Source: Acetobacter garciniae
GTDB taxonomy: Bacteria > Pseudomonadota > Alphaproteobacteria > Acetobacterales > Acetobacteraceae
DNA: 64,000 bases
Direction: 5' to 3'
Assembly: GCF_017377735.1 (NCBI RefSeq)
Contig: NZ_JAFVMH010000001.1
Span: 372,001 to 436,000, forward strand
The notes beneath the pieces are model-generated. The model saw only the letters and a list, made by a program, of their open reading frames with translations. It was not told the DNA's origin and did no database searches. Position numbers and translations under genes: made by a program. Shown in pieces: positions 1-64,000 of the stretch. Every line of letters begins with the position of its first letter. Within the stretch, counting starts at the first letter, position 1.

Positions 1-27
1 AAGGGGACTATGCTTGTCTTCTTTGAT

Positions 28-57
28 ATAACGCGCAACGTATCTTGACATAACGCG
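28..57. repeat. Pair of ATAACGCG direct repeats 22 bp apart
   Basis: The octamer ATAACGCG occurs at 28-35 and again at 50-57, two helical turns apart, upstream of the first gene. A perfect TTGACA sits at 45-50 but no good -10 follows at normal spacing. This could be an operator-like site or chance. The rest of 1-116 holds no gene I can support. Confidence 0.3.
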
Positions 58-116
58 GTTCTTCGTGGGCGTTCTGCCTGCGCGATACAACCACCAGAGC
101 GAGAGTACCAAACGCA

Positions 117-410
117 ATGCTGTTTGCCATTATCTGTACTGACCGACCCGGCGCGCTGGAACTGCGCGTGGCCACGCGTGCGCAGCACCTGGCCTTTCTT
201 GAAAGCCACAAGGCGGCCGTGCAGTTCGCGGGCCCGCAGCTTGACGCACAGGGCAAGCCCTGCGGCAGCCTGATCCTGCTCGATGTGCCCGACCGCGAAA
301 GTGCCGAAGGCTTTGCCGCAGCCGACCCTTATGCCGGGGTCAACCTGTTCGAAAGCGTGATCGTCAGGCCCTTGCGGACCGTCTTCCGCGACGGGCAACT
401 GGTGGCATAG
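117..410 (+). CDS. YciI family protein
   Basis: A 97-residue protein of the YciI (ferredoxin-like dimeric alpha/beta barrel) family. The N-terminal strand MLFAIICTDRPGAL, the following R..R..HL.FL block, the GP..D..G...GSL.LL block and the DPY..ANLFE-like DPYAGVNLFESV stretch are the family's features. No enzyme activity is established for most members. It lies 2 bp ahead of the EVE-domain gene, so the two are probably co-transcribed. In alphaproteobacteria this pair is often found downstream of gpsA, which would lie outside the window. The ATG at 117 is preceded by a weak GAGAG purine stretch. Confidence 0.85.
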   Translation: MLFAIICTDRPGALELRVATRAQHLAFLESHKAAVQFAGPQLDAQGKPCGSLILLDVPDRESAEGFAAADPYAGVNLFESVIVRPLRTVFRDGQLVA

Positions 411-412
411 GC

Positions 413-847
413 ATGGCGTACTGGCTGGTCAAAAGCGAACCGGACGCCTTTAGCTGGGCGGAACAGGTTGCCCATGATGTGGAACCCTGGACGGGTGTGC
501 GCAACCATCAGGCCAAAAAAAACCTCATGGCCATGAAGGCGGGGGACCGCGCGTTTTTCTACCATTCCAACGTGCAGCGCGCGATCGTGGGCGTGGTGGA
601 AGTGGTGCGCGAAGCCTATCCCGACCCCACGGTGGCCGATGGTTCGGGGCCCAAGGGGGCGTGGGTCTGCGTGGACGTGAAAACCGTCGGCTCCATGCCC
701 CGCCCGGTGGCGCTGAGCGAAATCAAGGACACGCCCGCCCTGGCCGAGATGGCGCTTGTGCGCCAGTCCCGCCTGTCGGTCTGCCCTGTCACGCAAGCCG
801 AATGGGCGCTGCTGTGCGAAATGGGCGCATGGGCCGAACCGGGCTGA
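413..847 (+). CDS. EVE domain-containing protein
   Basis: A 144-residue single-domain EVE protein (PUA-like fold, thymocyte nuclear protein 1 type). Seen in the sequence: MAYWLVKSEPDAFSW at the N-terminus, the W.GVRNHQAKKNL block, the AFFYHSN block and A.VGVVEV, all characteristic of EVE. The fold binds modified bases in nucleic acids (5-methylcytosine and derivatives in characterised relatives), but the ligand here is not shown. It starts 2 bp after the YciI stop, indicating one operon. Length is normal for the family. Confidence 0.9.
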   Translation: MAYWLVKSEPDAFSWAEQVAHDVEPWTGVRNHQAKKNLMAMKAGDRAFFYHSNVQRAIVGVVEVVREAYPDPTVADGSGPKGAWVCVDVKTVGSMPRPVALSEIKDTPALAEMALVRQSRLSVCPVTQAEWALLCEMGAWAEPG

Positions 848-858
848 AGGCTGCCGGG

Positions 859-877
859 CCCCTCAGGTCGGGGTTTT
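859..877 (+). terminator. Short GC hairpin with T4, possible terminator of the YciI-EVE pair
   Basis: CCCC (859-862) can pair with GGGG (870-873) and is followed by TTTT (874-877), 12 bases beyond the EVE stop codon. The stem is only 4 bp, so this is a weak candidate. The sequence from here to 1054 has no supportable gene. Confidence 0.3.
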
Positions 878-1054
878 GAACACGCTATCGTGATAATGTG
901 CAGGCGGCTTGGGCGGACCCGCCATGGGTATCCCCCGGGGCGCCTGTGCAGGGGCCTCCCTGACGGGCGTTTCCCGTAAGCGACCCTATGAGCATTTCCC
1001 GTGGGCGAGCCTCCGGCGGGCCTGCTCCACGGGGTGCTTCAGCCTTGTGTGGGC

Positions 1055-1390
1055 TCAGACCTGTGTGGCTTGCGTCCAGAGCTGGGCGGAACGGTTGCCC
1101 GAACGGCAATAGGCAAAAATCGGGCCGGGCAGGGTGTTGATCGTCTCCTGCGTTTCGATAATGGCATCCGATGACGGGCCATGGCCTGCCATGACCGGTA
1201 TGGCGATAAAGGACAGGCCTGCCGCCTTCGCCGCGTCGCCAATGCTCTGGGCTGTCGGCTGGCCCGGTTCCTCGCCATCGGGGCGGTTGCAGATGATGGT
1301 CTTGAAACCGGCCTTGGCAATGGCGGGAATGTCATCCACCGTAATCTGGGCGGAAACGGCGAAATCGGGGCTGAGCGTGTGGAATGTCAT
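1055..1390 (-). CDS. DUF442/TIGR01244-type phosphatase or sulfurtransferase-like protein
   Basis: A 111-residue protein resembling the TIGR01244 family (DUF442, the N-terminal domain of beta-lactamase-hydrolase-like Blh proteins). Visible features are the N-terminal LSPDFAVSAQITVDDIPAIA, the GFKTIICNRPDGE block, and the C-terminal active-site-like loop YCRSGNRSAQLW with a Cys and following Arg as in tyrosine phosphatases and rhodaneses. The open frame extends upstream to 1762, but the family match begins at the ATG ending at 1390, which has an AAAGGA ribosome site about 11 bases before it. No substrate can be assigned from sequence; links to sulfide metabolism are known for some relatives. 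Confidence 0.8.
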   Translation of the reverse strand: MTFHTLSPDFAVSAQITVDDIPAIAKAGFKTIICNRPDGEEPGQPTAQSIGDAAKAAGLSFIAIPVMAGHGPSSDAIIETQETINTLPGPIFAYCRSGNRSAQLWTQATQV

Positions 1391-1512
1391 GGTCTGGACG
1401 GTCCTTTGTCGGTCATGGCCCACGCATGGCGGGCCGTAGGGCGGGTGGTATCGGGCACGGGCAGGAACCGGCGGCCAGGGGCTGCCCGTGGGGAAAAGCC
1501 GGTGCCTGAGAT

Positions 1513-2229
1513 TTACCGGTGGATGAAATACATGTCCGAATACAGGTTCTGCAACGCGGCGTGGTCGGCCAGGCAATGGCGGATCAGCAAGGCGCGCAGG
1601 CTGACGGCGGCCTGCTGCACGGCGGGGTCGGTGCTGTCGGGGTGCAGGGCGGGAAAATGCTTCATGCAGGCTTGCAGCGTGGGGTTGCTCATATCTACCC
1701 CGGCGCGGACCTTCTCCTTCAGCGCATCGTAATAGCGCGAGACGGCGCCATCGGAATCCCACCGGGCGAGTGACGTATCCACCCTGTCGTTATGAATGAA
1801 ATAGGCCACGGTCAGGAACCCGGTTTCCGGCGGGTTTGTCCCGCTCTGGACCGTCATGCGGCAGGCACGCTGCGAATAGGGCGGAAAGCTGACATCGGGC
1901 ATGGCCGACACGCCCGATACCGTGACCGGCGGCGGGTCGGCGCGGGGTGGCGGGGCTGCGTCCTGCGCGTCGGCATTGCCGGGCTGGTGCGCCTTCAGCC
2001 AGGATTCCGCGACAAGGGTCGTATACTTGCCTGCCGGCGCGTAGCTGTCGGCACTGCACAGGGCAGGATCGGTCCGGGCATCGGCCAGGGCGTTCTGGTA
2101 TGTTTCCTGCCCCGGTGTGGCGCATGCCCCTAAGCCCAGGGCTGCCATGAGCGAAAGACTGCCCAGCGTGCCACGCAGCGCTGCGGCCGCCCGCGTCCTG
2201 GAAAAGGATGGGTGAGAAAGACCAGTCAT
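1513..2229 (-). CDS. Putative lipoprotein of unknown function
   Basis: A 238-residue protein with an N-terminal signal region ending in the lipobox LGLGAC (Cys near residue 36), so it is probably lipidated and held at the inner or outer membrane. The mature part is Ala/Pro-rich around residues 85-105 (DAAPPPRADPPPV) and then carries FLTVAYFIHNDRVDTS and several Cys residues. I do not recognise a family. The ATG at 2229 is preceded by a strong AAGGAG ribosome site. It is divergent from the EcsC gene across about 240 bp that must contain both promoters. Confidence 0.7.
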   Translation of the reverse strand: MTGLSHPSFSRTRAAAALRGTLGSLSLMAALGLGACATPGQETYQNALADARTDPALCSADSYAPAGKYTTLVAESWLKAHQPGNADAQDAAPPPRADPPPVTVSGVSAMPDVSFPPYSQRACRMTVQSGTNPPETGFLTVAYFIHNDRVDTSLARWDSDGAVSRYYDALKEKVRAGVDMSNPTLQACMKHFPALHPDSTDPAVQQAAVSLRALLIRHCLADHAALQNLYSDMYFIHR

Positions 2230-2473
2230 GGAGCCAACTCCTTGAAAGCGGGGGCACGCGCGCCAGATTCCTGACCATGGTGCATCAGACTACGTGGTGT
2301 AAGGGCTTCACGCGGGAGAGACAATGTTGTTCCCGCGCATGCGGGGCTGCGTGGAGAGGGCAGGGGTGCGGGGCGCTGTCTTTCGGGGTCGGTGCCTGTT
2401 ATGTTCATGACAATTCCGATCGGGGTGGCGGCGCTGTCGCGCACCCCGATGACAGCAGGCAGGAAAAACAGAA

Positions 2474-3310
2474 ATGAGCACGAACCAAGCAGGCGGCGCG
2501 CTGACGCCACTGGTACTGAGCGGGCAGGATCTGGGGGAACTGGAACACGCCCTGGCCGAGGTGGAATCGGGGCGCGGTGTGCTTATTCGCCTGGCTGACC
2601 TGATGGGGGGCGCTGTCGGGCATGCGGCCCGTCTTGGCCTGCGCGGCCTGGGCATGGCCCCCGGTTTCGAGGATAAATTGCGCGGCCTGGCGGAAGCCGC
2701 CGTGGCCCGCGCGTTCGATGTGGCCGTTCTGGGCATGGGCGGTGTTGCCGATACGGTCATGGAGGAACCGCGCTGGCGGGCGCCTGCCCTGCAGGCGGCG
2801 GTTGCGGTTTCGGGGGCTGTCGGGGGCTTTACGGGGCTTGCGGGCCTGGCCCCTGACATCAGCTTCACCACCCTGACCATCATGCGCGAAATTGCTCGTA
2901 TCGCGCGTGAGGAGGGCGAGGACATGAACGATCCGGACGCCCGCCGCGCCTGCCTTGAAGTGTTCGCGCTCAAGGCTTTCCCCAATCGCCGCAATGGCGA
3001 GGAAAGTGAGCTGGGCTATTTCTCGGCCCGCGCGGTGCTGCGTGGCCGCCCGGTGGTGATGCTGATTGCCGAGGTCGCATCCCATTACGGGCTTGCGCTG
3101 GGGCAGAAGCTCTCGCTCCAGCTTATGCCGGTGGCCGGCGCGCTGTGCGGTGCGTCGCTGAATACGGCGTTCTTCAACCATTACCGGGCTCTGGCGCGCG
3201 CGCATTTCACTATCCGCAGGCTCGAACGCGAACACGGCCCCGTGGTGCGCGACACGGCCCTGGCCATGCGCGATAACCTCTCCCCGCGCGACAGGGACCC
3301 GCTGCTGTAA
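2474..3310 (+). CDS. EcsC family protein
   Basis: A 278-residue protein matching the EcsC family, named after a Bacillus gene linked to an ABC transporter, with no proven biochemical activity. The sequence contains amphipathic and hydrophobic stretches (AAVAVSGAVGGFTGLAGLAP), the conserved central block (ISFTTLTIMREIARIAREEGED), then LEVFAL, the SELGYFSARAVL segment and the C-terminal GALCGASLNTAFFNHY stretch. It stands alone, with divergent upstream and convergent downstream neighbours. The ATG follows a GCAGGAAAAACAGAA stretch that can serve as ribosome site. Confidence 0.8.
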   Translation: MSTNQAGGALTPLVLSGQDLGELEHALAEVESGRGVLIRLADLMGGAVGHAARLGLRGLGMAPGFEDKLRGLAEAAVARAFDVAVLGMGGVADTVMEEPRWRAPALQAAVAVSGAVGGFTGLAGLAPDISFTTLTIMREIARIAREEGEDMNDPDARRACLEVFALKAFPNRRNGEESELGYFSARAVLRGRPVVMLIAEVASHYGLALGQKLSLQLMPVAGALCGASLNTAFFNHYRALARAHFTIRRLEREHGPVVRDTALAMRDNLSPRDRDPLL

Positions 3311-3406
3311 GGCACGCACGCCCATCGGGCGCGAACCGGGCTGCGGGTGAACGACCCCACGCGGCCCGGCTTTATGTGGTTCGGTCCTGTATGGCCCGGC
3401 CTTGAT

Positions 3407-3583
3407 TTAGCGTAGCGGGGCCTTCGCGCGCGTGTCGGCCCTGAGCCCAAGAACCGTGGCCGCCACCGCGAAACCCAGGAATGCCAGCCCGCCGATTTCG
3501 GCCGTGCCGTGGTAATGGGGGGCAATGAAATCCAGGCCCAGGCACGCGAAAACAGCCAGTACGCAGAACAGGCGGAAGGTCAT
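3407..3583 (-). CDS. Small membrane protein, 58 residues
   Basis: A 58-residue open frame: MTFRLFCVLAVFACLGLDFI, then APHYHGTAEIGG, then LAFLGFAVAATVLGLRAD and a basic tail. Two hydrophobic segments (about residues 3-20 and 31-47) predict a two-pass inner-membrane protein with a His-containing loop between them. The start follows an excellent site, AAGGGAGCAGGAACC, which overlaps the TAA stop of the dehydrogenase gene upstream, so translation of the two is probably coupled. I do not recognise a family. The strong ribosome site and clean hydrophobic pattern support a real gene. Confidence 0.7.
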   Translation of the reverse strand: MTFRLFCVLAVFACLGLDFIAPHYHGTAEIGGLAFLGFAVAATVLGLRADTRAKAPLR

Positions 3584-3596
3584 GGTTCCTGCTCCC

Positions 3597-4586
3597 TTAC
3601 GCGGTTACGGGGGAAGGCATGGGCCTGCCTGCCGCCAGAGCCGCCACGTTATCGAGGGCGAGCATGCACATGGCGGTGCGTGTCTCCACCGTCGCACTGC
3701 CCATATGGGGGGTGGTGAACAGGTTGGGCAGGGCCACCAGGCGGGGATTGGGGTTGGGTTCGTGGCGATAGACATCAAGCCCGGCCCCGCTGAGCTGGCC
3801 CGATTGCAGGGCGTCTATCAGCGCGTCTTCATCCACCAGCGACCCGCGCGCCGCATTGACCAGCACGCTGCCACGCGGCAGCAGGGCCAGCGTTTGGGCG
3901 TTGATGATAGGGGGGGCGGACGCATTGCCCGGCATGTGCAATGACACGATATCGCAATGGGGCAGCATGTCTTCCAGCGTGGCGTAATAGGTGGCGCCCG
4001 CTTCTTCCGCCGCATCGAGACGGCGGCGGTTGTGGTAGAGAATATCCATGTCGAACCCGCGTGCGCGCCTGGCCAGCGCCTGGCCGATCCGGCCCATGCC
4101 CACAATGCCAAGCCGCTTTCCGCTTACGCGGTGGCCCAGCATGTCCGCCATGCCCAGCGGCTTTGTCCAGCCGGTTGTCTTGACCAGGGTGAAATATTCC
4201 GCAGCCCGGCGGCTGGCGGCCAGAACCAGCATCATCGCCAAATCGGCGTTGCAGTCGGTCAGCACGTCGGGCGTGTTGGACACGGCAATGCCGCGTTCCA
4301 GCAAAGCGGGCACGTCCAGATGGTCCAGCCCCACGCTGACTGTCGCCACCAGTTTGACGCTGTCGGGCAGCTTGGCAATATCGGGTTTGCGCAGGGGGGC
4401 CGTATGCGTCACCACCATGGCGAAGGGTTTGAATTCGTTGGCCAGTGCTATGGCCGTGGGTGTGTCCATGGCGGTGTCGGGGGGCGGGGGGGCCGTGAAT
4501 TCCGAACGGATGCGCGCTTCCGCCGCGTCAAGCAGGCGAACCGAGCGAATCAGGCGTGGGGGCGTGGCTGTCACGGCGGTCTCCAT
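3597..4586 (-). CDS. D-isomer-specific 2-hydroxyacid dehydrogenase
   Basis: A 329-residue NAD(P)-dependent 2-hydroxyacid dehydrogenase of the glyoxylate/hydroxypyruvate reductase group, which reduces 2-oxo acids such as glyoxylate or gluconate-derived keto acids. Features in order are a substrate-binding N-terminal part with VSVGLDHLD, the Rossmann motif GIVGMGRIGQ, the catalytic Arg in NAARGSLVDEDAL, Glu in DVYRHEP and His in TPHMGSAT. The frame continues upstream to 4892, but family similarity begins near MTAVTATPP-like residues, so the ATG ending at 4586 is chosen. Its ribosome site is poor. It is followed after 13 bp by the small membrane gene. Confidence 0.9.
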   Translation of the reverse strand: METAVTATPPRLIRSVRLLDAAEARIRSEFTAPPPPDTAMDTPTAIALANEFKPFAMVVTHTAPLRKPDIAKLPDSVKLVATVSVGLDHLDVPALLERGIAVSNTPDVLTDCNADLAMMLVLAASRRAAEYFTLVKTTGWTKPLGMADMLGHRVSGKRLGIVGMGRIGQALARRARGFDMDILYHNRRRLDAAEEAGATYYATLEDMLPHCDIVSLHMPGNASAPPIINAQTLALLPRGSVLVNAARGSLVDEDALIDALQSGQLSGAGLDVYRHEPNPNPRLVALPNLFTTPHMGSATVETRTAMCMLALDNVAALAAGRPMPSPVTA

Positions 4587-4863
4587 AATTTTTATTGGTG
4601 CGATAGTTGGGCCGTTGCCTCCGGCCCTGTCAATCTGGCATGGCAGGGATGGCCCCGTGGCGCATGCCCTACCATCCCGGGCATGACCTGATGCCCCGCC
4701 GGTGGCACGGTTCGGGTAACAGGCGCGTCGCAATGATTCGGTCCGGCGATCGGGATTACGGGGCAGCCCCATGCGGCCGCGCCAAGGGGCCAGAACAGCA
4801 GACTGCGTGCGCCATGCAGCCAGGCCACGCAGCCAGCCATACAGCCAGGGAGGAAAGATCCGC

Positions 4864-5499
4864 ATGCCAGAAGGGCTCAGCCCCGAATTCATGCTCGCGG
4901 CCTATGCCGCGGGGCTGTTCCCCATGGCGTCGGAAGACGGCGGGCTGGACTGGTACGATCCCGACCCGCGGGGCATTCTGCCGCTCGATGGCTTTCATCT
5001 GCCCCGGCGCCTGCGCCGCACGGCGTTGTCAGGTCGTTTCGAAGTCAGCGTGGATCGGGATTTCCCTGCCGTCATGCGCGGTTGCGCGAGCCCCGCCCCG
5101 GGGCGGGAGACAACCTGGATCAACGGTCAGATTTACCGGATTTTCTGCGCCCTGCACGATATGGGGTTCGGTCATAGCGTGGAATGCCGACTGGATGGAG
5201 ATTTGGTGGGCGGCCTGTATGGCGTGGCCCTGGGCGGCGTGTTTTTTGGCGAAAGCATGTTCAGTCGCGTGAGCGACGCTTCCAAGGTTGCCCTTGTTCA
5301 CCTGGTGGCACGGTTGCGGCTGGGCGGCTTCATCCTGCTGGACACGCAGTTCGGGACCGACCATCTGGCCACATTCGGCGGGACGGAAATTCCCGCGGCC
5401 CGCTACAAGGCCCTGCTGGAACGTGCCATAGCCATGCCGCCACGCTGGCAGGCAGACATTCCGCCCGATATGCTGGAAAGCGAAATCCGCAATTTATGA
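4864..5499 (+). CDS. aat: Leucyl/phenylalanyl-tRNA--protein transferase
   Basis: A 211-residue Aat enzyme, which transfers Leu or Phe from aminoacyl-tRNA to proteins with N-terminal Lys or Arg, marking them for ClpS/ClpAP degradation. Family blocks seen are LLAAYAAGLFPM-like LAAYAAGLFPMA, WYDPDPRGILPLD.FH.PR, TWIN..IY..F..LH..G.GHSVE, GGLYGVALGGVFFGESMFS and the C-terminal LLDTQF.T.HL..FGG.EIPR-like block. The ATG at 4864 has an AGGAAAG ribosome site 6 bases away; upstream in-frame sequence does not resemble the family. It is divergent from the dehydrogenase gene. Confidence 0.95.
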   Translation: MPEGLSPEFMLAAYAAGLFPMASEDGGLDWYDPDPRGILPLDGFHLPRRLRRTALSGRFEVSVDRDFPAVMRGCASPAPGRETTWINGQIYRIFCALHDMGFGHSVECRLDGDLVGGLYGVALGGVFFGESMFSRVSDASKVALVHLVARLRLGGFILLDTQFGTDHLATFGGTEIPAARYKALLERAIAMPPRWQADIPPDMLESEIRNL

Positions 5500-5524
5500 C
5501 ACCACAGCCGGCCGATTGCGGATA

Positions 5525-5561
5525 AAAGACCTATGAAAGATCCACGAAAGACCCATGAAAG
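5525..5561. repeat. Near-perfect 15-bp direct repeats 22 bp apart
   Basis: AAAGACCTATGAAAG (5525-5539) is repeated as AAAGACCCATGAAAG (5547-5561), 14 of 15 bases identical with a 22-bp period. They lie in the 110-bp spacer ahead of the three exported-protein genes. Two-turn spacing suits a dimeric regulator bound to one DNA face, but this is an inference. Confidence 0.45.
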
Positions 5562-5609
5562 GCGTGCAGACTTGCCGATAACCCTGCGTGAAGATTGGAG
5601 ACAGCCACG

Positions 5610-6425
5610 GTGATTGATATTTCCCCCGTCTTGAGCAAGGGCGCGGGCCATGCGCGGCGTCTGGCGTTGCTGTCCCTGTGCGCGGTGGGGAGCCTGAGCC
5701 TTGGCGTGGGTCACGCCCATGCCCAGCAGGCGATGGATCACCCGCCGCTTACCCCCGCGCGTGATGCCGTGATTGTCTATAGTTTTCAGCCCCGCCCGAC
5801 CGAGCAGGATCTGAAGGCAGGCCCGGCCCCCACCACGCCACTGCCCACGCGGCAGGTGCAGGTCCTGTATTCGGGCGATGGCGGCTTGCTGCGCCTGAAC
5901 TACCTGACGGGGGCTGCCGATGGCGCCAGCCGTGGCGCCGTCATTATCAACCGCGCGGCACAGGAAGTGCTGGTGATCCTGAATACACGCCATATTTATA
6001 CGCGGCTTGTGCAGCAGGAAAGCGTGCGCAACCCGTTCCTGCTCGACCTGTCCATGCAGTTCACCCGCAAGGGAACGGACACGGTGGCGGGTCAGCCCTG
6101 TACGGTCTGGCAGGCTTATTCCGCCCAAGGGTCGACCTCTGCCTGCGTGACCGATGACGGCTTTATCCTGCGCCAGGACGGGGCGGATGTGGATGGGCTG
6201 AACGGCCAGTTGGTGGCGACCAGCGTGTCCTACGAAACGGTGCCCAGCAGCGCCTTCCAGCCGCCGGTGGGGTACCAGGAAGTCAAGCCGCATGCCCCGG
6301 TTCCCGCAGGTGGCGCCGGGGAGGAAGGGCAGGGCCCGGCCGCCCAGCCCCCCGCCAGTGGCGAGCCCGGCAGCAATCCGTCCGACACCAGCCAGCCCGA
6401 TACCAGCCAGCAGGGGAACCCGTAA
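5610..6425 (+). CDS. Exported protein of unknown function, paralogue A
   Basis: A 271-residue protein with a signal peptide: basic ARR, the hydrophobic LALLSLCAVGSLSLGVGHA and a likely AHA-QQ cleavage. The mature part has a beta-rich domain (RQVQVLYSGDGGLLRLNY, GAVIINRAAQEVLVIL) and the block TVAGQPCTVW...TSACVTDDGFILRQ. It ends in a Pro/Gly/Ser-rich tail with DTSQPDTSQ. The pattern is reminiscent of DUF4412/LolA-like periplasmic proteins, but this is only a resemblance. GTG at 5610 is preferred over the TTG at 5595 because GGAG precedes it by 9 bases. Its stop overlaps the next start (TAATG). Confidence 0.7.
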   Translation: MIDISPVLSKGAGHARRLALLSLCAVGSLSLGVGHAHAQQAMDHPPLTPARDAVIVYSFQPRPTEQDLKAGPAPTTPLPTRQVQVLYSGDGGLLRLNYLTGAADGASRGAVIINRAAQEVLVILNTRHIYTRLVQQESVRNPFLLDLSMQFTRKGTDTVAGQPCTVWQAYSAQGSTSACVTDDGFILRQDGADVDGLNGQLVATSVSYETVPSSAFQPPVGYQEVKPHAPVPAGGAGEEGQGPAAQPPASGEPGSNPSDTSQPDTSQQGNP

Positions 6426-7048
6426 TGGTCATGTGTCGTCATGGCGCGCGTCTGGCTTGCGCGGGCACGATCATGTCCTTTCTGGTCGCACTCGCCTGGC
6501 CTGGTGTGGGCGGGGGGCGCGCTTTGGCCCAGGGCACGGCCGATGCCCCTTATGTCACGCCATCGGTGGATGCGGATGTGATGTATGAGGTGGCCTCCGC
6601 CCAGGGGGAGACCTCGGCCCGGCAACGCATGCGCTGGCAGGTTTCCACCCTGCGGCAGCGCCTGGACCCCCAGGGGGCGGGCGTGTTCATGATCACGTCG
6701 TGGAAGGATCGCACCCTGCATGTGGTGGATGAAAGCCGTGGGCGGGAGAGTTCCATGCCCGTCCCCGGCCAGCAGGAACTGACCCTGCCAGGCCAGCACC
6801 CAGCTACGGGCACCTATGCGCGATTGGGGAGTTCCACTGTCGCGGGTGAAGGCTGCACACTATGGCGCACGACCGATACGGACGGGCGACAGACCGATGC
6901 CTGTTATACGGCTGATGGCCTGCTGCTTCAGGTTGTCCAGAACGGGCAGGTGCGTGTGCGCGCGCTCAGCGTCAGTCGCGCAGCCCAGCCGGACAGCGTT
7001 TTTGCCATTCCGGCAGGCCTGAAGTCCGAAGGCCCGGCCCATCCCTGA
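6425..7048 (+). CDS. Exported protein of unknown function, paralogue B
   Basis: A 207-residue protein with an N-terminal signal segment (TIMSFLVALAWPGVGGG, likely cleavage after RALA). The mature domain contains DVMYEVASAQGE, a central FMITSWKDRTLHVVDE stretch and the block STVAGEGCTLW...TDACYTADGLLLQV. That block matches the preceding protein position for position (TVAG..C..W, C.T.DG..L), so the two are divergent paralogues with a probable Cys-Cys disulphide. Its start overlaps the previous stop by one base, indicating translational coupling. Function unknown; envelope location inferred. Confidence 0.7.
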   Translation: MVMCRHGARLACAGTIMSFLVALAWPGVGGGRALAQGTADAPYVTPSVDADVMYEVASAQGETSARQRMRWQVSTLRQRLDPQGAGVFMITSWKDRTLHVVDESRGRESSMPVPGQQELTLPGQHPATGTYARLGSSTVAGEGCTLWRTTDTDGRQTDACYTADGLLLQVVQNGQVRVRALSVSRAAQPDSVFAIPAGLKSEGPAHP

Positions 7049-7099
7049 TCGCGGGTGGCGGGGCGGTGCGAAAAGGCTGACAGGAAAGGTGCCTTGCCC

Positions 7100-7873
7100 A
7101 TGAAACCGCAAGCTGGCGGGGTTTCCCTGCGTGTGCTGGGCGCACTGGCCCTGGTTTTCACCTTTTGTGCTTTTGGCTCATGCCTGCCGGGGCGGGAGGG
7201 CGTGGGTTTGGGTGGGGTTGCACACGCAGCCGATGGCGGGGCGGCGAATGTGTGCCTTGCTCCGCAGGCGGCTGCGCCCACGCAGGTTCTGGTTGTCGTG
7301 CCGTCCGGCACCGTTTTTACCGCGCAGCAATGGCAGCGCAGGGTGGTGCCCCAGCGCGGCAATACCCATCACCATAACCATACGCGCATCGTGCTGGACA
7401 GCCGCACCGAAGGGTTTGTTACGACCGAGACCGTGACGCTCACCCACATGCAGCCCTGCGCGCAGGCCGATGCCGCCAGTGTGGTGTCGCACACGCGCCA
7501 CTGGCTGGTGGCGCCCGTGAACCCCGTGGCCGATCCGGCGTTTCATGCGGTGGGGGAGATCAGCGGCAACGGGCTGGACACCAAAATGGTGGATGAGGAA
7601 ACATCCTTCCGCACCCTTGCACGCTCGGGCCAGCTCCAGGCTTCCGTGACCAGTGCCTTGAACGACACCGTTTATTTGCAGGAAGGTCCCGCGGACATGC
7701 TCTCCGACGATAGCGGTGACGCGGCCCAGGCTTTACCCGACAATGCGACCCCGCAAGGGCGCGAAACCGGCCAATGGCTGGATAAGCTGCCCGACATACA
7801 TGACGGGGACGAGGCCGCGGACGATCTGCCGGGTTACGCTGCGGCGGGTGCTTCGGATAAGAAAAGACAGTAA
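7100..7873 (+). CDS. Exported His-containing protein of unknown function
   Basis: A 257-residue protein with a signal segment (LRVLGALALVFTFCAFGS, possible cleavage after AHA). The mature part begins around NVCLAPQAAAPTQVLVVVPSG and has a His cluster GNTHHHNHTRIVLDS, a second Cys in HMQPCAQAD, and an acidic C-terminus (DIHDGDEAADDLPG) ending in KKRQ. The ATG at 7100 is preceded by AGGAAAGG at about 10 bases, better than the upstream GTG at 7055. It is third in a row of exported proteins, probably one operon. The VAGxxC block of the first two is absent, so it is not an obvious paralogue. Confidence 0.65.
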   Translation: MKPQAGGVSLRVLGALALVFTFCAFGSCLPGREGVGLGGVAHAADGGAANVCLAPQAAAPTQVLVVVPSGTVFTAQQWQRRVVPQRGNTHHHNHTRIVLDSRTEGFVTTETVTLTHMQPCAQADAASVVSHTRHWLVAPVNPVADPAFHAVGEISGNGLDTKMVDEETSFRTLARSGQLQASVTSALNDTVYLQEGPADMLSDDSGDAAQALPDNATPQGRETGQWLDKLPDIHDGDEAADDLPGYAAAGASDKKRQ

Positions 7874-8080
7874 GGTGGCGTATCCATCGGATCGGGTCGC
7901 GCTGTACGGGCTGAGGTTCGTCACGTAAGGCTGTTGGATGACTGCCCCGAAGGTGAGGGGAGAAGACCTGTTTGGAGCGCGGCGTGGCGAGAGGTATTAT
8001 TGAGAGAGTGAGCAGAGTATTATCGCTGTCAAGCAATTTTGTGGAATCACCATTTTTTGCGCAGGACTCGAGAGAGTAGA

Positions 8081-9325
8081 ATGCAGGAGATCAAAAGAGT
8101 GAGCGGCGTTCCTGTTTCTGTGGTCATAACGACATATAATTCTGCGGATATTATAGAAGAAACCCTTTGTAATATTAAAAACCAAACACTTGAGTATTAT
8201 CAGGTTATTGTGGTTGACGATAAATCGACGGATGGTACGGCAGAGATACTGGAAAAATTTGACAAGGAGGACAATTTCAAGATCGTTTTCAACGATAAAA
8301 ACCGTGGTGCTGCCTATTCGAGGAATCTGGCCTTATCCCTTGCTCAGGGTGAGTATCTTATCTTCCTGGACGATGATGATATATATCATCCCGATATGCT
8401 GGAAAAAGCCTATCATGCTGCTAAATCACGTGATGCGGATATAGTGGTTTTCCGGTCATACGGTAAAAATCTGCAGACGCATGATACATCTCCCATGACA
8501 TGGTCCATCAGAGATGATTTATTGCCGGATACGGAGGTTTTTTCTGCCAGGGATATAAAAAACAATATTTTCCACTGCTTTGTATGGTGGGCATGGGATA
8601 AGATTATCAAAAGAAAAATCATTCTGGAATCCGGGTTGCGATTTCAGGAAATAAGAACGACCAATGATTTGTATTTTGTTTTTTCTATTGTTCTCTGCGC
8701 GCAGAGACTGTCAAAAATAGACGATTATCTTATTACGCATGTCTTCGATAGAAAGAACTCGCTCTCCAATACCAGGGAGCAATCGTTCCTCTGTGCGCTC
8801 ATCGCGCTCAGAGGGGTACGGGATGAGTTGATAAAAAAGGGTGTATATGAGCATTATAAAGCATATTATTTTGAATATTGTGTCAGTTTCCTTAATTGGC
8901 ATCTGATTACATTAAAAGACACGGCTTTTTTTGAAATGTATGAATGTATAAAGGATTTCTTTCAGGAAATTCAGTTAGACCCCAGTCTTCTTGCGGGAGG
9001 CTATGAAAAAGAAAAATATAAGGAATTTTCAACGCTTTCTTCCAACGAATATTTAATACGGGAATTTCATAAGCTGAGCCTCGACCGTACGCGGGGCGAG
9101 GTTGAACTGAAAAAGACGCAGGCTGATTTTAAAAACACCGTCACGTCCCTTGAACACAAAGTGGCGTCGCTCGAAGCATCTTTGAATGAAAAAGAGAATA
9201 TTATTATAAAATTAAAGAATTATATTTCTCATATGGAAAGTTCAAAATCGTGGAAAATAACAAAACCCCTGCGCGCGGTTAATTTTTTTGTAAGCAATAG
9301 TGTCGGGAGAGGGGGTAGGAGATAG
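8081..9325 (+). CDS. Glycosyltransferase family 2 with C-terminal coiled coil
   Basis: A 414-residue GT-A fold glycosyltransferase. The GT2 domain covers about residues 8-230, with VSVVITTYNSADIIEETL, VVDDKSTDGT, GAAYSRNLAL and an acidic metal-binding run FLDDDDIYHPDM (Asp near 97-100). A central part of unknown role follows, then a coiled coil (LKKTQADFKNTVTSLEHKVA, about residues 345-395) and the tail SKSWKITKPLRAV. The sugar and acceptor cannot be deduced; neighbouring rhamnose genes suggest surface glycan assembly. The gene is strikingly AT-rich compared with both sides, a sign of transfer. ATG at 8081 is preferred to the GTG at 8039. Confidence 0.88.
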   Translation: MQEIKRVSGVPVSVVITTYNSADIIEETLCNIKNQTLEYYQVIVVDDKSTDGTAEILEKFDKEDNFKIVFNDKNRGAAYSRNLALSLAQGEYLIFLDDDDIYHPDMLEKAYHAAKSRDADIVVFRSYGKNLQTHDTSPMTWSIRDDLLPDTEVFSARDIKNNIFHCFVWWAWDKIIKRKIILESGLRFQEIRTTNDLYFVFSIVLCAQRLSKIDDYLITHVFDRKNSLSNTREQSFLCALIALRGVRDELIKKGVYEHYKAYYFEYCVSFLNWHLITLKDTAFFEMYECIKDFFQEIQLDPSLLAGGYEKEKYKEFSTLSSNEYLIREFHKLSLDRTRGEVELKKTQADFKNTVTSLEHKVASLEASLNEKENIIIKLKNYISHMESSKSWKITKPLRAVNFFVSNSVGRGGRR

Positions 9326-9404
9326 TTTTGTAATTTTTATTGATTTTATGGGCGCGGTCGCTCATGAGACAACGAAAATATAAAATCTTTTAAAGAGGTG
9401 CTGA

Positions 9405-10463
9405 TTGCGTATCTTATTGACAGGCGGTTGCGGTTTTATCGGGTCTGCGGTCATCAGGCACCTTGTCCGGACGACCGATCATTCTGTTCTGAACGTGGAC
9501 TGCATGACCTATGCAGCGTCCGAAGAAACAGTGGAAGATGCGTCGTCCAGCGGTCGGTATGCGTTCGCGCGTACCAATATCGTCGATAGCAGCGAGATGA
9601 GCTGCCTGTTCGAGGCGTTTCGTCCCCACGCGGTCATGCATCTGGCGGCCGAAAGCCATGTCGATCGCTCGATCGACGGTCCGGGCGTGTTTATCCAGAC
9701 GAATGTGGTGGGCACGTACTCCCTGCTCGAAGCCGCCCGCAAATACTGGCTGTCGCTCGACAAAGCCGATCGGGCGGCTTTTCGCTTCCATCATATCTCG
9801 ACGGATGAGGTGTTCGGTGCGCTGGGGCCCCATGATCCGCCGTTTACGGAAACGACACCTTACGATCCGCGCAGTCCTTATTCCGCCAGCAAGGCATCGT
9901 CCGATCATCTGGTGCGGGCATGGTACCATACCTATGGGCTGCCCACTTTCGTGACCAATACCACCAACAATTACGGCATCTGGCATTTCCCCGAAAAGCT
10001 TATTCCGCTCATCACCATCAACGCCATCGAGGGCAAGGACCTGCCTGTCTATGGTGATGGCGCCAATGTGCGGGACTGGCTGTTCGTGGAAGACCATGCC
10101 GAGGCCCTGGTCAAGGCGGTCGAAAAAGGCGTTCCGGGCGAAACCTACGCCATAGGTGCCCGCCAGCCGCGCAGCAACCTGGAGGTTGTCCGTACCATCT
10201 GCAAAGTGCTGGACGAACTCGCGCCGGATGCACACGGGCCGCGTGAGCGTCTGATCCGGTTCGTCACAGACCGCCCGGGCCATGATTTCCGCTACGAAAT
10301 CGATCCCTCCCACGCCGAACAGGCGCTGGGCTGGAAAGCCCGGCATGATTTCGAAACCGGAATCCGCCGCACCGTGCAGTGGTATCTGGACAACCGCTCC
10401 TGGTGGGAGGGCATTCGCGCCCGCCGTTATACTGGCAACCGTATGGGAACTGCCGCCGAATGA
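9405..10463 (+). CDS. rfbB: dTDP-glucose 4,6-dehydratase (RmlB)
   Basis: A 352-residue extended short-chain dehydrogenase, second step of dTDP-L-rhamnose synthesis (dTDP-glucose to dTDP-4-keto-6-deoxyglucose). Seen are the NAD motif TGGCGFIGS (residues 7-15), [12 protein letters not shown], the STDEVFG triad segment, YSASK (Tyr159, Lys163) and [17 protein letters not shown]. The usual [14 protein letters not shown] reads [14 protein letters not shown], a small deviation. Translation begins at TTG 9405 after an AGAGG site; no ATG is nearby. Its TGA overlaps the rmlA start (ATGA). Base composition is GC-rich, unlike the preceding transferase. Confidence 0.95.
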
Positions 10464-11371
10464 CACAGAAAACTGCAATTTCCACACCCATGAAGGGTAT
10501 TCTGCTGGCAGGCGGCTCCGGAACCCGGCTCTACCCGATGACCATAGCCACCAGCAAGCAGCTTCTGCCGGTTTACGACAAGCCGATGATCTACTATCCG
10601 CTGTCCACGCTGATGCTGGCCGGTATTCGCGATATCATGATCATCAGCACACCGGCCGACCTGCCGCAGTTCAAGCGCCTGCTGGGGGATGGCTCCCAGT
10701 TTGGCGTGACGTTCGAATACCGTGTTCAGCCCACGCCAGACGGTATTCCACAGGCTTTCCTGATCGCGGAGGACTGGCTGGGTCATGCGCCCAGTGCTCT
10801 CGTCCTTGGCGACAATCTGATTTTTGCGGACCATTTAAGTGTTGCCCTGCAAACCGCTGCCTTGCGGCCTTCGGGGGCGACGGTTTTCGCCTATCAGGTC
10901 CGTGACCCCGAGCGTTATGGCGTGGTGACTTTCGATTCCACGGGGCGCGCATTGAGTATTGTTGAAAAACCCAGCAATCCCCCTTCCAACTGGGCGGTCA
11001 CCGGGCTTTATTTCTATGATGCTCGGGTGCTGGACTTTGCCAAACGGCTCAAACCCTCAGACCGCGGCGAACTGGAAATAACCGATCTCAATCGCTTCTA
11101 TCTGGAAGAGGGATCCTTGCAGGTCGACCGTCTTGGGCGGGGCTGTGCCTGGCTGGACGCGGGCATTCCAGACAGCCTGATGGAAGCAAGCCAGTTTGTG
11201 AATACGATTCAGGCCAGGCAGGGCATGCTCGTCGGCTCCCCGGCCGAGGTCGCCTACCGTATGGGCTTCATTACAGCGGATCAGTTGCGTGATCATGCCC
11301 GATGCATGATCAAGACGGAACTGGGGCGTCTGTTGATGCAGGTTGCCGATTCAGAAGCTGGGCATCGCTGA
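10460..11371 (+). CDS. rfbA: Glucose-1-phosphate thymidylyltransferase (RmlA)
   Basis: A 303-residue nucleotidyltransferase joining dTTP and glucose-1-phosphate into dTDP-glucose, the first rhamnose-pathway step. The signature [16 protein letters not shown], then [20 protein letters not shown], the LVLGDNLIF metal site, [19 protein letters not shown], and [19 protein letters not shown] identify it. The ATG at 10460 overlaps the rmlB stop (ATGA), favouring coupled translation; the family's usual first Met (MKGILL) is ten residues further on but has no ribosome site. Length is normal. Confidence 0.95.
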
Positions 11372-11419
11372 TCGCAAGGCTTTTCTTCCAGAATATTTAT
11401 ACATGCTAGAGTTCAGAGT

Positions 11420-11977
11420 ATGAAAACAGAGCGCTTGGCCATTCCTGACGTCATTGTCCTGACACCGCCTCGTTTCGGGGATAATCGCGGTTTCTTCTCG
11501 GAAACCTATAATATCGACCGTATGCGTGAGGCAGGCATCACTCAGCCTTTCGTGCAGGACAACCAGAGTCTTTCCCGCCAGAAAGGCGTTGTGCGTGGCT
11601 TGCACTGCCAGGTTGCGCCCCACGCCCAAGGCAAGCTGGTCCGCTGCACGAAAGGTGCTATCTGGGATGTGGCAGTGGATGCCCGTACCGGTTCCCCGAC
11701 CTACGGCCAATGGGTGGCGGCCGAACTGTCGGAAGACAACTGGTCGCAGCTCTGGATTCCGCCTGGGTTCCTGCATGGCTTCTGCACCCTGACGGAGAAT
11801 GCGGAGGTCCAATACAAATGCACGGCCCTTTACGACAAGGCATCTGAACGCGCGGTGATCTGGAACAGTGCAGAGCTTGCCATTGACTGGCCGATCAAGC
11901 CGGAGGACGCCGTGTTGTCCGAAAAAGACCTGCTGTCCCCCGAATTTTCGGCGGCCCAGGGCTGGTTTCAGCTATAG
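11420..11977 (+). CDS. rfbC: dTDP-4-dehydrorhamnose 3,5-epimerase (RmlC)
   Basis: A 185-residue cupin-type epimerase, third step of dTDP-L-rhamnose synthesis. Family blocks seen are RFGDNRGFFSETYN, FVQDNQSLSRQKGVVRGLHCQ with the catalytic His62, GKLVRCTKGAIWDVAVD, LWIPPGFLHGFCTL and AEVQYKCTALYDK. The common RGLHFQ reads RGLHCQ here. It starts 48 bp after rmlA. Gene order in this window is B-A-C-D. Confidence 0.95.
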   Translation: MKTERLAIPDVIVLTPPRFGDNRGFFSETYNIDRMREAGITQPFVQDNQSLSRQKGVVRGLHCQVAPHAQGKLVRCTKGAIWDVAVDARTGSPTYGQWVAAELSEDNWSQLWIPPGFLHGFCTLTENAEVQYKCTALYDKASERAVIWNSAELAIDWPIKPEDAVLSEKDLLSPEFSAAQGWFQL

Positions 11978-11994
11978 CTGCGGGGCATTGTCCG

Positions 11995-12894
11995 ATGAAT
12001 AGTCTCGCACCTCAAGGCGGCCCCATTCTGGTTACGGGGGGGCAGGGCCAGTTGGCGACATCCCTGGTCAAATTGGGGGGGGCGCGTATTCACCGTGTAG
12101 GACGCCCCGATTTCGATTTCGACCGGCCTGAAACGCTGGCACGCATTTTGGATGCCATTGAGCCGGTGGCGGTGGTCAATGCCGCTGCGTGGACCGCTGT
12201 CGATCTGGCGGAAAGTGAGCCCGAAGCTGCGGCTCGCGCCAATACCTCCGGTCCCGCCGAGTTGGCCCGGCTCTGTGCGCTACGAGACATCCCGCTTATT
12301 CATATTTCGACAGATTATGTCTTTGCGGGGAACAAGGGCGCGCCCTATGTGGAAACAGATAGCATTTCCCCCCAGACAGTCTACGGCGAAACAAAAGCCG
12401 AAGGCGAGAAACTGGCATTGGCGGCCAACCCTAAAACCCTGGTTTTGCGCACATCATGGGTTTATTCGGCCCACGGGAAAAATTTTGTGCGGACGATACT
12501 GAACGCGGGCGCTAAAAACCCCACCCTGAAAGTTGTTGGCGATCAGCGTGGTAACCCAACCAGTTCCGATGATCTGGCGCGGGCCATCCTTTCAGTCCTG
12601 GCTGTTATGGAAAAGGATAGCTGGAGAGACGAGTTCGCAGGCATTTACCACGCTTGCGGCACGGGTGAGACAACATGGCATGGCCTGGCCGTCGCAGCGC
12701 TGAAAGAGGCCACAGCCTACGGGCAGGCAATGCCGGACGTGACAGCCATCCGGACAGAAGACTGGCCAACGCCCGCCAAGCGTCCGGCGGTTTCCAGCAT
12801 GGATAGTGCTAAACTGAAGCGCGTATTTGGGGTGGCTATGCCGGCATGGGAAGACAGCTTACGTCAGGTTGTCAAAACGCTTTATAGTTCATAG
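11995..12894 (+). CDS. rfbD: dTDP-4-dehydrorhamnose reductase (RmlD)
   Basis: A 299-residue short-chain reductase completing dTDP-L-rhamnose. Features are the NADPH motif VTGGQGQLATSL near residue 14, VVNAAAWTAVDLAESEPEAA, HISTDYVFAGNKGAPYVE, the catalytic Tyr130/Lys134 in VYGETKAEGE, LRTSWVYSAHGKNFVRT, and GNPTSSDDLA. It begins 17 bp after rmlC in the same operon. With this gene the full four-enzyme set is present. Confidence 0.95.
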   Translation: MNSLAPQGGPILVTGGQGQLATSLVKLGGARIHRVGRPDFDFDRPETLARILDAIEPVAVVNAAAWTAVDLAESEPEAAARANTSGPAELARLCALRDIPLIHISTDYVFAGNKGAPYVETDSISPQTVYGETKAEGEKLALAANPKTLVLRTSWVYSAHGKNFVRTILNAGAKNPTLKVVGDQRGNPTSSDDLARAILSVLAVMEKDSWRDEFAGIYHACGTGETTWHGLAVAALKEATAYGQAMPDVTAIRTEDWPTPAKRPAVSSMDSAKLKRVFGVAMPAWEDSLRQVVKTLYSS

Positions 12895-12920
12895 ACAGCA
12901 GTGAAAGAAAACAGGTTTTT

Positions 12921-13748
12921 ATGGTCAAAATTGCGCTGATCTATTTTGGTATTTCCAGGAGTCCATCGCAAACGAGAGATGGAATTTACAGGAATATTAT
13001 AAAGCCAAATGAAGATATCGGCGTGGAATTTACACAAATATCGTTTCTAAACATGATCGACAGGATCCATAATGCCAGGTCGGGCGAATATGAAGTCGAT
13101 ATCGATAGAAGCGATTTCCTGAAAATCTATTCTGATTACTATTTTCTTTTTGATCAAAAGAAAAATAAAATCGACGCTGAATTAGAAATTGCAAAAAAAA
13201 GACAAGACCCTTTCTGCGACGATTGGGCTTCTATAAGAAATTTATTAAATCAGTTGTATGTTTTAAAAAATGGGTGGAACGCTTTTGAAGCGATCAATAA
13301 CGATAAGTTTGATGCGTATTTTTTCGTCAGGCCAGACATTTTATATATAGATAAAGTTCTTATACCTGATTTACTGAAAAATATGAGCCACGCTAAATCT
13401 ATATTGATTCCATCATGGCATAGTTGGGGTGGGTTGAATGATCGATGCGCTTTGGCAAGGCCTGAAGCCGCAAAGTTTTATGCATCACGCTTTAATCAAA
13501 TCAAGAAATTTTGCAAGTATAACGACTTGCATTCAGAGTCTTTGTTGGCATGGATTGTGAGTTTGCAAGGATGTTACGTTGGTAACTTACCACTGCGCGG
13601 GAAAAGAGTACGCTCCCAAGGCTATGTGAAAGAAGAGGATTTTCAAGCAGCATCTATGCACATACCTAGCAAGACAAGGAGATTTCACTACAATTCAAGT
13701 AAAAGAGAAGTGCGTTGGGGGTATAAATTAAGAGATTTTCTTTCCTGA
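12921..13748 (+). CDS. Unrecognised protein of the glycan locus, possibly glycosyltransferase-like
   Basis: A 275-residue protein with no signal peptide or membrane segment. It begins with a beta strand VKIALIYFGISRSP, has YFFVRPDILYIDKVL around residue 135-150, SWHSWGGLNDRCALARPEAA around 170-190, and a basic C-terminus. The RPDILY and GGLNDRCALA blocks recall uncharacterised proteins of polysaccharide clusters thought to be glycosyltransferase-like, but I cannot place it in a family with confidence. The gene is very AT-rich, in contrast with rmlD 26 bp upstream, so it was probably acquired separately. Confidence 0.7.
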   Translation: MVKIALIYFGISRSPSQTRDGIYRNIIKPNEDIGVEFTQISFLNMIDRIHNARSGEYEVDIDRSDFLKIYSDYYFLFDQKKNKIDAELEIAKKRQDPFCDDWASIRNLLNQLYVLKNGWNAFEAINNDKFDAYFFVRPDILYIDKVLIPDLLKNMSHAKSILIPSWHSWGGLNDRCALARPEAAKFYASRFNQIKKFCKYNDLHSESLLAWIVSLQGCYVGNLPLRGKRVRSQGYVKEEDFQAASMHIPSKTRRFHYNSSKREVRWGYKLRDFLS

Positions 13749-13893
13749 CACGCGATATGCTTATATGCGATCTGCGGATTACGGATGGGTCACCATCATG
13801 TTGCCGATGCCAAGAGTGCACCAATGCAAAAAAGAAAGTATTTCAGAGCGCAAAACTAAATGCTAAAAAGGGTAAAATCAAGGTCAATCATAA

Positions 13894-16800
13894 TTGAGTG
13901 GATGTCCAATTTTTATGTCGATCGCTTCTGACACTGATATCATGCACCTTCTGCGTTCAAAAGTAATTTTGGCGGAGCCGCAGTTTTTGGCGTGGCCTCC
14001 CCCATGGGTTGGACATATTCCATTCGCATTTTGGCTCATGGAGAGTTCACGTCCGACGTGCATGGTGGAACTGGGAACTCATACTGGTAATTCTTATTGT
14101 GCGTTTTTGCAGGCGGCGATTGCTTGCGATTTGCCTATTAAATCCTATGCTGTCGATACTTGGGAGGGTGATCCCCACGCGGGTTATTATGGTAATGAGG
14201 TTTATGATGAGCTTAGTGCTTATCATAATCCCTTATATGGTGCGATTTCTTGCTTGATGCGGATGACTTTTGACCAGGCGCTTGATTATTTTTCCGATGG
14301 CTCGATCGATTTATTGCATATTGATGGTTTGCATACATATGATGCTGTAAAAAATGATTTTACAAAATGGCTTCCCAAAATGAGTCGGAGAGGCATAATT
14401 CTATTGCACGATATTAATGTGCGTGAACGGGGATTTGGTGTATGGAAATTGTGGGAAGAAATATCCGTGCAATATCCGGCTTTTTCTTTCGATCATTCTA
14501 ATGGCTTGGGCATGGTCTATGTGGGTTCTGAACCTATGCCCGAAAATATTCGCTGGTTAATAATGGACGTGGCGGTAAATTCAGAGCGACTAGCCGTTGT
14601 CCGTCGCTTTTTTTCACGTCTGGGTGCTGGTTTGTTTGATAGAGCATGGTCGCAGGAGCGCGCCAATCTTTTGTCGCGGGCCATGGACGAGAACCAGCGT
14701 TTTAGTGACATGGTTGTGGAACGCGACAATCGATTGAAGCCCTTATATGAAGAAGTAGAACGTCTTAATACTTTGCTCAACGATGCTACGGCGGCCGTGC
14801 ATCATGCCAATGATATGGTTGTGGAGCGCGATAATCGATTGGAGCCTCTCTATAAAGAAGTGGAGCGCCTCACTACTTTATATAAAAAAGCTGAAGCTAC
14901 GTATCCCATTAGACTCAAAATATTACAGAATGATGTAAAAAAATATACCAGCGAGATTTCCGAGCGCGACGACCGGTTGAGTATTCTTTATCCGGAAATT
15001 GAGCGCCTTAATGCGGCGGTTAAAGATTTAGAGATTCAGTTGCATGCAGTTTATGCCTCATCATCATGGCGCATTACAGCTTGGATGCGGTGGTGTAAGA
15101 CTTCTATCCGGACGGGGTTGCTTAAGTTTCGCTTTATAAAAAGAATTATGAGGCCTCTGTTGAATGAGGTTATTCGTAGGCCAAATAGGTTGCCGAAGCG
15201 TATTATCTTTATGCTTGCTTGTTTCTATAAGCTTGGGGTGCGCGGCACGTGGCGGCATTTAATTCAAATTGTGGATTTGCCTAGGCATAATGAAAGTGCG
15301 GCAACGGTAGTTTTGAAAGAAGAAAACTCGGAAAAAAAAGGCAGAAATATATGGTCAAGTAAGGAGCCGCTGCCAGTTTATGAATCATGGTTGGCTGTTA
15401 ATAGACTAAGCCGTGGCGCTATTGACAATATTTGCGCTTCTCTTGGAGAGCGAAAGGGTCGCACTCCGAAAATTTCATTGATTACGCCTGTTTATAATAC
15501 AGATCCCGTTTTTTTCGAGGAATTGCTTGAATCTGTTCTTGCGCAGGTATATGATGATTGGGAATTGTGTCTTGTCGATGATTGTAGCAGTGCACCGTAT
15601 GTAACAGCTATGCTGGAAAGAGCGATAGCTCGTGATTCACGTATCAAAACCACCCGTTTGGAGAAAAACGGGGGAATAAGTGTGGCTACGAATGCTGGCG
15701 TTGAAATGGCTAGTGGAGAGATTGTTGCCTTTCTTGATCATGATGATTTGATTACTCCTGATTGTTTGGCGGAATTGGCTATTTATTATGCGGATCATCC
15801 TGATGCGGATATTGTTTATAGTGATGATGATAAAATAGATACAAAGGGTCATCGTTATGCGCCTCAGTTTAAGCCGGACTGGGCGCCAATATTGCTTTTG
15901 TCATTTATGTATATTTCACATGTATTTAGCGTTCGTCGATCTCTCTTCGTCGAATTAGGTGGTTTTCGTAAATCATTTGACGGTTCTCAGGATTATGATT
16001 TTGCTTTGCGCGCTGCAGAGAAAGCCCGTCATGTAGGTCACATTCCAAAAATTCTCTATCATTGGCGTGCGGCTCCTGGTTCTACGGCCGTCTCTGCGGA
16101 TAATAAGCCTGCAAGCATCGAGGCAGGTCGTCGCGCCGTGCTGGAGGCCATGAAACGCCGGGGTTATTCTGATGTGCGTGTGATACATCCTGACTGGGCC
16201 GCCAAGGCACGATGCGGCATATTCGAACTTATTTTCCCTGATGATGGTCCATCAGTAACGATTGTTATTCCTACCAAAAATCAGGTTGATTTCCTTAGAA
16301 CTTGTATAAACTCTCTGGTAAAAACGACATATCGTAATTACAATATTCTAATCGTTGATAATGAGAGTGATGATCCCGAAGCAATTGCTTATCTGGAATC
16401 TCTAACGTTAGCTCCTCACATTCGGGTGGTTTGCATACCCAGCCCCGAAGGAGGATTTAATTTTGCTAATCTTAACAACAGGGCGGTTCAAGAATACTGC
16501 ACTACAGAGTATATATTGTTTCTTAACAACGATACCAAAGTCATATCGCCTGGATGGTTAAGCCAGATGATGGGTTATGGTCAGATGCCGGGAGTTGGCG
16601 CTGTAGGAGCAAGACTTTACTTTGAGGATAATACGGTCCAGCACGCAGGTGTTGTTCATGGCTATCATGAGGGACTGGTCGGGCATGCGTTTCGCAATAT
16701 TCCTCGACATGATTGGGGATATATGGGTTTTGTTCGAACATCACGTGAATATTCTGCCGTAACAGCAGCCTGTATGTTGACTTCGCGGACATTGTTCGAA

Positions 16801-18282
16801 GAGTTGGGTGGCTTTGATGAGTTGAATTTTCCGGTTTCTTATAATGATGTTGATTATTGCTATAGAGTTGTAATTTCAAACCGGAGTTGTGTTTATTGCG
16901 CGACCGCTGAGTTGTTTCATTTTGAGAGTAAAACACGAGGTTATAAATATAATCCACACGAGCGAATAAATTTTCGTCGTATTTATGGCAATTGGTACGA
17001 CCGTTGGTATAATCCCAATTTGTCGCTGGAGAATGAGCGCTTTGAACCAGCAGCGGTCTGTTTGCAGAGTCGTCGGAATAATCCTGTCAATGTGGTAATG
17101 GTTACGCATAACCTGAATTATGAAGGCGCGCCCTCCGTTTTAATGGATCTGACCGTCGGTCTAATAAAGCGAGGGAATATTCATGCCAAAATATTGTCGC
17201 TACGGGACGGTCCACTTCGCGAAGTTTATGAGGCAGAGGGTATTCCAGTACATATTATGTCTCGCTCACCGCTGCATGACGTGCATGATGCGGCAACATT
17301 AGCTCGTAGTTGTGAGGATTACGGGGCTTTGTTGAAGCAATTGGGAGCCGAGGTCGTAGTCGCCAATACTCTTCAGAATTTTTGGGCAGTTATTGCTGCA
17401 ACCTACGTTGGTCTGCCTTCGATCTTGTGTCAGCACGAGAGTGAGGCATGGGAGAGCTATTTCGACTACCTGCCCGAGGCAATCCGTTTTTATGCATACA
17501 ATGCATTTGCTGAAGCTTACAGGGTCATCTATGTGGCTGATGCAACGCGTCGTGCGTGGCATAAACTTGATAGCCAAGGTACATTCAAGCTTGTTCGTCA
17601 CGGGATTCCTCCCGCGCGTTTGGCGGAGATGGTCTCTCGATGGGATCGTGCGCAGGCCCGCAATTTGTTGAACCTTGGGAATAGGGAAGTGGCAATTGTG
17701 GTGGTGGGCACTCTTTGTGCACGTAAGTCTCAGTTGGATATAATAGAAGCTTTTTCTTGGTTGGAGGAAAAAACTCAGGATAAGATACGCATATTCTTAG
17801 TGGGTGCAAATGGAGAACCAGCTTATACGGACGTGATTACGTCTCGTATCAACAGTTTGCCTTCGTCAGCGGCCAATAGGATAGTGTTAACAGGACCAAC
17901 AAGTGATCCATTTATATATTACGCGGCGGCTGACATTGCTGTATGTACTTCACGTATAGAAAGTGCACCACGAGTAATTGTGGAAGCAATGGCTTTCGGG
18001 TTGCCTATCATCACGACGCCAGTATTCGGTATACCAGAGCAGGTGTATGAAAATGTGAATGCTTTGTTCTATCCACCTGGTGATGTGGAGGAATTGGCAA
18101 TTCTCATGGCCAATCTAGTAGAAGATGACGCATTACGCCAAAAACTGGCAACAAAAAGCCGGGCTGTATTGGATAGTCAGCCTAGTTTTGCAGACATGGT
18201 AGAGGAATATGATAAAATCATTCAACAGGCGGCTGACCTTGAGGTTGTCTCAAGTAAGATAAGGCAGGACATGCTCCTCTGA
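13894..18282 (+). CDS. Multi-domain glycan assembly protein: methyltransferase, coiled coil, GT2, GT2, GT4
   Basis: A 1462-residue fusion. Approximate residues: 50-215, class I SAM methyltransferase (MVELGTHTGNSY, IDLLHIDGLHTYDAV, ILLHDINVRERG); 270-388, coiled coil with repeats of the form ERDNRLxPLYxEVERL; 389-400, tail SSSWRITAWMRW; 524-750, first GT2 (ISLITPVYNTD, LDHDDLITPD, SQDYDFALRA); 784-1050, second GT2 (VTIVIPTKNQVDFL, FLNNDTKVISPG, GGFDELNFPVSYNDVDYC); 1062-1450, GT4 GT-B (NLNYEGAPSVLMDL, HGIPPARL, ESAPRVIVEAMAFGLP). Similar fusions such as WsaE build repeat units with several linkages in one chain. It probably acts in the cytosol at the membrane face. Start uncertain: TTG 13894 or ATG 13915. 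AT-rich. Confidence 0.9.
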   Translation: MSGCPIFMSIASDTDIMHLLRSKVILAEPQFLAWPPPWVGHIPFAFWLMESSRPTCMVELGTHTGNSYCAFLQAAIACDLPIKSYAVDTWEGDPHAGYYGNEVYDELSAYHNPLYGAISCLMRMTFDQALDYFSDGSIDLLHIDGLHTYDAVKNDFTKWLPKMSRRGIILLHDINVRERGFGVWKLWEEISVQYPAFSFDHSNGLGMVYVGSEPMPENIRWLIMDVAVNSERLAVVRRFFSRLGAGLFDRAWSQERANLLSRAMDENQRFSDMVVERDNRLKPLYEEVERLNTLLNDATAAVHHANDMVVERDNRLEPLYKEVERLTTLYKKAEATYPIRLKILQNDVKKYTSEISERDDRLSILYPEIERLNAAVKDLEIQLHAVYASSSWRITAWMRWCKTSIRTGLLKFRFIKRIMRPLLNEVIRRPNRLPKRIIFMLACFYKLGVRGTWRHLIQIVDLPRHNESAATVVLKEENSEKKGRNIWSSKEPLPVYESWLAVNRLSRGAIDNICASLGERKGRTPKISLITPVYNTDPVFFEELLESVLAQVYDDWELCLVDDCSSAPYVTAMLERAIARDSRIKTTRLEKNGGISVATNAGVEMASGEIVAFLDHDDLITPDCLAELAIYYADHPDADIVYSDDDKIDTKGHRYAPQFKPDWAPILLLSFMYISHVFSVRRSLFVELGGFRKSFDGSQDYDFALRAAEKARHVGHIPKILYHWRAAPGSTAVSADNKPASIEAGRRAVLEAMKRRGYSDVRVIHPDWAAKARCGIFELIFPDDGPSVTIVIPTKNQVDFLRTCINSLVKTTYRNYNILIVDNESDDPEAIAYLESLTLAPHIRVVCIPSPEGGFNFANLNNRAVQEYCTTEYILFLNNDTKVISPGWLSQMMGYGQMPGVGAVGARLYFEDNTVQHAGVVHGYHEGLVGHAFRNIPRHDWGYMGFVRTSREYSAVTAACMLTSRTLFEELGGFDELNFPVSYNDVDYCYRVVISNRSCVYCATAELFHFESKTRGYKYNPHERINFRRIYGNWYDRWYNPNLSLENERFEPAAVCLQSRRNNPVNVVMVTHNLNYEGAPSVLMDLTVGLIKRGNIHAKILSLRDGPLREVYEAEGIPVHIMSRSPLHDVHDAATLARSCEDYGALLKQLGAEVVVANTLQNFWAVIAATYVGLPSILCQHESEAWESYFDYLPEAIRFYAYNAFAEAYRVIYVADATRRAWHKLDSQGTFKLVRHGIPPARLAEMVSRWDRAQARNLLNLGNREVAIVVVGTLCARKSQLDIIEAFSWLEEKTQDKIRIFLVGANGEPAYTDVITSRINSLPSSAANRIVLTGPTSDPFIYYAAADIAVCTSRIESAPRVIVEAMAFGLPIITTPVFGIPEQVYENVNALFYPPGDVEELAILMANLVEDDALRQKLATKSRAVLDSQPSFADMVEEYDKIIQQAADLEVVSSKIRQDMLL
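14707..14882 (+). repeat. Tandem 105-bp coding repeat in the coiled coil
   Basis: Two copies begin at 14707 and 14812 (period 105 bp, 35 residues, five heptads), each coding for DMVVERDNRL.PLY.EVERL. A third, more degenerate copy starts at 14950 (SEISERDDRLSILYPEIERL), 46 residues later. DNA similarity of the first two is high enough to suggest recent duplication within the gene, lengthening the coiled coil. Confidence 0.75.
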
Positions 18283-18334
18283 GATGTGATCGTCGTGAAA
18301 TGGGCTGCCTGCGATGACTGGTCCGGTTTCATAG

Positions 18335-19233
18335 TTAGTTGATATGCGCTTCTGATGCCAGCCTGGCTGGGAGGTGAAGCGTCGCGGAACCGAGCGGCCA
18401 CGCTGGCATTCTGATTGTTTCTGGCGCTGGCGGGCGGTATTGCAGGCTGCTGTGTGGGCGCATCCGGTTGTAATGGTCGCGCCACCAGCCGGTGACGGCC
18501 TTTACTTCCTCAAGGCTGTAGAAGATCTCGCCATTGAGCAGTTCGTCCCGCAGATGGGCATTGAAGCTCTCGATGTAGCCGTTTTCCCAAGGGCTACGGG
18601 GTTCGATGTAGAAGGTGATGGCACCCACTCGGCCCAACCATTCGCGCACCGCGTTGGCGACGAATTCGGGGCCGTTATCCGATCGGATATGCCCAGGCGG
18701 CTCATGTTCGATGAATAGATCGATCAGCAGATCGACCATATCGTTCGACCGGGACCGCCGCAGCGGCACCGTTGCCAGACATTCCCGGCTGCACTCGTCG
18801 ATGATGTTGAGTATCCGGTATCTGCGGCCGTTGTGCGTCCGATCTTCGACGAAGTCATAGGACCACACGTGCCCACGATGCTGTGGGCGCAGCCGGATGC
18901 ACGATCCGTCGTCCAACCATGGCCGACGCCGTTTCGGTTGCCTCTTCGGAACTTTGAGACCCTCCCGCCGCCAGATCCGCTCTACCACCGACAGGCTGAC
19001 CTGCTAGCCAGCACGCCCCAGAAGGGCATGGATGCGGCGATAGCCATAGCGGCCGTAATCCTTGGCCAGCGCGCGATGATATCGGCTGTCAGTCGATGCT
19101 CGTCGGCATCATCCTTTGGCAGATGACGCTGTGTCGAGCGGTGCTGGCCAAGCACCCGGCAGGTCAGCCGTTCCGATACCGCCAATGCACAACGGACCTG
19201 TACGATCGCCTCACGGCGACGGGAGGGGCTCAA
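18335..19233 (-). pseudogene. IS3-family transposase orfB, frameshifted and with a stop codon
   Basis: The N-terminal piece (LTCRVLGQHRSTQRHLPKDD...LTADIIA, 19233 down to about 19070) and the C-terminal piece (VERIWRREGLKVPKRQPKRR through the rve integrase core) are in different frames. Around 19066-19072 the sequence GCGCGCTGGCC appears to carry two extra bases relative to the expected ALAKDYGRYGYRRI reading. At about 19005-19007 TAG stands where Trp of GWQVS is expected. The core still has the DDE residues (SYDFVEDRT, IRSDNGPEF, SPWENGYIESFN), so decay is recent. Ends with LPARLASEAHIN. Confidence 0.85.
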
Positions 19234-19505
19234 AAAGTCAGTTTCGACGCCTCTTGCAGGATCGCCTTGTCCAGTGCGAGATCCGCCACCAGCTTCTTCA
19301 ATCGAGCATTTTCCCGCTCCAGATCCTTCATGCGACGCGCCAGATCCACTTTCAGGCCGCCATATTCCTTGCGCGACCGATACAGCGTCTATTCAGCGAT
19401 GCCGATCTGTCGACACGCTTCCACCGCCGTCGCACCTCGGCCAACGAGCACATCCACCTCATGCAGCTTCGCAATGATCTGCTCAGGCGTAAAACTATGC
19501 CCCAG
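19230..19505 (-). pseudogene. IS3-family orfA with internal stop codon
   Basis: The reading FTPEQIIAKLHEVDVLVGRG...VEACRQIGIAE, then a stop, then TLYRSRKEYGGLKVDLARR and MKDLERENARLKKLVADLAL is a Tnp_1/HTH orfA with its leucine-zipper end. The codon at 19389-19391 is TAG where CAG (Gln of EQTLYR) is expected. No clear initiator codon is visible upstream in frame. Its TGA at 19230-19232 lies beside the TTTTTGAG stretch where orfB begins in another frame, as in IS3 programmed frameshifting. Confidence 0.8.
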
Positions 19506-19615
19506 AGGGCTTTCTTCAGAATTGGACCAGTTTTCTCACGACAGACCAGTGTCTGAGAGATCGCTTGGATAAGGCTATCTCTTCCTGTTATTCAGATTCT
19601 ATGAGTAGGTCATGA

Positions 19616-22600
19616 TTACAACATATTCCGCAGAACCCCGGGCAGGAGGATGGAAAACGGGTTGAAGTGCAGGCCCGGATTGTCCAGCTTGCCGCTTATG
19701 CCGAAGGTCATGGCCACCACGCCGCCGTCTTTTTCGGGGCTGAAGACGCGGCCTATGCCCGGTAGTTTGCCCGGCAGCTTGTTGACGGCAAAGACCGGGG
19801 CCACCGTGCCGTGCAGGTCTATGTTGTTGCGGCTGAGGTTGATCGCACCTTCCAGCGTTGCGCCCAAGGCGGTGTTGCCTATGCTGCCGTCGTGAATGCT
19901 CAGCACATCGCCTTCGAAGGTCACCGGCAGGCTCATATGGGTGATTTCGAATGCGTCGGTGTTCTGCGCCCATAGCCAGCCATAGACCGAGATATTACGT
20001 GCCACGCGCAGCGCCGTGGGGGCTTTTTTCAGGGTGAAGGGGCTGACGTTGATCTTGCCCTTGAACGGGGCCGTGGCCTGGCTGTCGTCGAACGTGCCGG
20101 TCAGCACCGCGTGGCCGCCTTCCACGTCGGGCAGGATGTTGAAGGCCGACAGGAACGTGCCCAGGTCGGGAATGGTCACGTCCAGGGATCGGCTGTTGCC
20201 CTGTGGCGTCAGCGACATGCTGACGGGTGTGGGGCCGCGCATGGTAAAGCGCATGGTCCGCAACCGGCGGCCATTATGCTCGAAATAGGCCTTGACCCCC
20301 CGTAGCGATGGCTTGGTCGCGTTGTACCACAAGGTATCGGCGGTCAGGTCGATCGCCCATGCCGTGCCCGCGGGGCCATGCAGGCGACCGGTCGCGGCTT
20401 CGGGAATGTGATAGCCCGCCGGGGCCTGGGTCGTGGGTTGCTGCGTTGCGGGGTCGCCCGTCACAAGGGGGGACAGGTCAAGCGTGTCAGCATAGACGCC
20501 GACATGGATCATGCTGTCCGAACCCGTCGGCAAGGCCAGGCGCGCATGCCCGCTGGAACGCGCGATACGGAAGGACGACACGATCAGTTCGGGCGGCATA
20601 TGCGGGCGGATCGCCGCCTGGCCCTTGACCTCCAGGTCCGGGCCGGAGGCCACGATGCGGTCCACGCCGACAATATGGCCATCCACCAAAGCCAGCCGGG
20701 CGGAAACCCGGGCCTGCTGGTCGGGCGCCTTGTGCCATAGCGGAATGAGAATCCGCGCATGCCCAAGGTCCAGCCCCACATCCACCGTTGCGTGGTGGTC
20801 CTCCGTTTCGCGGTAGGCGACATCAAGATCGGCGGTGCCGTTGAAATGTTCGCCCGGGTCATACCCGGCGGCAGCCAGGCTTTGCGGCGTCAGGCGCGAT
20901 GTCATATGCGCCTGTTCCAGCACAGCCTGCGGGCCGACACGGCTGAAATCGGCCAGGTAGGTGACATTGGCGGGCAACCCGCCGATCACGCCCCCGCCGG
21001 AAAGGGTAAGCCCCTGCGTTGTGGCGTCGAGCTCGAAATGCCCGTTGGTGACACTCCGCCCCGCCACGACATTGCCCATCATGGCATGGGATACGTCCGC
21101 ATGGGCGTTGATGGTCATGTCATCGATGCGCACATGGCTGACCAGGGGCAGGGAAAGGGACAGGTTCACCTCCGCCTTGCCGCGCGGATTGGTGATGCTG
21201 ATCGGATGGCGCGAAAGCAGGTGCAGCCGGTCCTCGGCCAGCAAAGCAAGGATATCTTCCAGCCTGCCGGTCAGTTTCGAGGTAATGATCCCGGTCTGGT
21301 CCCGCTGGCTCAGCCCGGTAATGGTCATGCGGCCGGGACCGGCCTCGATCCGTCCCGTGCCCGACAGGCCGACATTCTTGCCCGCCCGGTCCACAAGCTG
21401 GTAGCCGTTGTCGAAATCGATGATCAGCGTGTTCAGGTCATGGATCGCAAGCCGGGCCGTGATGTCATGCAGGGGGGAGACAGGGCGCAGCCAGTGAATG
21501 GTCAGCCCCTTGGCCGCCAGCCCGCCATCCAGCCCCACGACCTTGAGCGTATCCCACCCTTTAGTGCCGGCAAGGGAAAGGGTGGTTTGCAGGCCGGACG
21601 CATCGCCACTGGTAATGTTGTCTGCAACCCATTTCTTCCCGCCCTTGGCGGCATGTTCGGGCCAGTAGCTGTGCATGTCCTCGAACGCCACATGCGCGAT
21701 ATTCGCCGTGACCTGCCCGCTTATACCTTGCGGGTGCAGCAGGTCCGATGCCGTGAGCTGCCCGGCCAGTTCCAGTTCCAGCGTATGGTCGGGCCCCTGC
21801 GGCACATCGGCATTATGCACGGACAGGCTTGTATCGTGCAGGACCAGGTGCGCGGGCAGGCTGCCCTGGGCCGTACGGTCCAGCGTCAGGCCCAGGGCGA
21901 CCGCGCCGTGGTCCAGGGTGTATGTCGATCCCGCAAGGACCATGCGGCCAGCCCCAAGGCCGAGGTTGAGGTTCACCCCATCGGGCAGCAGCCAGTTCGT
22001 GCCTGCCGCGGGCACCAGCCTTGTGTCCGCTGTCAGGGCGGTGGGGATATCCACGGTTTTCAACTGCGGGGCCAGGGCTGAAAGGGCCGCGGGGCTGACC
22101 GGGGTGCTCAGCAGCCGCCAGGTAATGGCACCGTCATGCCCCACGGGCGCGCCATTGGCAGAAAGGGTTACCAGCCGGGTCAGGCTGGTGCCGTCCTGGC
22201 GTGACAGGCCGATGGACGCCGTGCCCACAAGCCCCTGATGGCGGTTCCTGTGCCGGACCGAAAGATCCGCACTCAGGGGGGAGACCACCCAGCGCGTATG
22301 GGCCATCTGGTCGTTGACGGTAATGACGGCGTCGTCCAGGCGTATATGTTCCAGCTTGCCGATATCGACACTGTTGCCGCCACCGGGGCTTTGCATATTG
22401 GCTGGCAGGTCGAAATCCGGGCCGGTGGAGCCATCGGCCTTGCGGCGCAGGGTAATGCGCACGCCGCGCAGGCTGGCCGAACGCAGGCCGATCGTCCCGC
22501 GCAGCAGGGATAGCGGGTCCAGCATGACCCGCGCCTCCCGTATCGTGTCATCCGTCCTGCGGGCGGGGCCTTGCAGGGTGATGTTATACAGGACAATGGC

Positions 22601-22882
22601 AAGCGGGGATGTCAGCCCGTCATGCAGGCCGTTCCAGCGCAGTTCCGCGCGGTCCAGGCTCAGGCTGGCCAAAGGCGGGCGGTTGGTGCCGCTGTTGATC
22701 AGGGCCACGGGCAGAAAAGGCCGCACAACCGGGGTAATGTCGATGGGCCGGATTGTCATGTAGACCAGCAGGGCGGCAACACCGCTTACGCCAAGGCCCA
22801 GCAGCGTGCACACGCCCCCCAGCAGCGCGCGCCGTAATGTCACCGTTTTCCGCACGGCTGTGTCTTGACCATTGGCGGTCAA
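19616..22882 (-). CDS. AsmA/YhdP-like large envelope protein (DUF3971 and AsmA-like C-terminal)
   Basis: A 1088-residue protein with one N-terminal membrane anchor (LLGGVCTLLGLGVSGVAALLVYM, about residues 20-42) and a long periplasmic beta-rich body. The C-terminal block (GATLEGAINLSRNNIDLHGT, VFAVNKLPGKLPGIG, then SGKLDNPGLHFNPFSILLPG) is typical of the YhdP branch of AsmA-like proteins, which form bridge-like grooves moving phospholipid to the outer membrane. That role is inferred from the family. The ATG at 22882 stands only 38 bp from the divergent glnE start. Convergent with the dead IS on its downstream side. Confidence 0.87.
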   Translation of the reverse strand: MTANGQDTAVRKTVTLRRALLGGVCTLLGLGVSGVAALLVYMTIRPIDITPVVRPFLPVALINSGTNRPPLASLSLDRAELRWNGLHDGLTSPLAIVLYNITLQGPARRTDDTIREARVMLDPLSLLRGTIGLRSASLRGVRITLRRKADGSTGPDFDLPANMQSPGGGNSVDIGKLEHIRLDDAVITVNDQMAHTRWVVSPLSADLSVRHRNRHQGLVGTASIGLSRQDGTSLTRLVTLSANGAPVGHDGAITWRLLSTPVSPAALSALAPQLKTVDIPTALTADTRLVPAAGTNWLLPDGVNLNLGLGAGRMVLAGSTYTLDHGAVALGLTLDRTAQGSLPAHLVLHDTSLSVHNADVPQGPDHTLELELAGQLTASDLLHPQGISGQVTANIAHVAFEDMHSYWPEHAAKGGKKWVADNITSGDASGLQTTLSLAGTKGWDTLKVVGLDGGLAAKGLTIHWLRPVSPLHDITARLAIHDLNTLIIDFDNGYQLVDRAGKNVGLSGTGRIEAGPGRMTITGLSQRDQTGIITSKLTGRLEDILALLAEDRLHLLSRHPISITNPRGKAEVNLSLSLPLVSHVRIDDMTINAHADVSHAMMGNVVAGRSVTNGHFELDATTQGLTLSGGGVIGGLPANVTYLADFSRVGPQAVLEQAHMTSRLTPQSLAAAGYDPGEHFNGTADLDVAYRETEDHHATVDVGLDLGHARILIPLWHKAPDQQARVSARLALVDGHIVGVDRIVASGPDLEVKGQAAIRPHMPPELIVSSFRIARSSGHARLALPTGSDSMIHVGVYADTLDLSPLVTGDPATQQPTTQAPAGYHIPEAATGRLHGPAGTAWAIDLTADTLWYNATKPSLRGVKAYFEHNGRRLRTMRFTMRGPTPVSMSLTPQGNSRSLDVTIPDLGTFLSAFNILPDVEGGHAVLTGTFDDSQATAPFKGKINVSPFTLKKAPTALRVARNISVYGWLWAQNTDAFEITHMSLPVTFEGDVLSIHDGSIGNTALGATLEGAINLSRNNIDLHGTVAPVFAVNKLPGKLPGIGRVFSPEKDGGVVAMTFGISGKLDNPGLHFNPFSILLPGVLRNML

Positions 22883-22920
22883 CGCAGCAAGCCTTCGTGG
22901 TTCACGATACGGACCCCTTC

Positions 22921-25900
22921 ATGACGCAGCAGGCAGAGCATTTTCTTTTTCATGACGTCAGGCTGCCGCGCGGGCGCGGCCTGCGCGCCTGGCCGGATGC
23001 GGACTGGCCCAGGCCGGCCGATACGCAGGCGGCAGCACGCTTTGCAGCCGACATGCAGGCCCTGGCGGATGCGGCGGGTATTTTCCCCATGGTCATGGCG
23101 CAGGCCGGGGCGCGGGGGTTGCAGGCCTGCCTGGGCGGGAACAGCCCCTATCTGGCCGACCTGGCGCGTGACGATATTGGCGCGTTCGCGGCGTTGCTGG
23201 AAAATGGACCGGACAGATGCGTGCAGGATGTTTTTGCGGCATGTGCTGATTTTGACCCCACATCGGGGCGAGAGTATGTCGCAGCCTTTCTCAGGCGCCT
23301 TAAAAAACGCATAGCATTTATTTGCGCCGTGGCGGATCTGGGCGGGTTCTGGTCGCTCGATGATGTGACGGCTACACTCAGCCGCCTGGCCGAGACCGCG
23401 CTGGAACTCGCACTCAGGCATTTGCTGTGGCGCGCGCACGAGATCGGGCAGATCGAACTGCCGCACCCCGACCGCCCCACGCAAGGCTGTGGCCTGGTTG
23501 TGCTGGCCATGGGCAAGCTGGGCGCGCGGGAGCTGAATTTCTCATCCGATATCGACCTGGTGGTTCTCTATGATCCCCTGACGCACAAGCACCCCGAAGC
23601 GGTGCGGCGCGTCTTTGTGCGCATGACTAGCGATCTTGTCAGCCTGATGGAAGCGCGCGATGCGAATGGCTATGTTTTCCGTACTGATTTGCGCCTGCGC
23701 CCCGACCCGGCCTCCACCCCGCCGGCGGTAACGGTGCAGTCGGCCATTCTGTATTACGAAAGCCTGGGCCAGACCTGGGAACGCGCGGCCATGATCAAGG
23801 CGCGCCCCGTGGCGGGGGACCTGGGCGTGGGCCGGCGTTTCCTGGCGGCCATTCGTCCGTTCGTGTGGCGGCGTACCCTCGATTTCGCGCTGATTGACGA
23901 CATTCACGACATGAAAGCCCGGATCGACCGCCACCGCAAGGCCGGTCGCACCGATCTGGCGGACCTGCCCGACGCCGTGCTGGCGGACCCGCTGGCCAGC
24001 CGCGACTGGCTTTTGGGCCATAACCTCAAGCTGGGGCAGGGCGGCATTCGCGAAATCGAGTTCATCGTCCAGGCGATCCAGCTTGTCTGGGGCGGGCGCG
24101 AACCGGCCCTGCGCGACAAGACCACGTTTGGCGGGCTGAAAAAACTGGTGGGCTCGGGCCATCTCCCCCGCCAGGAAGCCGAGGTACTGGCCCGCACATA
24201 CCGTGTCCTGCGCGATGCGGAACACCGGTTGCAAATGCGTGCCGACCACCAGACCCACGCCCTGCCCGACACGGTGGAAGGGTTCGAAGCCTTCGCCATT
24301 TTCATGAATTATGCCGACGGCCAGGCCTTCGCGCTGGATATGCTGCCGCGCATGCGTGAGGCCAGGCGCATTTTCGAACGGCATTTCGTGACCCAGGCCA
24401 GCGCTGGCAGTGCTGCGCAGGGGCGCGTGCTGGTGCGCGGCCCGGATGAAGGCCAGCTTGCGGACCTGCTGGCCGAACAGGGCTTTCCCCCCGAACAGAT
24501 TGCCGAGGCCCTGCAGGTTCTGGACCGGTGGAGCGGGAATGGCCTGCGCGCCCTGCGCTCCGACCATGCGCATGCGCTGCTCTGGTCGTTCCTGCCCAAG
24601 CTGCTGGCCAGTTTCGGGGCGCGCACCAATCCGCTTGCGTGTCTGCGACGGTTCGACGCGTTGCTGGCCCGCCAGCATGCGGGTGTGCAGCTTCTCTCGC
24701 TGTTCGACCATAATCCGGGGCTGATCGAACGCATTGCCAGTATTTTCGATGCCTCCGCCTTTCTGGCGAATTACCTGGCCGACACGCCGTCCGCCCTGGA
24801 GGGGCTGCTTGAATCCGCCCCGCAGGACGGGCGCGATGTCGTGGCCCGGCTGCACCATCTGGCCGAGGTTGCGGAAAATATCGAAGGGCTCGTGGCCGCC
24901 CTGCACCCGCTGCTGCGGGGGGAGGAATTCCGCCTTTCGGTCGCCCTGCTCGAAGGCCGCATGAACGAGAACAGGGCCGAGCAGGAACGCACCATGCTGG
25001 CCGATACGATTGTCACCATCCTTAAGAAAGCGGTGGAGGACGAGCATATGCGCCGCTACGGGCGGGTGCCCGGCGGCGGCATGGCAGTGATCGCACTGGG
25101 CAAGGTCGGCTCGCGCGAGATGATGCCGGGCTCGGACCTGGATCTGCTGATGGTGTTCGACCACCCCGAACACGTGCAGGCCAGCGTGGTGGCGGCCCAG
25201 GGTGCGGGCACACGCCGCCGGTCGGCCGGGCAGTCGGGCGGCGGGGCAGGGGATGTCGCGCAGGGGGCTGCGGCAGCCGCCGGGCTTGCGCGTTCGGTTG
25301 CTGTTGGCGCGTATTATACCCGGCTTGCCCATGCCTTTGTCGCGGCACTGACCGCGCCCGGGCCGGAAGGTCCCCTTTACGCGGTGGACATGCGGCTGCG
25401 CCCGTCCGGTGCGGCAGGGCCGGTTGCGGTCTCACGCACCGCGTTCGTGCGCTACCACGCCCAATCCGCCTGGACGTGGGAGCGCATGGCCCTGACGCGC
25501 GCGCGCATTATCGCTGCACCCCGCACCTTGCGGGGCAGGTTGCGCCAGGACCTGTCCCATATTCTGGACGGGACGTTGCGCCAGCCCCCGCCGTCACGCG
25601 CCACGTTGCTGGACGATGCGCGAAACATGCGCGAACGGCTGGCGCGCGATATGCCCCCGCTTTCCATCTGGGATGTCAAGCGCCGGGCCGGTGGGTTGAT
25701 GGAGGTGGAATTCATTGCGCAGAGTCTCCAGCTTTGCGCGGCCGACCCGGCGGCACGCAGCACCGTCACCCGCCATGCCCTGGCGCGCCTGGCAAAAGCG
25801 GGCCTGCTCAGCGCGCCCGATGCCCGCACCCTGATCGAGGCGGATATGGTCTGGCGGCGCTTGCAGGCCCTGCTGCGCCTGCTCTGCGGCCCGGTGCCGC

Positions 25901-26106
25901 CCAAGGAGCTGGAAGAAGACCTGGCCCCCCCAGCGCTGAAAATCCTGCTGCGTGGCATGGACGCGCCAGACCTTGCTGCATTGATGGAACGGGTGAACGC
26001 ACTGGCCAGAACGGTGCGGACTTGCTTTGATCGGGTGATTGGCCCCATTGCCGCGGAACAGCATGCGTCGGCCGGGGTTAAGGCAATGCGGCCCGACGAT
26101 TTTTAA
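22921..26106 (+). CDS. glnE: Bifunctional glutamine synthetase adenylyltransferase/adenylyl-removing enzyme
   Basis: A 1061-residue GlnE that adenylylates and deadenylylates glutamine synthetase according to PII state. Two nucleotidyltransferase domains are seen: residue ~207 (ARELNFSSDIDLVVLYD, adenylyl-removing side) and ~737 (MMPGSDLDLLMVFDHP, adenylyltransferase side), each followed by a GlnE/GlnD helical part (GGIREIEFIVQAIQL, GGLMEVEFIAQSLQL). The second domain has an Ala/Gly-rich stretch (residues ~760-795) where a shorter linker is usual. ATG 22921 is chosen; GTG 22897 is possible. Followed after 16 bp by bcp. Confidence 0.93.
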   Translation: MTQQAEHFLFHDVRLPRGRGLRAWPDADWPRPADTQAAARFAADMQALADAAGIFPMVMAQAGARGLQACLGGNSPYLADLARDDIGAFAALLENGPDRCVQDVFAACADFDPTSGREYVAAFLRRLKKRIAFICAVADLGGFWSLDDVTATLSRLAETALELALRHLLWRAHEIGQIELPHPDRPTQGCGLVVLAMGKLGARELNFSSDIDLVVLYDPLTHKHPEAVRRVFVRMTSDLVSLMEARDANGYVFRTDLRLRPDPASTPPAVTVQSAILYYESLGQTWERAAMIKARPVAGDLGVGRRFLAAIRPFVWRRTLDFALIDDIHDMKARIDRHRKAGRTDLADLPDAVLADPLASRDWLLGHNLKLGQGGIREIEFIVQAIQLVWGGREPALRDKTTFGGLKKLVGSGHLPRQEAEVLARTYRVLRDAEHRLQMRADHQTHALPDTVEGFEAFAIFMNYADGQAFALDMLPRMREARRIFERHFVTQASAGSAAQGRVLVRGPDEGQLADLLAEQGFPPEQIAEALQVLDRWSGNGLRALRSDHAHALLWSFLPKLLASFGARTNPLACLRRFDALLARQHAGVQLLSLFDHNPGLIERIASIFDASAFLANYLADTPSALEGLLESAPQDGRDVVARLHHLAEVAENIEGLVAALHPLLRGEEFRLSVALLEGRMNENRAEQERTMLADTIVTILKKAVEDEHMRRYGRVPGGGMAVIALGKVGSREMMPGSDLDLLMVFDHPEHVQASVVAAQGAGTRRRSAGQSGGGAGDVAQGAAAAAGLARSVAVGAYYTRLAHAFVAALTAPGPEGPLYAVDMRLRPSGAAGPVAVSRTAFVRYHAQSAWTWERMALTRARIIAAPRTLRGRLRQDLSHILDGTLRQPPPSRATLLDDARNMRERLARDMPPLSIWDVKRRAGGLMEVEFIAQSLQLCAADPAARSTVTRHALARLAKAGLLSAPDARTLIEADMVWRRLQALLRLLCGPVPPKELEEDLAPPALKILLRGMDAPDLAALMERVNALARTVRTCFDRVIGPIAAEQHASAGVKAMRPDDF

Positions 26107-26122
26107 CAGGGAGAACAGTCTC

Positions 26123-26608
26123 ATGGATACCACACCGCTTAAGGTGGGCGATCAGGCTCCGGCTTTCAGCATGCAGGCCAGCGGGGGCCAAACGGTCGAT
26201 CTGGCGGCGTTGAAGGGCAAGCCCTTCGTGCTGTATTTCTACCCCAAGGCGGATACGCCGGGCTGCACCAAGGAAGCCTGCGGTTTCAATGAAACGCTGC
26301 ATGCGTTTGAAAAGGCAGGCATTGCCGTGATCGGTGTCTCGCGCGATCCGGTCAAGAAGCTGGATGCCTTTGCAGCCAAATACGGCCTGACCTTTCCCCT
26401 GGCTTCCGACGCGGATGGCAGCGTGACCGAAGCTTACGGTGTGTGGGTGGAGAAAACCCTTTACGGCAAGACCAGCATGGGCATAGAGCGCGCGACCTTC
26501 CTGATCGGGGCCGATGGCAGGATCGCCCAGATCTGGCGCAAGGTGAAGGTGGATGGTCATGTCGAAGCCGTCATGCACGAAGCCCAGGCCCTGGCGGGCG
26601 CGGCCTGA
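26123..26608 (+). CDS. bcp: Thioredoxin-dependent peroxiredoxin (Bcp/PrxQ)
   Basis: A 161-residue PrxQ-type peroxidase reducing hydrogen and alkyl peroxides with thioredoxin. The motif YPKADTPGCTKEACGF carries the peroxidatic Cys48 and resolving Cys53, five residues apart as in PrxQ. Also seen are GVSRDPVKKLDAFAAKY and TFLIGADGRIAQIWRKVKVDGH. The ATG at 26123 follows AGGGAGA at 8-9 bases; the upstream in-frame extension is inside glnE and not family-like. Probably co-transcribed with glnE. Confidence 0.95.
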   Translation: MDTTPLKVGDQAPAFSMQASGGQTVDLAALKGKPFVLYFYPKADTPGCTKEACGFNETLHAFEKAGIAVIGVSRDPVKKLDAFAAKYGLTFPLASDADGSVTEAYGVWVEKTLYGKTSMGIERATFLIGADGRIAQIWRKVKVDGHVEAVMHEAQALAGAA

Positions 26609-26672
26609 CGTGACCGGCTCGCTCCGGCGGACCGTCATCGCTGGCTGTCCGCCAGGCCATTGCTGAATAATA

Positions 26673-26751
26673 AAAGTTTTTGGGTGTCGCCTTTTTTCAA
26701 AAAGGTGACGTTCTTCGAAGCTTTTTGAAAAAAAGCTTCACCAGGAACTTT
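26673..26751. repeat. Nested-hairpin intergenic palindromic element
   Basis: An outer imperfect inverted repeat (AAAGTTTTTGG 26673-26683 against CCAGGAACTTT 26741-26751) encloses two hairpins: 26686-26709 (11-bp arms, one G-T pair, TC loop) and 26717-26739 (GAAGCTTTTT, GAA loop, perfect 10-bp arm). As RNA it would fold into a three-way shape. I associate such AAAGTTTTTGG elements with dispersed intergenic repeats of acetic acid bacteria. It may also end bcp transcription. The rest of 26609-26903 shows no gene. Confidence 0.75.
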
Positions 26752-26903
26752 CATATGTTGACCGATATGGGGTCAGGCTTCGTAAAGCCGCTCGGCCGAT
26801 CGGGACTTTCGGGCCGCAAAGCCCATGGTCCGTACCACGCCTTGCGTCTTTAAAGAGGCTTCAACCATTGGCTCAAGCCGGCATTACCCTACCGGGCTGG
26901 CCG

Positions 26904-27275
26904 TTACCACGTCGGGTAATAGCCGCCCGGATAATAGCCCGGAACGGGTGCCACGGGTACTGGGTAGGCAGCGGGTGGGGGGGCGGCGTAGTAGCCCGGG
27001 CCGCCACCGCTCATGGCTGCACCGGCCAGCGCGCCCACGGCAAGGCCGCCGATCACGGCACCTGCGATCGGGCCTGCGCCGGGGCCGTAATAGCCACGGC
27101 CATAATAGCGCGGACCGTAATAACGTGGGCCGTAAGCCCGGGGGCCACCACCCCATCCATGCCTGTATCCTCCGCCCCAATGCTCACCGGGTCGGGCCTG
27201 TGCCGCGGGCAGTGTCGCCAGGCCAAGGCCGGCAACGAGGGGAAGAGCCATAAGAATTTGTGTCATGCGGCGCAT
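26904..27275 (-). CDS. Gly/Tyr-rich exported protein
   Basis: A 123-residue protein with a signal peptide (RRMTQILMALPLVAGLGLATLP, cleavage probably after AQA). The mature part is low complexity: GGGYRHGWGGGP, tandem YYGPRYYGRGYYGPG units, a glycine-zipper-like hydrophobic stretch (IAGAVIGGLAVGALAGAAM, about residues 68-88) and a Pro/Tyr-rich end. The glycine zipper suggests membrane insertion or oligomerisation, as in YMGG/Gly-zipper proteins. ATG at 27275 has AGGAG about 9 bases upstream, better than the GTG/ATG further out. Function unknown. Confidence 0.72.
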   Translation of the reverse strand: MRRMTQILMALPLVAGLGLATLPAAQARPGEHWGGGYRHGWGGGPRAYGPRYYGPRYYGRGYYGPGAGPIAGAVIGGLAVGALAGAAMSGGGPGYYAAPPPAAYPVPVAPVPGYYPGGYYPTW

Positions 27276-27425
27276 TGGATCATTACTCCTGGGTGCGGGT
27301 TTCATGGGCCGCCCCCTTTCTTTTCCAACAGGCTTCAGTATCGACTCTCTTATGGCAAATTAAAGGCGCTCGCCGGGCTATTTATCGGAAGCCATTTCTT
27401 GAAGATGCGTGGGCGGTGGGGCCGT

Positions 27426-28706
27426 TCAGCCCTGTTCTTCCGAAATCCTGTCCGTGGGTTTGAGGGTGAGGACCGTGAACAGCGTGACCGCCGCCGTGGC
27501 GGAAACGTACCAGGCAAACCAGTTCTCATGCCCGGCCTGCTTGCACCACAGGGCGATATATTCTGCCGTGCCACCAAAAAGCGAGACAGTCAGCGCGTAA
27601 GGGAAGGCAACCCCCAAAGCGCGTATGCGGGTGGGGAACAGTTCCGCCTTCACCACCGCGTTGATGGACGTATAGCCCGAGGCCACGAAAAGGGCTGCGA
27701 TGATAAGGCCCAGTGCGGCCCAGGCCGACTGCGCGTTGCCCAGTGCGCCCAGCAGCGGGACGGTGCCGAATGTCGCCCCGAAACCAAAGAACAGCAGCAG
27801 CGGCCTGCGACCGATCTTGTCCGACACGGCACCGAAGGCAGGCTGCATGGCGGCGAATACCAGCAGGCTGACGGCCGAGATCAGGGTCGCACTTTCCTTG
27901 GAAAAACCAAGGCTGTTGGCAAGGTATTTCTGCATGTAGATGGTATAGGTGTAAAAGGCGACGGTCCCGCCCATGGTCAGGCCGCACACCCGCAGTACCG
28001 ACCGCCAGTATTGCGCCAGAACCTTGATCCCACCCTTGTCCTGGCGTTCCTGCGCTTTTTCGAAACTGTTGCTCTCCACCATCTGCCGACGCAGCCAGAA
28101 GACCAGGATAGCCCCGCCCGACCCCACCAGAAACGGCACACGCCAGCCCCAGTCCGCAATCTGCTGCGGGGTCAGCACCACATATTGCATGAACAGGAGC
28201 AGCAGCAGGGCCAGCAACTGCCCCATGACCAGTGTTACGTACAGGAAACCCGACCAGAACCCCCTGTGCCGGGGCGATGAAACCTCGGCCAGATAGGTGG
28301 CCGAAGCCCCGTATTCGCCCCCCAGGCTCAGCCCCTGGAACAGGCGTGCCACCACCAGCACGATGGGGGACAGCAGGCCGATCTGGGTGTAGGTGGGGCA
28401 GACCGCTATGGCCAGCGACCCCAGGCACATGGCCAGCACGGAAAATGTCAGCGCGGTCCGCCTGCCGTATTTATCCGCGGCCACCCCCAGCAGCCACCCG
28501 CCCACAGGCCGCATGAAAAACCCGACCGCGAACACGGCGGCGGCATTCAGCAACTCGGCGGTGGCGTTCCCCCGCGGGAAGAACGCATGCGCGAAGTAAA
28601 TGGTGAAGGACGAGTAGACATACCAGTCGAAATATTCGAGCAGGTTCCCCGCCGAGCCCGCGAGTATCCCGCGAATGCGTTGTGCCGTATTCAAGTTTTC
28701 CCCCAC
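27426..28706 (-). CDS. MFS metabolite:H+ symporter (KgtP/ShiA type)
   Basis: A 426-residue 12-helix major facilitator of the metabolite:H+ symporter family, whose members import 2-oxoglutarate, citrate, shikimate or proline/betaine. Signatures seen are GNLLEYFDWYVYSSF at the start, RPVGGWLLGVAADKYGRRTAL between helices 2 and 3, LFQGLSLGGEYGASATYLAE, and SDKIGRRPLLLFFG in the second half. 2-oxoglutarate permease is the closest resemblance, but the substrate is not proven. Initiation is probably GTG at 28706; a TTG four codons later has a GGGGGA before it. It stands alone. Confidence 0.88.
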   Translation of the reverse strand: MGENLNTAQRIRGILAGSAGNLLEYFDWYVYSSFTIYFAHAFFPRGNATAELLNAAAVFAVGFFMRPVGGWLLGVAADKYGRRTALTFSVLAMCLGSLAIAVCPTYTQIGLLSPIVLVVARLFQGLSLGGEYGASATYLAEVSSPRHRGFWSGFLYVTLVMGQLLALLLLLFMQYVVLTPQQIADWGWRVPFLVGSGGAILVFWLRRQMVESNSFEKAQERQDKGGIKVLAQYWRSVLRVCGLTMGGTVAFYTYTIYMQKYLANSLGFSKESATLISAVSLLVFAAMQPAFGAVSDKIGRRPLLLFFGFGATFGTVPLLGALGNAQSAWAALGLIIAALFVASGYTSINAVVKAELFPTRIRALGVAFPYALTVSLFGGTAEYIALWCKQAGHENWFAWYVSATAAVTLFTVLTLKPTDRISEEQG

Positions 28707-28914
28707 GTGTTCAGTTTATCGTTCTGGTTCTGAACATGGCTCCGTTGATCGGCTTGCATATCACCATTGCACAGCCATGGCCATTCCGCCCATCCAGGGA
28801 ACGCGCAATGGTGATGAAGGGCCGCAACCCACCTTTCATTCTTCCTGCGGCCCATGGGCTGGCAGGCGTTGAAGGAGGCTTGCGGCAGCTTTCGTCACGG
28901 GGCACAACAGGCGC

Positions 28915-30141
28915 ATGAGTTCCATAATTGTTCTTGTAAGCTGTGTGGTGGCGGCCTTCGGCCTGGGCGTGGGGCTGGGCCTGCTTTTGGGCCGCCGGAA
29001 TGGGGCCGATGGCGACCTGCTGGCCCGTCTTTATGTCAGGACCGAGCGCGAGGCCGCGATCATCCAGTCCGACTTTGCGGCCCAGCGCGCAACGCTTGCG
29101 GATATGGAGCGCGCCGTGGCGGGGCGGATCGAGCGCATGCACGCGACGCTGGCCGAACAGCTTGGCGCGCTAAGGGGGGCGATGGGGCGCGAACAGGCCG
29201 AAGCCCGCGCCGCCCAGGCGGAGGCCCTGCAAAGCATGGCCGAGGCGTCGGCCCAGCAACTGGGTGCGATCCGCCATGCGGTGGGGGAGCAGTTGCACGC
29301 AGCGGTCGAGCAGCAGATGCAGACATCGTTCCAGCGCGTGCTGGAACAGTTTTCGGCCATGCAGACCGCCATGGGCGAAGTGCGCGCCATGACCGCGCAG
29401 ATCAGCGACCTCAAGCGCCTGTTCGGCAATGTCAAGACACGCGGCGGCTGGGGGGAGGCCCAGCTCAAGGCCATTCTGGACGACGTGCTGCCGCCCGGTG
29501 CCTATGAAAGCAACGCGCGTGTGGGCGAGGGGGGCGAGGTGGTGGAATTCGCCATCCGCATGCCGGTCAGGGCAGCAGTTGCCCCGCTTTTGCCGGTGGA
29601 CAGCAAATTCCCGACCGAAGCGTATGAAAAACTGCTCAACGCCGCCGAAGAAGGCGATGGCAGCGCGGAAAAAGCCGCCCGCAAGGCGCTGGAAAGCACC
29701 GTGCGGTTCGAAGCGCGCAAGATCGCGACAAAATACATCCGGCCCCCCGCGACGGTGGAATTCGCGGTGCTCTATCTGCCGACCGACGGACTTTATACGG
29801 AAGTCGCACGCATTCCCGGCCTGATCGATGAGGTGGGGCGGCAGTTCCGGGTCATGGTCATGGGGCCCGCCCTCATGCCCGCCATGCTGCGGACCATTCA
29901 TCTTGGCTACGTGACCCTGGCCCTGGAACAACGCACGGAAAGCATTGCCCGGCTGCTGGGCGCCACACGCCAGGAAATGCTGCGCATGGACGGCGTGCTG
30001 GAGAAACTGGCCAAAAATGCGCAGTCCATGTCATTCTCGATCGAGGAGGCCCGCAGGCGCACGCGCGCGGTCAGCGGCAGGCTGAAAGCACTGGACGGGC
30101 TGGATGCCGACCCCGAGCCCGAGCCGGACTCTGAAACCTAA
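28915..30141 (+). CDS. rmuC: DNA recombination protein RmuC
   Basis: A 408-residue RmuC homologue, a predicted nuclease-like protein that limits recombination at inverted repeats. It has an N-terminal hydrophobic anchor (IIVLVSCVVAAFGLGVGLGLLL), a long coiled coil (about residues 40-170, rich in E, Q, A) and the RmuC core with LKRLFGNVKTRGGWGEAQL, VAPLLPVDSKFPTEAYE, ATKYIRPPATVEFAVLYLPT and AMLRTIHLGY. Length is normal. Its ribosome site is weak. A promoter for the next operon overlaps its stop region. Confidence 0.93.
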   Translation: MSSIIVLVSCVVAAFGLGVGLGLLLGRRNGADGDLLARLYVRTEREAAIIQSDFAAQRATLADMERAVAGRIERMHATLAEQLGALRGAMGREQAEARAAQAEALQSMAEASAQQLGAIRHAVGEQLHAAVEQQMQTSFQRVLEQFSAMQTAMGEVRAMTAQISDLKRLFGNVKTRGGWGEAQLKAILDDVLPPGAYESNARVGEGGEVVEFAIRMPVRAAVAPLLPVDSKFPTEAYEKLLNAAEEGDGSAEKAARKALESTVRFEARKIATKYIRPPATVEFAVLYLPTDGLYTEVARIPGLIDEVGRQFRVMVMGPALMPAMLRTIHLGYVTLALEQRTESIARLLGATRQEMLRMDGVLEKLAKNAQSMSFSIEEARRRTRAVSGRLKALDGLDADPEPEPDSET

Positions 30142-30146
30142 TTTAC

Positions 30147-30155
30147 TGGTATAAT
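30147..30155 (+). promoter_or_regulatory. Extended -10 promoter for the two-component operon
   Basis: TGGTATAAT (30147-30155) is a perfect sigma-70 -10 hexamer with the TGn extension, six bases after the rmuC stop and about 41 bases before the response-regulator start. No good -35 is present, which extended -10 promoters tolerate. Strand and spacing fit the downstream operon. Confidence 0.55.
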
Positions 30156-30195
30156 GTGTGTGTGGCCTGCATGACGGGGGCAAGAACACAGGAAC

Positions 30196-30915
30196 ATGGA
30201 TATGATGACAGAGGACGCCGCGGTCCGCCCTCAGGAGGATAGAACGGTTCTGCTGGTGGAAGATGACAGCACGATTGCCGAAGAAATTGTCGCTGACCTG
30301 ACAGCCCGTGGTTTTCATGTCCGGCATGAGGCAAACGGCAAGGCGGGGCTGGACAGGGCCCTGACGGGTGAGGCCGATGTCATGATCGTGGACCGGCTTC
30401 TGCCGGGCATGGACGGGCTTAGCGTTATCGAGAGCATGCGCCAGCAGGGCGTGCGCACACCCGTGCTGGTGCTTTCCGCCCTTTCCGCCGTGGATGACCG
30501 GGTGACCGGGCTGAAGGCGGGGGGCGATGACTACCTGACCAAACCCTTCGCGATCGAGGAACTGGTGGCGCGGATCGAAGCCCTGCTGCGCCGCCCGGAC
30601 GATACGCGCGCCACCCGCCTGCGTGCGGGCGCGCTTGAGATGGATCTGATCGAACGCCGTGTCTGGCGTGACGGGCGCGAGATCGAACTGCTGCCGCGCG
30701 AATTCCGGCTTCTGGAATATCTCATGCGCAGGCCGGGCCAGGTCCTGACCCGTTCGATGCTGCTGGAGGATGTCTGGCAGTATCGTTTTATTCCCAGAAC
30801 AAACCTTGTCGACGTGCATATCGGCAAGCTGCGCCGCAAGGTCGACGCCCCATCGGAGGAGCCGCTTATCCAGAGCATACGCGGGACAGGGTTTTTGCTG
30901 CGTGTTCCTGACTGA
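30196..30915 (+). CDS. OmpR-family response regulator
   Basis: A 239-residue regulator: receiver domain (residues ~16-130; acidic pair in LLVEDDSTIAEE, phosphoacceptor Asp66 in MIVDRLLPGMDGL, Lys in YLTKPFAIEEL) and a winged-helix DNA-binding domain (residues ~140-238; LLPREFRLLEYLMRRPGQVLTR, LVDVHIGKLRRKVD, IRGTGFLLRV). It is the DNA-binding partner of the histidine kinase whose gene it overlaps by 14 bp. Being directly upstream of the RND pump genes, it probably controls them. ATG 30196 follows CAGGAAC. Confidence 0.93.
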   Translation: MDMMTEDAAVRPQEDRTVLLVEDDSTIAEEIVADLTARGFHVRHEANGKAGLDRALTGEADVMIVDRLLPGMDGLSVIESMRQQGVRTPVLVLSALSAVDDRVTGLKAGGDDYLTKPFAIEELVARIEALLRRPDDTRATRLRAGALEMDLIERRVWRDGREIELLPREFRLLEYLMRRPGQVLTRSMLLEDVWQYRFIPRTNLVDVHIGKLRRKVDAPSEEPLIQSIRGTGFLLRVPD

Positions 30916-32269
30916 GCTTTTTCGTACTGCCACCTTCCGTATAACCCTGATGGCCCTGGCTGCGATGGCCGGGGTCATGTTGATGCAGTTCGGGCTTGTC
31001 TACGCGCAGATGGAGGCGGTCGAATCCCGCCGTTCGACCGAACTGCTCGAAGGGGAGGCATCGTTGCTGGCGCAGATGTCCCCCGAACATCTCGAATATG
31101 TGATCAGGCGCAGGGCTACGGGCGACCTGCGGCTGATCATCAGCAGTGCGGGGCTGTTCGATGCGGGGCACGCGCTGATCGCAGGCGACCTGCATACATG
31201 GCCCCGCGGGCTTGTGGCCGATGCCAAGCCGCAGAACATAGAAATTTATCCCGAGGAAGGTGCTCCCTATCCTTTACGGCTGCTGGCCGTTACGCTACCG
31301 GATAGAACCATTCTCGTTCTGGGGCGCAGTTTCCACCTGCTGGCCGAACAGAAGCTCATGCTCCGGCATACCATGCTGGTGGCGGCCATGCCGACCTTCC
31401 TGTTCGCGCTGTTCCTGGGGATCGCCCTGAGCCACCGGGCCCTGTCGCGCGTGAAGGACATGCACGAGGCGATAGACCGTATCATGGCGGGCGATATCCA
31501 CGAACGCCTGCCCGCCGCGCGGGAGCGGGACGACGTGGAACGGCTGGCGGGCAGCGTGAACCGCATGCTCGACCGGCTGGAACGGCTGATGGACGGCATG
31601 CGCGAGGTCGGCAACGATATCGCGCATGATCTGCGCACACCGCTGTCACGCGTGCGGGCCAGGCTGGAACGCGCGGGTGCGGCAGGGCTGGATGCGGATG
31701 CGCTGAACGCCACGATCGGCCGCGCGGTGGACGATCTGGACCAGTGCCTGGGGATTATCACCGCGCTGCTGCGCATTGCGGAGTTGGAGAATAGTCGCAG
31801 AAAGGCCGGGTTCGGCCATGTTGTCCTGAGCGATCTGATTGCCGATGTGTTCGACCTGTACGAACCCATTGCCGAAACGGAGGGCAAGCGCCTGCTTGCC
31901 CAGCCCGGTCCGCCCGGCCTGCAGGTCTGGGGCGATCGGCACCTGCTGATAGAATTGCTGGCCAACCTGGTTGACAACGCCATCAAGTTCACCCCCGAAG
32001 GAGGCAGCATAACCTTGGGAATGCGGGAGCGGGCGGGCGAGGCCGTCCTTATGGTGACCGATAACGGCGTGGGTATCGCGCCGGACGAGCGCCAGGCGGT
32101 CCTGTCGCGCTTTTACCGTTCGGACAAGAGCCGACATGTCTCGGGCAGCGGCTTGGGGCTTAGCCTTGTCTGCGCCATAGCCCACCTGCACGAGGCGGAT
32201 GTAAGCATAGAAAGCGGGCCTGACGGCACGGGCACCTGTTTTTACATCACCTTTCCCGTCCAGCAATGA
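30902..32269 (+). CDS. Sensor histidine kinase
   Basis: A 455-residue membrane kinase: first membrane segment about residues 12-30 (ITLMALAAMAGVMLMQFGLV), periplasmic sensor part to about 155, second segment LVAAMPTFLFALFLGIAL, HAMP linker with RIMAGDIHERLPAAR, H-box GNDIAHDLRTPLSR with phospho-accepting His242, N-box LLANLVDNAIKF, then TDNGVGIAPDE and SGSGLGLSLV. It phosphorylates the partner regulator; the signal is unknown. GTG at 30902 is chosen because the N-terminal helix begins right after it; the longer frame lies inside the regulator gene. Confidence 0.92.
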   Translation: MFLTELFRTATFRITLMALAAMAGVMLMQFGLVYAQMEAVESRRSTELLEGEASLLAQMSPEHLEYVIRRRATGDLRLIISSAGLFDAGHALIAGDLHTWPRGLVADAKPQNIEIYPEEGAPYPLRLLAVTLPDRTILVLGRSFHLLAEQKLMLRHTMLVAAMPTFLFALFLGIALSHRALSRVKDMHEAIDRIMAGDIHERLPAARERDDVERLAGSVNRMLDRLERLMDGMREVGNDIAHDLRTPLSRVRARLERAGAAGLDADALNATIGRAVDDLDQCLGIITALLRIAELENSRRKAGFGHVVLSDLIADVFDLYEPIAETEGKRLLAQPGPPGLQVWGDRHLLIELLANLVDNAIKFTPEGGSITLGMRERAGEAVLMVTDNGVGIAPDERQAVLSRFYRSDKSRHVSGSGLGLSLVCAIAHLHEADVSIESGPDGTGTCFYITFPVQQ

Positions 32270-32335
32270 GCGTCATGTCACCATGCCATCGGGGGCGGCT
32301 TATTCCAATTTCAGGTCAGGTCAAAATGTCACGAG

Positions 32336-32363
32336 ATGACGCTGAATTTAACTGCAACGTCAT
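32336..32363. promoter_or_regulatory. Inverted repeat ahead of the RND operon
   Basis: ATGACG (32336-32341) is mirrored by CGTCAT (32358-32363) across an AT-rich centre in the 187-bp spacer between the kinase gene and the permease gene. It could be a regulator site or part of a leader hairpin. Support is limited to the symmetry and position. Confidence 0.25.
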
Positions 32364-32456
32364 TGGCGGGGCTCGGAGTGGATATGTATTTCGTAACAAC
32401 ATGGTTACCGTCGTCGCATACAGTGTTGCGCCTGCCATGATGCGGGAGGTCGCAGC

Positions 32457-35400
32457 ATGAACGAAATTGTCGTTACGGCGCTCAAGAAGCCGTATACCTT
32501 TGTGGTGCTCTCGGTCCTGATCGTGGTCTTCGGGGTCCGGGGCATTTTCACCACGCCCACGGACGTGTTCCCCAGTATCCGCATTCCGGTCGTGGCGGTG
32601 GTCTGGCAGTATGCGGGCCTGATGCCCGAGGACATGTCGGGCCGCGTGGTGTATTATTACGAACGCGCCCTGACTGCGACGGTCAACAATATCGAACATA
32701 TCGAAAGCCAGTCCTATTACGGGCGCGGCATCGTCAAGATCTTCTTCCAGCCCGGCACCGATACCTCGGTCGCGCAGAGCCAGATCACCTCGGTGTCGCA
32801 GACGGTCATCAAGCAGATGCCCACCGGCTCCACCCCGCCGCTGGTGCTGGCCTATAACGCATCCTCCGTGCCGGTTGTAACCTTGCAGGTGTCGTCCAGT
32901 TCCATGACGGCATCCGAAATTTACGACATGTCGTCCAACCTTATCCGCCCGGCGCTGGTATCCGTGGCGGGGGCGGCCATTCCCAACCCGTATGGCGGGC
33001 AGCCCGGCAACGTCATGGTCGATCTCGACCCGATCAAGCTGCTCGCGCACAAGCTCTCACCCGCGGACGTATCGCGTGCGCTGGCCAGCCAGAATATTGT
33101 CGTGCCCGCAGGCGACCAGCGGATCGGCCCGTTCGACTGGATGGTGCAGACCAACGCCGCCGCCCGCACGATGGATGACCTGAACAACCTGCCGGTCAAG
33201 CAGATCGGCACGGCCGTGGTGCGCCTGCGCGACGTGGCGTGGGTGCATCCGGGGGGACCGCCGCAGACCAACCTCGTGCTCGTCAAGGGGCAGCAGGGCG
33301 TTCTGATCGTGGTCATGAAAGGGGGGGATGCCTCGACACTGGACGTGGTGGCCGGGGTCAAGGCGCTGCTGCCCGGCATTGTCCAGACCCTGCCGCCGGG
33401 GGTCGAGATCAAGGTCCTGAACGATGCTTCGACCTTCGTGAAGGATTCCGTCTACGACGTGCTGCGCGAAATGCTGACAGCCGCGTGCCTGACGGGCCTT
33501 GTGGTCCTGCTGTTCCTGGGGTCGTGGCGGTCTACGGTCATTATCGCCACATCCATTCCCCTGGCCATGCTGTGCTCGGTCATCGGGCTGGGCTGGGCTG
33601 GGCAGACCATCAATGTCATGACGCTGGGCGGGTTGGCGCTGGCGGTGGGTATCTTGGTCGATGACGCCACGGTCATGATCGAGAATATCGACGCGCATCT
33701 GGAAATGGAAAAAGACCTGGAGACGGCCATTATCGATGCGGCCAACCAGATCGTCATCCCCACCTTCGTCTCCACCCTGTGCATCTGCATTGTCTGGATG
33801 CCGCTTTTCCAGCTTACGGGTGTCGCGGGCTGGCTGTTCATGCCCATGGCCGAAGCCATCATCTTCGCCATGCTGGCCTCGTTCATCCTGTCGCGCACGC
33901 TGGTGCCGACCATGGCCAAATACATGCTGGCGGCCCAGGTGGCGGCCCATGCGCACGGGCCTGTCGAGCCGAAGAATATCTTTGGCCGCTTCCAGCGCGG
34001 GTTCGAGCATCAGTTCGAGAAATTCCGCCACCTTTACCGGGAGTTCCTGAGCTTTCTCCTGTCGCTGGGCGGCAAGTTCGTGGCCGTGTTCATCCTGTGT
34101 TCGGTCAGTTCGCTGGGCCTGCTGGTCTTTGTCGGCCAGGATTTCTTCCCCGAAGTGGATTCCGATGTCATCGCCCTGCATATGCGCGCCCCCATCGGCA
34201 CCCGGCTGGAAGAAGCAGGCAAGATTTCCCAGCTTGTGAACGCGCAGGTGGACCGCACGCTGCCCGGGCAGGTTGAATCCATCGTCGATAATTGCGGCCT
34301 GCCGTTCAGCCCGCTCAACCAGGCCTATATTCCTACTCCTACGGTGGGCACGCAGGATTGCGACATTACCATTTCGCTGAAAAACCCGGCCTCTCCCGTG
34401 GCGGAATATCGCAGCCTCCTGCGCCATGATCTGGGTGAGGCATTTCCGGGCACGCAGTTTTCCTTCCTGCCAGGCGATCTGACAGCCAAGATACTGAACT
34501 TCGGCCTGCCCTCGCCAGTCGATGTGCAGGTGGTGGGGCGTGATCTGGAAGGCAATTTCCGCTTCGCCAACCGGCTGGCCGAAAGGCTGCGCCACCTGCC
34601 GGGTCTGACCGATATTTCCGTGCAGGAGCCCATGACCGCGCCCACCCTGCGGGTGAACGCCCGGCGTATCTACGCCCTGGGCACGGGTATTTCAGAAGCC
34701 GATGTGGCCGATAACGCCCTGGTCTCCCTCTCGGGCAGTTCGCAGGTCGGGCAGGTCTACTGGCTGGATACGGCAACCGGGGTTTCGCATCTGATCGATA
34801 TCCAGACCCCGGCCCCCTTCCTGCAGACCATGAACGACCTGGAACTGACCCCCATCGACAAGGGGGACGGCAATCCGACCGGCCAGCAGCCGCAGATCCT
34901 GGGCGGGCTGAGCGAGATCGCGCAGGTCGGCACGCCGGCGGAGGTCGCGCATTACAACATCATGCCGGTGTTCGACATCTATGCCACCAATGTCGGGCTG
35001 GACCTTGGGGCAGTTTCGCGCCAGGTCAACCGGATCGTGGATGAGGCCCGGGCCGACCTGCCGCGCGGTTCGTCCCTGAGCGTGCGCGGCCAGGCCGTGA
35101 CCATGAACAATGCCTATGTCCAGCTTATAGGCGGGCTGGCCATGTCCATCCTGCTCGTGTACCTGCTGATCGTGGTGAACTTCCAGTCCTGGCTGGACCC
35201 GTTCATCATCATCACCGCCCTGCCCGGAGCGCTGGCCGGTATCGCCTGGAGCCTGTTCCTGACCCATACCACCCTGTCCGTGCCAGCGCTGACGGGGGCC
35301 ATCATGTGCATGGGCACGGCCACGGCCAACGCCATTCTGGTGGTGTCGTTCGCGCGTGAACGGCTGGAGGAACACGGAGACGCCCTGCAAGCCGCATTGG

Positions 35401-35630
35401 AAGCCGGGTTCGAGCGTATCCGCCCCGTGCTGATGACCGCGTCCGCCATGGTGATCGGCATGCTGCCCATGTCGCTGAGCAATTCGCAGAACGCGCCGCT
35501 GGGCAAGGCGGTCATGGGGGGGCTGATTGTCGCCACGGTCGCGACCCTGCTGTTTGTGCCATGCGTCTTTACCCTGCTGCACGGTAGGGGAAAGCCGGAC
35601 AAGACTGAAAAAGAGGAGACTGTGGCATGA
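32457..35630 (+). CDS. RND efflux transporter permease subunit
   Basis: A 1057-residue AcrB-type permease: helix 1 near residues 12-30, large periplasmic loop with VVWQYAGLMPEDM and YYERALTATVNNIEHIES, helices 2-6 with LFLGSWRSTVIIATSIPLAM, the TM4 proton-relay pair Asp402-Asp403 (GILVDDATVMIENID), a second periplasmic loop, and C-terminal helices with GFERIRPVLMTASAMVIGMLP. The TM10 lysine essential in AcrB (SAKNAIL) is Ala957 here (TATANAIL), so the relay must differ. It exports compounds from periplasm or inner membrane. First gene of the operon, before its adaptor. Confidence 0.93.
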   Translation: MNEIVVTALKKPYTFVVLSVLIVVFGVRGIFTTPTDVFPSIRIPVVAVVWQYAGLMPEDMSGRVVYYYERALTATVNNIEHIESQSYYGRGIVKIFFQPGTDTSVAQSQITSVSQTVIKQMPTGSTPPLVLAYNASSVPVVTLQVSSSSMTASEIYDMSSNLIRPALVSVAGAAIPNPYGGQPGNVMVDLDPIKLLAHKLSPADVSRALASQNIVVPAGDQRIGPFDWMVQTNAAARTMDDLNNLPVKQIGTAVVRLRDVAWVHPGGPPQTNLVLVKGQQGVLIVVMKGGDASTLDVVAGVKALLPGIVQTLPPGVEIKVLNDASTFVKDSVYDVLREMLTAACLTGLVVLLFLGSWRSTVIIATSIPLAMLCSVIGLGWAGQTINVMTLGGLALAVGILVDDATVMIENIDAHLEMEKDLETAIIDAANQIVIPTFVSTLCICIVWMPLFQLTGVAGWLFMPMAEAIIFAMLASFILSRTLVPTMAKYMLAAQVAAHAHGPVEPKNIFGRFQRGFEHQFEKFRHLYREFLSFLLSLGGKFVAVFILCSVSSLGLLVFVGQDFFPEVDSDVIALHMRAPIGTRLEEAGKISQLVNAQVDRTLPGQVESIVDNCGLPFSPLNQAYIPTPTVGTQDCDITISLKNPASPVAEYRSLLRHDLGEAFPGTQFSFLPGDLTAKILNFGLPSPVDVQVVGRDLEGNFRFANRLAERLRHLPGLTDISVQEPMTAPTLRVNARRIYALGTGISEADVADNALVSLSGSSQVGQVYWLDTATGVSHLIDIQTPAPFLQTMNDLELTPIDKGDGNPTGQQPQILGGLSEIAQVGTPAEVAHYNIMPVFDIYATNVGLDLGAVSRQVNRIVDEARADLPRGSSLSVRGQAVTMNNAYVQLIGGLAMSILLVYLLIVVNFQSWLDPFIIITALPGALAGIAWSLFLTHTTLSVPALTGAIMCMGTATANAILVVSFARERLEEHGDALQAALEAGFERIRPVLMTASAMVIGMLPMSLSNSQNAPLGKAVMGGLIVATVATLLFVPCVFTLLHGRGKPDKTEKEETVA

Positions 35631-36934
35631 GCCCAGAGCATGAAAAAACTGCCGGGACCGATGCCACGGCCCAGTCCGCCCGCAAAAGAAAGATGTGGCT
35701 TGCCATTGCTGCGGGTGTCGCGGGGTTTCTGGCGGTGTCCGGCATTGTGCAGCGCCATTCCTCCTACGTGAAGCTGGCGAACGAGACCCGCCAGAGCGCT
35801 GTGCCCGCCGTGCAGATCACCTACCCCCTGCCGGGGCCGGACGAGCGCACCCTGTCCCTGCCGGCCAATATCGCGGCCTGGTATCAGGCGCCGATCTATG
35901 CTCAGGTCTCGGGCTACGTGAAAATGTGGTACAAGGACTTCGGCGCGCGGGTCAAAACGGGCGACGTTTTGGCCATTATCGACACGCCGGGACTGGATGC
36001 CCAGTACGCGACCGCCCAGGCCAACCTGAACGTGGCCGCCGCGCGCTACAAGCTCGCACAGATTACGGCCAAGCGCTGGAAAGCCCTGCAAGGCACGCAG
36101 GCGGTCTCGCAACAGGAAGTGGATGTGCAGGCCGCCAATGCCGAGGCCCAGCAGGCGCAGGTGGAAGCAGCCCAGCACGAGGTCGAACGGTTTGCAGCCC
36201 TTGAAGGGTTCAAGAAGATCGTCGCCCCCTTCGATGGCGTCGTGACCACGCGTCTGGCCGATGTGGGTGATTACGTCAATGCGGGCCGGGGCGACGTGAC
36301 AAGCCAGGGCAATGCCACCGAACTGTTCAGTGTTGCGGATGTGCACGCCATGCGTGTGTTTGTCGCGGTCCCGCAGGATTATGCCGATATCATCTCCCCC
36401 CGGCTGGAGGCGGAACTGAGCGTTCCGCAGTATCCCGACCGGCGGTTCAAGGCGCGTTTCCTGGCCACGGCCACAGCCTTCAACCCCAACACCCGCACGG
36501 TGACGACAGAACTGGTGCTGGATAACAAGACCGGCGAACTCTGGCCCAATTCCTACGCCACGGCCACGTTCCACGCGCCGGGCGACCCGAATGAACTGGC
36601 GCTGCCCCTGGGCAGTATCCTGTTCCGCGCCGAGGGCACGCAGGTTGCCGTGGTGGATGACACCAACCATGTGCATCTTATCAGCGTGCAGGTGGGCACC
36701 AATTACGGCCAGACCATCCAGATCCGCAATGGTGTGAAAAAGACAGACCGTATCGTCGCCAGCCCGTCTGCGGGGCTGCTTGACGGGCAGGAAGTCCGTA
36801 TCGTCAAGGATACGCCGGGCTACACCCCGACCCAGAAGGCCGCTGCCCCCCCCGCCAAGCCCGTCAACCCCAATGACGACACCCGGGCCATGCCCGAGGA
36901 CAACCGGCCCATGCCTGAATCCGGGGGGCGCTGA
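35627..36934 (+). CDS. RND efflux periplasmic adaptor subunit
   Basis: A 435-residue membrane fusion protein linking the permease and outer-membrane channel. It has an N-terminal anchor (MWLAIAAGVAGFLAVSGIV), lipoyl half-motifs (YAQVSGYVKMWYKDFGARVK.GD and FKKIVAPFDGVVTTRLADVGDYV), a coiled-coil hairpin (about residues 125-190, AQYATAQANLNVAAARYKL to AQVEAAQHEVERF), beta-barrel and membrane-proximal domains, and a Pro-rich tail. Its ATG overlaps the permease stop (ATGA) and its own stop overlaps the next start. Confidence 0.93.
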   Translation: MSPEHEKTAGTDATAQSARKRKMWLAIAAGVAGFLAVSGIVQRHSSYVKLANETRQSAVPAVQITYPLPGPDERTLSLPANIAAWYQAPIYAQVSGYVKMWYKDFGARVKTGDVLAIIDTPGLDAQYATAQANLNVAAARYKLAQITAKRWKALQGTQAVSQQEVDVQAANAEAQQAQVEAAQHEVERFAALEGFKKIVAPFDGVVTTRLADVGDYVNAGRGDVTSQGNATELFSVADVHAMRVFVAVPQDYADIISPRLEAELSVPQYPDRRFKARFLATATAFNPNTRTVTTELVLDNKTGELWPNSYATATFHAPGDPNELALPLGSILFRAEGTQVAVVDDTNHVHLISVQVGTNYGQTIQIRNGVKKTDRIVASPSAGLLDGQEVRIVKDTPGYTPTQKAAAPPAKPVNPNDDTRAMPEDNRPMPESGGR

Positions 36935-38559
36935 TGACCGGTGCAAGCCAGCGCCCCGGCGGGTTGCGTGCGCGTCTGGCGCTGAGTGCCGCCCTTTGCG
37001 TTCTGGTGAGCGGGTGCGACCTGGCCCCCCGCTACAAGCCCGCGAAATTCGTCCTGCCCGATAACTGGGGGGGCAGCGGGGTCATGAAGCCCGCAAACCC
37101 GGCGGATGACGCCGTGCGGGCCGACTGGTGGACCATGCTGGGTGATCCCGAGCTTGACCGTCTGGAAGAGCAGGCCATGCGCCTGAACCCCGACCTGCAG
37201 GCACAGGCGGAGCAATTCCTGCAATCGCGCGACCTGGCGATGGAAACCCGCTCGCAGTTGTATCCGCAGTTGAATGGCGGGGCAGGGGGCGAAAAATACA
37301 AGGGGTCGGCCCATCGGCTGTGGCGCGGTGCGGGCTCGACCGGGCCCATGTACATGTCGTCCGAACAGTATTGGGCCAGCGCGACATGGGAGCCGGATTT
37401 CTGGTCCGCCATTCGCAACCGCACCCGCATGGCCAAGCAGGGCGTGCAGGAACGCGCGGCCCAGTTCGCCTCGGCCCGGCTCAGCCTCCAGGCGGAACTG
37501 GCCAGTGACTATGTGATGCTGCGCGGCCTGGATGCGCAGGACGCCGTGTACAAGGATTCCATCAAATCCTACCAGGCGGCGGTCGAAATCACGCAGTTGC
37601 GGCTGTCGGGCGCCATTGCCCCGGGCATGGATGTCTCGCGCGCGCAGGCGCAGCTTTACGCGACCCAGGCGCAGGAGACGGATATCCGCACCCAGCGCGA
37701 TATCATGGAACATGCCATAGCCGTGCTGGTCAATCAGGCCCCGGCCACCTTCCATATCGCCCCGGTCAATACCCTGTCCTTCACGACCGTCTACCCGCCG
37801 GTTGCCCTGCCTTCCACACTGCTGGAACGCAGGCCCGACATTGCCGCGGCCGAACGGCGCATGGCGCAGGCCAACCGCGCCATAGGCGTGTCGCGCGCGG
37901 CCTTCTATCCGCATGTGACCTTCAACGCCATGACCGGCTTCATGGATAACGGCTTCGACCTGGCTTCGCTCTATAACGCCATGTACCAGTTCGGCGCGCA
38001 GGCGGTCCTGCCCTTGTTCCAAGGCGGGCTGCGCCGGGCGGACCTGCAACGGACCTGGTCGCATTACCGCGAGACCGAGGATTCCTACCGCTCCACGGTC
38101 CTGGATGCGTTCCAGGAGGTCGAGGACTCGCTGACCCGCGTCAACCGGTTGAAAACCCAGGTTGGGCAGGACCACTCGGCGGTGGATGCCGCCTTGCGCA
38201 CGCAGGGCATGACCATGGCCCTGTATACGGGCGGGCTGACCAATTACCTCGACGTGGTGGTGGCCCAGGTTGCGGCCCTGAATGCGCGTATCGCGCTGGT
38301 GCAGGCCCAAACGCGCGAGGTCGATGCCAGGGTGCAGCTTATTCGCGCCTTCGGTGGCGGCTGGTCGCGCGCCCAGCTTCCCGCGGGGGAGGGTACGATC
38401 ATGCCCTTCAAGGCATTGCAGTATGAAAACCTGCATCAGGCACCCGCGGCAGGGGGCATCAGCACGCAGACCGATCCGGCCTCGCTCGACCTTGCAAGCG
38501 GCGCGCCCGATGCGCCAAAGCCGTCCATCCCCCTTGACACGGGCGCCACACACCGGTAA
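36934..38559 (+). CDS. Outer-membrane efflux channel lipoprotein (NodT/TolC type)
   Basis: A 541-residue OMF with a lipoprotein signal (LSAALCVLVSGC, Cys near residue 28) and the usual opening DLAPRYKPAKFVLPDNW. It contains two OEP repeats with long helices: DWWTMLGDPELDRLEEQAM, EQYWASATWEPDFWSAIRN, LRLSGAIAPGMDVSRAQAQL, LLERRPDIAAAERRMAQANR, AVLPLFQGGLRRADL and YTGGLTNYLDVVVAQ. The C-terminal 60 residues are a low-complexity tail. It trimerises to form the exit duct of the pump. Third gene of the operon, overlapping the adaptor by one base. Confidence 0.93.
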   Translation: MTGASQRPGGLRARLALSAALCVLVSGCDLAPRYKPAKFVLPDNWGGSGVMKPANPADDAVRADWWTMLGDPELDRLEEQAMRLNPDLQAQAEQFLQSRDLAMETRSQLYPQLNGGAGGEKYKGSAHRLWRGAGSTGPMYMSSEQYWASATWEPDFWSAIRNRTRMAKQGVQERAAQFASARLSLQAELASDYVMLRGLDAQDAVYKDSIKSYQAAVEITQLRLSGAIAPGMDVSRAQAQLYATQAQETDIRTQRDIMEHAIAVLVNQAPATFHIAPVNTLSFTTVYPPVALPSTLLERRPDIAAAERRMAQANRAIGVSRAAFYPHVTFNAMTGFMDNGFDLASLYNAMYQFGAQAVLPLFQGGLRRADLQRTWSHYRETEDSYRSTVLDAFQEVEDSLTRVNRLKTQVGQDHSAVDAALRTQGMTMALYTGGLTNYLDVVVAQVAALNARIALVQAQTREVDARVQLIRAFGGGWSRAQLPAGEGTIMPFKALQYENLHQAPAAGGISTQTDPASLDLASGAPDAPKPSIPLDTGATHR

Positions 38560-38562
38560 GCG
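38534..38562 (+). promoter_or_regulatory. Candidate promoter for rplKA inside the end of the efflux gene
   Basis: A perfect -35 TTGACA (38534-38539) and a weak -10 TAAGCG (38557-38562) are 17 bp apart, across the last codons of the channel gene and about 100 bp before rplK. A small hairpin CGGAAC/GTTCCG (38576-38594) follows in what would be the leader. The ribosomal genes need their own promoter here because secE-nusG are not upstream. Confidence 0.4.
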
Positions 38563-38664
38563 CCCCTTTCCTGATCGGAACGCGGGAGGTTCCGCCCGGC
38601 GCGCATGTGCCGGTGCGGAATCGCATGAACCGCGGTCCGGGTTCAATTATGAGGAGTCCCGGAT

Positions 38665-39099
38665 ATGGCCAAAAAAGTTGTTGGCTACATCAAGCTTCAG
38701 ATTCCCGCCGGCAAGGCCAACCCTTCTCCGCCGGTTGGTCCGGCGCTGGGTCAGCGCGGTCTGAATATCATGGAATTCTGCAAGGCGTTCAACGCCAAGA
38801 CCCAGGGCCTGGAACCTGGCATGCCGATTCCCGTGGTGATCACTGCCTTTGCTGACCGTACGTTCAGCTTCATCACCAAGACCCCGCCGAACACGTATTT
38901 CCTGCTCAAGGCCGCCAAGATTTCCAAGGGCAGCCAGACCGTGGGCAAGGGTGCGGCTGTTGGCAAGGTGACCATGGCGCAGCTTCGTGAAATTGCTGAA
39001 CAGAAGCAGCAGGACATGAACGCCAATGACCTGGACGGCGCCGTGCGCATGCTGGTCGGCTCCGCCCGGTCCATGGGTCTTGATGTGGTGGAGGGCTGA
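38665..39099 (+). CDS. rplK: 50S ribosomal protein L11
   Basis: A 144-residue L11, part of the GTPase-associated centre of the 50S subunit that contacts EF-G, EF-Tu and release factors. The opening [39 protein letters not shown], and the C-terminal rRNA-binding end [20 protein letters not shown] are diagnostic. ATG 38665 follows GAGGAG. First gene of the cluster, just 105 bp after the efflux operon. Confidence 0.98.
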
Positions 39100-39103
39100 T
39101 ATC

Positions 39104-39796
39104 ATGGCGAAGAACAAGCGTCTGGCCGCAGCGGCCGCCAAGGTTGTCGCGGGCAAGGCCTACGGGCTGGATGAAGCCGTCACGCTGGTGAAGAGCAATG
39201 CGACCGCCAAGTTTGACGAAACCATCGAACTGGCCCTGAACCTGGGTATCGACCCGCGTCACGCCGACCAGATGGTGCGTGGCTTCGTGTCCCTGCCCAA
39301 CGGCACGGGCAAGACCCTGCGCGTGGGTGTGTTCGCACGCGGCCCCAAGGCTGAGGAAGCCACGGCCGCCGGTGCCGACGTTGTCGGTGCGGAAGACCTG
39401 ATGGAAAAGGTGCAGGCTGGCGAAATCGCTTTCGACCGCTGCATCGCCACCCCCGACATGATGGGTCTCGTCGGTCGCCTGGGCAAGATCCTCGGCCCGC
39501 GCGGGCTGATGCCGAACCCCAAGCTCGGCACAGTGACCATGGACGTGAAGGGTGCCGTCGAGGCCGCGAAGTCCGGCCAGGTGGAATACCGCGCTGAAAA
39601 GACCGGTATCGTGCATGCCGGCGTGGGCAAGGCGTCCTTCGGCGGGGACAAGCTGGCGGAAAACATCCGCGCGTTTGTCGATGCCGTCCAGAAGGCCCGT
39701 CCCACGGGTGCCAAGGGCACATACCTGAAGAAAGCCGCCCTGTCCTCGACCATGGGGCCCGGCGTTCAGGTTGACGTCTCGGTCTTCGCGGGCTGA
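39104..39796 (+). CDS. rplA: 50S ribosomal protein L1
   Basis: A 230-residue L1, forming the mobile L1 stalk at the E site and, in many bacteria, a translational repressor of its own operon. Seen are [55 protein letters not shown] and the C-terminal [21 protein letters not shown]. The start is the ATG at 39104, four bases after the rplK stop; the longer frame runs inside rplK. Confidence 0.98.
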
Positions 39797-39807
39797 GCAA
39801 GAATGCC

Positions 39808-39833
39808 GCCACCCCGCCGCAATGCGGGGTGGC
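39808..39833 (+). promoter_or_regulatory. Perfect 10-bp hairpin after rplA
   Basis: GCCACCCCGC (39808-39817) and GCGGGGTGGC (39824-39833) form a perfect stem with a 6-base loop, 11 bases past the rplA stop. With no T run of its own, it is probably a 3'-end stabiliser or processing site working with the terminator-like hairpin just downstream. Confidence 0.65.
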
Positions 39834-39839
39834 GCATAT

Positions 39840-39867
39840 GAAGATACCGCCTAGGTGTCTTCTTTTT
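39840..39867 (+). terminator. Terminator-like attenuator between rplA and rplJ
   Basis: GAAGATACC (39840-39848) pairs with GGTGTCTTC (39854-39862) through one G-T pair, with loop GCCTA, and is followed directly by TTTTT (39863-39867). This is a Rho-independent terminator layout inside the ribosomal cluster, so part of the rplKA transcripts should stop here. Confidence 0.65.
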
Positions 39868-40081
39868 ACCTGTCCGAAACCATGCGCGGCCTTTCAGGCC
39901 TTAATCGGCATTACGCTGGCGAGTGGTATGACGGGGATGCTGGATGCAGGCTGACAGTGCGCGGCAGGCCCAGATATTCCGTTTCAAGGACAGGCGAGCG
40001 GGTTTCATCCTTGTGGTGGAGCCCAAAGGGCAACCCGTTCTGTCTGGCCTTGTGTCGGGCGGAACAAGATGGAGACGGGAT
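39868..40081 (+). promoter_or_regulatory. rplJ leader, probable L10(L12)-binding autoregulatory region
   Basis: About 210 bases between the attenuator and rplJ hold no supported gene. In bacteria generally the mRNA leader before rplJ binds the L10(L12)4 complex and shuts down rplJL translation; position and length fit. I could not confirm the kink-turn by eye. The open frame running through it in phase with rplJ is not L10-like. Confidence 0.45.
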
Positions 40082-40600
40082 TTGGACCGTACGGAAAAGA
40101 AGGCTTTTGTCGCCTCTCTGGCCGCCGTTTTCGCCCAGACGTCCATGGTTGTGGTCACCCAGAATGCCGGGTTGACCGTGGCCAGCGTGACCGATCTGCG
40201 GCGCAAGGTGCGTGCAGCGGGTGCGAACTACAAAGTCGCTAAAAACCGGCTGGCAACTCTCGCCCTGGATGGGACCCAGTTCAGCGGCATCGCGCCTATG
40301 CTGAAGGGACCGACCGCGCTTGCGTGGGCGGATGACCCGGTGGCCGTGGCGAAGGTGATCGTTGAGTTCGCCAAAACCAATGACAAGCTTGTGGTGCTTG
40401 GTGGTTCTCTTGGTTCCCAGGTGTTGAACGCCGACGGAATCAAGGCTCTGGCCGAGCTGCCGTCGCTTGATACCCTGCGTGCGCAGCTGGTGGGGCTTAT
40501 CTCCACGCCGGCGACCCGTATCGCAGCGGTTACTCAGGCGCCCGCGGCCCAGCTTGCTCGTGTTTTTGGGGCCTATGCCAAAACGGGTGAAGCTGCCTGA
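40082..40600 (+). CDS. rplJ: 50S ribosomal protein L10
   Basis: A 172-residue L10, the base of the L12 stalk. It reads [20 protein letters not shown] from the first codon, then [43 protein letters not shown] and the C-terminal helix [15 protein letters not shown] that binds L12 dimers. Initiation at TTG 40082 is supported by GGAG eight bases upstream and by the family start; the frame is open further upstream but unrelated. Use of TTG may help limit L10 output. Confidence 0.95.
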
Positions 40601-40699
40601 ACGCCTCCCTTCGCTTGAAGGACTGTTCACGATATCCACGCATCCTCCATGCAGGGGGTTGTGTTCTGCAAACCAGTATTTATATTAGGAAGACTAACC

Positions 40700-41074
40700 A
40701 TGGCTGATCTTGCTAAGCTTGTTGAAGACCTGTCCGCTCTGACCGTTCTCGAAGCGGCCGAACTGTCCAAGCTCCTCGAAGAAAAGTGGGGCGTGTCCGC
40801 TGCTGCTCCGGTTGCCGTTGCTGCGGCGCCCGCCGGTGCGGCTGCTCCGGCTGCCGAAGAAAAGACCGAGTTCAACGTGATCCTGGCCGCCGCTGGCGAA
40901 AAGAAGATCAACGTGATCAAGGAAATCCGCGGCATCACCGGCCTGGGCCTGAAGGAAGCGAAGGACCTGGTTGAAGGTGCTCCGAAGGTGGTCAAGGAAG
41001 GCGTCAACAAGGAAGAAGCGGACAAGATCAAGAAGCTTCTTGAAGACAACGGCGCGACCGTCGAAATTAAGTAA
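40700..41074 (+). CDS. rplL: 50S ribosomal protein L7/L12
   Basis: A 124-residue L12, the multi-copy stalk protein that recruits translation GTPases. N-terminal dimerisation domain ([20 protein letters not shown]), Ala/Pro hinge (about residues 34-53) and C-terminal domain ([36 protein letters not shown]) are all present. ATG 40700 lies after AGGAAGAC. It begins 100 bp downstream of rplJ. Confidence 0.98.
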
Positions 41075-41124
41075 GGCTGCCATATTCCCGGTCGCATGGT
41101 CCGGGGTTATGACATCAGGGTTTT

Positions 41125-41150
41125 CGGGTAGGGGTGCAAACCTCTGCCCG
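41125..41150 (+). promoter_or_regulatory. Hairpin 1 in the rplL-rpoB spacer
   Basis: CGGGTAGGGG (41125-41134) can pair with CCTCTGCCCG (41141-41150) over 10 bp with two G-T pairs and loop TGCAAA, followed by TTT. A partial terminator between rplL and rpoB is known from E. coli; this hairpin holds the matching position. Confidence 0.5.
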
Positions 41151-41223
41151 TTTGCCTGTTTCGGGTACGGACCCGGGGCAGGGCCGGCCAGGTAATCTGG
41201 CAGGCGATCAAGGCCGAAACAGG

Positions 41224-41267
41224 TCGGACCATCAGGCTCGCGGTGTGCTGCGAGCCTGATGGTCCGA
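41224..41267 (+). promoter_or_regulatory. Perfect 18-bp hairpin just before rpoB
   Basis: TCGGACCATCAGGCTCGC (41224-41241) and GCGAGCCTGATGGTCCGA (41250-41267) form an 18-bp perfect stem with an 8-base loop, ending 25 bases before the rpoB start. No T run follows, so it is not a terminator. Long perfect double-stranded RNA at this place fits an RNase III processing site, as known between rplL and rpoB in E. coli. Confidence 0.75.
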
Positions 41268-41292
41268 GACAAGGGCGGGGGCAGGAGCGACG

Positions 41293-45465
<4,173 letters not shown>

Positions 45466-45486
45466 CGGTGGATTTCCCCGCTTTGA

Positions 45487-49734
<4,248 letters not shown>

Positions 49735-49737
49735 GCG

Positions 49738-49754
49738 CTGGCCTGTCAGGCCAG
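49738..49754 (+). promoter_or_regulatory. Perfect hairpin directly after rpoC
   Basis: CTGGCCT, loop GTC, AGGCCAG (49738-49754) lies 4 bases past the rpoC stop and immediately before the main terminator. Tandem hairpins like this may protect the 3' end or aid release. Confidence 0.55.
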
Positions 49755-49756
49755 GG

Positions 49757-49788
49757 AAAAGGGTCGGACGTGGTCCGGCCCTTTTTTT
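49757..49788 (+). terminator. Intrinsic terminator of the rpoBC operon
   Basis: AAAAGGGTCGGAC (49757-49769) pairs with GTCCGGCCCTTTT (from 49773) with a 3-base loop and a seven-T run. It is the clearest Rho-independent terminator in the window and separates rpoC from the str operon. Confidence 0.85.
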
Positions 49789-49828
49789 GTCCGAACGACG
49801 ATTGGACAAGAGAATCGTCGGGCAACGC

Positions 49829-49857
49829 TTGACTTCCATGGGGGGGAAGGGTAGTTA
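49829..49857 (+). promoter_or_regulatory. Sigma-70 promoter of the rpsL-rpsG-tuf operon
   Basis: TTGACT (49829-49834), a 17-bp spacer and TAGTTA (49852-49857) form a good sigma-70 layout right after the rpoC terminator and about 210 bases before rpsL. The spacer 49735-50066 therefore holds a terminator, this promoter and a roughly 200-base leader; no gene is seen in it. Confidence 0.6.
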
Positions 49858-50066
49858 GCAGCCCTCAGCTACGGCCATCCCCCGGGGTGGTTCGAGCAAG
49901 CAGGTTTTCTGTACGAGTTTCAAGCATGCGGTCGGCTTCCGGCGGAAGCGGAGCCGGATGTCAATATAGCCTCATTCCGGCGAATGCCGAATGGGATCTT
50001 TTTAATGAAAGTCGGCAGTCGGAACAGGACTGGCCGGCCGAATTGTGTAAGGATCGGGAAAGGCGC

Positions 50067-50929
<863 letters not shown>

Positions 50930-50946
50930 TCCATGAGAGTTCTGCT

Positions 50947-50963
50947 TTCCCCTGGGCGGGGAA
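50947..50963 (+). promoter_or_regulatory. Hairpin between rpsG and tuf
   Basis: TTCCCC, loop TGGGC, GGGGAA (50947-50963) is in the 87-bp spacer where fusA is missing. It has no T run. It may be a processing site separating rpsLG mRNA from the highly expressed tuf mRNA. Confidence 0.4.
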
Positions 50964-51016
50964 GGCGTGCTTGTAACAACTGCAGCCCGAATATTTTTTG
51001 GGGTATGGAGTAGACA

Positions 51017-52207
51017 ATGGCTAAGGCTAAATTTGAGCGGAACAAACCGCACTGCAACATCGGCACCATCGGTCACGTTGACCATGGCAAGACGTCCCTG
51101 ACGGCAGCGATCACCAAGACGCTGGCAAAGAAGGGCGGCGCCGAGTTCAAGGCGTATGACCAGATCGACGCGGCTCCCGAAGAACGCGCTCGTGGCATCA
51201 CCATCTCCACCGCTCACGTGGAATACGAAACCGACAAGCGTCACTATGCGCATGTCGACTGCCCCGGACACGCCGACTACGTGAAGAACATGATCACGGG
51301 TGCGGCGCAGATGGACGGCGCGATCCTGGTTGTGTCCGCGGCTGACGGCCCGATGCCCCAGACCCGCGAGCACATCCTGCTTGCCCGTCAGGTCGGTGTG
51401 CCGGCTCTGGTCGTGTTCCTGAACAAGGTTGACCAGGTTGACGATCCCGAACTGCTCGAGCTGGTGGAAATGGAAGTTCGTGAACTTCTGTCTTCCTATC
51501 AGTTCCCCGGCGACGATGTGCCGATCGTCAAGGGCTCCGCTCTGGTGACCCTCGAAGACGGTGACCCGGAAATCGGTGAAAACCGCGTTCTCGACCTGAT
51601 GGATGCGGTTGACTCCTACATCCCGCAGCCCGAGCGTCCGGTTGACCGTCCGTTCCTGATGCCGATCGAAGACGTGTTCTCCATCTCCGGTCGTGGCACC
51701 GTGGTGACGGGCCGTGTCGAACGTGGCGTGGTGAACGTCGGTGACGAAATCGAAATCGTTGGCCTGAAGCCGACGGTCAAGACGACCGTGACTGGTGTGG
51801 AAATGTTCCGCAAGCTGCTTGACCGCGGTGAAGCCGGCGACAACATCGGTGCCCTGCTGCGCGGCACGAAGCGTGAAGACGTCGAGCGTGGCCAGGTTCT
51901 GGCGAAGCCCGGCTCCATCACCCCGCACAAGAAGTTCAAGGCTGAAGCCTACATCCTGACGAAGGAAGAAGGCGGTCGTCATACGCCGTTCTTCACCAAC
52001 TATCGTCCCCAGTTCTACTTCCGTACGACGGACGTGACGGGTGTTGTGCATCTGCCCGAAGGCACCGAAATGGTGATGCCGGGCGACAACTGCGCCATGG
52101 ATGTGGAGCTGATCGCTCCGATCGCCATGGATGAAGGCCTGCGCTTCGCTATCCGCGAAGGTGGCCGCACGGTTGGTGCTGGCGTTGTTGCTACCATTGT
52201 CGAGTAA
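51017..52207 (+). CDS. tuf: Elongation factor Tu
   Basis: A 396-residue EF-Tu delivering aminoacyl-tRNA to the ribosome. GTPase motifs are [13 protein letters not shown] (P loop), [14 protein letters not shown] (switch I), [12 protein letters not shown] and [10 protein letters not shown]; domains 2 and 3 include [13 protein letters not shown] and [12 protein letters not shown] 51017 is preceded by GGAG. Codon use is strongly biased as expected for a very highly expressed gene. Confidence 0.98.
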
Positions 52208-52231
52208 TCGATAACGGATACGAGACTGAGT

Positions 52232-52260
52232 GGCCCCGGCTGAGTTGTTCGGCCGGGGTC
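52232..52260 (+). terminator. GC-rich hairpin between tuf and rpsJ
   Basis: GGCCCCGGC (52232-52240) and GCCGGGGTC (52252-52260) form a 9-bp stem with one G-T pair and an 11-base loop. A weak TTACTT follows, so it may be a poor terminator or an S10-leader structure. It sits about 50 bases before rpsJ. Confidence 0.45.
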
Positions 52261-52312
52261 TTACTTGGCGGCCGGGTTTCCCGGACAAGTTAAGTGTTGG
52301 ACTAAGAAACAA

Positions 52313-52621
52313 ATGGACAACCAGAACATCCGCATTCGCCTGAAAGCGTACGATCACCGCGTGCTCGACAACAGCACGAAGGAGATTGTAAATACGGCGA
52401 AGCGTACGGGTGCGCGGGTTCGGGGTCCTATCCCGCTGCCGACGCATATCGAACGGTTTACGGTTAACCGTTCTCCCCACGTTGACAAGAAGAGCCGCGA
52501 GCAGTTCGAAATTCGGACTCATCGCCGCCTGCTCGATATTGTTGAGCCTACTCCGCAGACCGTGGACGCTCTCATGAAGCTCGACCTCGCCGCTGGCGTG
52601 GATGTCGAGATCAAACTCTAA
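52313..52621 (+). CDS. rpsJ: 30S ribosomal protein S10
   Basis: A 102-residue S10, component of the 30S head and partner of NusB in antitermination. It reads [40 protein letters not shown], and ends [15 protein letters not shown] 52313 is the family start. First gene of the S10 cluster. Confidence 0.97.
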
Positions 52622-52631
52622 GGTCCAGACG

Positions 52632-53315
52632 ATGCGCACCGGATTGATCGCAAAGAAGTTGGGCATGTCCCGACTGTTCAAGGAAGATGGCACGCATGTG
52701 CCTGTCACCGTCTTGCATGTTGATGACGTGCAGGTGGTCGACGCCCGTACAGAAGAGCGTGACGGCTATGTTGCCGTGCAGCTTGGTATGGGCAAGGCCA
52801 AGGTGAAGAACGTAACGAAGCCCAATCGTGGCCATTTTGCCCGCGTGAAGGTTGAGCCCAAGAAAGTGGTTCGTGAATTCCGGGTGGCGGCGGATGCCGC
52901 TCTGGAAATCGGCGCTACTTTGTCTGCGTCCCATTTCGTGGTCGGCCAGAAGGTCGACGTGACGGGGACCAGCAAGGGCAAGGGATTTGCTGGCGCCATG
53001 AAGCGCTGGAATTTTGCCGGTCTGGAAGCCTCGCACGGTGTGTCCATTTCGCATCGTTCGCATGGTTCGACCGGTAACCGCCAGGATCCCGGCAAGACCT
53101 TCAAGAACAAGAAAATGGCCGGTCACCTGGGCGATGAACGCGTGACCACCTTGAATCTGGAAATCGCTGCGGTCGATCCGGAAAAGAATCTCATCATGGT
53201 TCGTGGCTCCATTCCCGGTGCCAAGAACAGTGTCGTTCTCATCCGTGACGCGATCAAGAAAGCCCGCCATGGTGACGCGCCTTATCCGGCCGGCCTTGTG
53301 ACGGCGGAGGGCTGA
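52632..53315 (+). CDS. rplC: 50S ribosomal protein L3
   Basis: A 227-residue L3 reaching towards the peptidyl transferase centre. [36 protein letters not shown], and [20 protein letters not shown] are seen, including the Gln that PrmB methylates in characterised L3 proteins. ATG 52632 lies 10 bases after rpsJ; the longer frame lies inside rpsJ. Confidence 0.97.
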
Positions 53316-53319
53316 GATC

Positions 53320-53934
53320 ATGGAAATCGAAATCAAGACACTTGATAACGGCACCGCTGGCTCCGCCACGCTGCCTGACGAGATTTTTGCCGTCGCACCC
53401 CGCGCGGACATCATGGCACGCGTCGTGCACTGGCAGCTTTCCAAGCGCCGTGCGGGCACGCACAAGGTCAAGGGCATGGGCGAAGTGTCCGGCACGACCA
53501 AGAAGCCCTACCGCCAGAAAGGCACGGGTAGCGCACGTCAGGGTTCGCTGCGCGCGCCGCAGTACCGGACAGGTGGTGCGGTGCATGGTCCCGTTTCGCG
53601 CGATCATGGCTACGACCTGCCCAAGAAGGTCCGTCGCCTGGGTCTGATCTCCGCCCTGTCGCAGAAGGCACGCGACGGCAAGCTGATCGTCCTGCAGTCC
53701 GCGACCGGCGTGAGCAAGACCAGCGAACTGGCTGTCAAGCTCAAGGGACTTGGCCTGGTGTCGGCGCTCATTGTCGACGGTGCGGTTGACGAGAACTTCG
53801 TGCGCGCCGCGCGGAACCTGCCGCGCATCGACGTTCTGCCCACGATCGGCGCGAACGTGTACGATATTTTGAACCACGAGGTGCTTGCGATCACGCAGGC
53901 CGGCCTTGAAGGACTGAAGGAGCGCCTGGCATGA
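53320..53934 (+). CDS. rplD: 50S ribosomal protein L4
   Basis: A 204-residue L4 lining the peptide exit tunnel. [39 protein letters not shown] and the C-terminal [20 protein letters not shown] are typical. In E. coli L4 also represses the S10 operon; the leader target is not obvious here. Overlaps rplW by four bases. Confidence 0.97.
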
Positions 53935-54266
53935 CCAACATTCTTGCGCTGCGCAAGAAAGCCGCGCGTCTCTCGCGGGAGGCGTTGTACGATATCGTGC
54001 GCACTCCCGTGATTACCGAGAAGGCGACCGCGCTTTCCGAAAAGAACCAGGTTGTGTTCAAGGTCGCGATGTCGGCCAGCAAGCCTGAAATCAAGGTCGC
54101 CGTCGAAACGCTGTTCGGGGTGAAGGTTGTTGGCGTCAACACCCTGATCCAGAAGGGCAAGGCCAAGCGCTTCAAGGGGCGTCTGGGTCAGCGTTCCGAC
54201 GTGAAGAAGGCGTTTGTTCAGCTTGCCGAAGGTCAGTCGATCGATCTGACGGCAAAGCTGGCGTGA
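53931..54266 (+). CDS. rplW: 50S ribosomal protein L23
   Basis: A 111-residue L23, docking site at the tunnel exit for trigger factor and [42 protein letters not shown] and [20 protein letters not shown] identify it. It begins with ATGA overlapping the rplD stop. The N-terminal extension of about 20 residues is longer than in E. coli, common in alphaproteobacteria. Confidence 0.96.
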
Positions 54267-54282
54267 CCAGGGGTAGAAACTA

Positions 54283-55113
54283 ATGGCACTGAAGCACTTT
54301 AATCCTGTCACGCCCAGCCTGCGTGGTACGGTTCTGATCGACCGGTCCGACCTTTGGAAGGGCAAGCCGGTCAAGCAGTTGACTGAAGGCAAGAACAAGA
54401 CGGGCGGCCGTAACAACAATGGCCGTATCACGTCGCGGTTCCGTGGCGGCGGGCACAAGCAGTCCTACCGTTATGTCGACTTCAAGCGTCGCAAGTTCGA
54501 CGTTGTCGGCACGGTGGAGCGTCTTGAATACGATCCGAACCGCACGGCGTTCATTGCGCTGATCAAGTACGAAGACGGCGAACTGGCTTATATCCTGGCT
54601 CCGCAGCGCCTGAAGGTGGGCGACTCCATCATCGCGGGTGCGCGCGTTGACATCAAGCCGGGCAACGCCATGCCGCTGGCCGCCATTCCGGTGGGGACCA
54701 TCGTGCACAACATCGAGCTGAAGCAGGGCGCTGGCGGCAAGATGGCACGTTCGGCCGGCACGTATGCGCAGCTGGTGGGCAAGGACGCGGGCTATGCCCA
54801 GCTCAAGCTCCAGTCCGGTGAACTGCGTGTCGTGCGCGGTGAATGCATGGCGACGGTTGGCGCGGTCTCGAACCCCGACAACATGAACCAGCACATGGGC
54901 AAGGCCGGTCGCGGTCGCTGGCTGGGTCGTCGTCCGCATAACCGCGGCGTCGTCATGAACCCGGTCGATCACCCGCATGGTGGTGGTGAAGGACGTACGT
55001 CCGGTGGCCGTCATCCGGTTACGCCGTGGGGCAAGCCCACCAAAGGTTACAAAACTCGGGTCAACAAGCGGACGGACGGTCTGATTATCCGTCGCCGGAA
55101 GACCGGCAAGTAA
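54283..55113 (+). CDS. rplB: 50S ribosomal protein L2
   Basis: A 276-residue L2, needed for subunit joining and peptidyl transfer. [39 protein letters not shown], and the catalytic-region [20 protein letters not shown] are present; the conserved His is intact. 16 bases separate it from rplW. Confidence 0.98.
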
Positions 55114-55126
55114 GGGGCAATAGAAG

Positions 55127-55405
55127 ATGGCACGTTCCGTCTGGAAAGGTCCGTTCGTCGACGGGTATCTGCTGAGCAAGGCTGAGGCATCCCGCGCATC
55201 GGGCCGCAATGAAGTGATCAAGATCTGGTCACGTCGTTCCACGATTCTTCCTCAGTTCGTGGGACTGACATTCGGTGTTTACAACGGTCAGAAGTTCCTG
55301 CCTGTGCAGGTGACGGAGAACATGGTTGGCCATAAGTTTGGCGAATTTTCTCCCACCCGCACCTTTCACGGGCATGGCGCTGACAAGAAGTCGAAGCGGG
55401 GCTGA
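55127..55405 (+). CDS. rpsS: 30S ribosomal protein S19
   Basis: A 92-residue S19 of the 30S head. [39 protein letters not shown] and [17 protein letters not shown] are the family blocks. ATG 55127 is 13 bases after rplB. Confidence 0.98.
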
Positions 55406-55413
55406 GACCACAG

Positions 55414-55824
55414 ATGAGCAAGCCGAAGCATCCGCGCACGCTCGCGGAAACAGAAGCGCAAGCTATCACGCGTAATATCCGGGTCAGCCCCCGCAAGCTT
55501 AATCTTGTGGCCGGCCTGATCCGCAACAAACCTGCCTCCCAGGCAATTGCGACGCTGACATTCTCCAAGCGTCGCATTGCCCAGCAGGTCAAGAAAACGC
55601 TGGAAAGCGCGATCGCCAACGCGGAAAACAACCATCAGCTCGATGTCGATCAGCTGGTGGTCAAGACGGCCGAAGTGGGCAAGTCCATTGTCATGCGGCG
55701 TTTCCACGCCCGTGGGCGTGGCCGTTCCGCACGCGTTGAGAAGTTTTTCAGTCACCTGAAGATTGTTGTAGCTGAGCGGGCGGTCGAGCCTGAAGCGGCT
55801 TCCACCGAGCAGAAGGCGGCCTGA
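55414..55824 (+). CDS. rplV: 50S ribosomal protein L22
   Basis: A 136-residue L22 whose hairpin loop contributes to the exit tunnel. ARTI-like [39 protein letters not shown] and [18 protein letters not shown] are seen, followed by a short acidic/Ala tail ([12 protein letters not shown]) not found in E. coli. Eight bases separate it from rpsS. Confidence 0.97.
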
Positions 55825-55827
55825 GGT

Positions 55828-56505
55828 ATGGGACATAAAGTCAATCCGATCGGGCTGCGGCTCGGTATCAACCGCACGTGGGACAGCCGCTGGTACGCAG
55901 ACAGCGACTATTCCCGCCTGCTGCACGAAGACCTGAAGCTGCGCGCCTTCCTGCGCCGTCGGCTGGCGGGTGCGGGTGTGTCCCGCGTGGTGATCGAACG
56001 CCCGGCCAAGAAGCCGCGCGTGACCATCTACGCGGCACGTCCTGGCGTGGTGATCGGCAAGAAGGGTCAGGACATCGACGCGCTGCGCAAGGAGCTGACC
56101 CGTATGGCTGGCACCGATGTTGCGCTGAACATCGTCGAGATCCGCAAGCCGGAAATCGACGCGACCCTGGTGGCCGAGAACATCGCCCAGCAGCTCGAAC
56201 GTCGTGTGGCTTTCCGTCGCGCCATGAAGCGCGCCGTGCAGTCCGCCATGCGCCTTGGCGCGCAGGGCATTCGTATCAACTGCTCCGGCCGTCTGGGCGG
56301 GGCGGAAATCGCCCGCATCGAGTGGTATCGCGAAGGTCGCGTGCCGCTGCACACGCTGCGCGCCGATATTGATTACGGCACGGCAACCGCCATGACCACC
56401 TATGGTGCATGCGGTGTGAAGGTCTGGATCTTCAAGGGCGAAATTCTGGCCCATGATCCGTTGGCTCAGGATCGCAGGGCGGCCGAACAGGCTCCTCAGC
56501 GCTGA
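55828..56505 (+). CDS. rpsC: 30S ribosomal protein S3
   Basis: A 225-residue S3 at the mRNA entry channel. [20 protein letters not shown], the KH-domain loop [17 protein letters not shown], and the C-terminal domain [20 protein letters not shown] are present. It starts 3 bases after rplV. Confidence 0.98.
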
Positions 56506-56523
56506 GGAGAGGGATAAAATACA

Positions 56524-56940
56524 ATGCTTTCCCCGAAGCGGACAAAATTCCGTAAAGCTCATAAAGGCCGCATTCACGGTCTTGCCAAAAGCGGCACCAC
56601 GCTGAACTTCGGCACGTTTGGTCTCAAGGCGCTTCAGCCCGAACGGATCACCGCGCGCCAGATCGAAGCTTCCCGCCGGGCCATCACCCGCGCGATGAAG
56701 CGTGCCGGTCGTGTCTGGATTCGTATCTTTCCGGACATTCCGGTCTCGACAAAGCCCGCGGAAGTGCGTATGGGCTCCGGTAAAGGTTCCCCGGAATACT
56801 GGGTGGCCCGTGTGAAGCCTGGTCGCATCCTGTTCGAGATCGAAGGTGTGCCGCCGGAACTGGCGCGTGAAGCGCTGGCTCTTGGTGCGGCAAAGCTGCC
56901 GATCAAGACCAAGTTCGTGACCCGAATTGGAGATGCGTGA
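56524..56940 (+). CDS. rplP: 50S ribosomal protein L16
   Basis: A 138-residue L16 near the A-site tRNA elbow. [37 protein letters not shown] and [20 protein letters not shown] are diagnostic. Its TGA and the rpmC ATG are adjacent (2-base spacing). Confidence 0.98.
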
Positions 56941-56941
56941 G

Positions 56942-57178
56942 ATGGCAAAGGCAACGAAGCCGGCTGATTTGCGTGCGAAGACCGCTGACGAGCTGCAGAG
57001 CCTTCTTGTCGAGCTGAAGCGTGAACAGCTCAACCTGCGTTTCCAGCAGGCCACGGGCCAGAACGAGTCCCTGAGCCGTATCCGTACGGTTCGTCGTGAA
57101 ATTGCGCGCATCAAGACGATTGTCGCGCAAAATACTAAGCCAGTGGCGGGTGCAAAAACATCCGCCGCCAATGCCTGA
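56942..57178 (+). CDS. rpmC: 50S ribosomal protein L29
   Basis: A 78-residue L29, a two-helix protein at the tunnel exit. [39 protein letters not shown] and [12 protein letters not shown] are typical. ATG 56942 directly follows the rplP stop. The C-terminus has an Ala-rich extension ([13 protein letters not shown]). Confidence 0.95.
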
Positions 57179-57189
57179 GGAGTTAGCCG

Positions 57190-57459
57190 ATGCCCAAGCG
57201 CGTCCTGACCGGGCGTGTGACCAGCGACAAGATGGACAAGACCGTTACGGTTCTTGTCGATCGGCGCGTCATGCATCCGCTGTATAAGAAGTTCATTCGC
57301 CGTTCCAAGAAGTACGCGGCGCATGACGAAGACAATATCTGCAAGGTCGGGGATACCGTGCGGATTGAGGAATGTCCTCCCATTTCGCGGCGCAAGACGT
57401 GGACCGTGGTTTCCCGCAACGGCGACGCCGTGGGCGCGGAAGCGGTCGCTTCGGCCTAA
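57190..57459 (+). CDS. rpsQ: 30S ribosomal protein S17
   Basis: An 89-residue S17 (OB fold, primary 16S binder). [40 protein letters not shown] and [17 protein letters not shown] identify it. AGGAG precedes the ATG. Last gene of the S10 set. Confidence 0.97.
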
Positions 57460-57476
57460 CGTAAGGATATTAGGTT

Positions 57477-57845
57477 ATGATCCATCCCGAGACCAACCTT
57501 GAGGTCGCCGACAATTCCGGCGCGCGTCAGGTGCAGTGCATCAAGGTGCTGGGCGGTTCCAAGAGGAAGTCCGCCTCGGTCGGCGACGTGATCGTCGTTT
57601 CCGTCAAGGAAGCCATCCCCCGTGGGAAGGTGAAGAAGGGCGACGTTCACCAGGCGGTTATCGTGCGGACATCTTATCCCGTCCGCCGTCCCGATGGGAG
57701 CGCCATCCGCTTCGACCGGAACGCGGCCGTGCTGATCAACAAGCAGCAGGAGCCGATCGGCACGCGTATTTTTGGACCGGTTGTGCGTGAACTGCGCGCA
57801 AAGAAGTTCATGAAGATCATCTCTCTGGCGCCGGAGGTGCTGTAA
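57477..57845 (+). CDS. rplN: 50S ribosomal protein L14
   Basis: A 122-residue L14, binding 23S rRNA and contacting the 30S subunit. [39 protein letters not shown] and [19 protein letters not shown] are seen. First of the spc set; its TAA overlaps the rplX start by one base. Confidence 0.98.
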
Positions 57846-58165
57846 TGGCTGCCCGTATTAAAAAAGGCGATACGGTTCTCGTCATCAGCGGTTCCTCCAA
57901 GGGGACGCAGGGAGAGGTTCTGGAAGTTCGTCCTTCCGAGGATCGCGCCGTGGTTCGTGGCGTGGCGATTGCCAAGCGCCACCAGCGTGCGACCCGCATG
58001 GGTGAAGAAGGCGGCATTATTGCTCGTGAAGCGCCCGTTCATCTCTCCAATCTGAAGCTGGTTGATCCGGCCTCCAAGAAGCCGACCCGCGTTGGTTTCA
58101 GGGTGCTGGAAAACGGCAAGAAAGTTCGTGTTGCGAAAGCAACTGGCGAAGTGATTGAAAGCTGA
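57845..58165 (+). CDS. rplX: 50S ribosomal protein L24
   Basis: A 106-residue L24, an assembly initiator of the 50S subunit with a KOW motif ([20 protein letters not shown]). [20 protein letters not shown] follows. The one-base overlap with rplN (TAATG) implies coupled translation. Confidence 0.97.
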
Positions 58166-58175
58166 GAGACCTGGA

Positions 58176-58745
58176 ATGAGTGCGCATAACGAAAGTCGTT
58201 CCCTTCCGCGCCTTCAACAGCGCTACAAGGACGAAATGCGGGCCAAGCTGAAAGAGCAGTTTGGCTACAGCAATGAAATGCAGGTGCCCCGGCTCGAGAA
58301 GATCGTCCTGAACATGGGCGTTGGCGAAGCCGCGGGTGACCAGAAGAAGCTTGATGCCGCTGTTGCGGAAATGACGCTGATCGCGGGCCAGAAGCCCGTG
58401 AAGACGCTGGCCAAGAAGGCGATCGCGGGTTTCAAGATCCGTGAAGGTCTGCCGATTGGCTGCAAGGTGACCCTGCGCCGGGTGAGAATGTACGAATTTC
58501 TCGACCGCCTGGTGACGATCGCCATGCCGCGTATCCGCGATTTCCGCGGCCTGCCCGCGACAAAAGGCTTTGACGGACGCGGCAACTTCGCGCTGGGCCT
58601 GAAAGAGCAGATCATCTTCCCCGAAATCGATTACGACAAGGTGGATGATGTGCGCGGCATGGACGTCGTGTTTGTAACCAGCGCTAAAACCGATGCGGAA
58701 GCCAAGGCTCTGCTGAAGGCATTTGATCTTCCCTTCGTGGGGTGA
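58176..58745 (+). CDS. rplE: 50S ribosomal protein L5
   Basis: A 189-residue L5, binding 5S rRNA in the central protuberance. [40 protein letters not shown] and [20 protein letters not shown] are family blocks. ATG 58176, 10 bases past rplX, is preferred to the in-frame start at 58155, which lies inside rplX. Confidence 0.97.
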
Positions 58746-58773
58746 TACAGGCTGGCGTAATTGTGTGATCTTG

Positions 58774-58793
58774 GAAAACCATCGAAGGTTTTC
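58774..58793 (+). promoter_or_regulatory. Small hairpin between rplE and rpsN
   Basis: GAAAACC, loop ATCGAA, GGTTTTC (58774-58793) lies in the only sizeable gap (72 bp) inside the spc genes, 25 bases before rpsN. It may influence rpsN translation or processing; S8 is the known spc repressor in E. coli but its site is elsewhere there. Confidence 0.35.
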
Positions 58794-58817
58794 GAAGGGT
58801 TCCGGAGGTAAAGTTGT

Positions 58818-59123
58818 ATGGCTAAAACATCTGCCATCCTGCGTAATGCGAAGCGCGCGCGCATGGCGGCACGGGATAAAGAGAAGCGTACCGCTCTCAA
58901 GAATATCGTAATGGACCGGTCTCTGCCCGTGGAAGACCGGTTTGACGCGTCCCTGAAACTGGCTGAATTGCCGCGTAACGGCTCTCGCGTGCGCGTTCGG
59001 CTGCGTTGCAAGCTGACCGGCCGTTCTCGCGGTAACTACCGCAAGTTCGAGCTGTGTCGTATCGCTTTCCGTGATCTGGCGTCTACCGGCCAGATTCCGG
59101 GAGTGGTGAAAGCAAGCTGGTAA
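58818..59123 (+). CDS. rpsN: 30S ribosomal protein S14 (zinc-independent type)
   Basis: A 101-residue long-form S14 without the CxxC...CxxC zinc ribbon. [39 protein letters not shown] and GIPG-like [12 protein letters not shown] are seen. The ATG has GGAGG upstream. Confidence 0.97.
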
Positions 59124-59132
59124 GGGCGGGAC

Positions 59133-59531
59133 ATGTCACTTTCTGATCCGTTGGGTGATATGCTCACCCGTATTCGTAACGCTCAGCGTGCGCGTCACAA
59201 CTCCTGCGTGGCTCCGGCGTCCAGCCTGCGTGCCAATGTGCTTGAGGCGCTGCAGCGCGAGGGTTACATCCGTGGCTACAAGCGTGAGGAAATCCGCAAG
59301 GGTATCGCTCAGCTTCACATCGAGCTGAAATACGCCGAGGGTGAGCCGGTCATTCGTGAAATCCAGCGCGTTTCCCGCCCTGGCCGCCGCGTTTATTCCA
59401 AAATCAAGGAACTGCCGCGCGTGCGCGCCGGGCTGGGTGTTTCCATCCTGTCCACGCCGCGTGGTGTTCTGTCCGATGTAGAGGCACGGGCCGCCAATGT
59501 TGGCGGCGAAGTCCTCTGCCGCGTATTCTAA
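59133..59531 (+). CDS. rpsH: 30S ribosomal protein S8
   Basis: A 132-residue S8, binding the central domain of 16S rRNA and known in E. coli to repress the spc operon. [39 protein letters not shown] and [19 protein letters not shown] are diagnostic. Nine bases after rpsN. Confidence 0.98.
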
Positions 59532-59544
59532 GGGGGATACATAC

Positions 59545-60078
59545 ATGTCACGTGTAGGCAAGTATCCCGTGGATGTGCCGGCAGGGGTCAGCGTTTCCAT
59601 CGTGGATGGCCTGTTCAAGGCCAAAGGTAAGCTGGGCGAGTTGTCCCTGCCGATTTCCTCGCACGTTACCGCGGAAGTGCAGGACAGCAAGGTCGTCGTG
59701 CAGCCGGTTGGCACCGCCAGCCAGGCGCGCATGATGTGGGGCACCACGCGTGCGCTGATCGCGTCTGCCGTCAAGGGTGTTTCCGAAGGGTTCTCCAAGA
59801 CCCTGGAAATCAACGGCACCGGTTATCGTGCAGCCGTGCAGGGCTCCAACCTGGTGCTCAATCTCGGTTTTTCCCACGACGTGGTCTATCCGATCCCGGC
59901 TGGTATCAAGATTTCCACCCCGCGGCCGACGGCTGTCGTGGTAGAGGGGATTGATAAGCAGCGTGTGGGTCAGGTGGCACTGGACATTCGTAGCTACCGC
60001 AAGCCGGAACCCTACAAGGGCAAGGGCGTGCGTTATGATACGGAGACCATTCGTCGCAAGGAAGGCAAGAAGAAATAA
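59545..60078 (+). CDS. rplF: 50S ribosomal protein L6
   Basis: A 177-residue L6 near the GTPase-associated region. [38 protein letters not shown], and the C-terminal [20 protein letters not shown] are typical. ATG 59545 is the family start. Its TAA overlaps rplR by one base. Confidence 0.98.
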
Positions 60079-60440
60079 TGAGCACTCAGCAGGAATTGCG
60101 GAACCGGCGGCGTGCGCGCCTTCGTTTCCAGCTTCGCCGCAAGGCTGGTGGCCGTCCTCGTCTGTCGGTCTTCCGGTCTGGCAAGAATATTTACGCTCAG
60201 GTGATCGACGACGCGCAGGGTATCACCCTCGCTTCGGCGTCCACGCTGGATAAGGAACTGCGGGCTGGCCTCAAGACCGGCGCAACGCAGGACAGCGCTG
60301 GTGCTGTTGGCAAGCTGGTTGCACAGCGTGCCGTTGCGGCTGGCGTCTCCCAGGTTGTTTTCGACCGGGGATCTTATCTTTATCACGGGCGTGTGAAGGC
60401 CCTGGCGGAGGCGGCCCGAGAGGGCGGTCTCTCCTTCTGA
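60078..60440 (+). CDS. rplR: 50S ribosomal protein L18
   Basis: A 120-residue L18 binding 5S r[41 protein letters not shown] and [20 protein letters not shown] are present. Coupled to rplF by TAATG. Confidence 0.97.
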
Positions 60441-60455
60441 GGAAAGGATCACGCA

Positions 60456-61031
60456 ATGGCTCGTGAACCAAGAGAAGGCGGTCGTGGCGGCCGTGAGCGT
60501 GAGCGCGAAGCTGATGAGCTGGTAGACAAGCTGGTTACCATCAATCGCGTCGCGAAAGTTGTGAAGGGTGGTCGGCGCTTTGCCTTTGCTGCTCTGGTCG
60601 TCGTTGGTGACCAGAAGGGGCGTGTGGGCTTCGGCGCGGGCAAGGCCCGTGAAGTGCCTGAGGCGATCCGCAAGGCGACGGAACGTGCCAAGCGCGCCAT
60701 GATCCGTGTGCCCATGAAGGAAGGGCGCACGCTGCATCATGACGTGGCGGGCCATTTCGGTGCCGGCAAGGTGATCCTGCGTTCGGCGGAAGCCGGGACG
60801 GGTATCATCGCGGGTGGGCCGATGCGCGCCGTGTTTGAAAGCCTCGGGATCAATGACGTGGTGGCCAAGTCCCTGGGGACCCGGAACCCCCACAACATGG
60901 TCAAGGCGACGTTCGACGCCCTGACGCGCTGCGCCAGCCCCCGTGCTGTCGCCAACCGTCGTGGCAAGAAAGTGGCTGAGATTTTCGGCAAGCGTGACCA
61001 GGCTGCCGGTGCGGAGGCCGCCGATGTCTGA
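60456..61031 (+). CDS. rpsE: 30S ribosomal protein S5
   Basis: A 191-residue S5 involved in decoding fidelity and mRNA unwinding. The N-terminal [40 protein letters not shown] and [19 protein letters not shown] are seen, with an RE-rich leader peptide ([16 protein letters not shown]). It overlaps rpmD by eight bases. Confidence 0.98.
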
Positions 61032-61209
61032 GAAAAAAACCTTCAAGGTCGTGCAGGTTGCCTCCGGAAACGGTCGCAAGCCCGGCCAGAAAGAAACCCT
61101 GATCGGGCTGGGTCTGAACAAGATCGGCCGTGAGAAGGTTCTGGAAGATACCCCGTCCACACGGGGTATGGTCCGCAAGGTAGCCCACCTGGTGAAGGTG
61201 GAGGATTGA
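61024..61209 (+). CDS. rpmD: 50S ribosomal protein L30
   Basis: A 61-residue L30. [38 protein letters not shown] and [13 protein letters not shown] show the family pattern. The ATG at 61024 lies within the end of rpsE; one base separates its stop from rplO. Confidence 0.95.
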
Positions 61210-61210
61210 C

Positions 61211-61699
61211 ATGAAACTGAATGAACTTCGCGATAACGAAGGCTCGCGCTACCGCAAGAAGCGCCTTGGGCGCGGTATCGGTTCCGGCAAGGGCAAGACG
61301 TCCGGTAAGGGTGTGAAGGGCCAGAAGGCACGTGAGGGTGTGTCCCTGAACGGGTTTGAAGGTGGTCAGCTCCCCATCTATCGTCGTCTGCCCAAGCGCG
61401 GTTTCAAGAACATCTTTCGCAAGGTCTATGCCCCCGTTAATCTGGGTGCGATCGAACAGGCCCTGGCGGATGGCAAGCTTGAAAACGGTGCTCCGGTGAC
61501 GGAAGAAGCGCTCAAGAAGGCTGGCCTAGTCGGCACCGGCAAGTACGCCGGGGTGCGTATCCTGGGCGAGGGTGAGCTGACAAAGGGCGTCACGTTCGAA
61601 GTGTCGGGCGTTTCGGCCTCGGCCCGGGCGGCTATCGAGAAGGTCGGCGGCAGCATCACGCTGCTGGCGGCTCCGGTGGTGGAAGCCAGCGCCTCCTGA
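61211..61699 (+). CDS. rplO: 50S ribosomal protein L15
   Basis: A 162-residue L15, a late-assembly 50S protein. [20 protein letters not shown], the glycine-rich [39 protein letters not shown] and the C-terminal domain are intact. It is followed by a terminator-like hairpin before secY. Confidence 0.98.
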
Positions 61700-61709
61700 T
61701 CATGGGCAG

Positions 61710-61743
61710 GGGAGAACGGTGCTTGCAACTGTTCTCCCTTTTT
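61710..61743 (+). terminator. Terminator-like hairpin between rplO and secY
   Basis: GGGAGAAC (61710-61717) pairs perfectly with GTTCTCCC (61731-61738) and is followed by TTTTT (61739-61743). The loop can close further by GGT/ACT-type pairs. This would reduce read-through into secY, adk and rpsM unless secY has its own promoter in the remaining 96 bp. Confidence 0.65.
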
Positions 61744-61839
61744 CCTGTTCGTATCGGAAATGCGGCCTGGATTTTCCGGGCCGACATGCCAGCGTCGCCA
61801 CACCCCGTGGTGGCGCTGTTTGTGTGAAAGGACGGATGC

Positions 61840-63192
61840 ATGGCTTCCGCGGCCGAACAACTGGCTGCCAACTTTAACGTCGGCTCGTTCGCCAAGGCGA
61901 CAGAACTCAAGAAGCGGATCTGGTTTACGCTGGGTGCCCTGATTGTTTATCGCCTGGGCACCTACATTCCGGTTCCCGGAGTGGACGCCACGGTTATGGG
62001 GCAGCTGCTTGCGCAGCATCAGGGCGGTATTCTGGGCATGTTCAACATGTTCACCGGCGGTGCGCTGGGGCGCATGACGGTGTTCGCCCTGAATATCATG
62101 CCCTACATTTCAGCGTCGATTATCGTGCAGTTGATGTCGACCGCCATCCCCTCGCTTGAATCGCTCAAGAAGGAAGGGGAGTCTGGGCGCAAGAAGCTCA
62201 ACGCCTACACGCGCTACCTGACGGTGCTGATCGCCGTCTTCCAGGCTTATGGCATCGCCCTGGGGCTGGAGAACGTGCAGAGCGGGGCTGCGGTGGTCAA
62301 TCCTGGCCCGTTGTTCCTGGTCACCTGTGTGACCGCCCTGGTGGGGGGTACCATGTTCCTCATGTGGCTGGGCGAGCAGATTACGTCGCGCGGCGTGGGC
62401 AACGGCATATCGCTGATCATTTTCGCCGGTATTGTCGCCAACCTGCCGCACGCCTTGGCCAGCCTCTTCGAACTGGGGTACACCGGGGCACTTTCACCTA
62501 TTTTCGTGCTGCTGTTCCTTGTCCTGGCGGCGGTGACGATCATGTTCATCGTCTTCATGGAACAGGCGCAGCGTCGCGTGGTGATCCAGTATCCCAAACG
62601 GCAGATGGGCCAGCGCATGTTCGGCGGCGATACGACGCATATGCCGCTCAAGGTGAATACGGCCGGGGTCATCCCGCCCATTTTCGCCTCATCCGTGCTG
62701 CTTATTCCCGTCACGCTGGCGGGGTTGATGAACGGGAAGTCCCTGCCGGGCTGGGTGTCCTTCCTGGGTGAGGAACTGGGGCAGGGGCAGCCGCTCTATA
62801 TGCTGTTCTATGCGCTGATGATCATCTTCTTTTCGTATTTCTATGCGGCGGTCACTTTCAACCCGACGGAAACGGCCGATAACCTGCGCAAGCAGGGTGG
62901 CTTTATTCCCGGCGTGCGCCCCGGCGCTGCGACGGCATCCTATTTCGACCGGATACTGACGCGGCTGACGACAATCGGCGCCGCCTACATGGTTGCCGTG
63001 TGTCTTCTGCCACAGATACTGATCAGCCACTATAATGTGCCGTTCTACTTTGGCGGGACGAGCCTGATCATTATCGTCTCGGTCACGATTGATACGGTCA
63101 CGCAGATTCAATCGCACCTGGTGGCGCACCAGTACCAGGGTCTGATGCGCAAGGGACGGGGTGCGAGGAAGCAGAGGATTATCCGGCGATGA
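61840..63192 (+). CDS. secY: Protein translocase subunit SecY
   Basis: A 450-residue ten-helix channel of the Sec translocon. Seen are TELKKRIWFTLGALIVYRLG, YIPVPGVDATVM, the plug and TM2 region (FALNIMPYISASIIVQLM), GNGISLIIFAGIVANLP, QRRVVIQYPKRQMG, the cytosolic loop NPTETADNLRKQGGFIPGVR-PG, and C-terminal LMRKGRGARKQRIIRR. ATG 61840 follows GAAAGGACG. It overlaps adk by four bases. Confidence 0.98.
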   Translation: MASAAEQLAANFNVGSFAKATELKKRIWFTLGALIVYRLGTYIPVPGVDATVMGQLLAQHQGGILGMFNMFTGGALGRMTVFALNIMPYISASIIVQLMSTAIPSLESLKKEGESGRKKLNAYTRYLTVLIAVFQAYGIALGLENVQSGAAVVNPGPLFLVTCVTALVGGTMFLMWLGEQITSRGVGNGISLIIFAGIVANLPHALASLFELGYTGALSPIFVLLFLVLAAVTIMFIVFMEQAQRRVVIQYPKRQMGQRMFGGDTTHMPLKVNTAGVIPPIFASSVLLIPVTLAGLMNGKSLPGWVSFLGEELGQGQPLYMLFYALMIIFFSYFYAAVTFNPTETADNLRKQGGFIPGVRPGAATASYFDRILTRLTTIGAAYMVAVCLLPQILISHYNVPFYFGGTSLIIIVSVTIDTVTQIQSHLVAHQYQGLMRKGRGARKQRIIRR

Positions 63193-63857
63193 ACATCATT
63201 TTCCTGGGCCCCCCGGGTGCCGGCAAGGGAACACAGTCCAAACTGCTGGAAGAGCGTTATGGGCTGGTACAGATCTCGACCGGGGACATGCTGCGTGCCG
63301 AAGTGGCCAGCGGCTCCGCCATCGGGGCGGAGGCGAAGGCCCTGATGCATGCCGGCAAGCTCGTGCCCGACGCCCTGATCATTGCCATGCTCAAGGATCG
63401 TATCGCCCAGAAGGATTGCCAGAACGGGTTTATCCTAGACGGCTTTCCGCGCACGCTCGCGCAGGCCGAGGAACTGGACCAGATGCTCAAGGCGGACGGG
63501 AAGCGCATCGACGTGGTGCTGTTCCTGAACGTGGATGAGGAAATCCTGGCCGACCGGATTTCCGGTCGTTTCACCTGCGCGAATTGCGGGCGGACCTATA
63601 ACGAGGTCTCCAACCCGCCCAAGCAGGCCGGCGTGTGCGATGCCTGTGGCAGCCATGAATTCAAGCGCCGTGCCGACGACAAGCGTGAGACAGTCGTGGA
63701 GCGGTTGAAGGAGTATCGGAAGCTGACGGCGCCGATTCTACCGTTTTATGAAAAACTGGGTCTTCTCCACACCATAAACGGGATGCTTCCCGCTGAAGGC
63801 GTGACCGCGGAAATCGAAGCAGCGCTTGGGGAAAACCCTGCGCTCACGAAGAAGTGA
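63189..63857 (+). CDS. adk: Adenylate kinase
   Basis: A 222-residue long-type adenylate kinase interconverting AMP, ADP and ATP. P loop GPPGAGKGTQ (residues 7-16), NMP-binding STGDMLRAEVASGS, FILDGFPRTLAQAEELD, and the LID with four cysteines (CANC...CDAC), predicting a structural zinc as in Gram-positive-type enzymes. RRADDKRETVVERLKEYRK follows. It starts at ATGA overlapping secY. Confidence 0.97.
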   Translation: MNIIFLGPPGAGKGTQSKLLEERYGLVQISTGDMLRAEVASGSAIGAEAKALMHAGKLVPDALIIAMLKDRIAQKDCQNGFILDGFPRTLAQAEELDQMLKADGKRIDVVLFLNVDEEILADRISGRFTCANCGRTYNEVSNPPKQAGVCDACGSHEFKRRADDKRETVVERLKEYRKLTAPILPFYEKLGLLHTINGMLPAEGVTAEIEAALGENPALTKK

Positions 63858-63867
63858 ACAGTTTTCG

Positions 63868-63894
63868 TTGACTTGTGCCGGTGGTCGGTATATT
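63868..63894 (+). promoter_or_regulatory. Candidate promoter upstream of rpsM
   Basis: TTGACT (63868-63873) and TATATT (63889-63894) are good hexamers but only 15 bp apart, shorter than optimal. Located just after adk and 80 bp before rpsM, they may give the alpha operon its own transcription start. Confidence 0.4.
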
Positions 63895-63938
63895 TCGCGG
63901 CCACCAAGTGAAATCCGCCCATAGAAGGGCTATGAGCC

Positions 63939-63961
63939 GTTCGCCGACAAGGCGGGCGAAC
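63939..63961 (+). promoter_or_regulatory. Hairpin in the rpsM leader
   Basis: GTTCGCC (63939-63945) pairs with GGCGAAC (63955-63961) immediately before the AGGAG ribosome site of rpsM. It is placed to affect translation start; in E. coli the alpha-operon leader binds S4, though a pseudoknot is not demonstrated here. Confidence 0.4.
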
Positions 63962-63974
63962 AGGAGTATAAGGC

Positions 63975-64000
63975 GTGGCACGTATTGCCGGCGTGAATGT
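63975..64000 (+). CDS. rpsM: 30S ribosomal protein S13, N-terminal fragment cut by the window end
   Basis: The last 26 bases read GTG GCA CGT ATT GCC GGC GTG AAT, giving MARIAGVN, the invariant start of S13. A GTG initiator follows AGGAGTATAAGGC. Position after secY-adk matches the alphaproteobacterial spc/alpha junction. The remainder lies outside the window. Confidence 0.88.

What the first reader, a model, noticed from the sequence alone, without database searches (positions are those of the whole stretch)
13894..18282. Five-module glycan assembly protein (methyltransferase, coiled coil, GT2, GT2, GT4)
One 1462-residue chain carries a SAM methyltransferase, a long coiled coil, two GT-A and one GT-B transferase, all with catalytic motifs intact. 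Such a protein could add three sugars and cap or methylate the chain while the coiled coil sets chain length, a molecular-ruler idea known from WbdD and related multi-domain polymerases. The module order here, methyltransferase first, is unusual to me.
Basis: partly seen in the sequence, partly recalled or inferred. Interest (0 to 1): 0.75.

Follow-up and report, generated by a model that had tools for sequence, protein, structure and literature searches.

The report
Five-module sugar-chain builder and capper
One bacterial protein joins a methylating cap enzyme, a long rod-like spacer and three sugar-adding enzymes, probably to build, measure and cap a rhamnose-containing surface polysaccharide; it is a new arrangement of a known kind of machine rather than a new kind.

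Summary
In detail: the frame at 13894-18282 encodes methyltransferase, coiled coil, GT2, GT2 and GT4 in one chain with catalytic motifs present. The likely start is ATG 13915 (1455 aa). The claim that methyltransferase-first is unusual fails: WsaE, WbdD and Klebsiella O7 ORF6 are methyltransferase-first, and ten relatives collected here carry MT ahead of GT2-GT2. The appended GT4 is rarer: four five-module loci were found (window, two Azospirillum, one other genus of that family) and they form one clade. The GT2 pair shows the DXDD/NXD pattern of the two dTDP-rhamnose transferases of O7 ORF6; rmlBACD lies just upstream. Best explanation: a single-chain rhamnan polymerase, ruler and methyl terminator. 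The modules are shown; activities, sugar and ruler function are inferred. Against the simple story, the three other five-module loci lie beside Wzm and a Wzt bearing Wzt_C, whereas this genome has no Wzt_C match over the cut-off. The gene sits in a low-GC island next to an IS3-type transposase, so export may differ or the system may be incomplete. New variant of a known kind.

The parts
   Evidence: open frame; start by alignment with the A. tabaci orthologue
13915..14562 (+). Methyltransf_24 domain (residues 1-216), COMT-like class I O-methyltransferase fold
   Evidence: Pfam; AF2 pLDDT over 90 in most blocks; Foldseek and VIA
14581..15057 (+). long helical rod / coiled coil (residues 223-381)
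   Evidence: AF2 helices; hydrophobic period 3.52 in its main part, 0 of 2000 shuffles
15058..15270 (+). SSSWR motif and basic amphipathic helices (residues 382-452), possible membrane contact
   Evidence: net charge +14 in the 90 residues after the coiled coil; helices 383-400, 405-421, 428-452
15460..16218 (+). first GT2 module (residues 516-768), DHDD and SQD
   Evidence: Pfam; alignment of 15 rows
16234..17043 (+). second GT2 module (residues 774-1043), NND
   Evidence: Pfam; alignment of 15 rows
17080..18279 (+). GT4 module (residues 1056-1455), GT-B family by profile
   Evidence: Pfam; profile search of PDB
9405..10463 (+). rmlB, dTDP-glucose 4,6-dehydratase
   Evidence: TIGR01181 over cut-off
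10493..11371 (+). rmlA, glucose-1-phosphate thymidylyltransferase (inner ATG of the 10379 frame)
   Evidence: TIGR01207 over cut-off
11420..11977 (+). rmlC, dTDP-4-dehydrorhamnose 3,5-epimerase
   Evidence: TIGR01221 over cut-off
11995..12894 (+). rmlD, dTDP-4-dehydrorhamnose reductase
   Evidence: TIGR01214 over cut-off
8039..9325 (+). GT2 protein with a helical tail ending SKSWKITKPLR; candidate adaptor transferase (role inferred)
   Evidence: Pfam PF00535
12921..13748 (+). 275-aa protein of unknown family between rmlD and the five-module gene
   Evidence: no Pfam match up to E 10

Best explanation
A single-chain glycan assembly protein. From the GT end it extends a lipid-linked chain on the inner face of the membrane: the tandem GT2 modules add L-rhamnose from dTDP-rhamnose and the GT4 module adds the third, chemically different linkage of the repeat. 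The basic helices after the coiled coil hold the protein at the membrane. The coiled coil keeps the metal-dependent O-methyltransferase at a set distance, so only a chain long enough to reach it is methylated on its terminal sugar, which stops growth. Shown by computation: the modules, their motifs, the rod, the rml genes, the single origin of the five-module form. Inferred: every catalytic activity, rhamnose as the sugar, the order of additions, membrane contact, the cap, the ruler.
For: Five modules with motifs. Rod directly between methyltransferase and polymerase. GT2a DxDD and GT2b NxD in 15 of 15 aligned rows, the pattern whose mutation separated the two dTDP-Rha transferases of O7 ORF6 (PMC11231755 section 10). 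rmlBACD upstream, all four over the NCBIfam cut-off; rml genes also near relatives in NGR234, A. ramasamyi, A. argentinense and about 8-11 kb from both Azospirillum five-module genes. NGR234 relative lies in the cluster needed for its rhamnan O antigen (PMC3732241), and wbgA mutants support a rhamnosyltransferase (PMC9415975); that this gene is wbgA is inferred from gene order and recall. Methyltransferase fold matches O-methyltransferases including MeT1, a sugar 1-O-methyltransferase of a methylmannose polysaccharide. Catalytic modules are conserved (A. tabaci 61-83%) while the coiled coil drifts (48%) at near-constant length, 135 against 132 residues. Wzm and Wzt with Wzt_C beside 3 of 3 other five-module loci.
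Against: No activity is shown. This genome has no Wzt_C match over the cut-off (best 11.6 bits against 30.4), and its two candidate Wzm/Wzt pairs are unlinked, with no Wzt_C in the ATPase and ABC2_membrane scores below cut-off. The top MeT1 match methylates O-1, not a non-reducing end, and ties with catechol-type enzymes, so substrate is not fixed. No rml gene was seen in the 35 kb read around the fourth five-module gene (G704), and heptose-type genes flank the Azospirillum copies (HddA/HddC names are mine). In that G704 protein the rod is much shorter (85) and its period weaker (9 of 2000 shuffles).
Confidence: 0.58

Rival explanations
1. The methyltransferase decorates residues inside the chain (methylated rhamnose in each repeat), and the coiled coil only tethers it; there is no termination.
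For: Azospirillum O antigens with 2-O- and 3-O-methylrhamnose units are known (PMC4153317, passages; those are D-rhamnose). No terminator-reading Wzt_C in this genome.
Against: Wzt_C beside the three other five-module loci fits an end group that is read for export; in the characterised coiled-coil proteins the enzyme beyond the coil is the terminator (PMC11231755 section 13).
Confidence: 0.2
2. The island is a partial acquisition: the gene came without its transporter, was cut off by the IS, and makes no exported polymer in this host.
For: aat to asmA distance is 14.1 kb here against 2.2-6.5 kb in the 29 other genus genomes with both genes close together; gene GC 44.8% beside asmA 64.8%; IS3-type transposase frame 53 bases after the stop; no Wzt_C.
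Against: The frame is intact over 1455 codons, rmlBACD and the motifs are intact, and Wzm/Wzt-like pairs without Wzt_C exist elsewhere in the genome. The genome is in 43 contigs, so a missing transporter is not certain.
Confidence: 0.25
3. The GT4 adds a side branch or a different sugar (for example heptose or glucose), so the backbone is made by the GT2 pair alone, as in the four-module relatives.
For: Ten relatives carry MT with GT2-GT2 and no GT4 hit; heptose-type genes flank the Azospirillum copies; the GT4 is the least conserved catalytic module (61% and 41%).
Against: In the window only rml genes accompany it; the WsaE/WsaF pair is a precedent for two WsaE transferases plus a separate rhamnosyltransferase making a trisaccharide repeat (PMC2943079, PMC3898925, passages).
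Confidence: 0.4

Closest known systems
Klebsiella pneumoniae O7 ORF6 (PMC11231755; abstract, sections 10, 12, first parts of 11 and 13 read)
   Same: N-terminal methyltransferase part, coiled coil, then two C-terminal GT2 modules with DXDD and NXD motifs; rhamnose polymer; ABC-transporter pathway
   Different: ORF6 has a kinase and a CBM-like domain between methyltransferase and coil and makes methyl-phosphate; its third transferase is a separate ribofuranosyltransferase. Here no domain lies between methyltransferase and rod and a GT4 is fused
WsaE with WsaF, Geobacillus stearothermophilus (PMC2943079, PMC3898925, PMC9415975; passages)
   Same: methyltransferase first, two transferase domains making two rhamnose linkages, rml genes, direct O-methyl cap without kinase
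   Different: the third transferase WsaF is a separate protein; WsaF (2x0d, entry code recalled) is not among the 60 PDB rows shown of 92 for the GT4 profile; WsaE sequence was not in hand
Klebsiella O12 WbbB (PMC11231755 section 13)
   Same: terminator, coiled-coil ruler and polymerase in a single polypeptide
   Different: two polymerase GT modules; its three GT modules are in families GT99, GT102 and GT103; no methyltransferase named there
E. coli O9a WbdD with WbdA, and the O8 methyltransferase-only WbdD (PMC3482155, passages)
   Same: N-terminal methyltransferase held away from the polymerase by a coiled coil; the O8 form works without a kinase
   Different: polymerase is a separate protein; O9a WbdD has a kinase domain; mannose polymer
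WbgA of Sinorhizobium fredii NGR234 (assignment to NGR_RS31785 inferred)
   Same: Methyltransf_24 then GT2-GT2 in one frame beside rmlABD
   Different: no GT4; the stretch between methyltransferase and GT2a has only a short helical part by eye

Membership tests
coiled-coil terminator-ruler-polymerase proteins of the ABC-transporter pathway | terminator-type enzyme at the far end of a coiled coil from the polymerase | tested here: met
   Methyltransf_24, rod, GT modules in this order; that the enzyme terminates is not tested
coiled-coil terminator-ruler-polymerase proteins of the ABC-transporter pathway | extended coiled coil | tested here: met
   period 3.52, 0 of 2000 shuffles; AF2 helices 223-327 and 331-381; oligomeric state unknown
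coiled-coil terminator-ruler-polymerase proteins of the ABC-transporter pathway | cognate Wzm/Wzt exporter with a Wzt_C domain reading the end group, in the same genome | tested here: not met
   no Wzt_C over cut-off in the own genome, 43 contigs, 99.5% complete. Met beside the other three five-module loci. So terminator-coupled export is not claimed for this host
coiled-coil terminator-ruler-polymerase proteins of the ABC-transporter pathway | coiled-coil length sets chain length | not testable with these tools
   needs mutants and LPS gels
WbdD / O7 ORF6 methyltransferase-kinase terminators | kinase domain between methyltransferase and coil | tested here: not met
   helix 223 follows the methyltransferase directly; no kinase in Pfam
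WsaE-type methyltransferase / dual rhamnosyltransferase | N-terminal methyltransferase plus two GT domains, rml genes in the cluster | tested here: met
WsaE-type methyltransferase / dual rhamnosyltransferase | sequence kinship with WsaE | not tested
   WsaE sequence not in hand
WsaF-type GT4 beta-rhamnosyltransferase (for the GT4 module) | sequence kinship with WsaF | tested here: inconclusive
   not among the 60 of 92 PDB rows shown
COMT-like metal-dependent O-methyltransferases | fold and acidic/His metal-site residues | tested here: inconclusive
   fold: VIA Z 18.3 to 16.2 over 50 rows, e.g. 2hnk_A Z 18.3, rmsd 2.3, 174 aligned; MeT1 6g80_M Z 17.6, rmsd 2.8, 184 aligned. D137, H165 and D166 conserved in at least 90% of 15 and of 20 rows; metal binding itself not tested

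The most novel reading that the evidence does not exclude
A complete all-in-one assembly machine: one polypeptide that contains every transferase for a trisaccharide rhamnan repeat, the ruler, and a kinase-free methyl terminator of the Methyltransf_24 family, and that in this host works with an exporter lacking the end-group-reading Wzt_C domain, so that chain capping and export are uncoupled.
Probability: 0.25. Interest if true: 0.6.

Novelty: new variant of a known kind. Interest (0 to 1): 0.38.

Why it matters
If the reading is right, a natural set of proteins with the same polymerase and rods of about 85 to 186 residues (ends chosen by eye) allows the ruler idea to be tested by comparison. 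A capped chain in a genome without Wzt_C would ask whether capping and export must be coupled. The Methyltransf_24 cap enzyme would add a terminator family without a kinase.

Tried and rejected
Unusual module order: rejected.

Hidden kinase or CBM as in O7 ORF6: not seen in Pfam or in the AF2 model of residues 1-492.

GT4 as a WsaF orthologue: not supported, not excluded. WsaF is absent from the 43 rows and from the 60 of 92 rows shown.

Sequence search of PDB with the methyltransferase alone and with a 15-row profile gave only weak matches, best 0.026 (an unrelated receptor-type protein) and 0.0028 (a SAM-dependent O-methyltransferase, 3r3h); the fold search was needed. In the VIA list WbdD and the sugar methyltransferases MycE/MycF do not appear among the 50 rows shown; that is no evidence against kinship.

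AlphaFold2 of the GT2-GT2-GT4 half with two sequences failed (mean pLDDT 37.2) and was not used.

The search for related loci in genome contigs found one relative only, because its peptide patterns were strict; whole-genome searches found more.

Unknown 275-aa neighbour: no Pfam (63), no plasmid match (62), no believable PDB match (91), matches in 2 other genomes of 147 (92).

Paper searches for a five-module protein in print: one search found no paper with five of its six terms; this is a narrow search and not proof. A copy of Broughton 2006 was not held.

Limits: in the large genome searches only two candidates per genome were scored and seven, so weaker orthologues could be missed. The loci compared were chosen for likeness to this protein, so counts of architectures are not frequencies. 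In the methyltransferase tree L050 is a very long branch and 8 of 15 inner branches are open.

Full report
What is there. The frame 13894-18282 on the + strand is open for 1462 codons from TTG. The A. tabaci orthologue begins at the position of the internal ATG 13915, so the protein is probably 1455 aa. Pfam finds Methyltransf_24, two GT2 and one GT4 domain above their cut-offs. Between methyltransferase and first GT2 lies a stretch with a 3.52-residue hydrophobic period that none of 2000 shuffles reaches; AlphaFold2 draws it as helices 223-327 and 331-381 (mean pLDDT 79.3, 20 sequences). After it come the motif SSSWR and about 70 residues of helices; the 90 residues from SSSWR on carry a net charge of +14, which could hold the protein at the membrane (inference).

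Catalytic residues. In an alignment of 15 rows the first GT2 has D[HN]DD and [SA]QD and the second N[ND]D in 15 of 15. The paper on Klebsiella O7 reports for ORF6 a DXDD motif in the first and an NXD motif in the second GT2; mutating each showed that both use dTDP-Rha, the first adding two alpha-1,2 and the second one alpha-1,3 rhamnose (PMC11231755 section 10). The GT4 keeps E-x7-E (motif recalled). The methyltransferase keeps the SAM loop and D137, H165, D166, each conserved in at least 90% of 15 rows and of 20 rows.

Methyltransferase fold. Foldseek ranks MeT1 of Mycobacterium hassiacum first (6g80_M, E 5.8e-9, TM by target 0.60, 14% identity). VIA ties many COMT-like O-methyltransferases: 3c3y_A Z 18.3 (rmsd 4.9, 187 aligned), 2hnk_A Z 18.3 (2.3, 174), 6g80_M Z 17.6 (2.8, 184). 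MeT1 blocks the 1-OH of methylated mannosides (PMC9883506, passages). So a metal-dependent O-methyltransferase acting on a sugar is plausible; the position is unknown. No kinase sits between it and the rod, unlike WbdD of O9a and O7 ORF6.

Relatives; 182 of 195 genomes have some match at E 0.001, but only the own genome has a full-length one; 7 of 397 family genomes reach E 1e-125, only the own one along the whole chain (two candidates scored per genome); 11 of 385 class genomes reach 1e-120; G704 matches residues 492-1446; 6 of 82 genomes of that family reach 1e-140. Reading the loci gives four five-module genes: window, A. tabaci (L032; G857 has a contig of the same length, 178952 bases, and is taken as the same), G821 of the same genus (L162) and G704 of another genus (L153). 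Ten further loci carry MT then GT2-GT2 in one frame without a GT4 hit: L033, L034, L035, L048, L050, L053, L054, L060, L061, L164; L060 and L061 have about 700 residues more that my probes do not name. L165 and L166 have GT2-GT2-GT4 without the methyltransferase. L036, an E. coli plasmid, has methyltransferase and GT2-GT2 as two genes. Others have GT2-GT2 with other N-terminal parts.

One origin. In trees of the GT2 pair (23 rows) and of the methyltransferase (18 rows) the four five-module proteins form one clade (100/99 and 95/94), with the window beside the two Azospirillum copies (100/99 in both) and G704 outside. The window gene thus lies inside an otherwise Azospirillaceae group, although its genome is in another family. 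Gene GC is 44.8% here, 71.2% in A. tabaci, 60.3% in G704. This speaks for lateral transfer; direction is open.

Island. GC is 37-45% in the five-module gene, the 275-aa gene and the GT2 gene at 8039, 58-59% in the rml genes, 64-65% in the flanking genes measured (profile). The distance from aat to asmA is 14123 bases here and 2168-6546 (median 2277) in the 29 other genus genomes in which both lie close together on one contig; the remaining genus genomes have them apart, on different contigs, or lack a match (one of the 29, G029, has a partial aat match). A transposase frame, 158 bits to the IS3 model against a cut-off of 160 and matching its C-terminal half, ends 53 bases after the gene.

Sugar. 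rmlB, rmlA, rmlC and rmlD upstream each pass an NCBIfam equivalog cut-off. rml genes also lie by relatives in NGR234 (L033), A. ramasamyi (L034) and A. argentinense (L035) and 8-11 kb from both Azospirillum five-module genes, but none was hit in the 35 kb read around the G704 gene. In NGR234 the cluster from rgpF to rmlB is needed for the rhamnan O antigen (PMC3732241, passages), and mutants support WbgA as a rhamnosyltransferase (PMC9415975, passages, citing a paper whose title names rgpF and wbgA). That NGR_RS31785 is wbgA is my inference from order and recall. Around the Azospirillum copies there are also genes I read as heptose-activating (HddA/HddC-like; names mine, no family call), so another sugar there is possible.

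Ruler. [quoted passage not shown] coli O9 and Klebsiella O12 (PMC11231755 section 13). Here, against A. tabaci, identity is 75% (MT), 48% (coil), 37% (linker), 83%, 75% and 61% (GT2a, GT2b, GT4), while coil length is 135 against 132 residues; against G704 the coil is 85 residues and its period less firm, 9 of 2000 shuffles. In the eight proteins tested the coil spans 85-186 residues (ends chosen by eye). By eye NGR234 has only a short helical stretch there. Conserved length with drifting sequence fits a spacer; one close pair is thin evidence.

Export. The three other five-module loci have Wzm and a Wzt with Wzt_C close by. In this genome the A. tabaci Wzt finds 40 ATPases, none matched beyond query residue 259 of 452, and the Wzt_C family has one match of 11.6 bits, below the cut-off of 30.4 (the same search rings over the cut-off in 2 of 14 control genomes). 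Two ATPase plus permease pairs resembling Wzt/Wzm exist (L045, L046), permeases below the Pfam cut-off. So the link of end group to exporter, usual for this kind, is not met in this host. Either export goes through a Wzt_C-free pair, or the transporter was lost or lies in a gap, or the system is silent.

Verdict. The protein works, most likely, like O7 ORF6 and WsaE: polymerase and cap enzyme in one chain, here with a third transferase fused and a long coil. It is a new variant of a known kind. The module order is not novel. The useful parts are the all-in-one set, the set of relatives with different coil lengths, and the missing Wzt_C.

Noticed in passing
window 12921-13748 (+): 275-aa protein without Pfam match; relatives in 2 other genomes of 147 searched (35% and 42% identity). 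GC 37.2%.
   Followed up: partly
window 8039-9325 (+): GT2 followed by a helical tail ending in SKSWKITKPLR, like the SSSWRITAWMR after the coil of the five-module protein; S-x-SW[RK] also occurs in L032, L034, L035, L054, L055, L057, L061 and in L153 and L162. A recurrent join after coiled coils, unnamed as far as I know.
   Followed up: partly
L032 8001-12689, protein residues about 470-590: Three copies of a roughly 42-residue repeat (D-x-x-WYL ... NPDV ... NPL-x-HY ... EGR-x-P) between linker and GT2a in both Azospirillum copies, absent from the window and G704 copies.
   Followed up: no
L050 9500-12226 (-): Relative whose methyltransferase has lost the HIDG and HD residues and is a very long branch: perhaps a dead cap enzyme on a live polymerase.
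   Followed up: no
L074-L147 (IMG/VR): 74 viral contigs encode relatives of this methyltransferase, up to 48% identity, mostly as single small proteins.
   Followed up: no
window 18335-18988 (-): IS3-type transposase frame, C-terminal half of the model, 53 bases after the five-module gene.
   Followed up: partly
L036 7890-12781 (+): E. coli plasmid with the methyltransferase and the GT2 pair as two adjacent genes, beside an ABC exporter and an N-acetylneuraminate synthase family gene.
   Followed up: no
L045 10158-12118 (-), L046 9805-11566 (-): Two unlinked ABC exporter pairs of the own genome resembling Wzt/Wzm without Wzt_C.
   Followed up: partly
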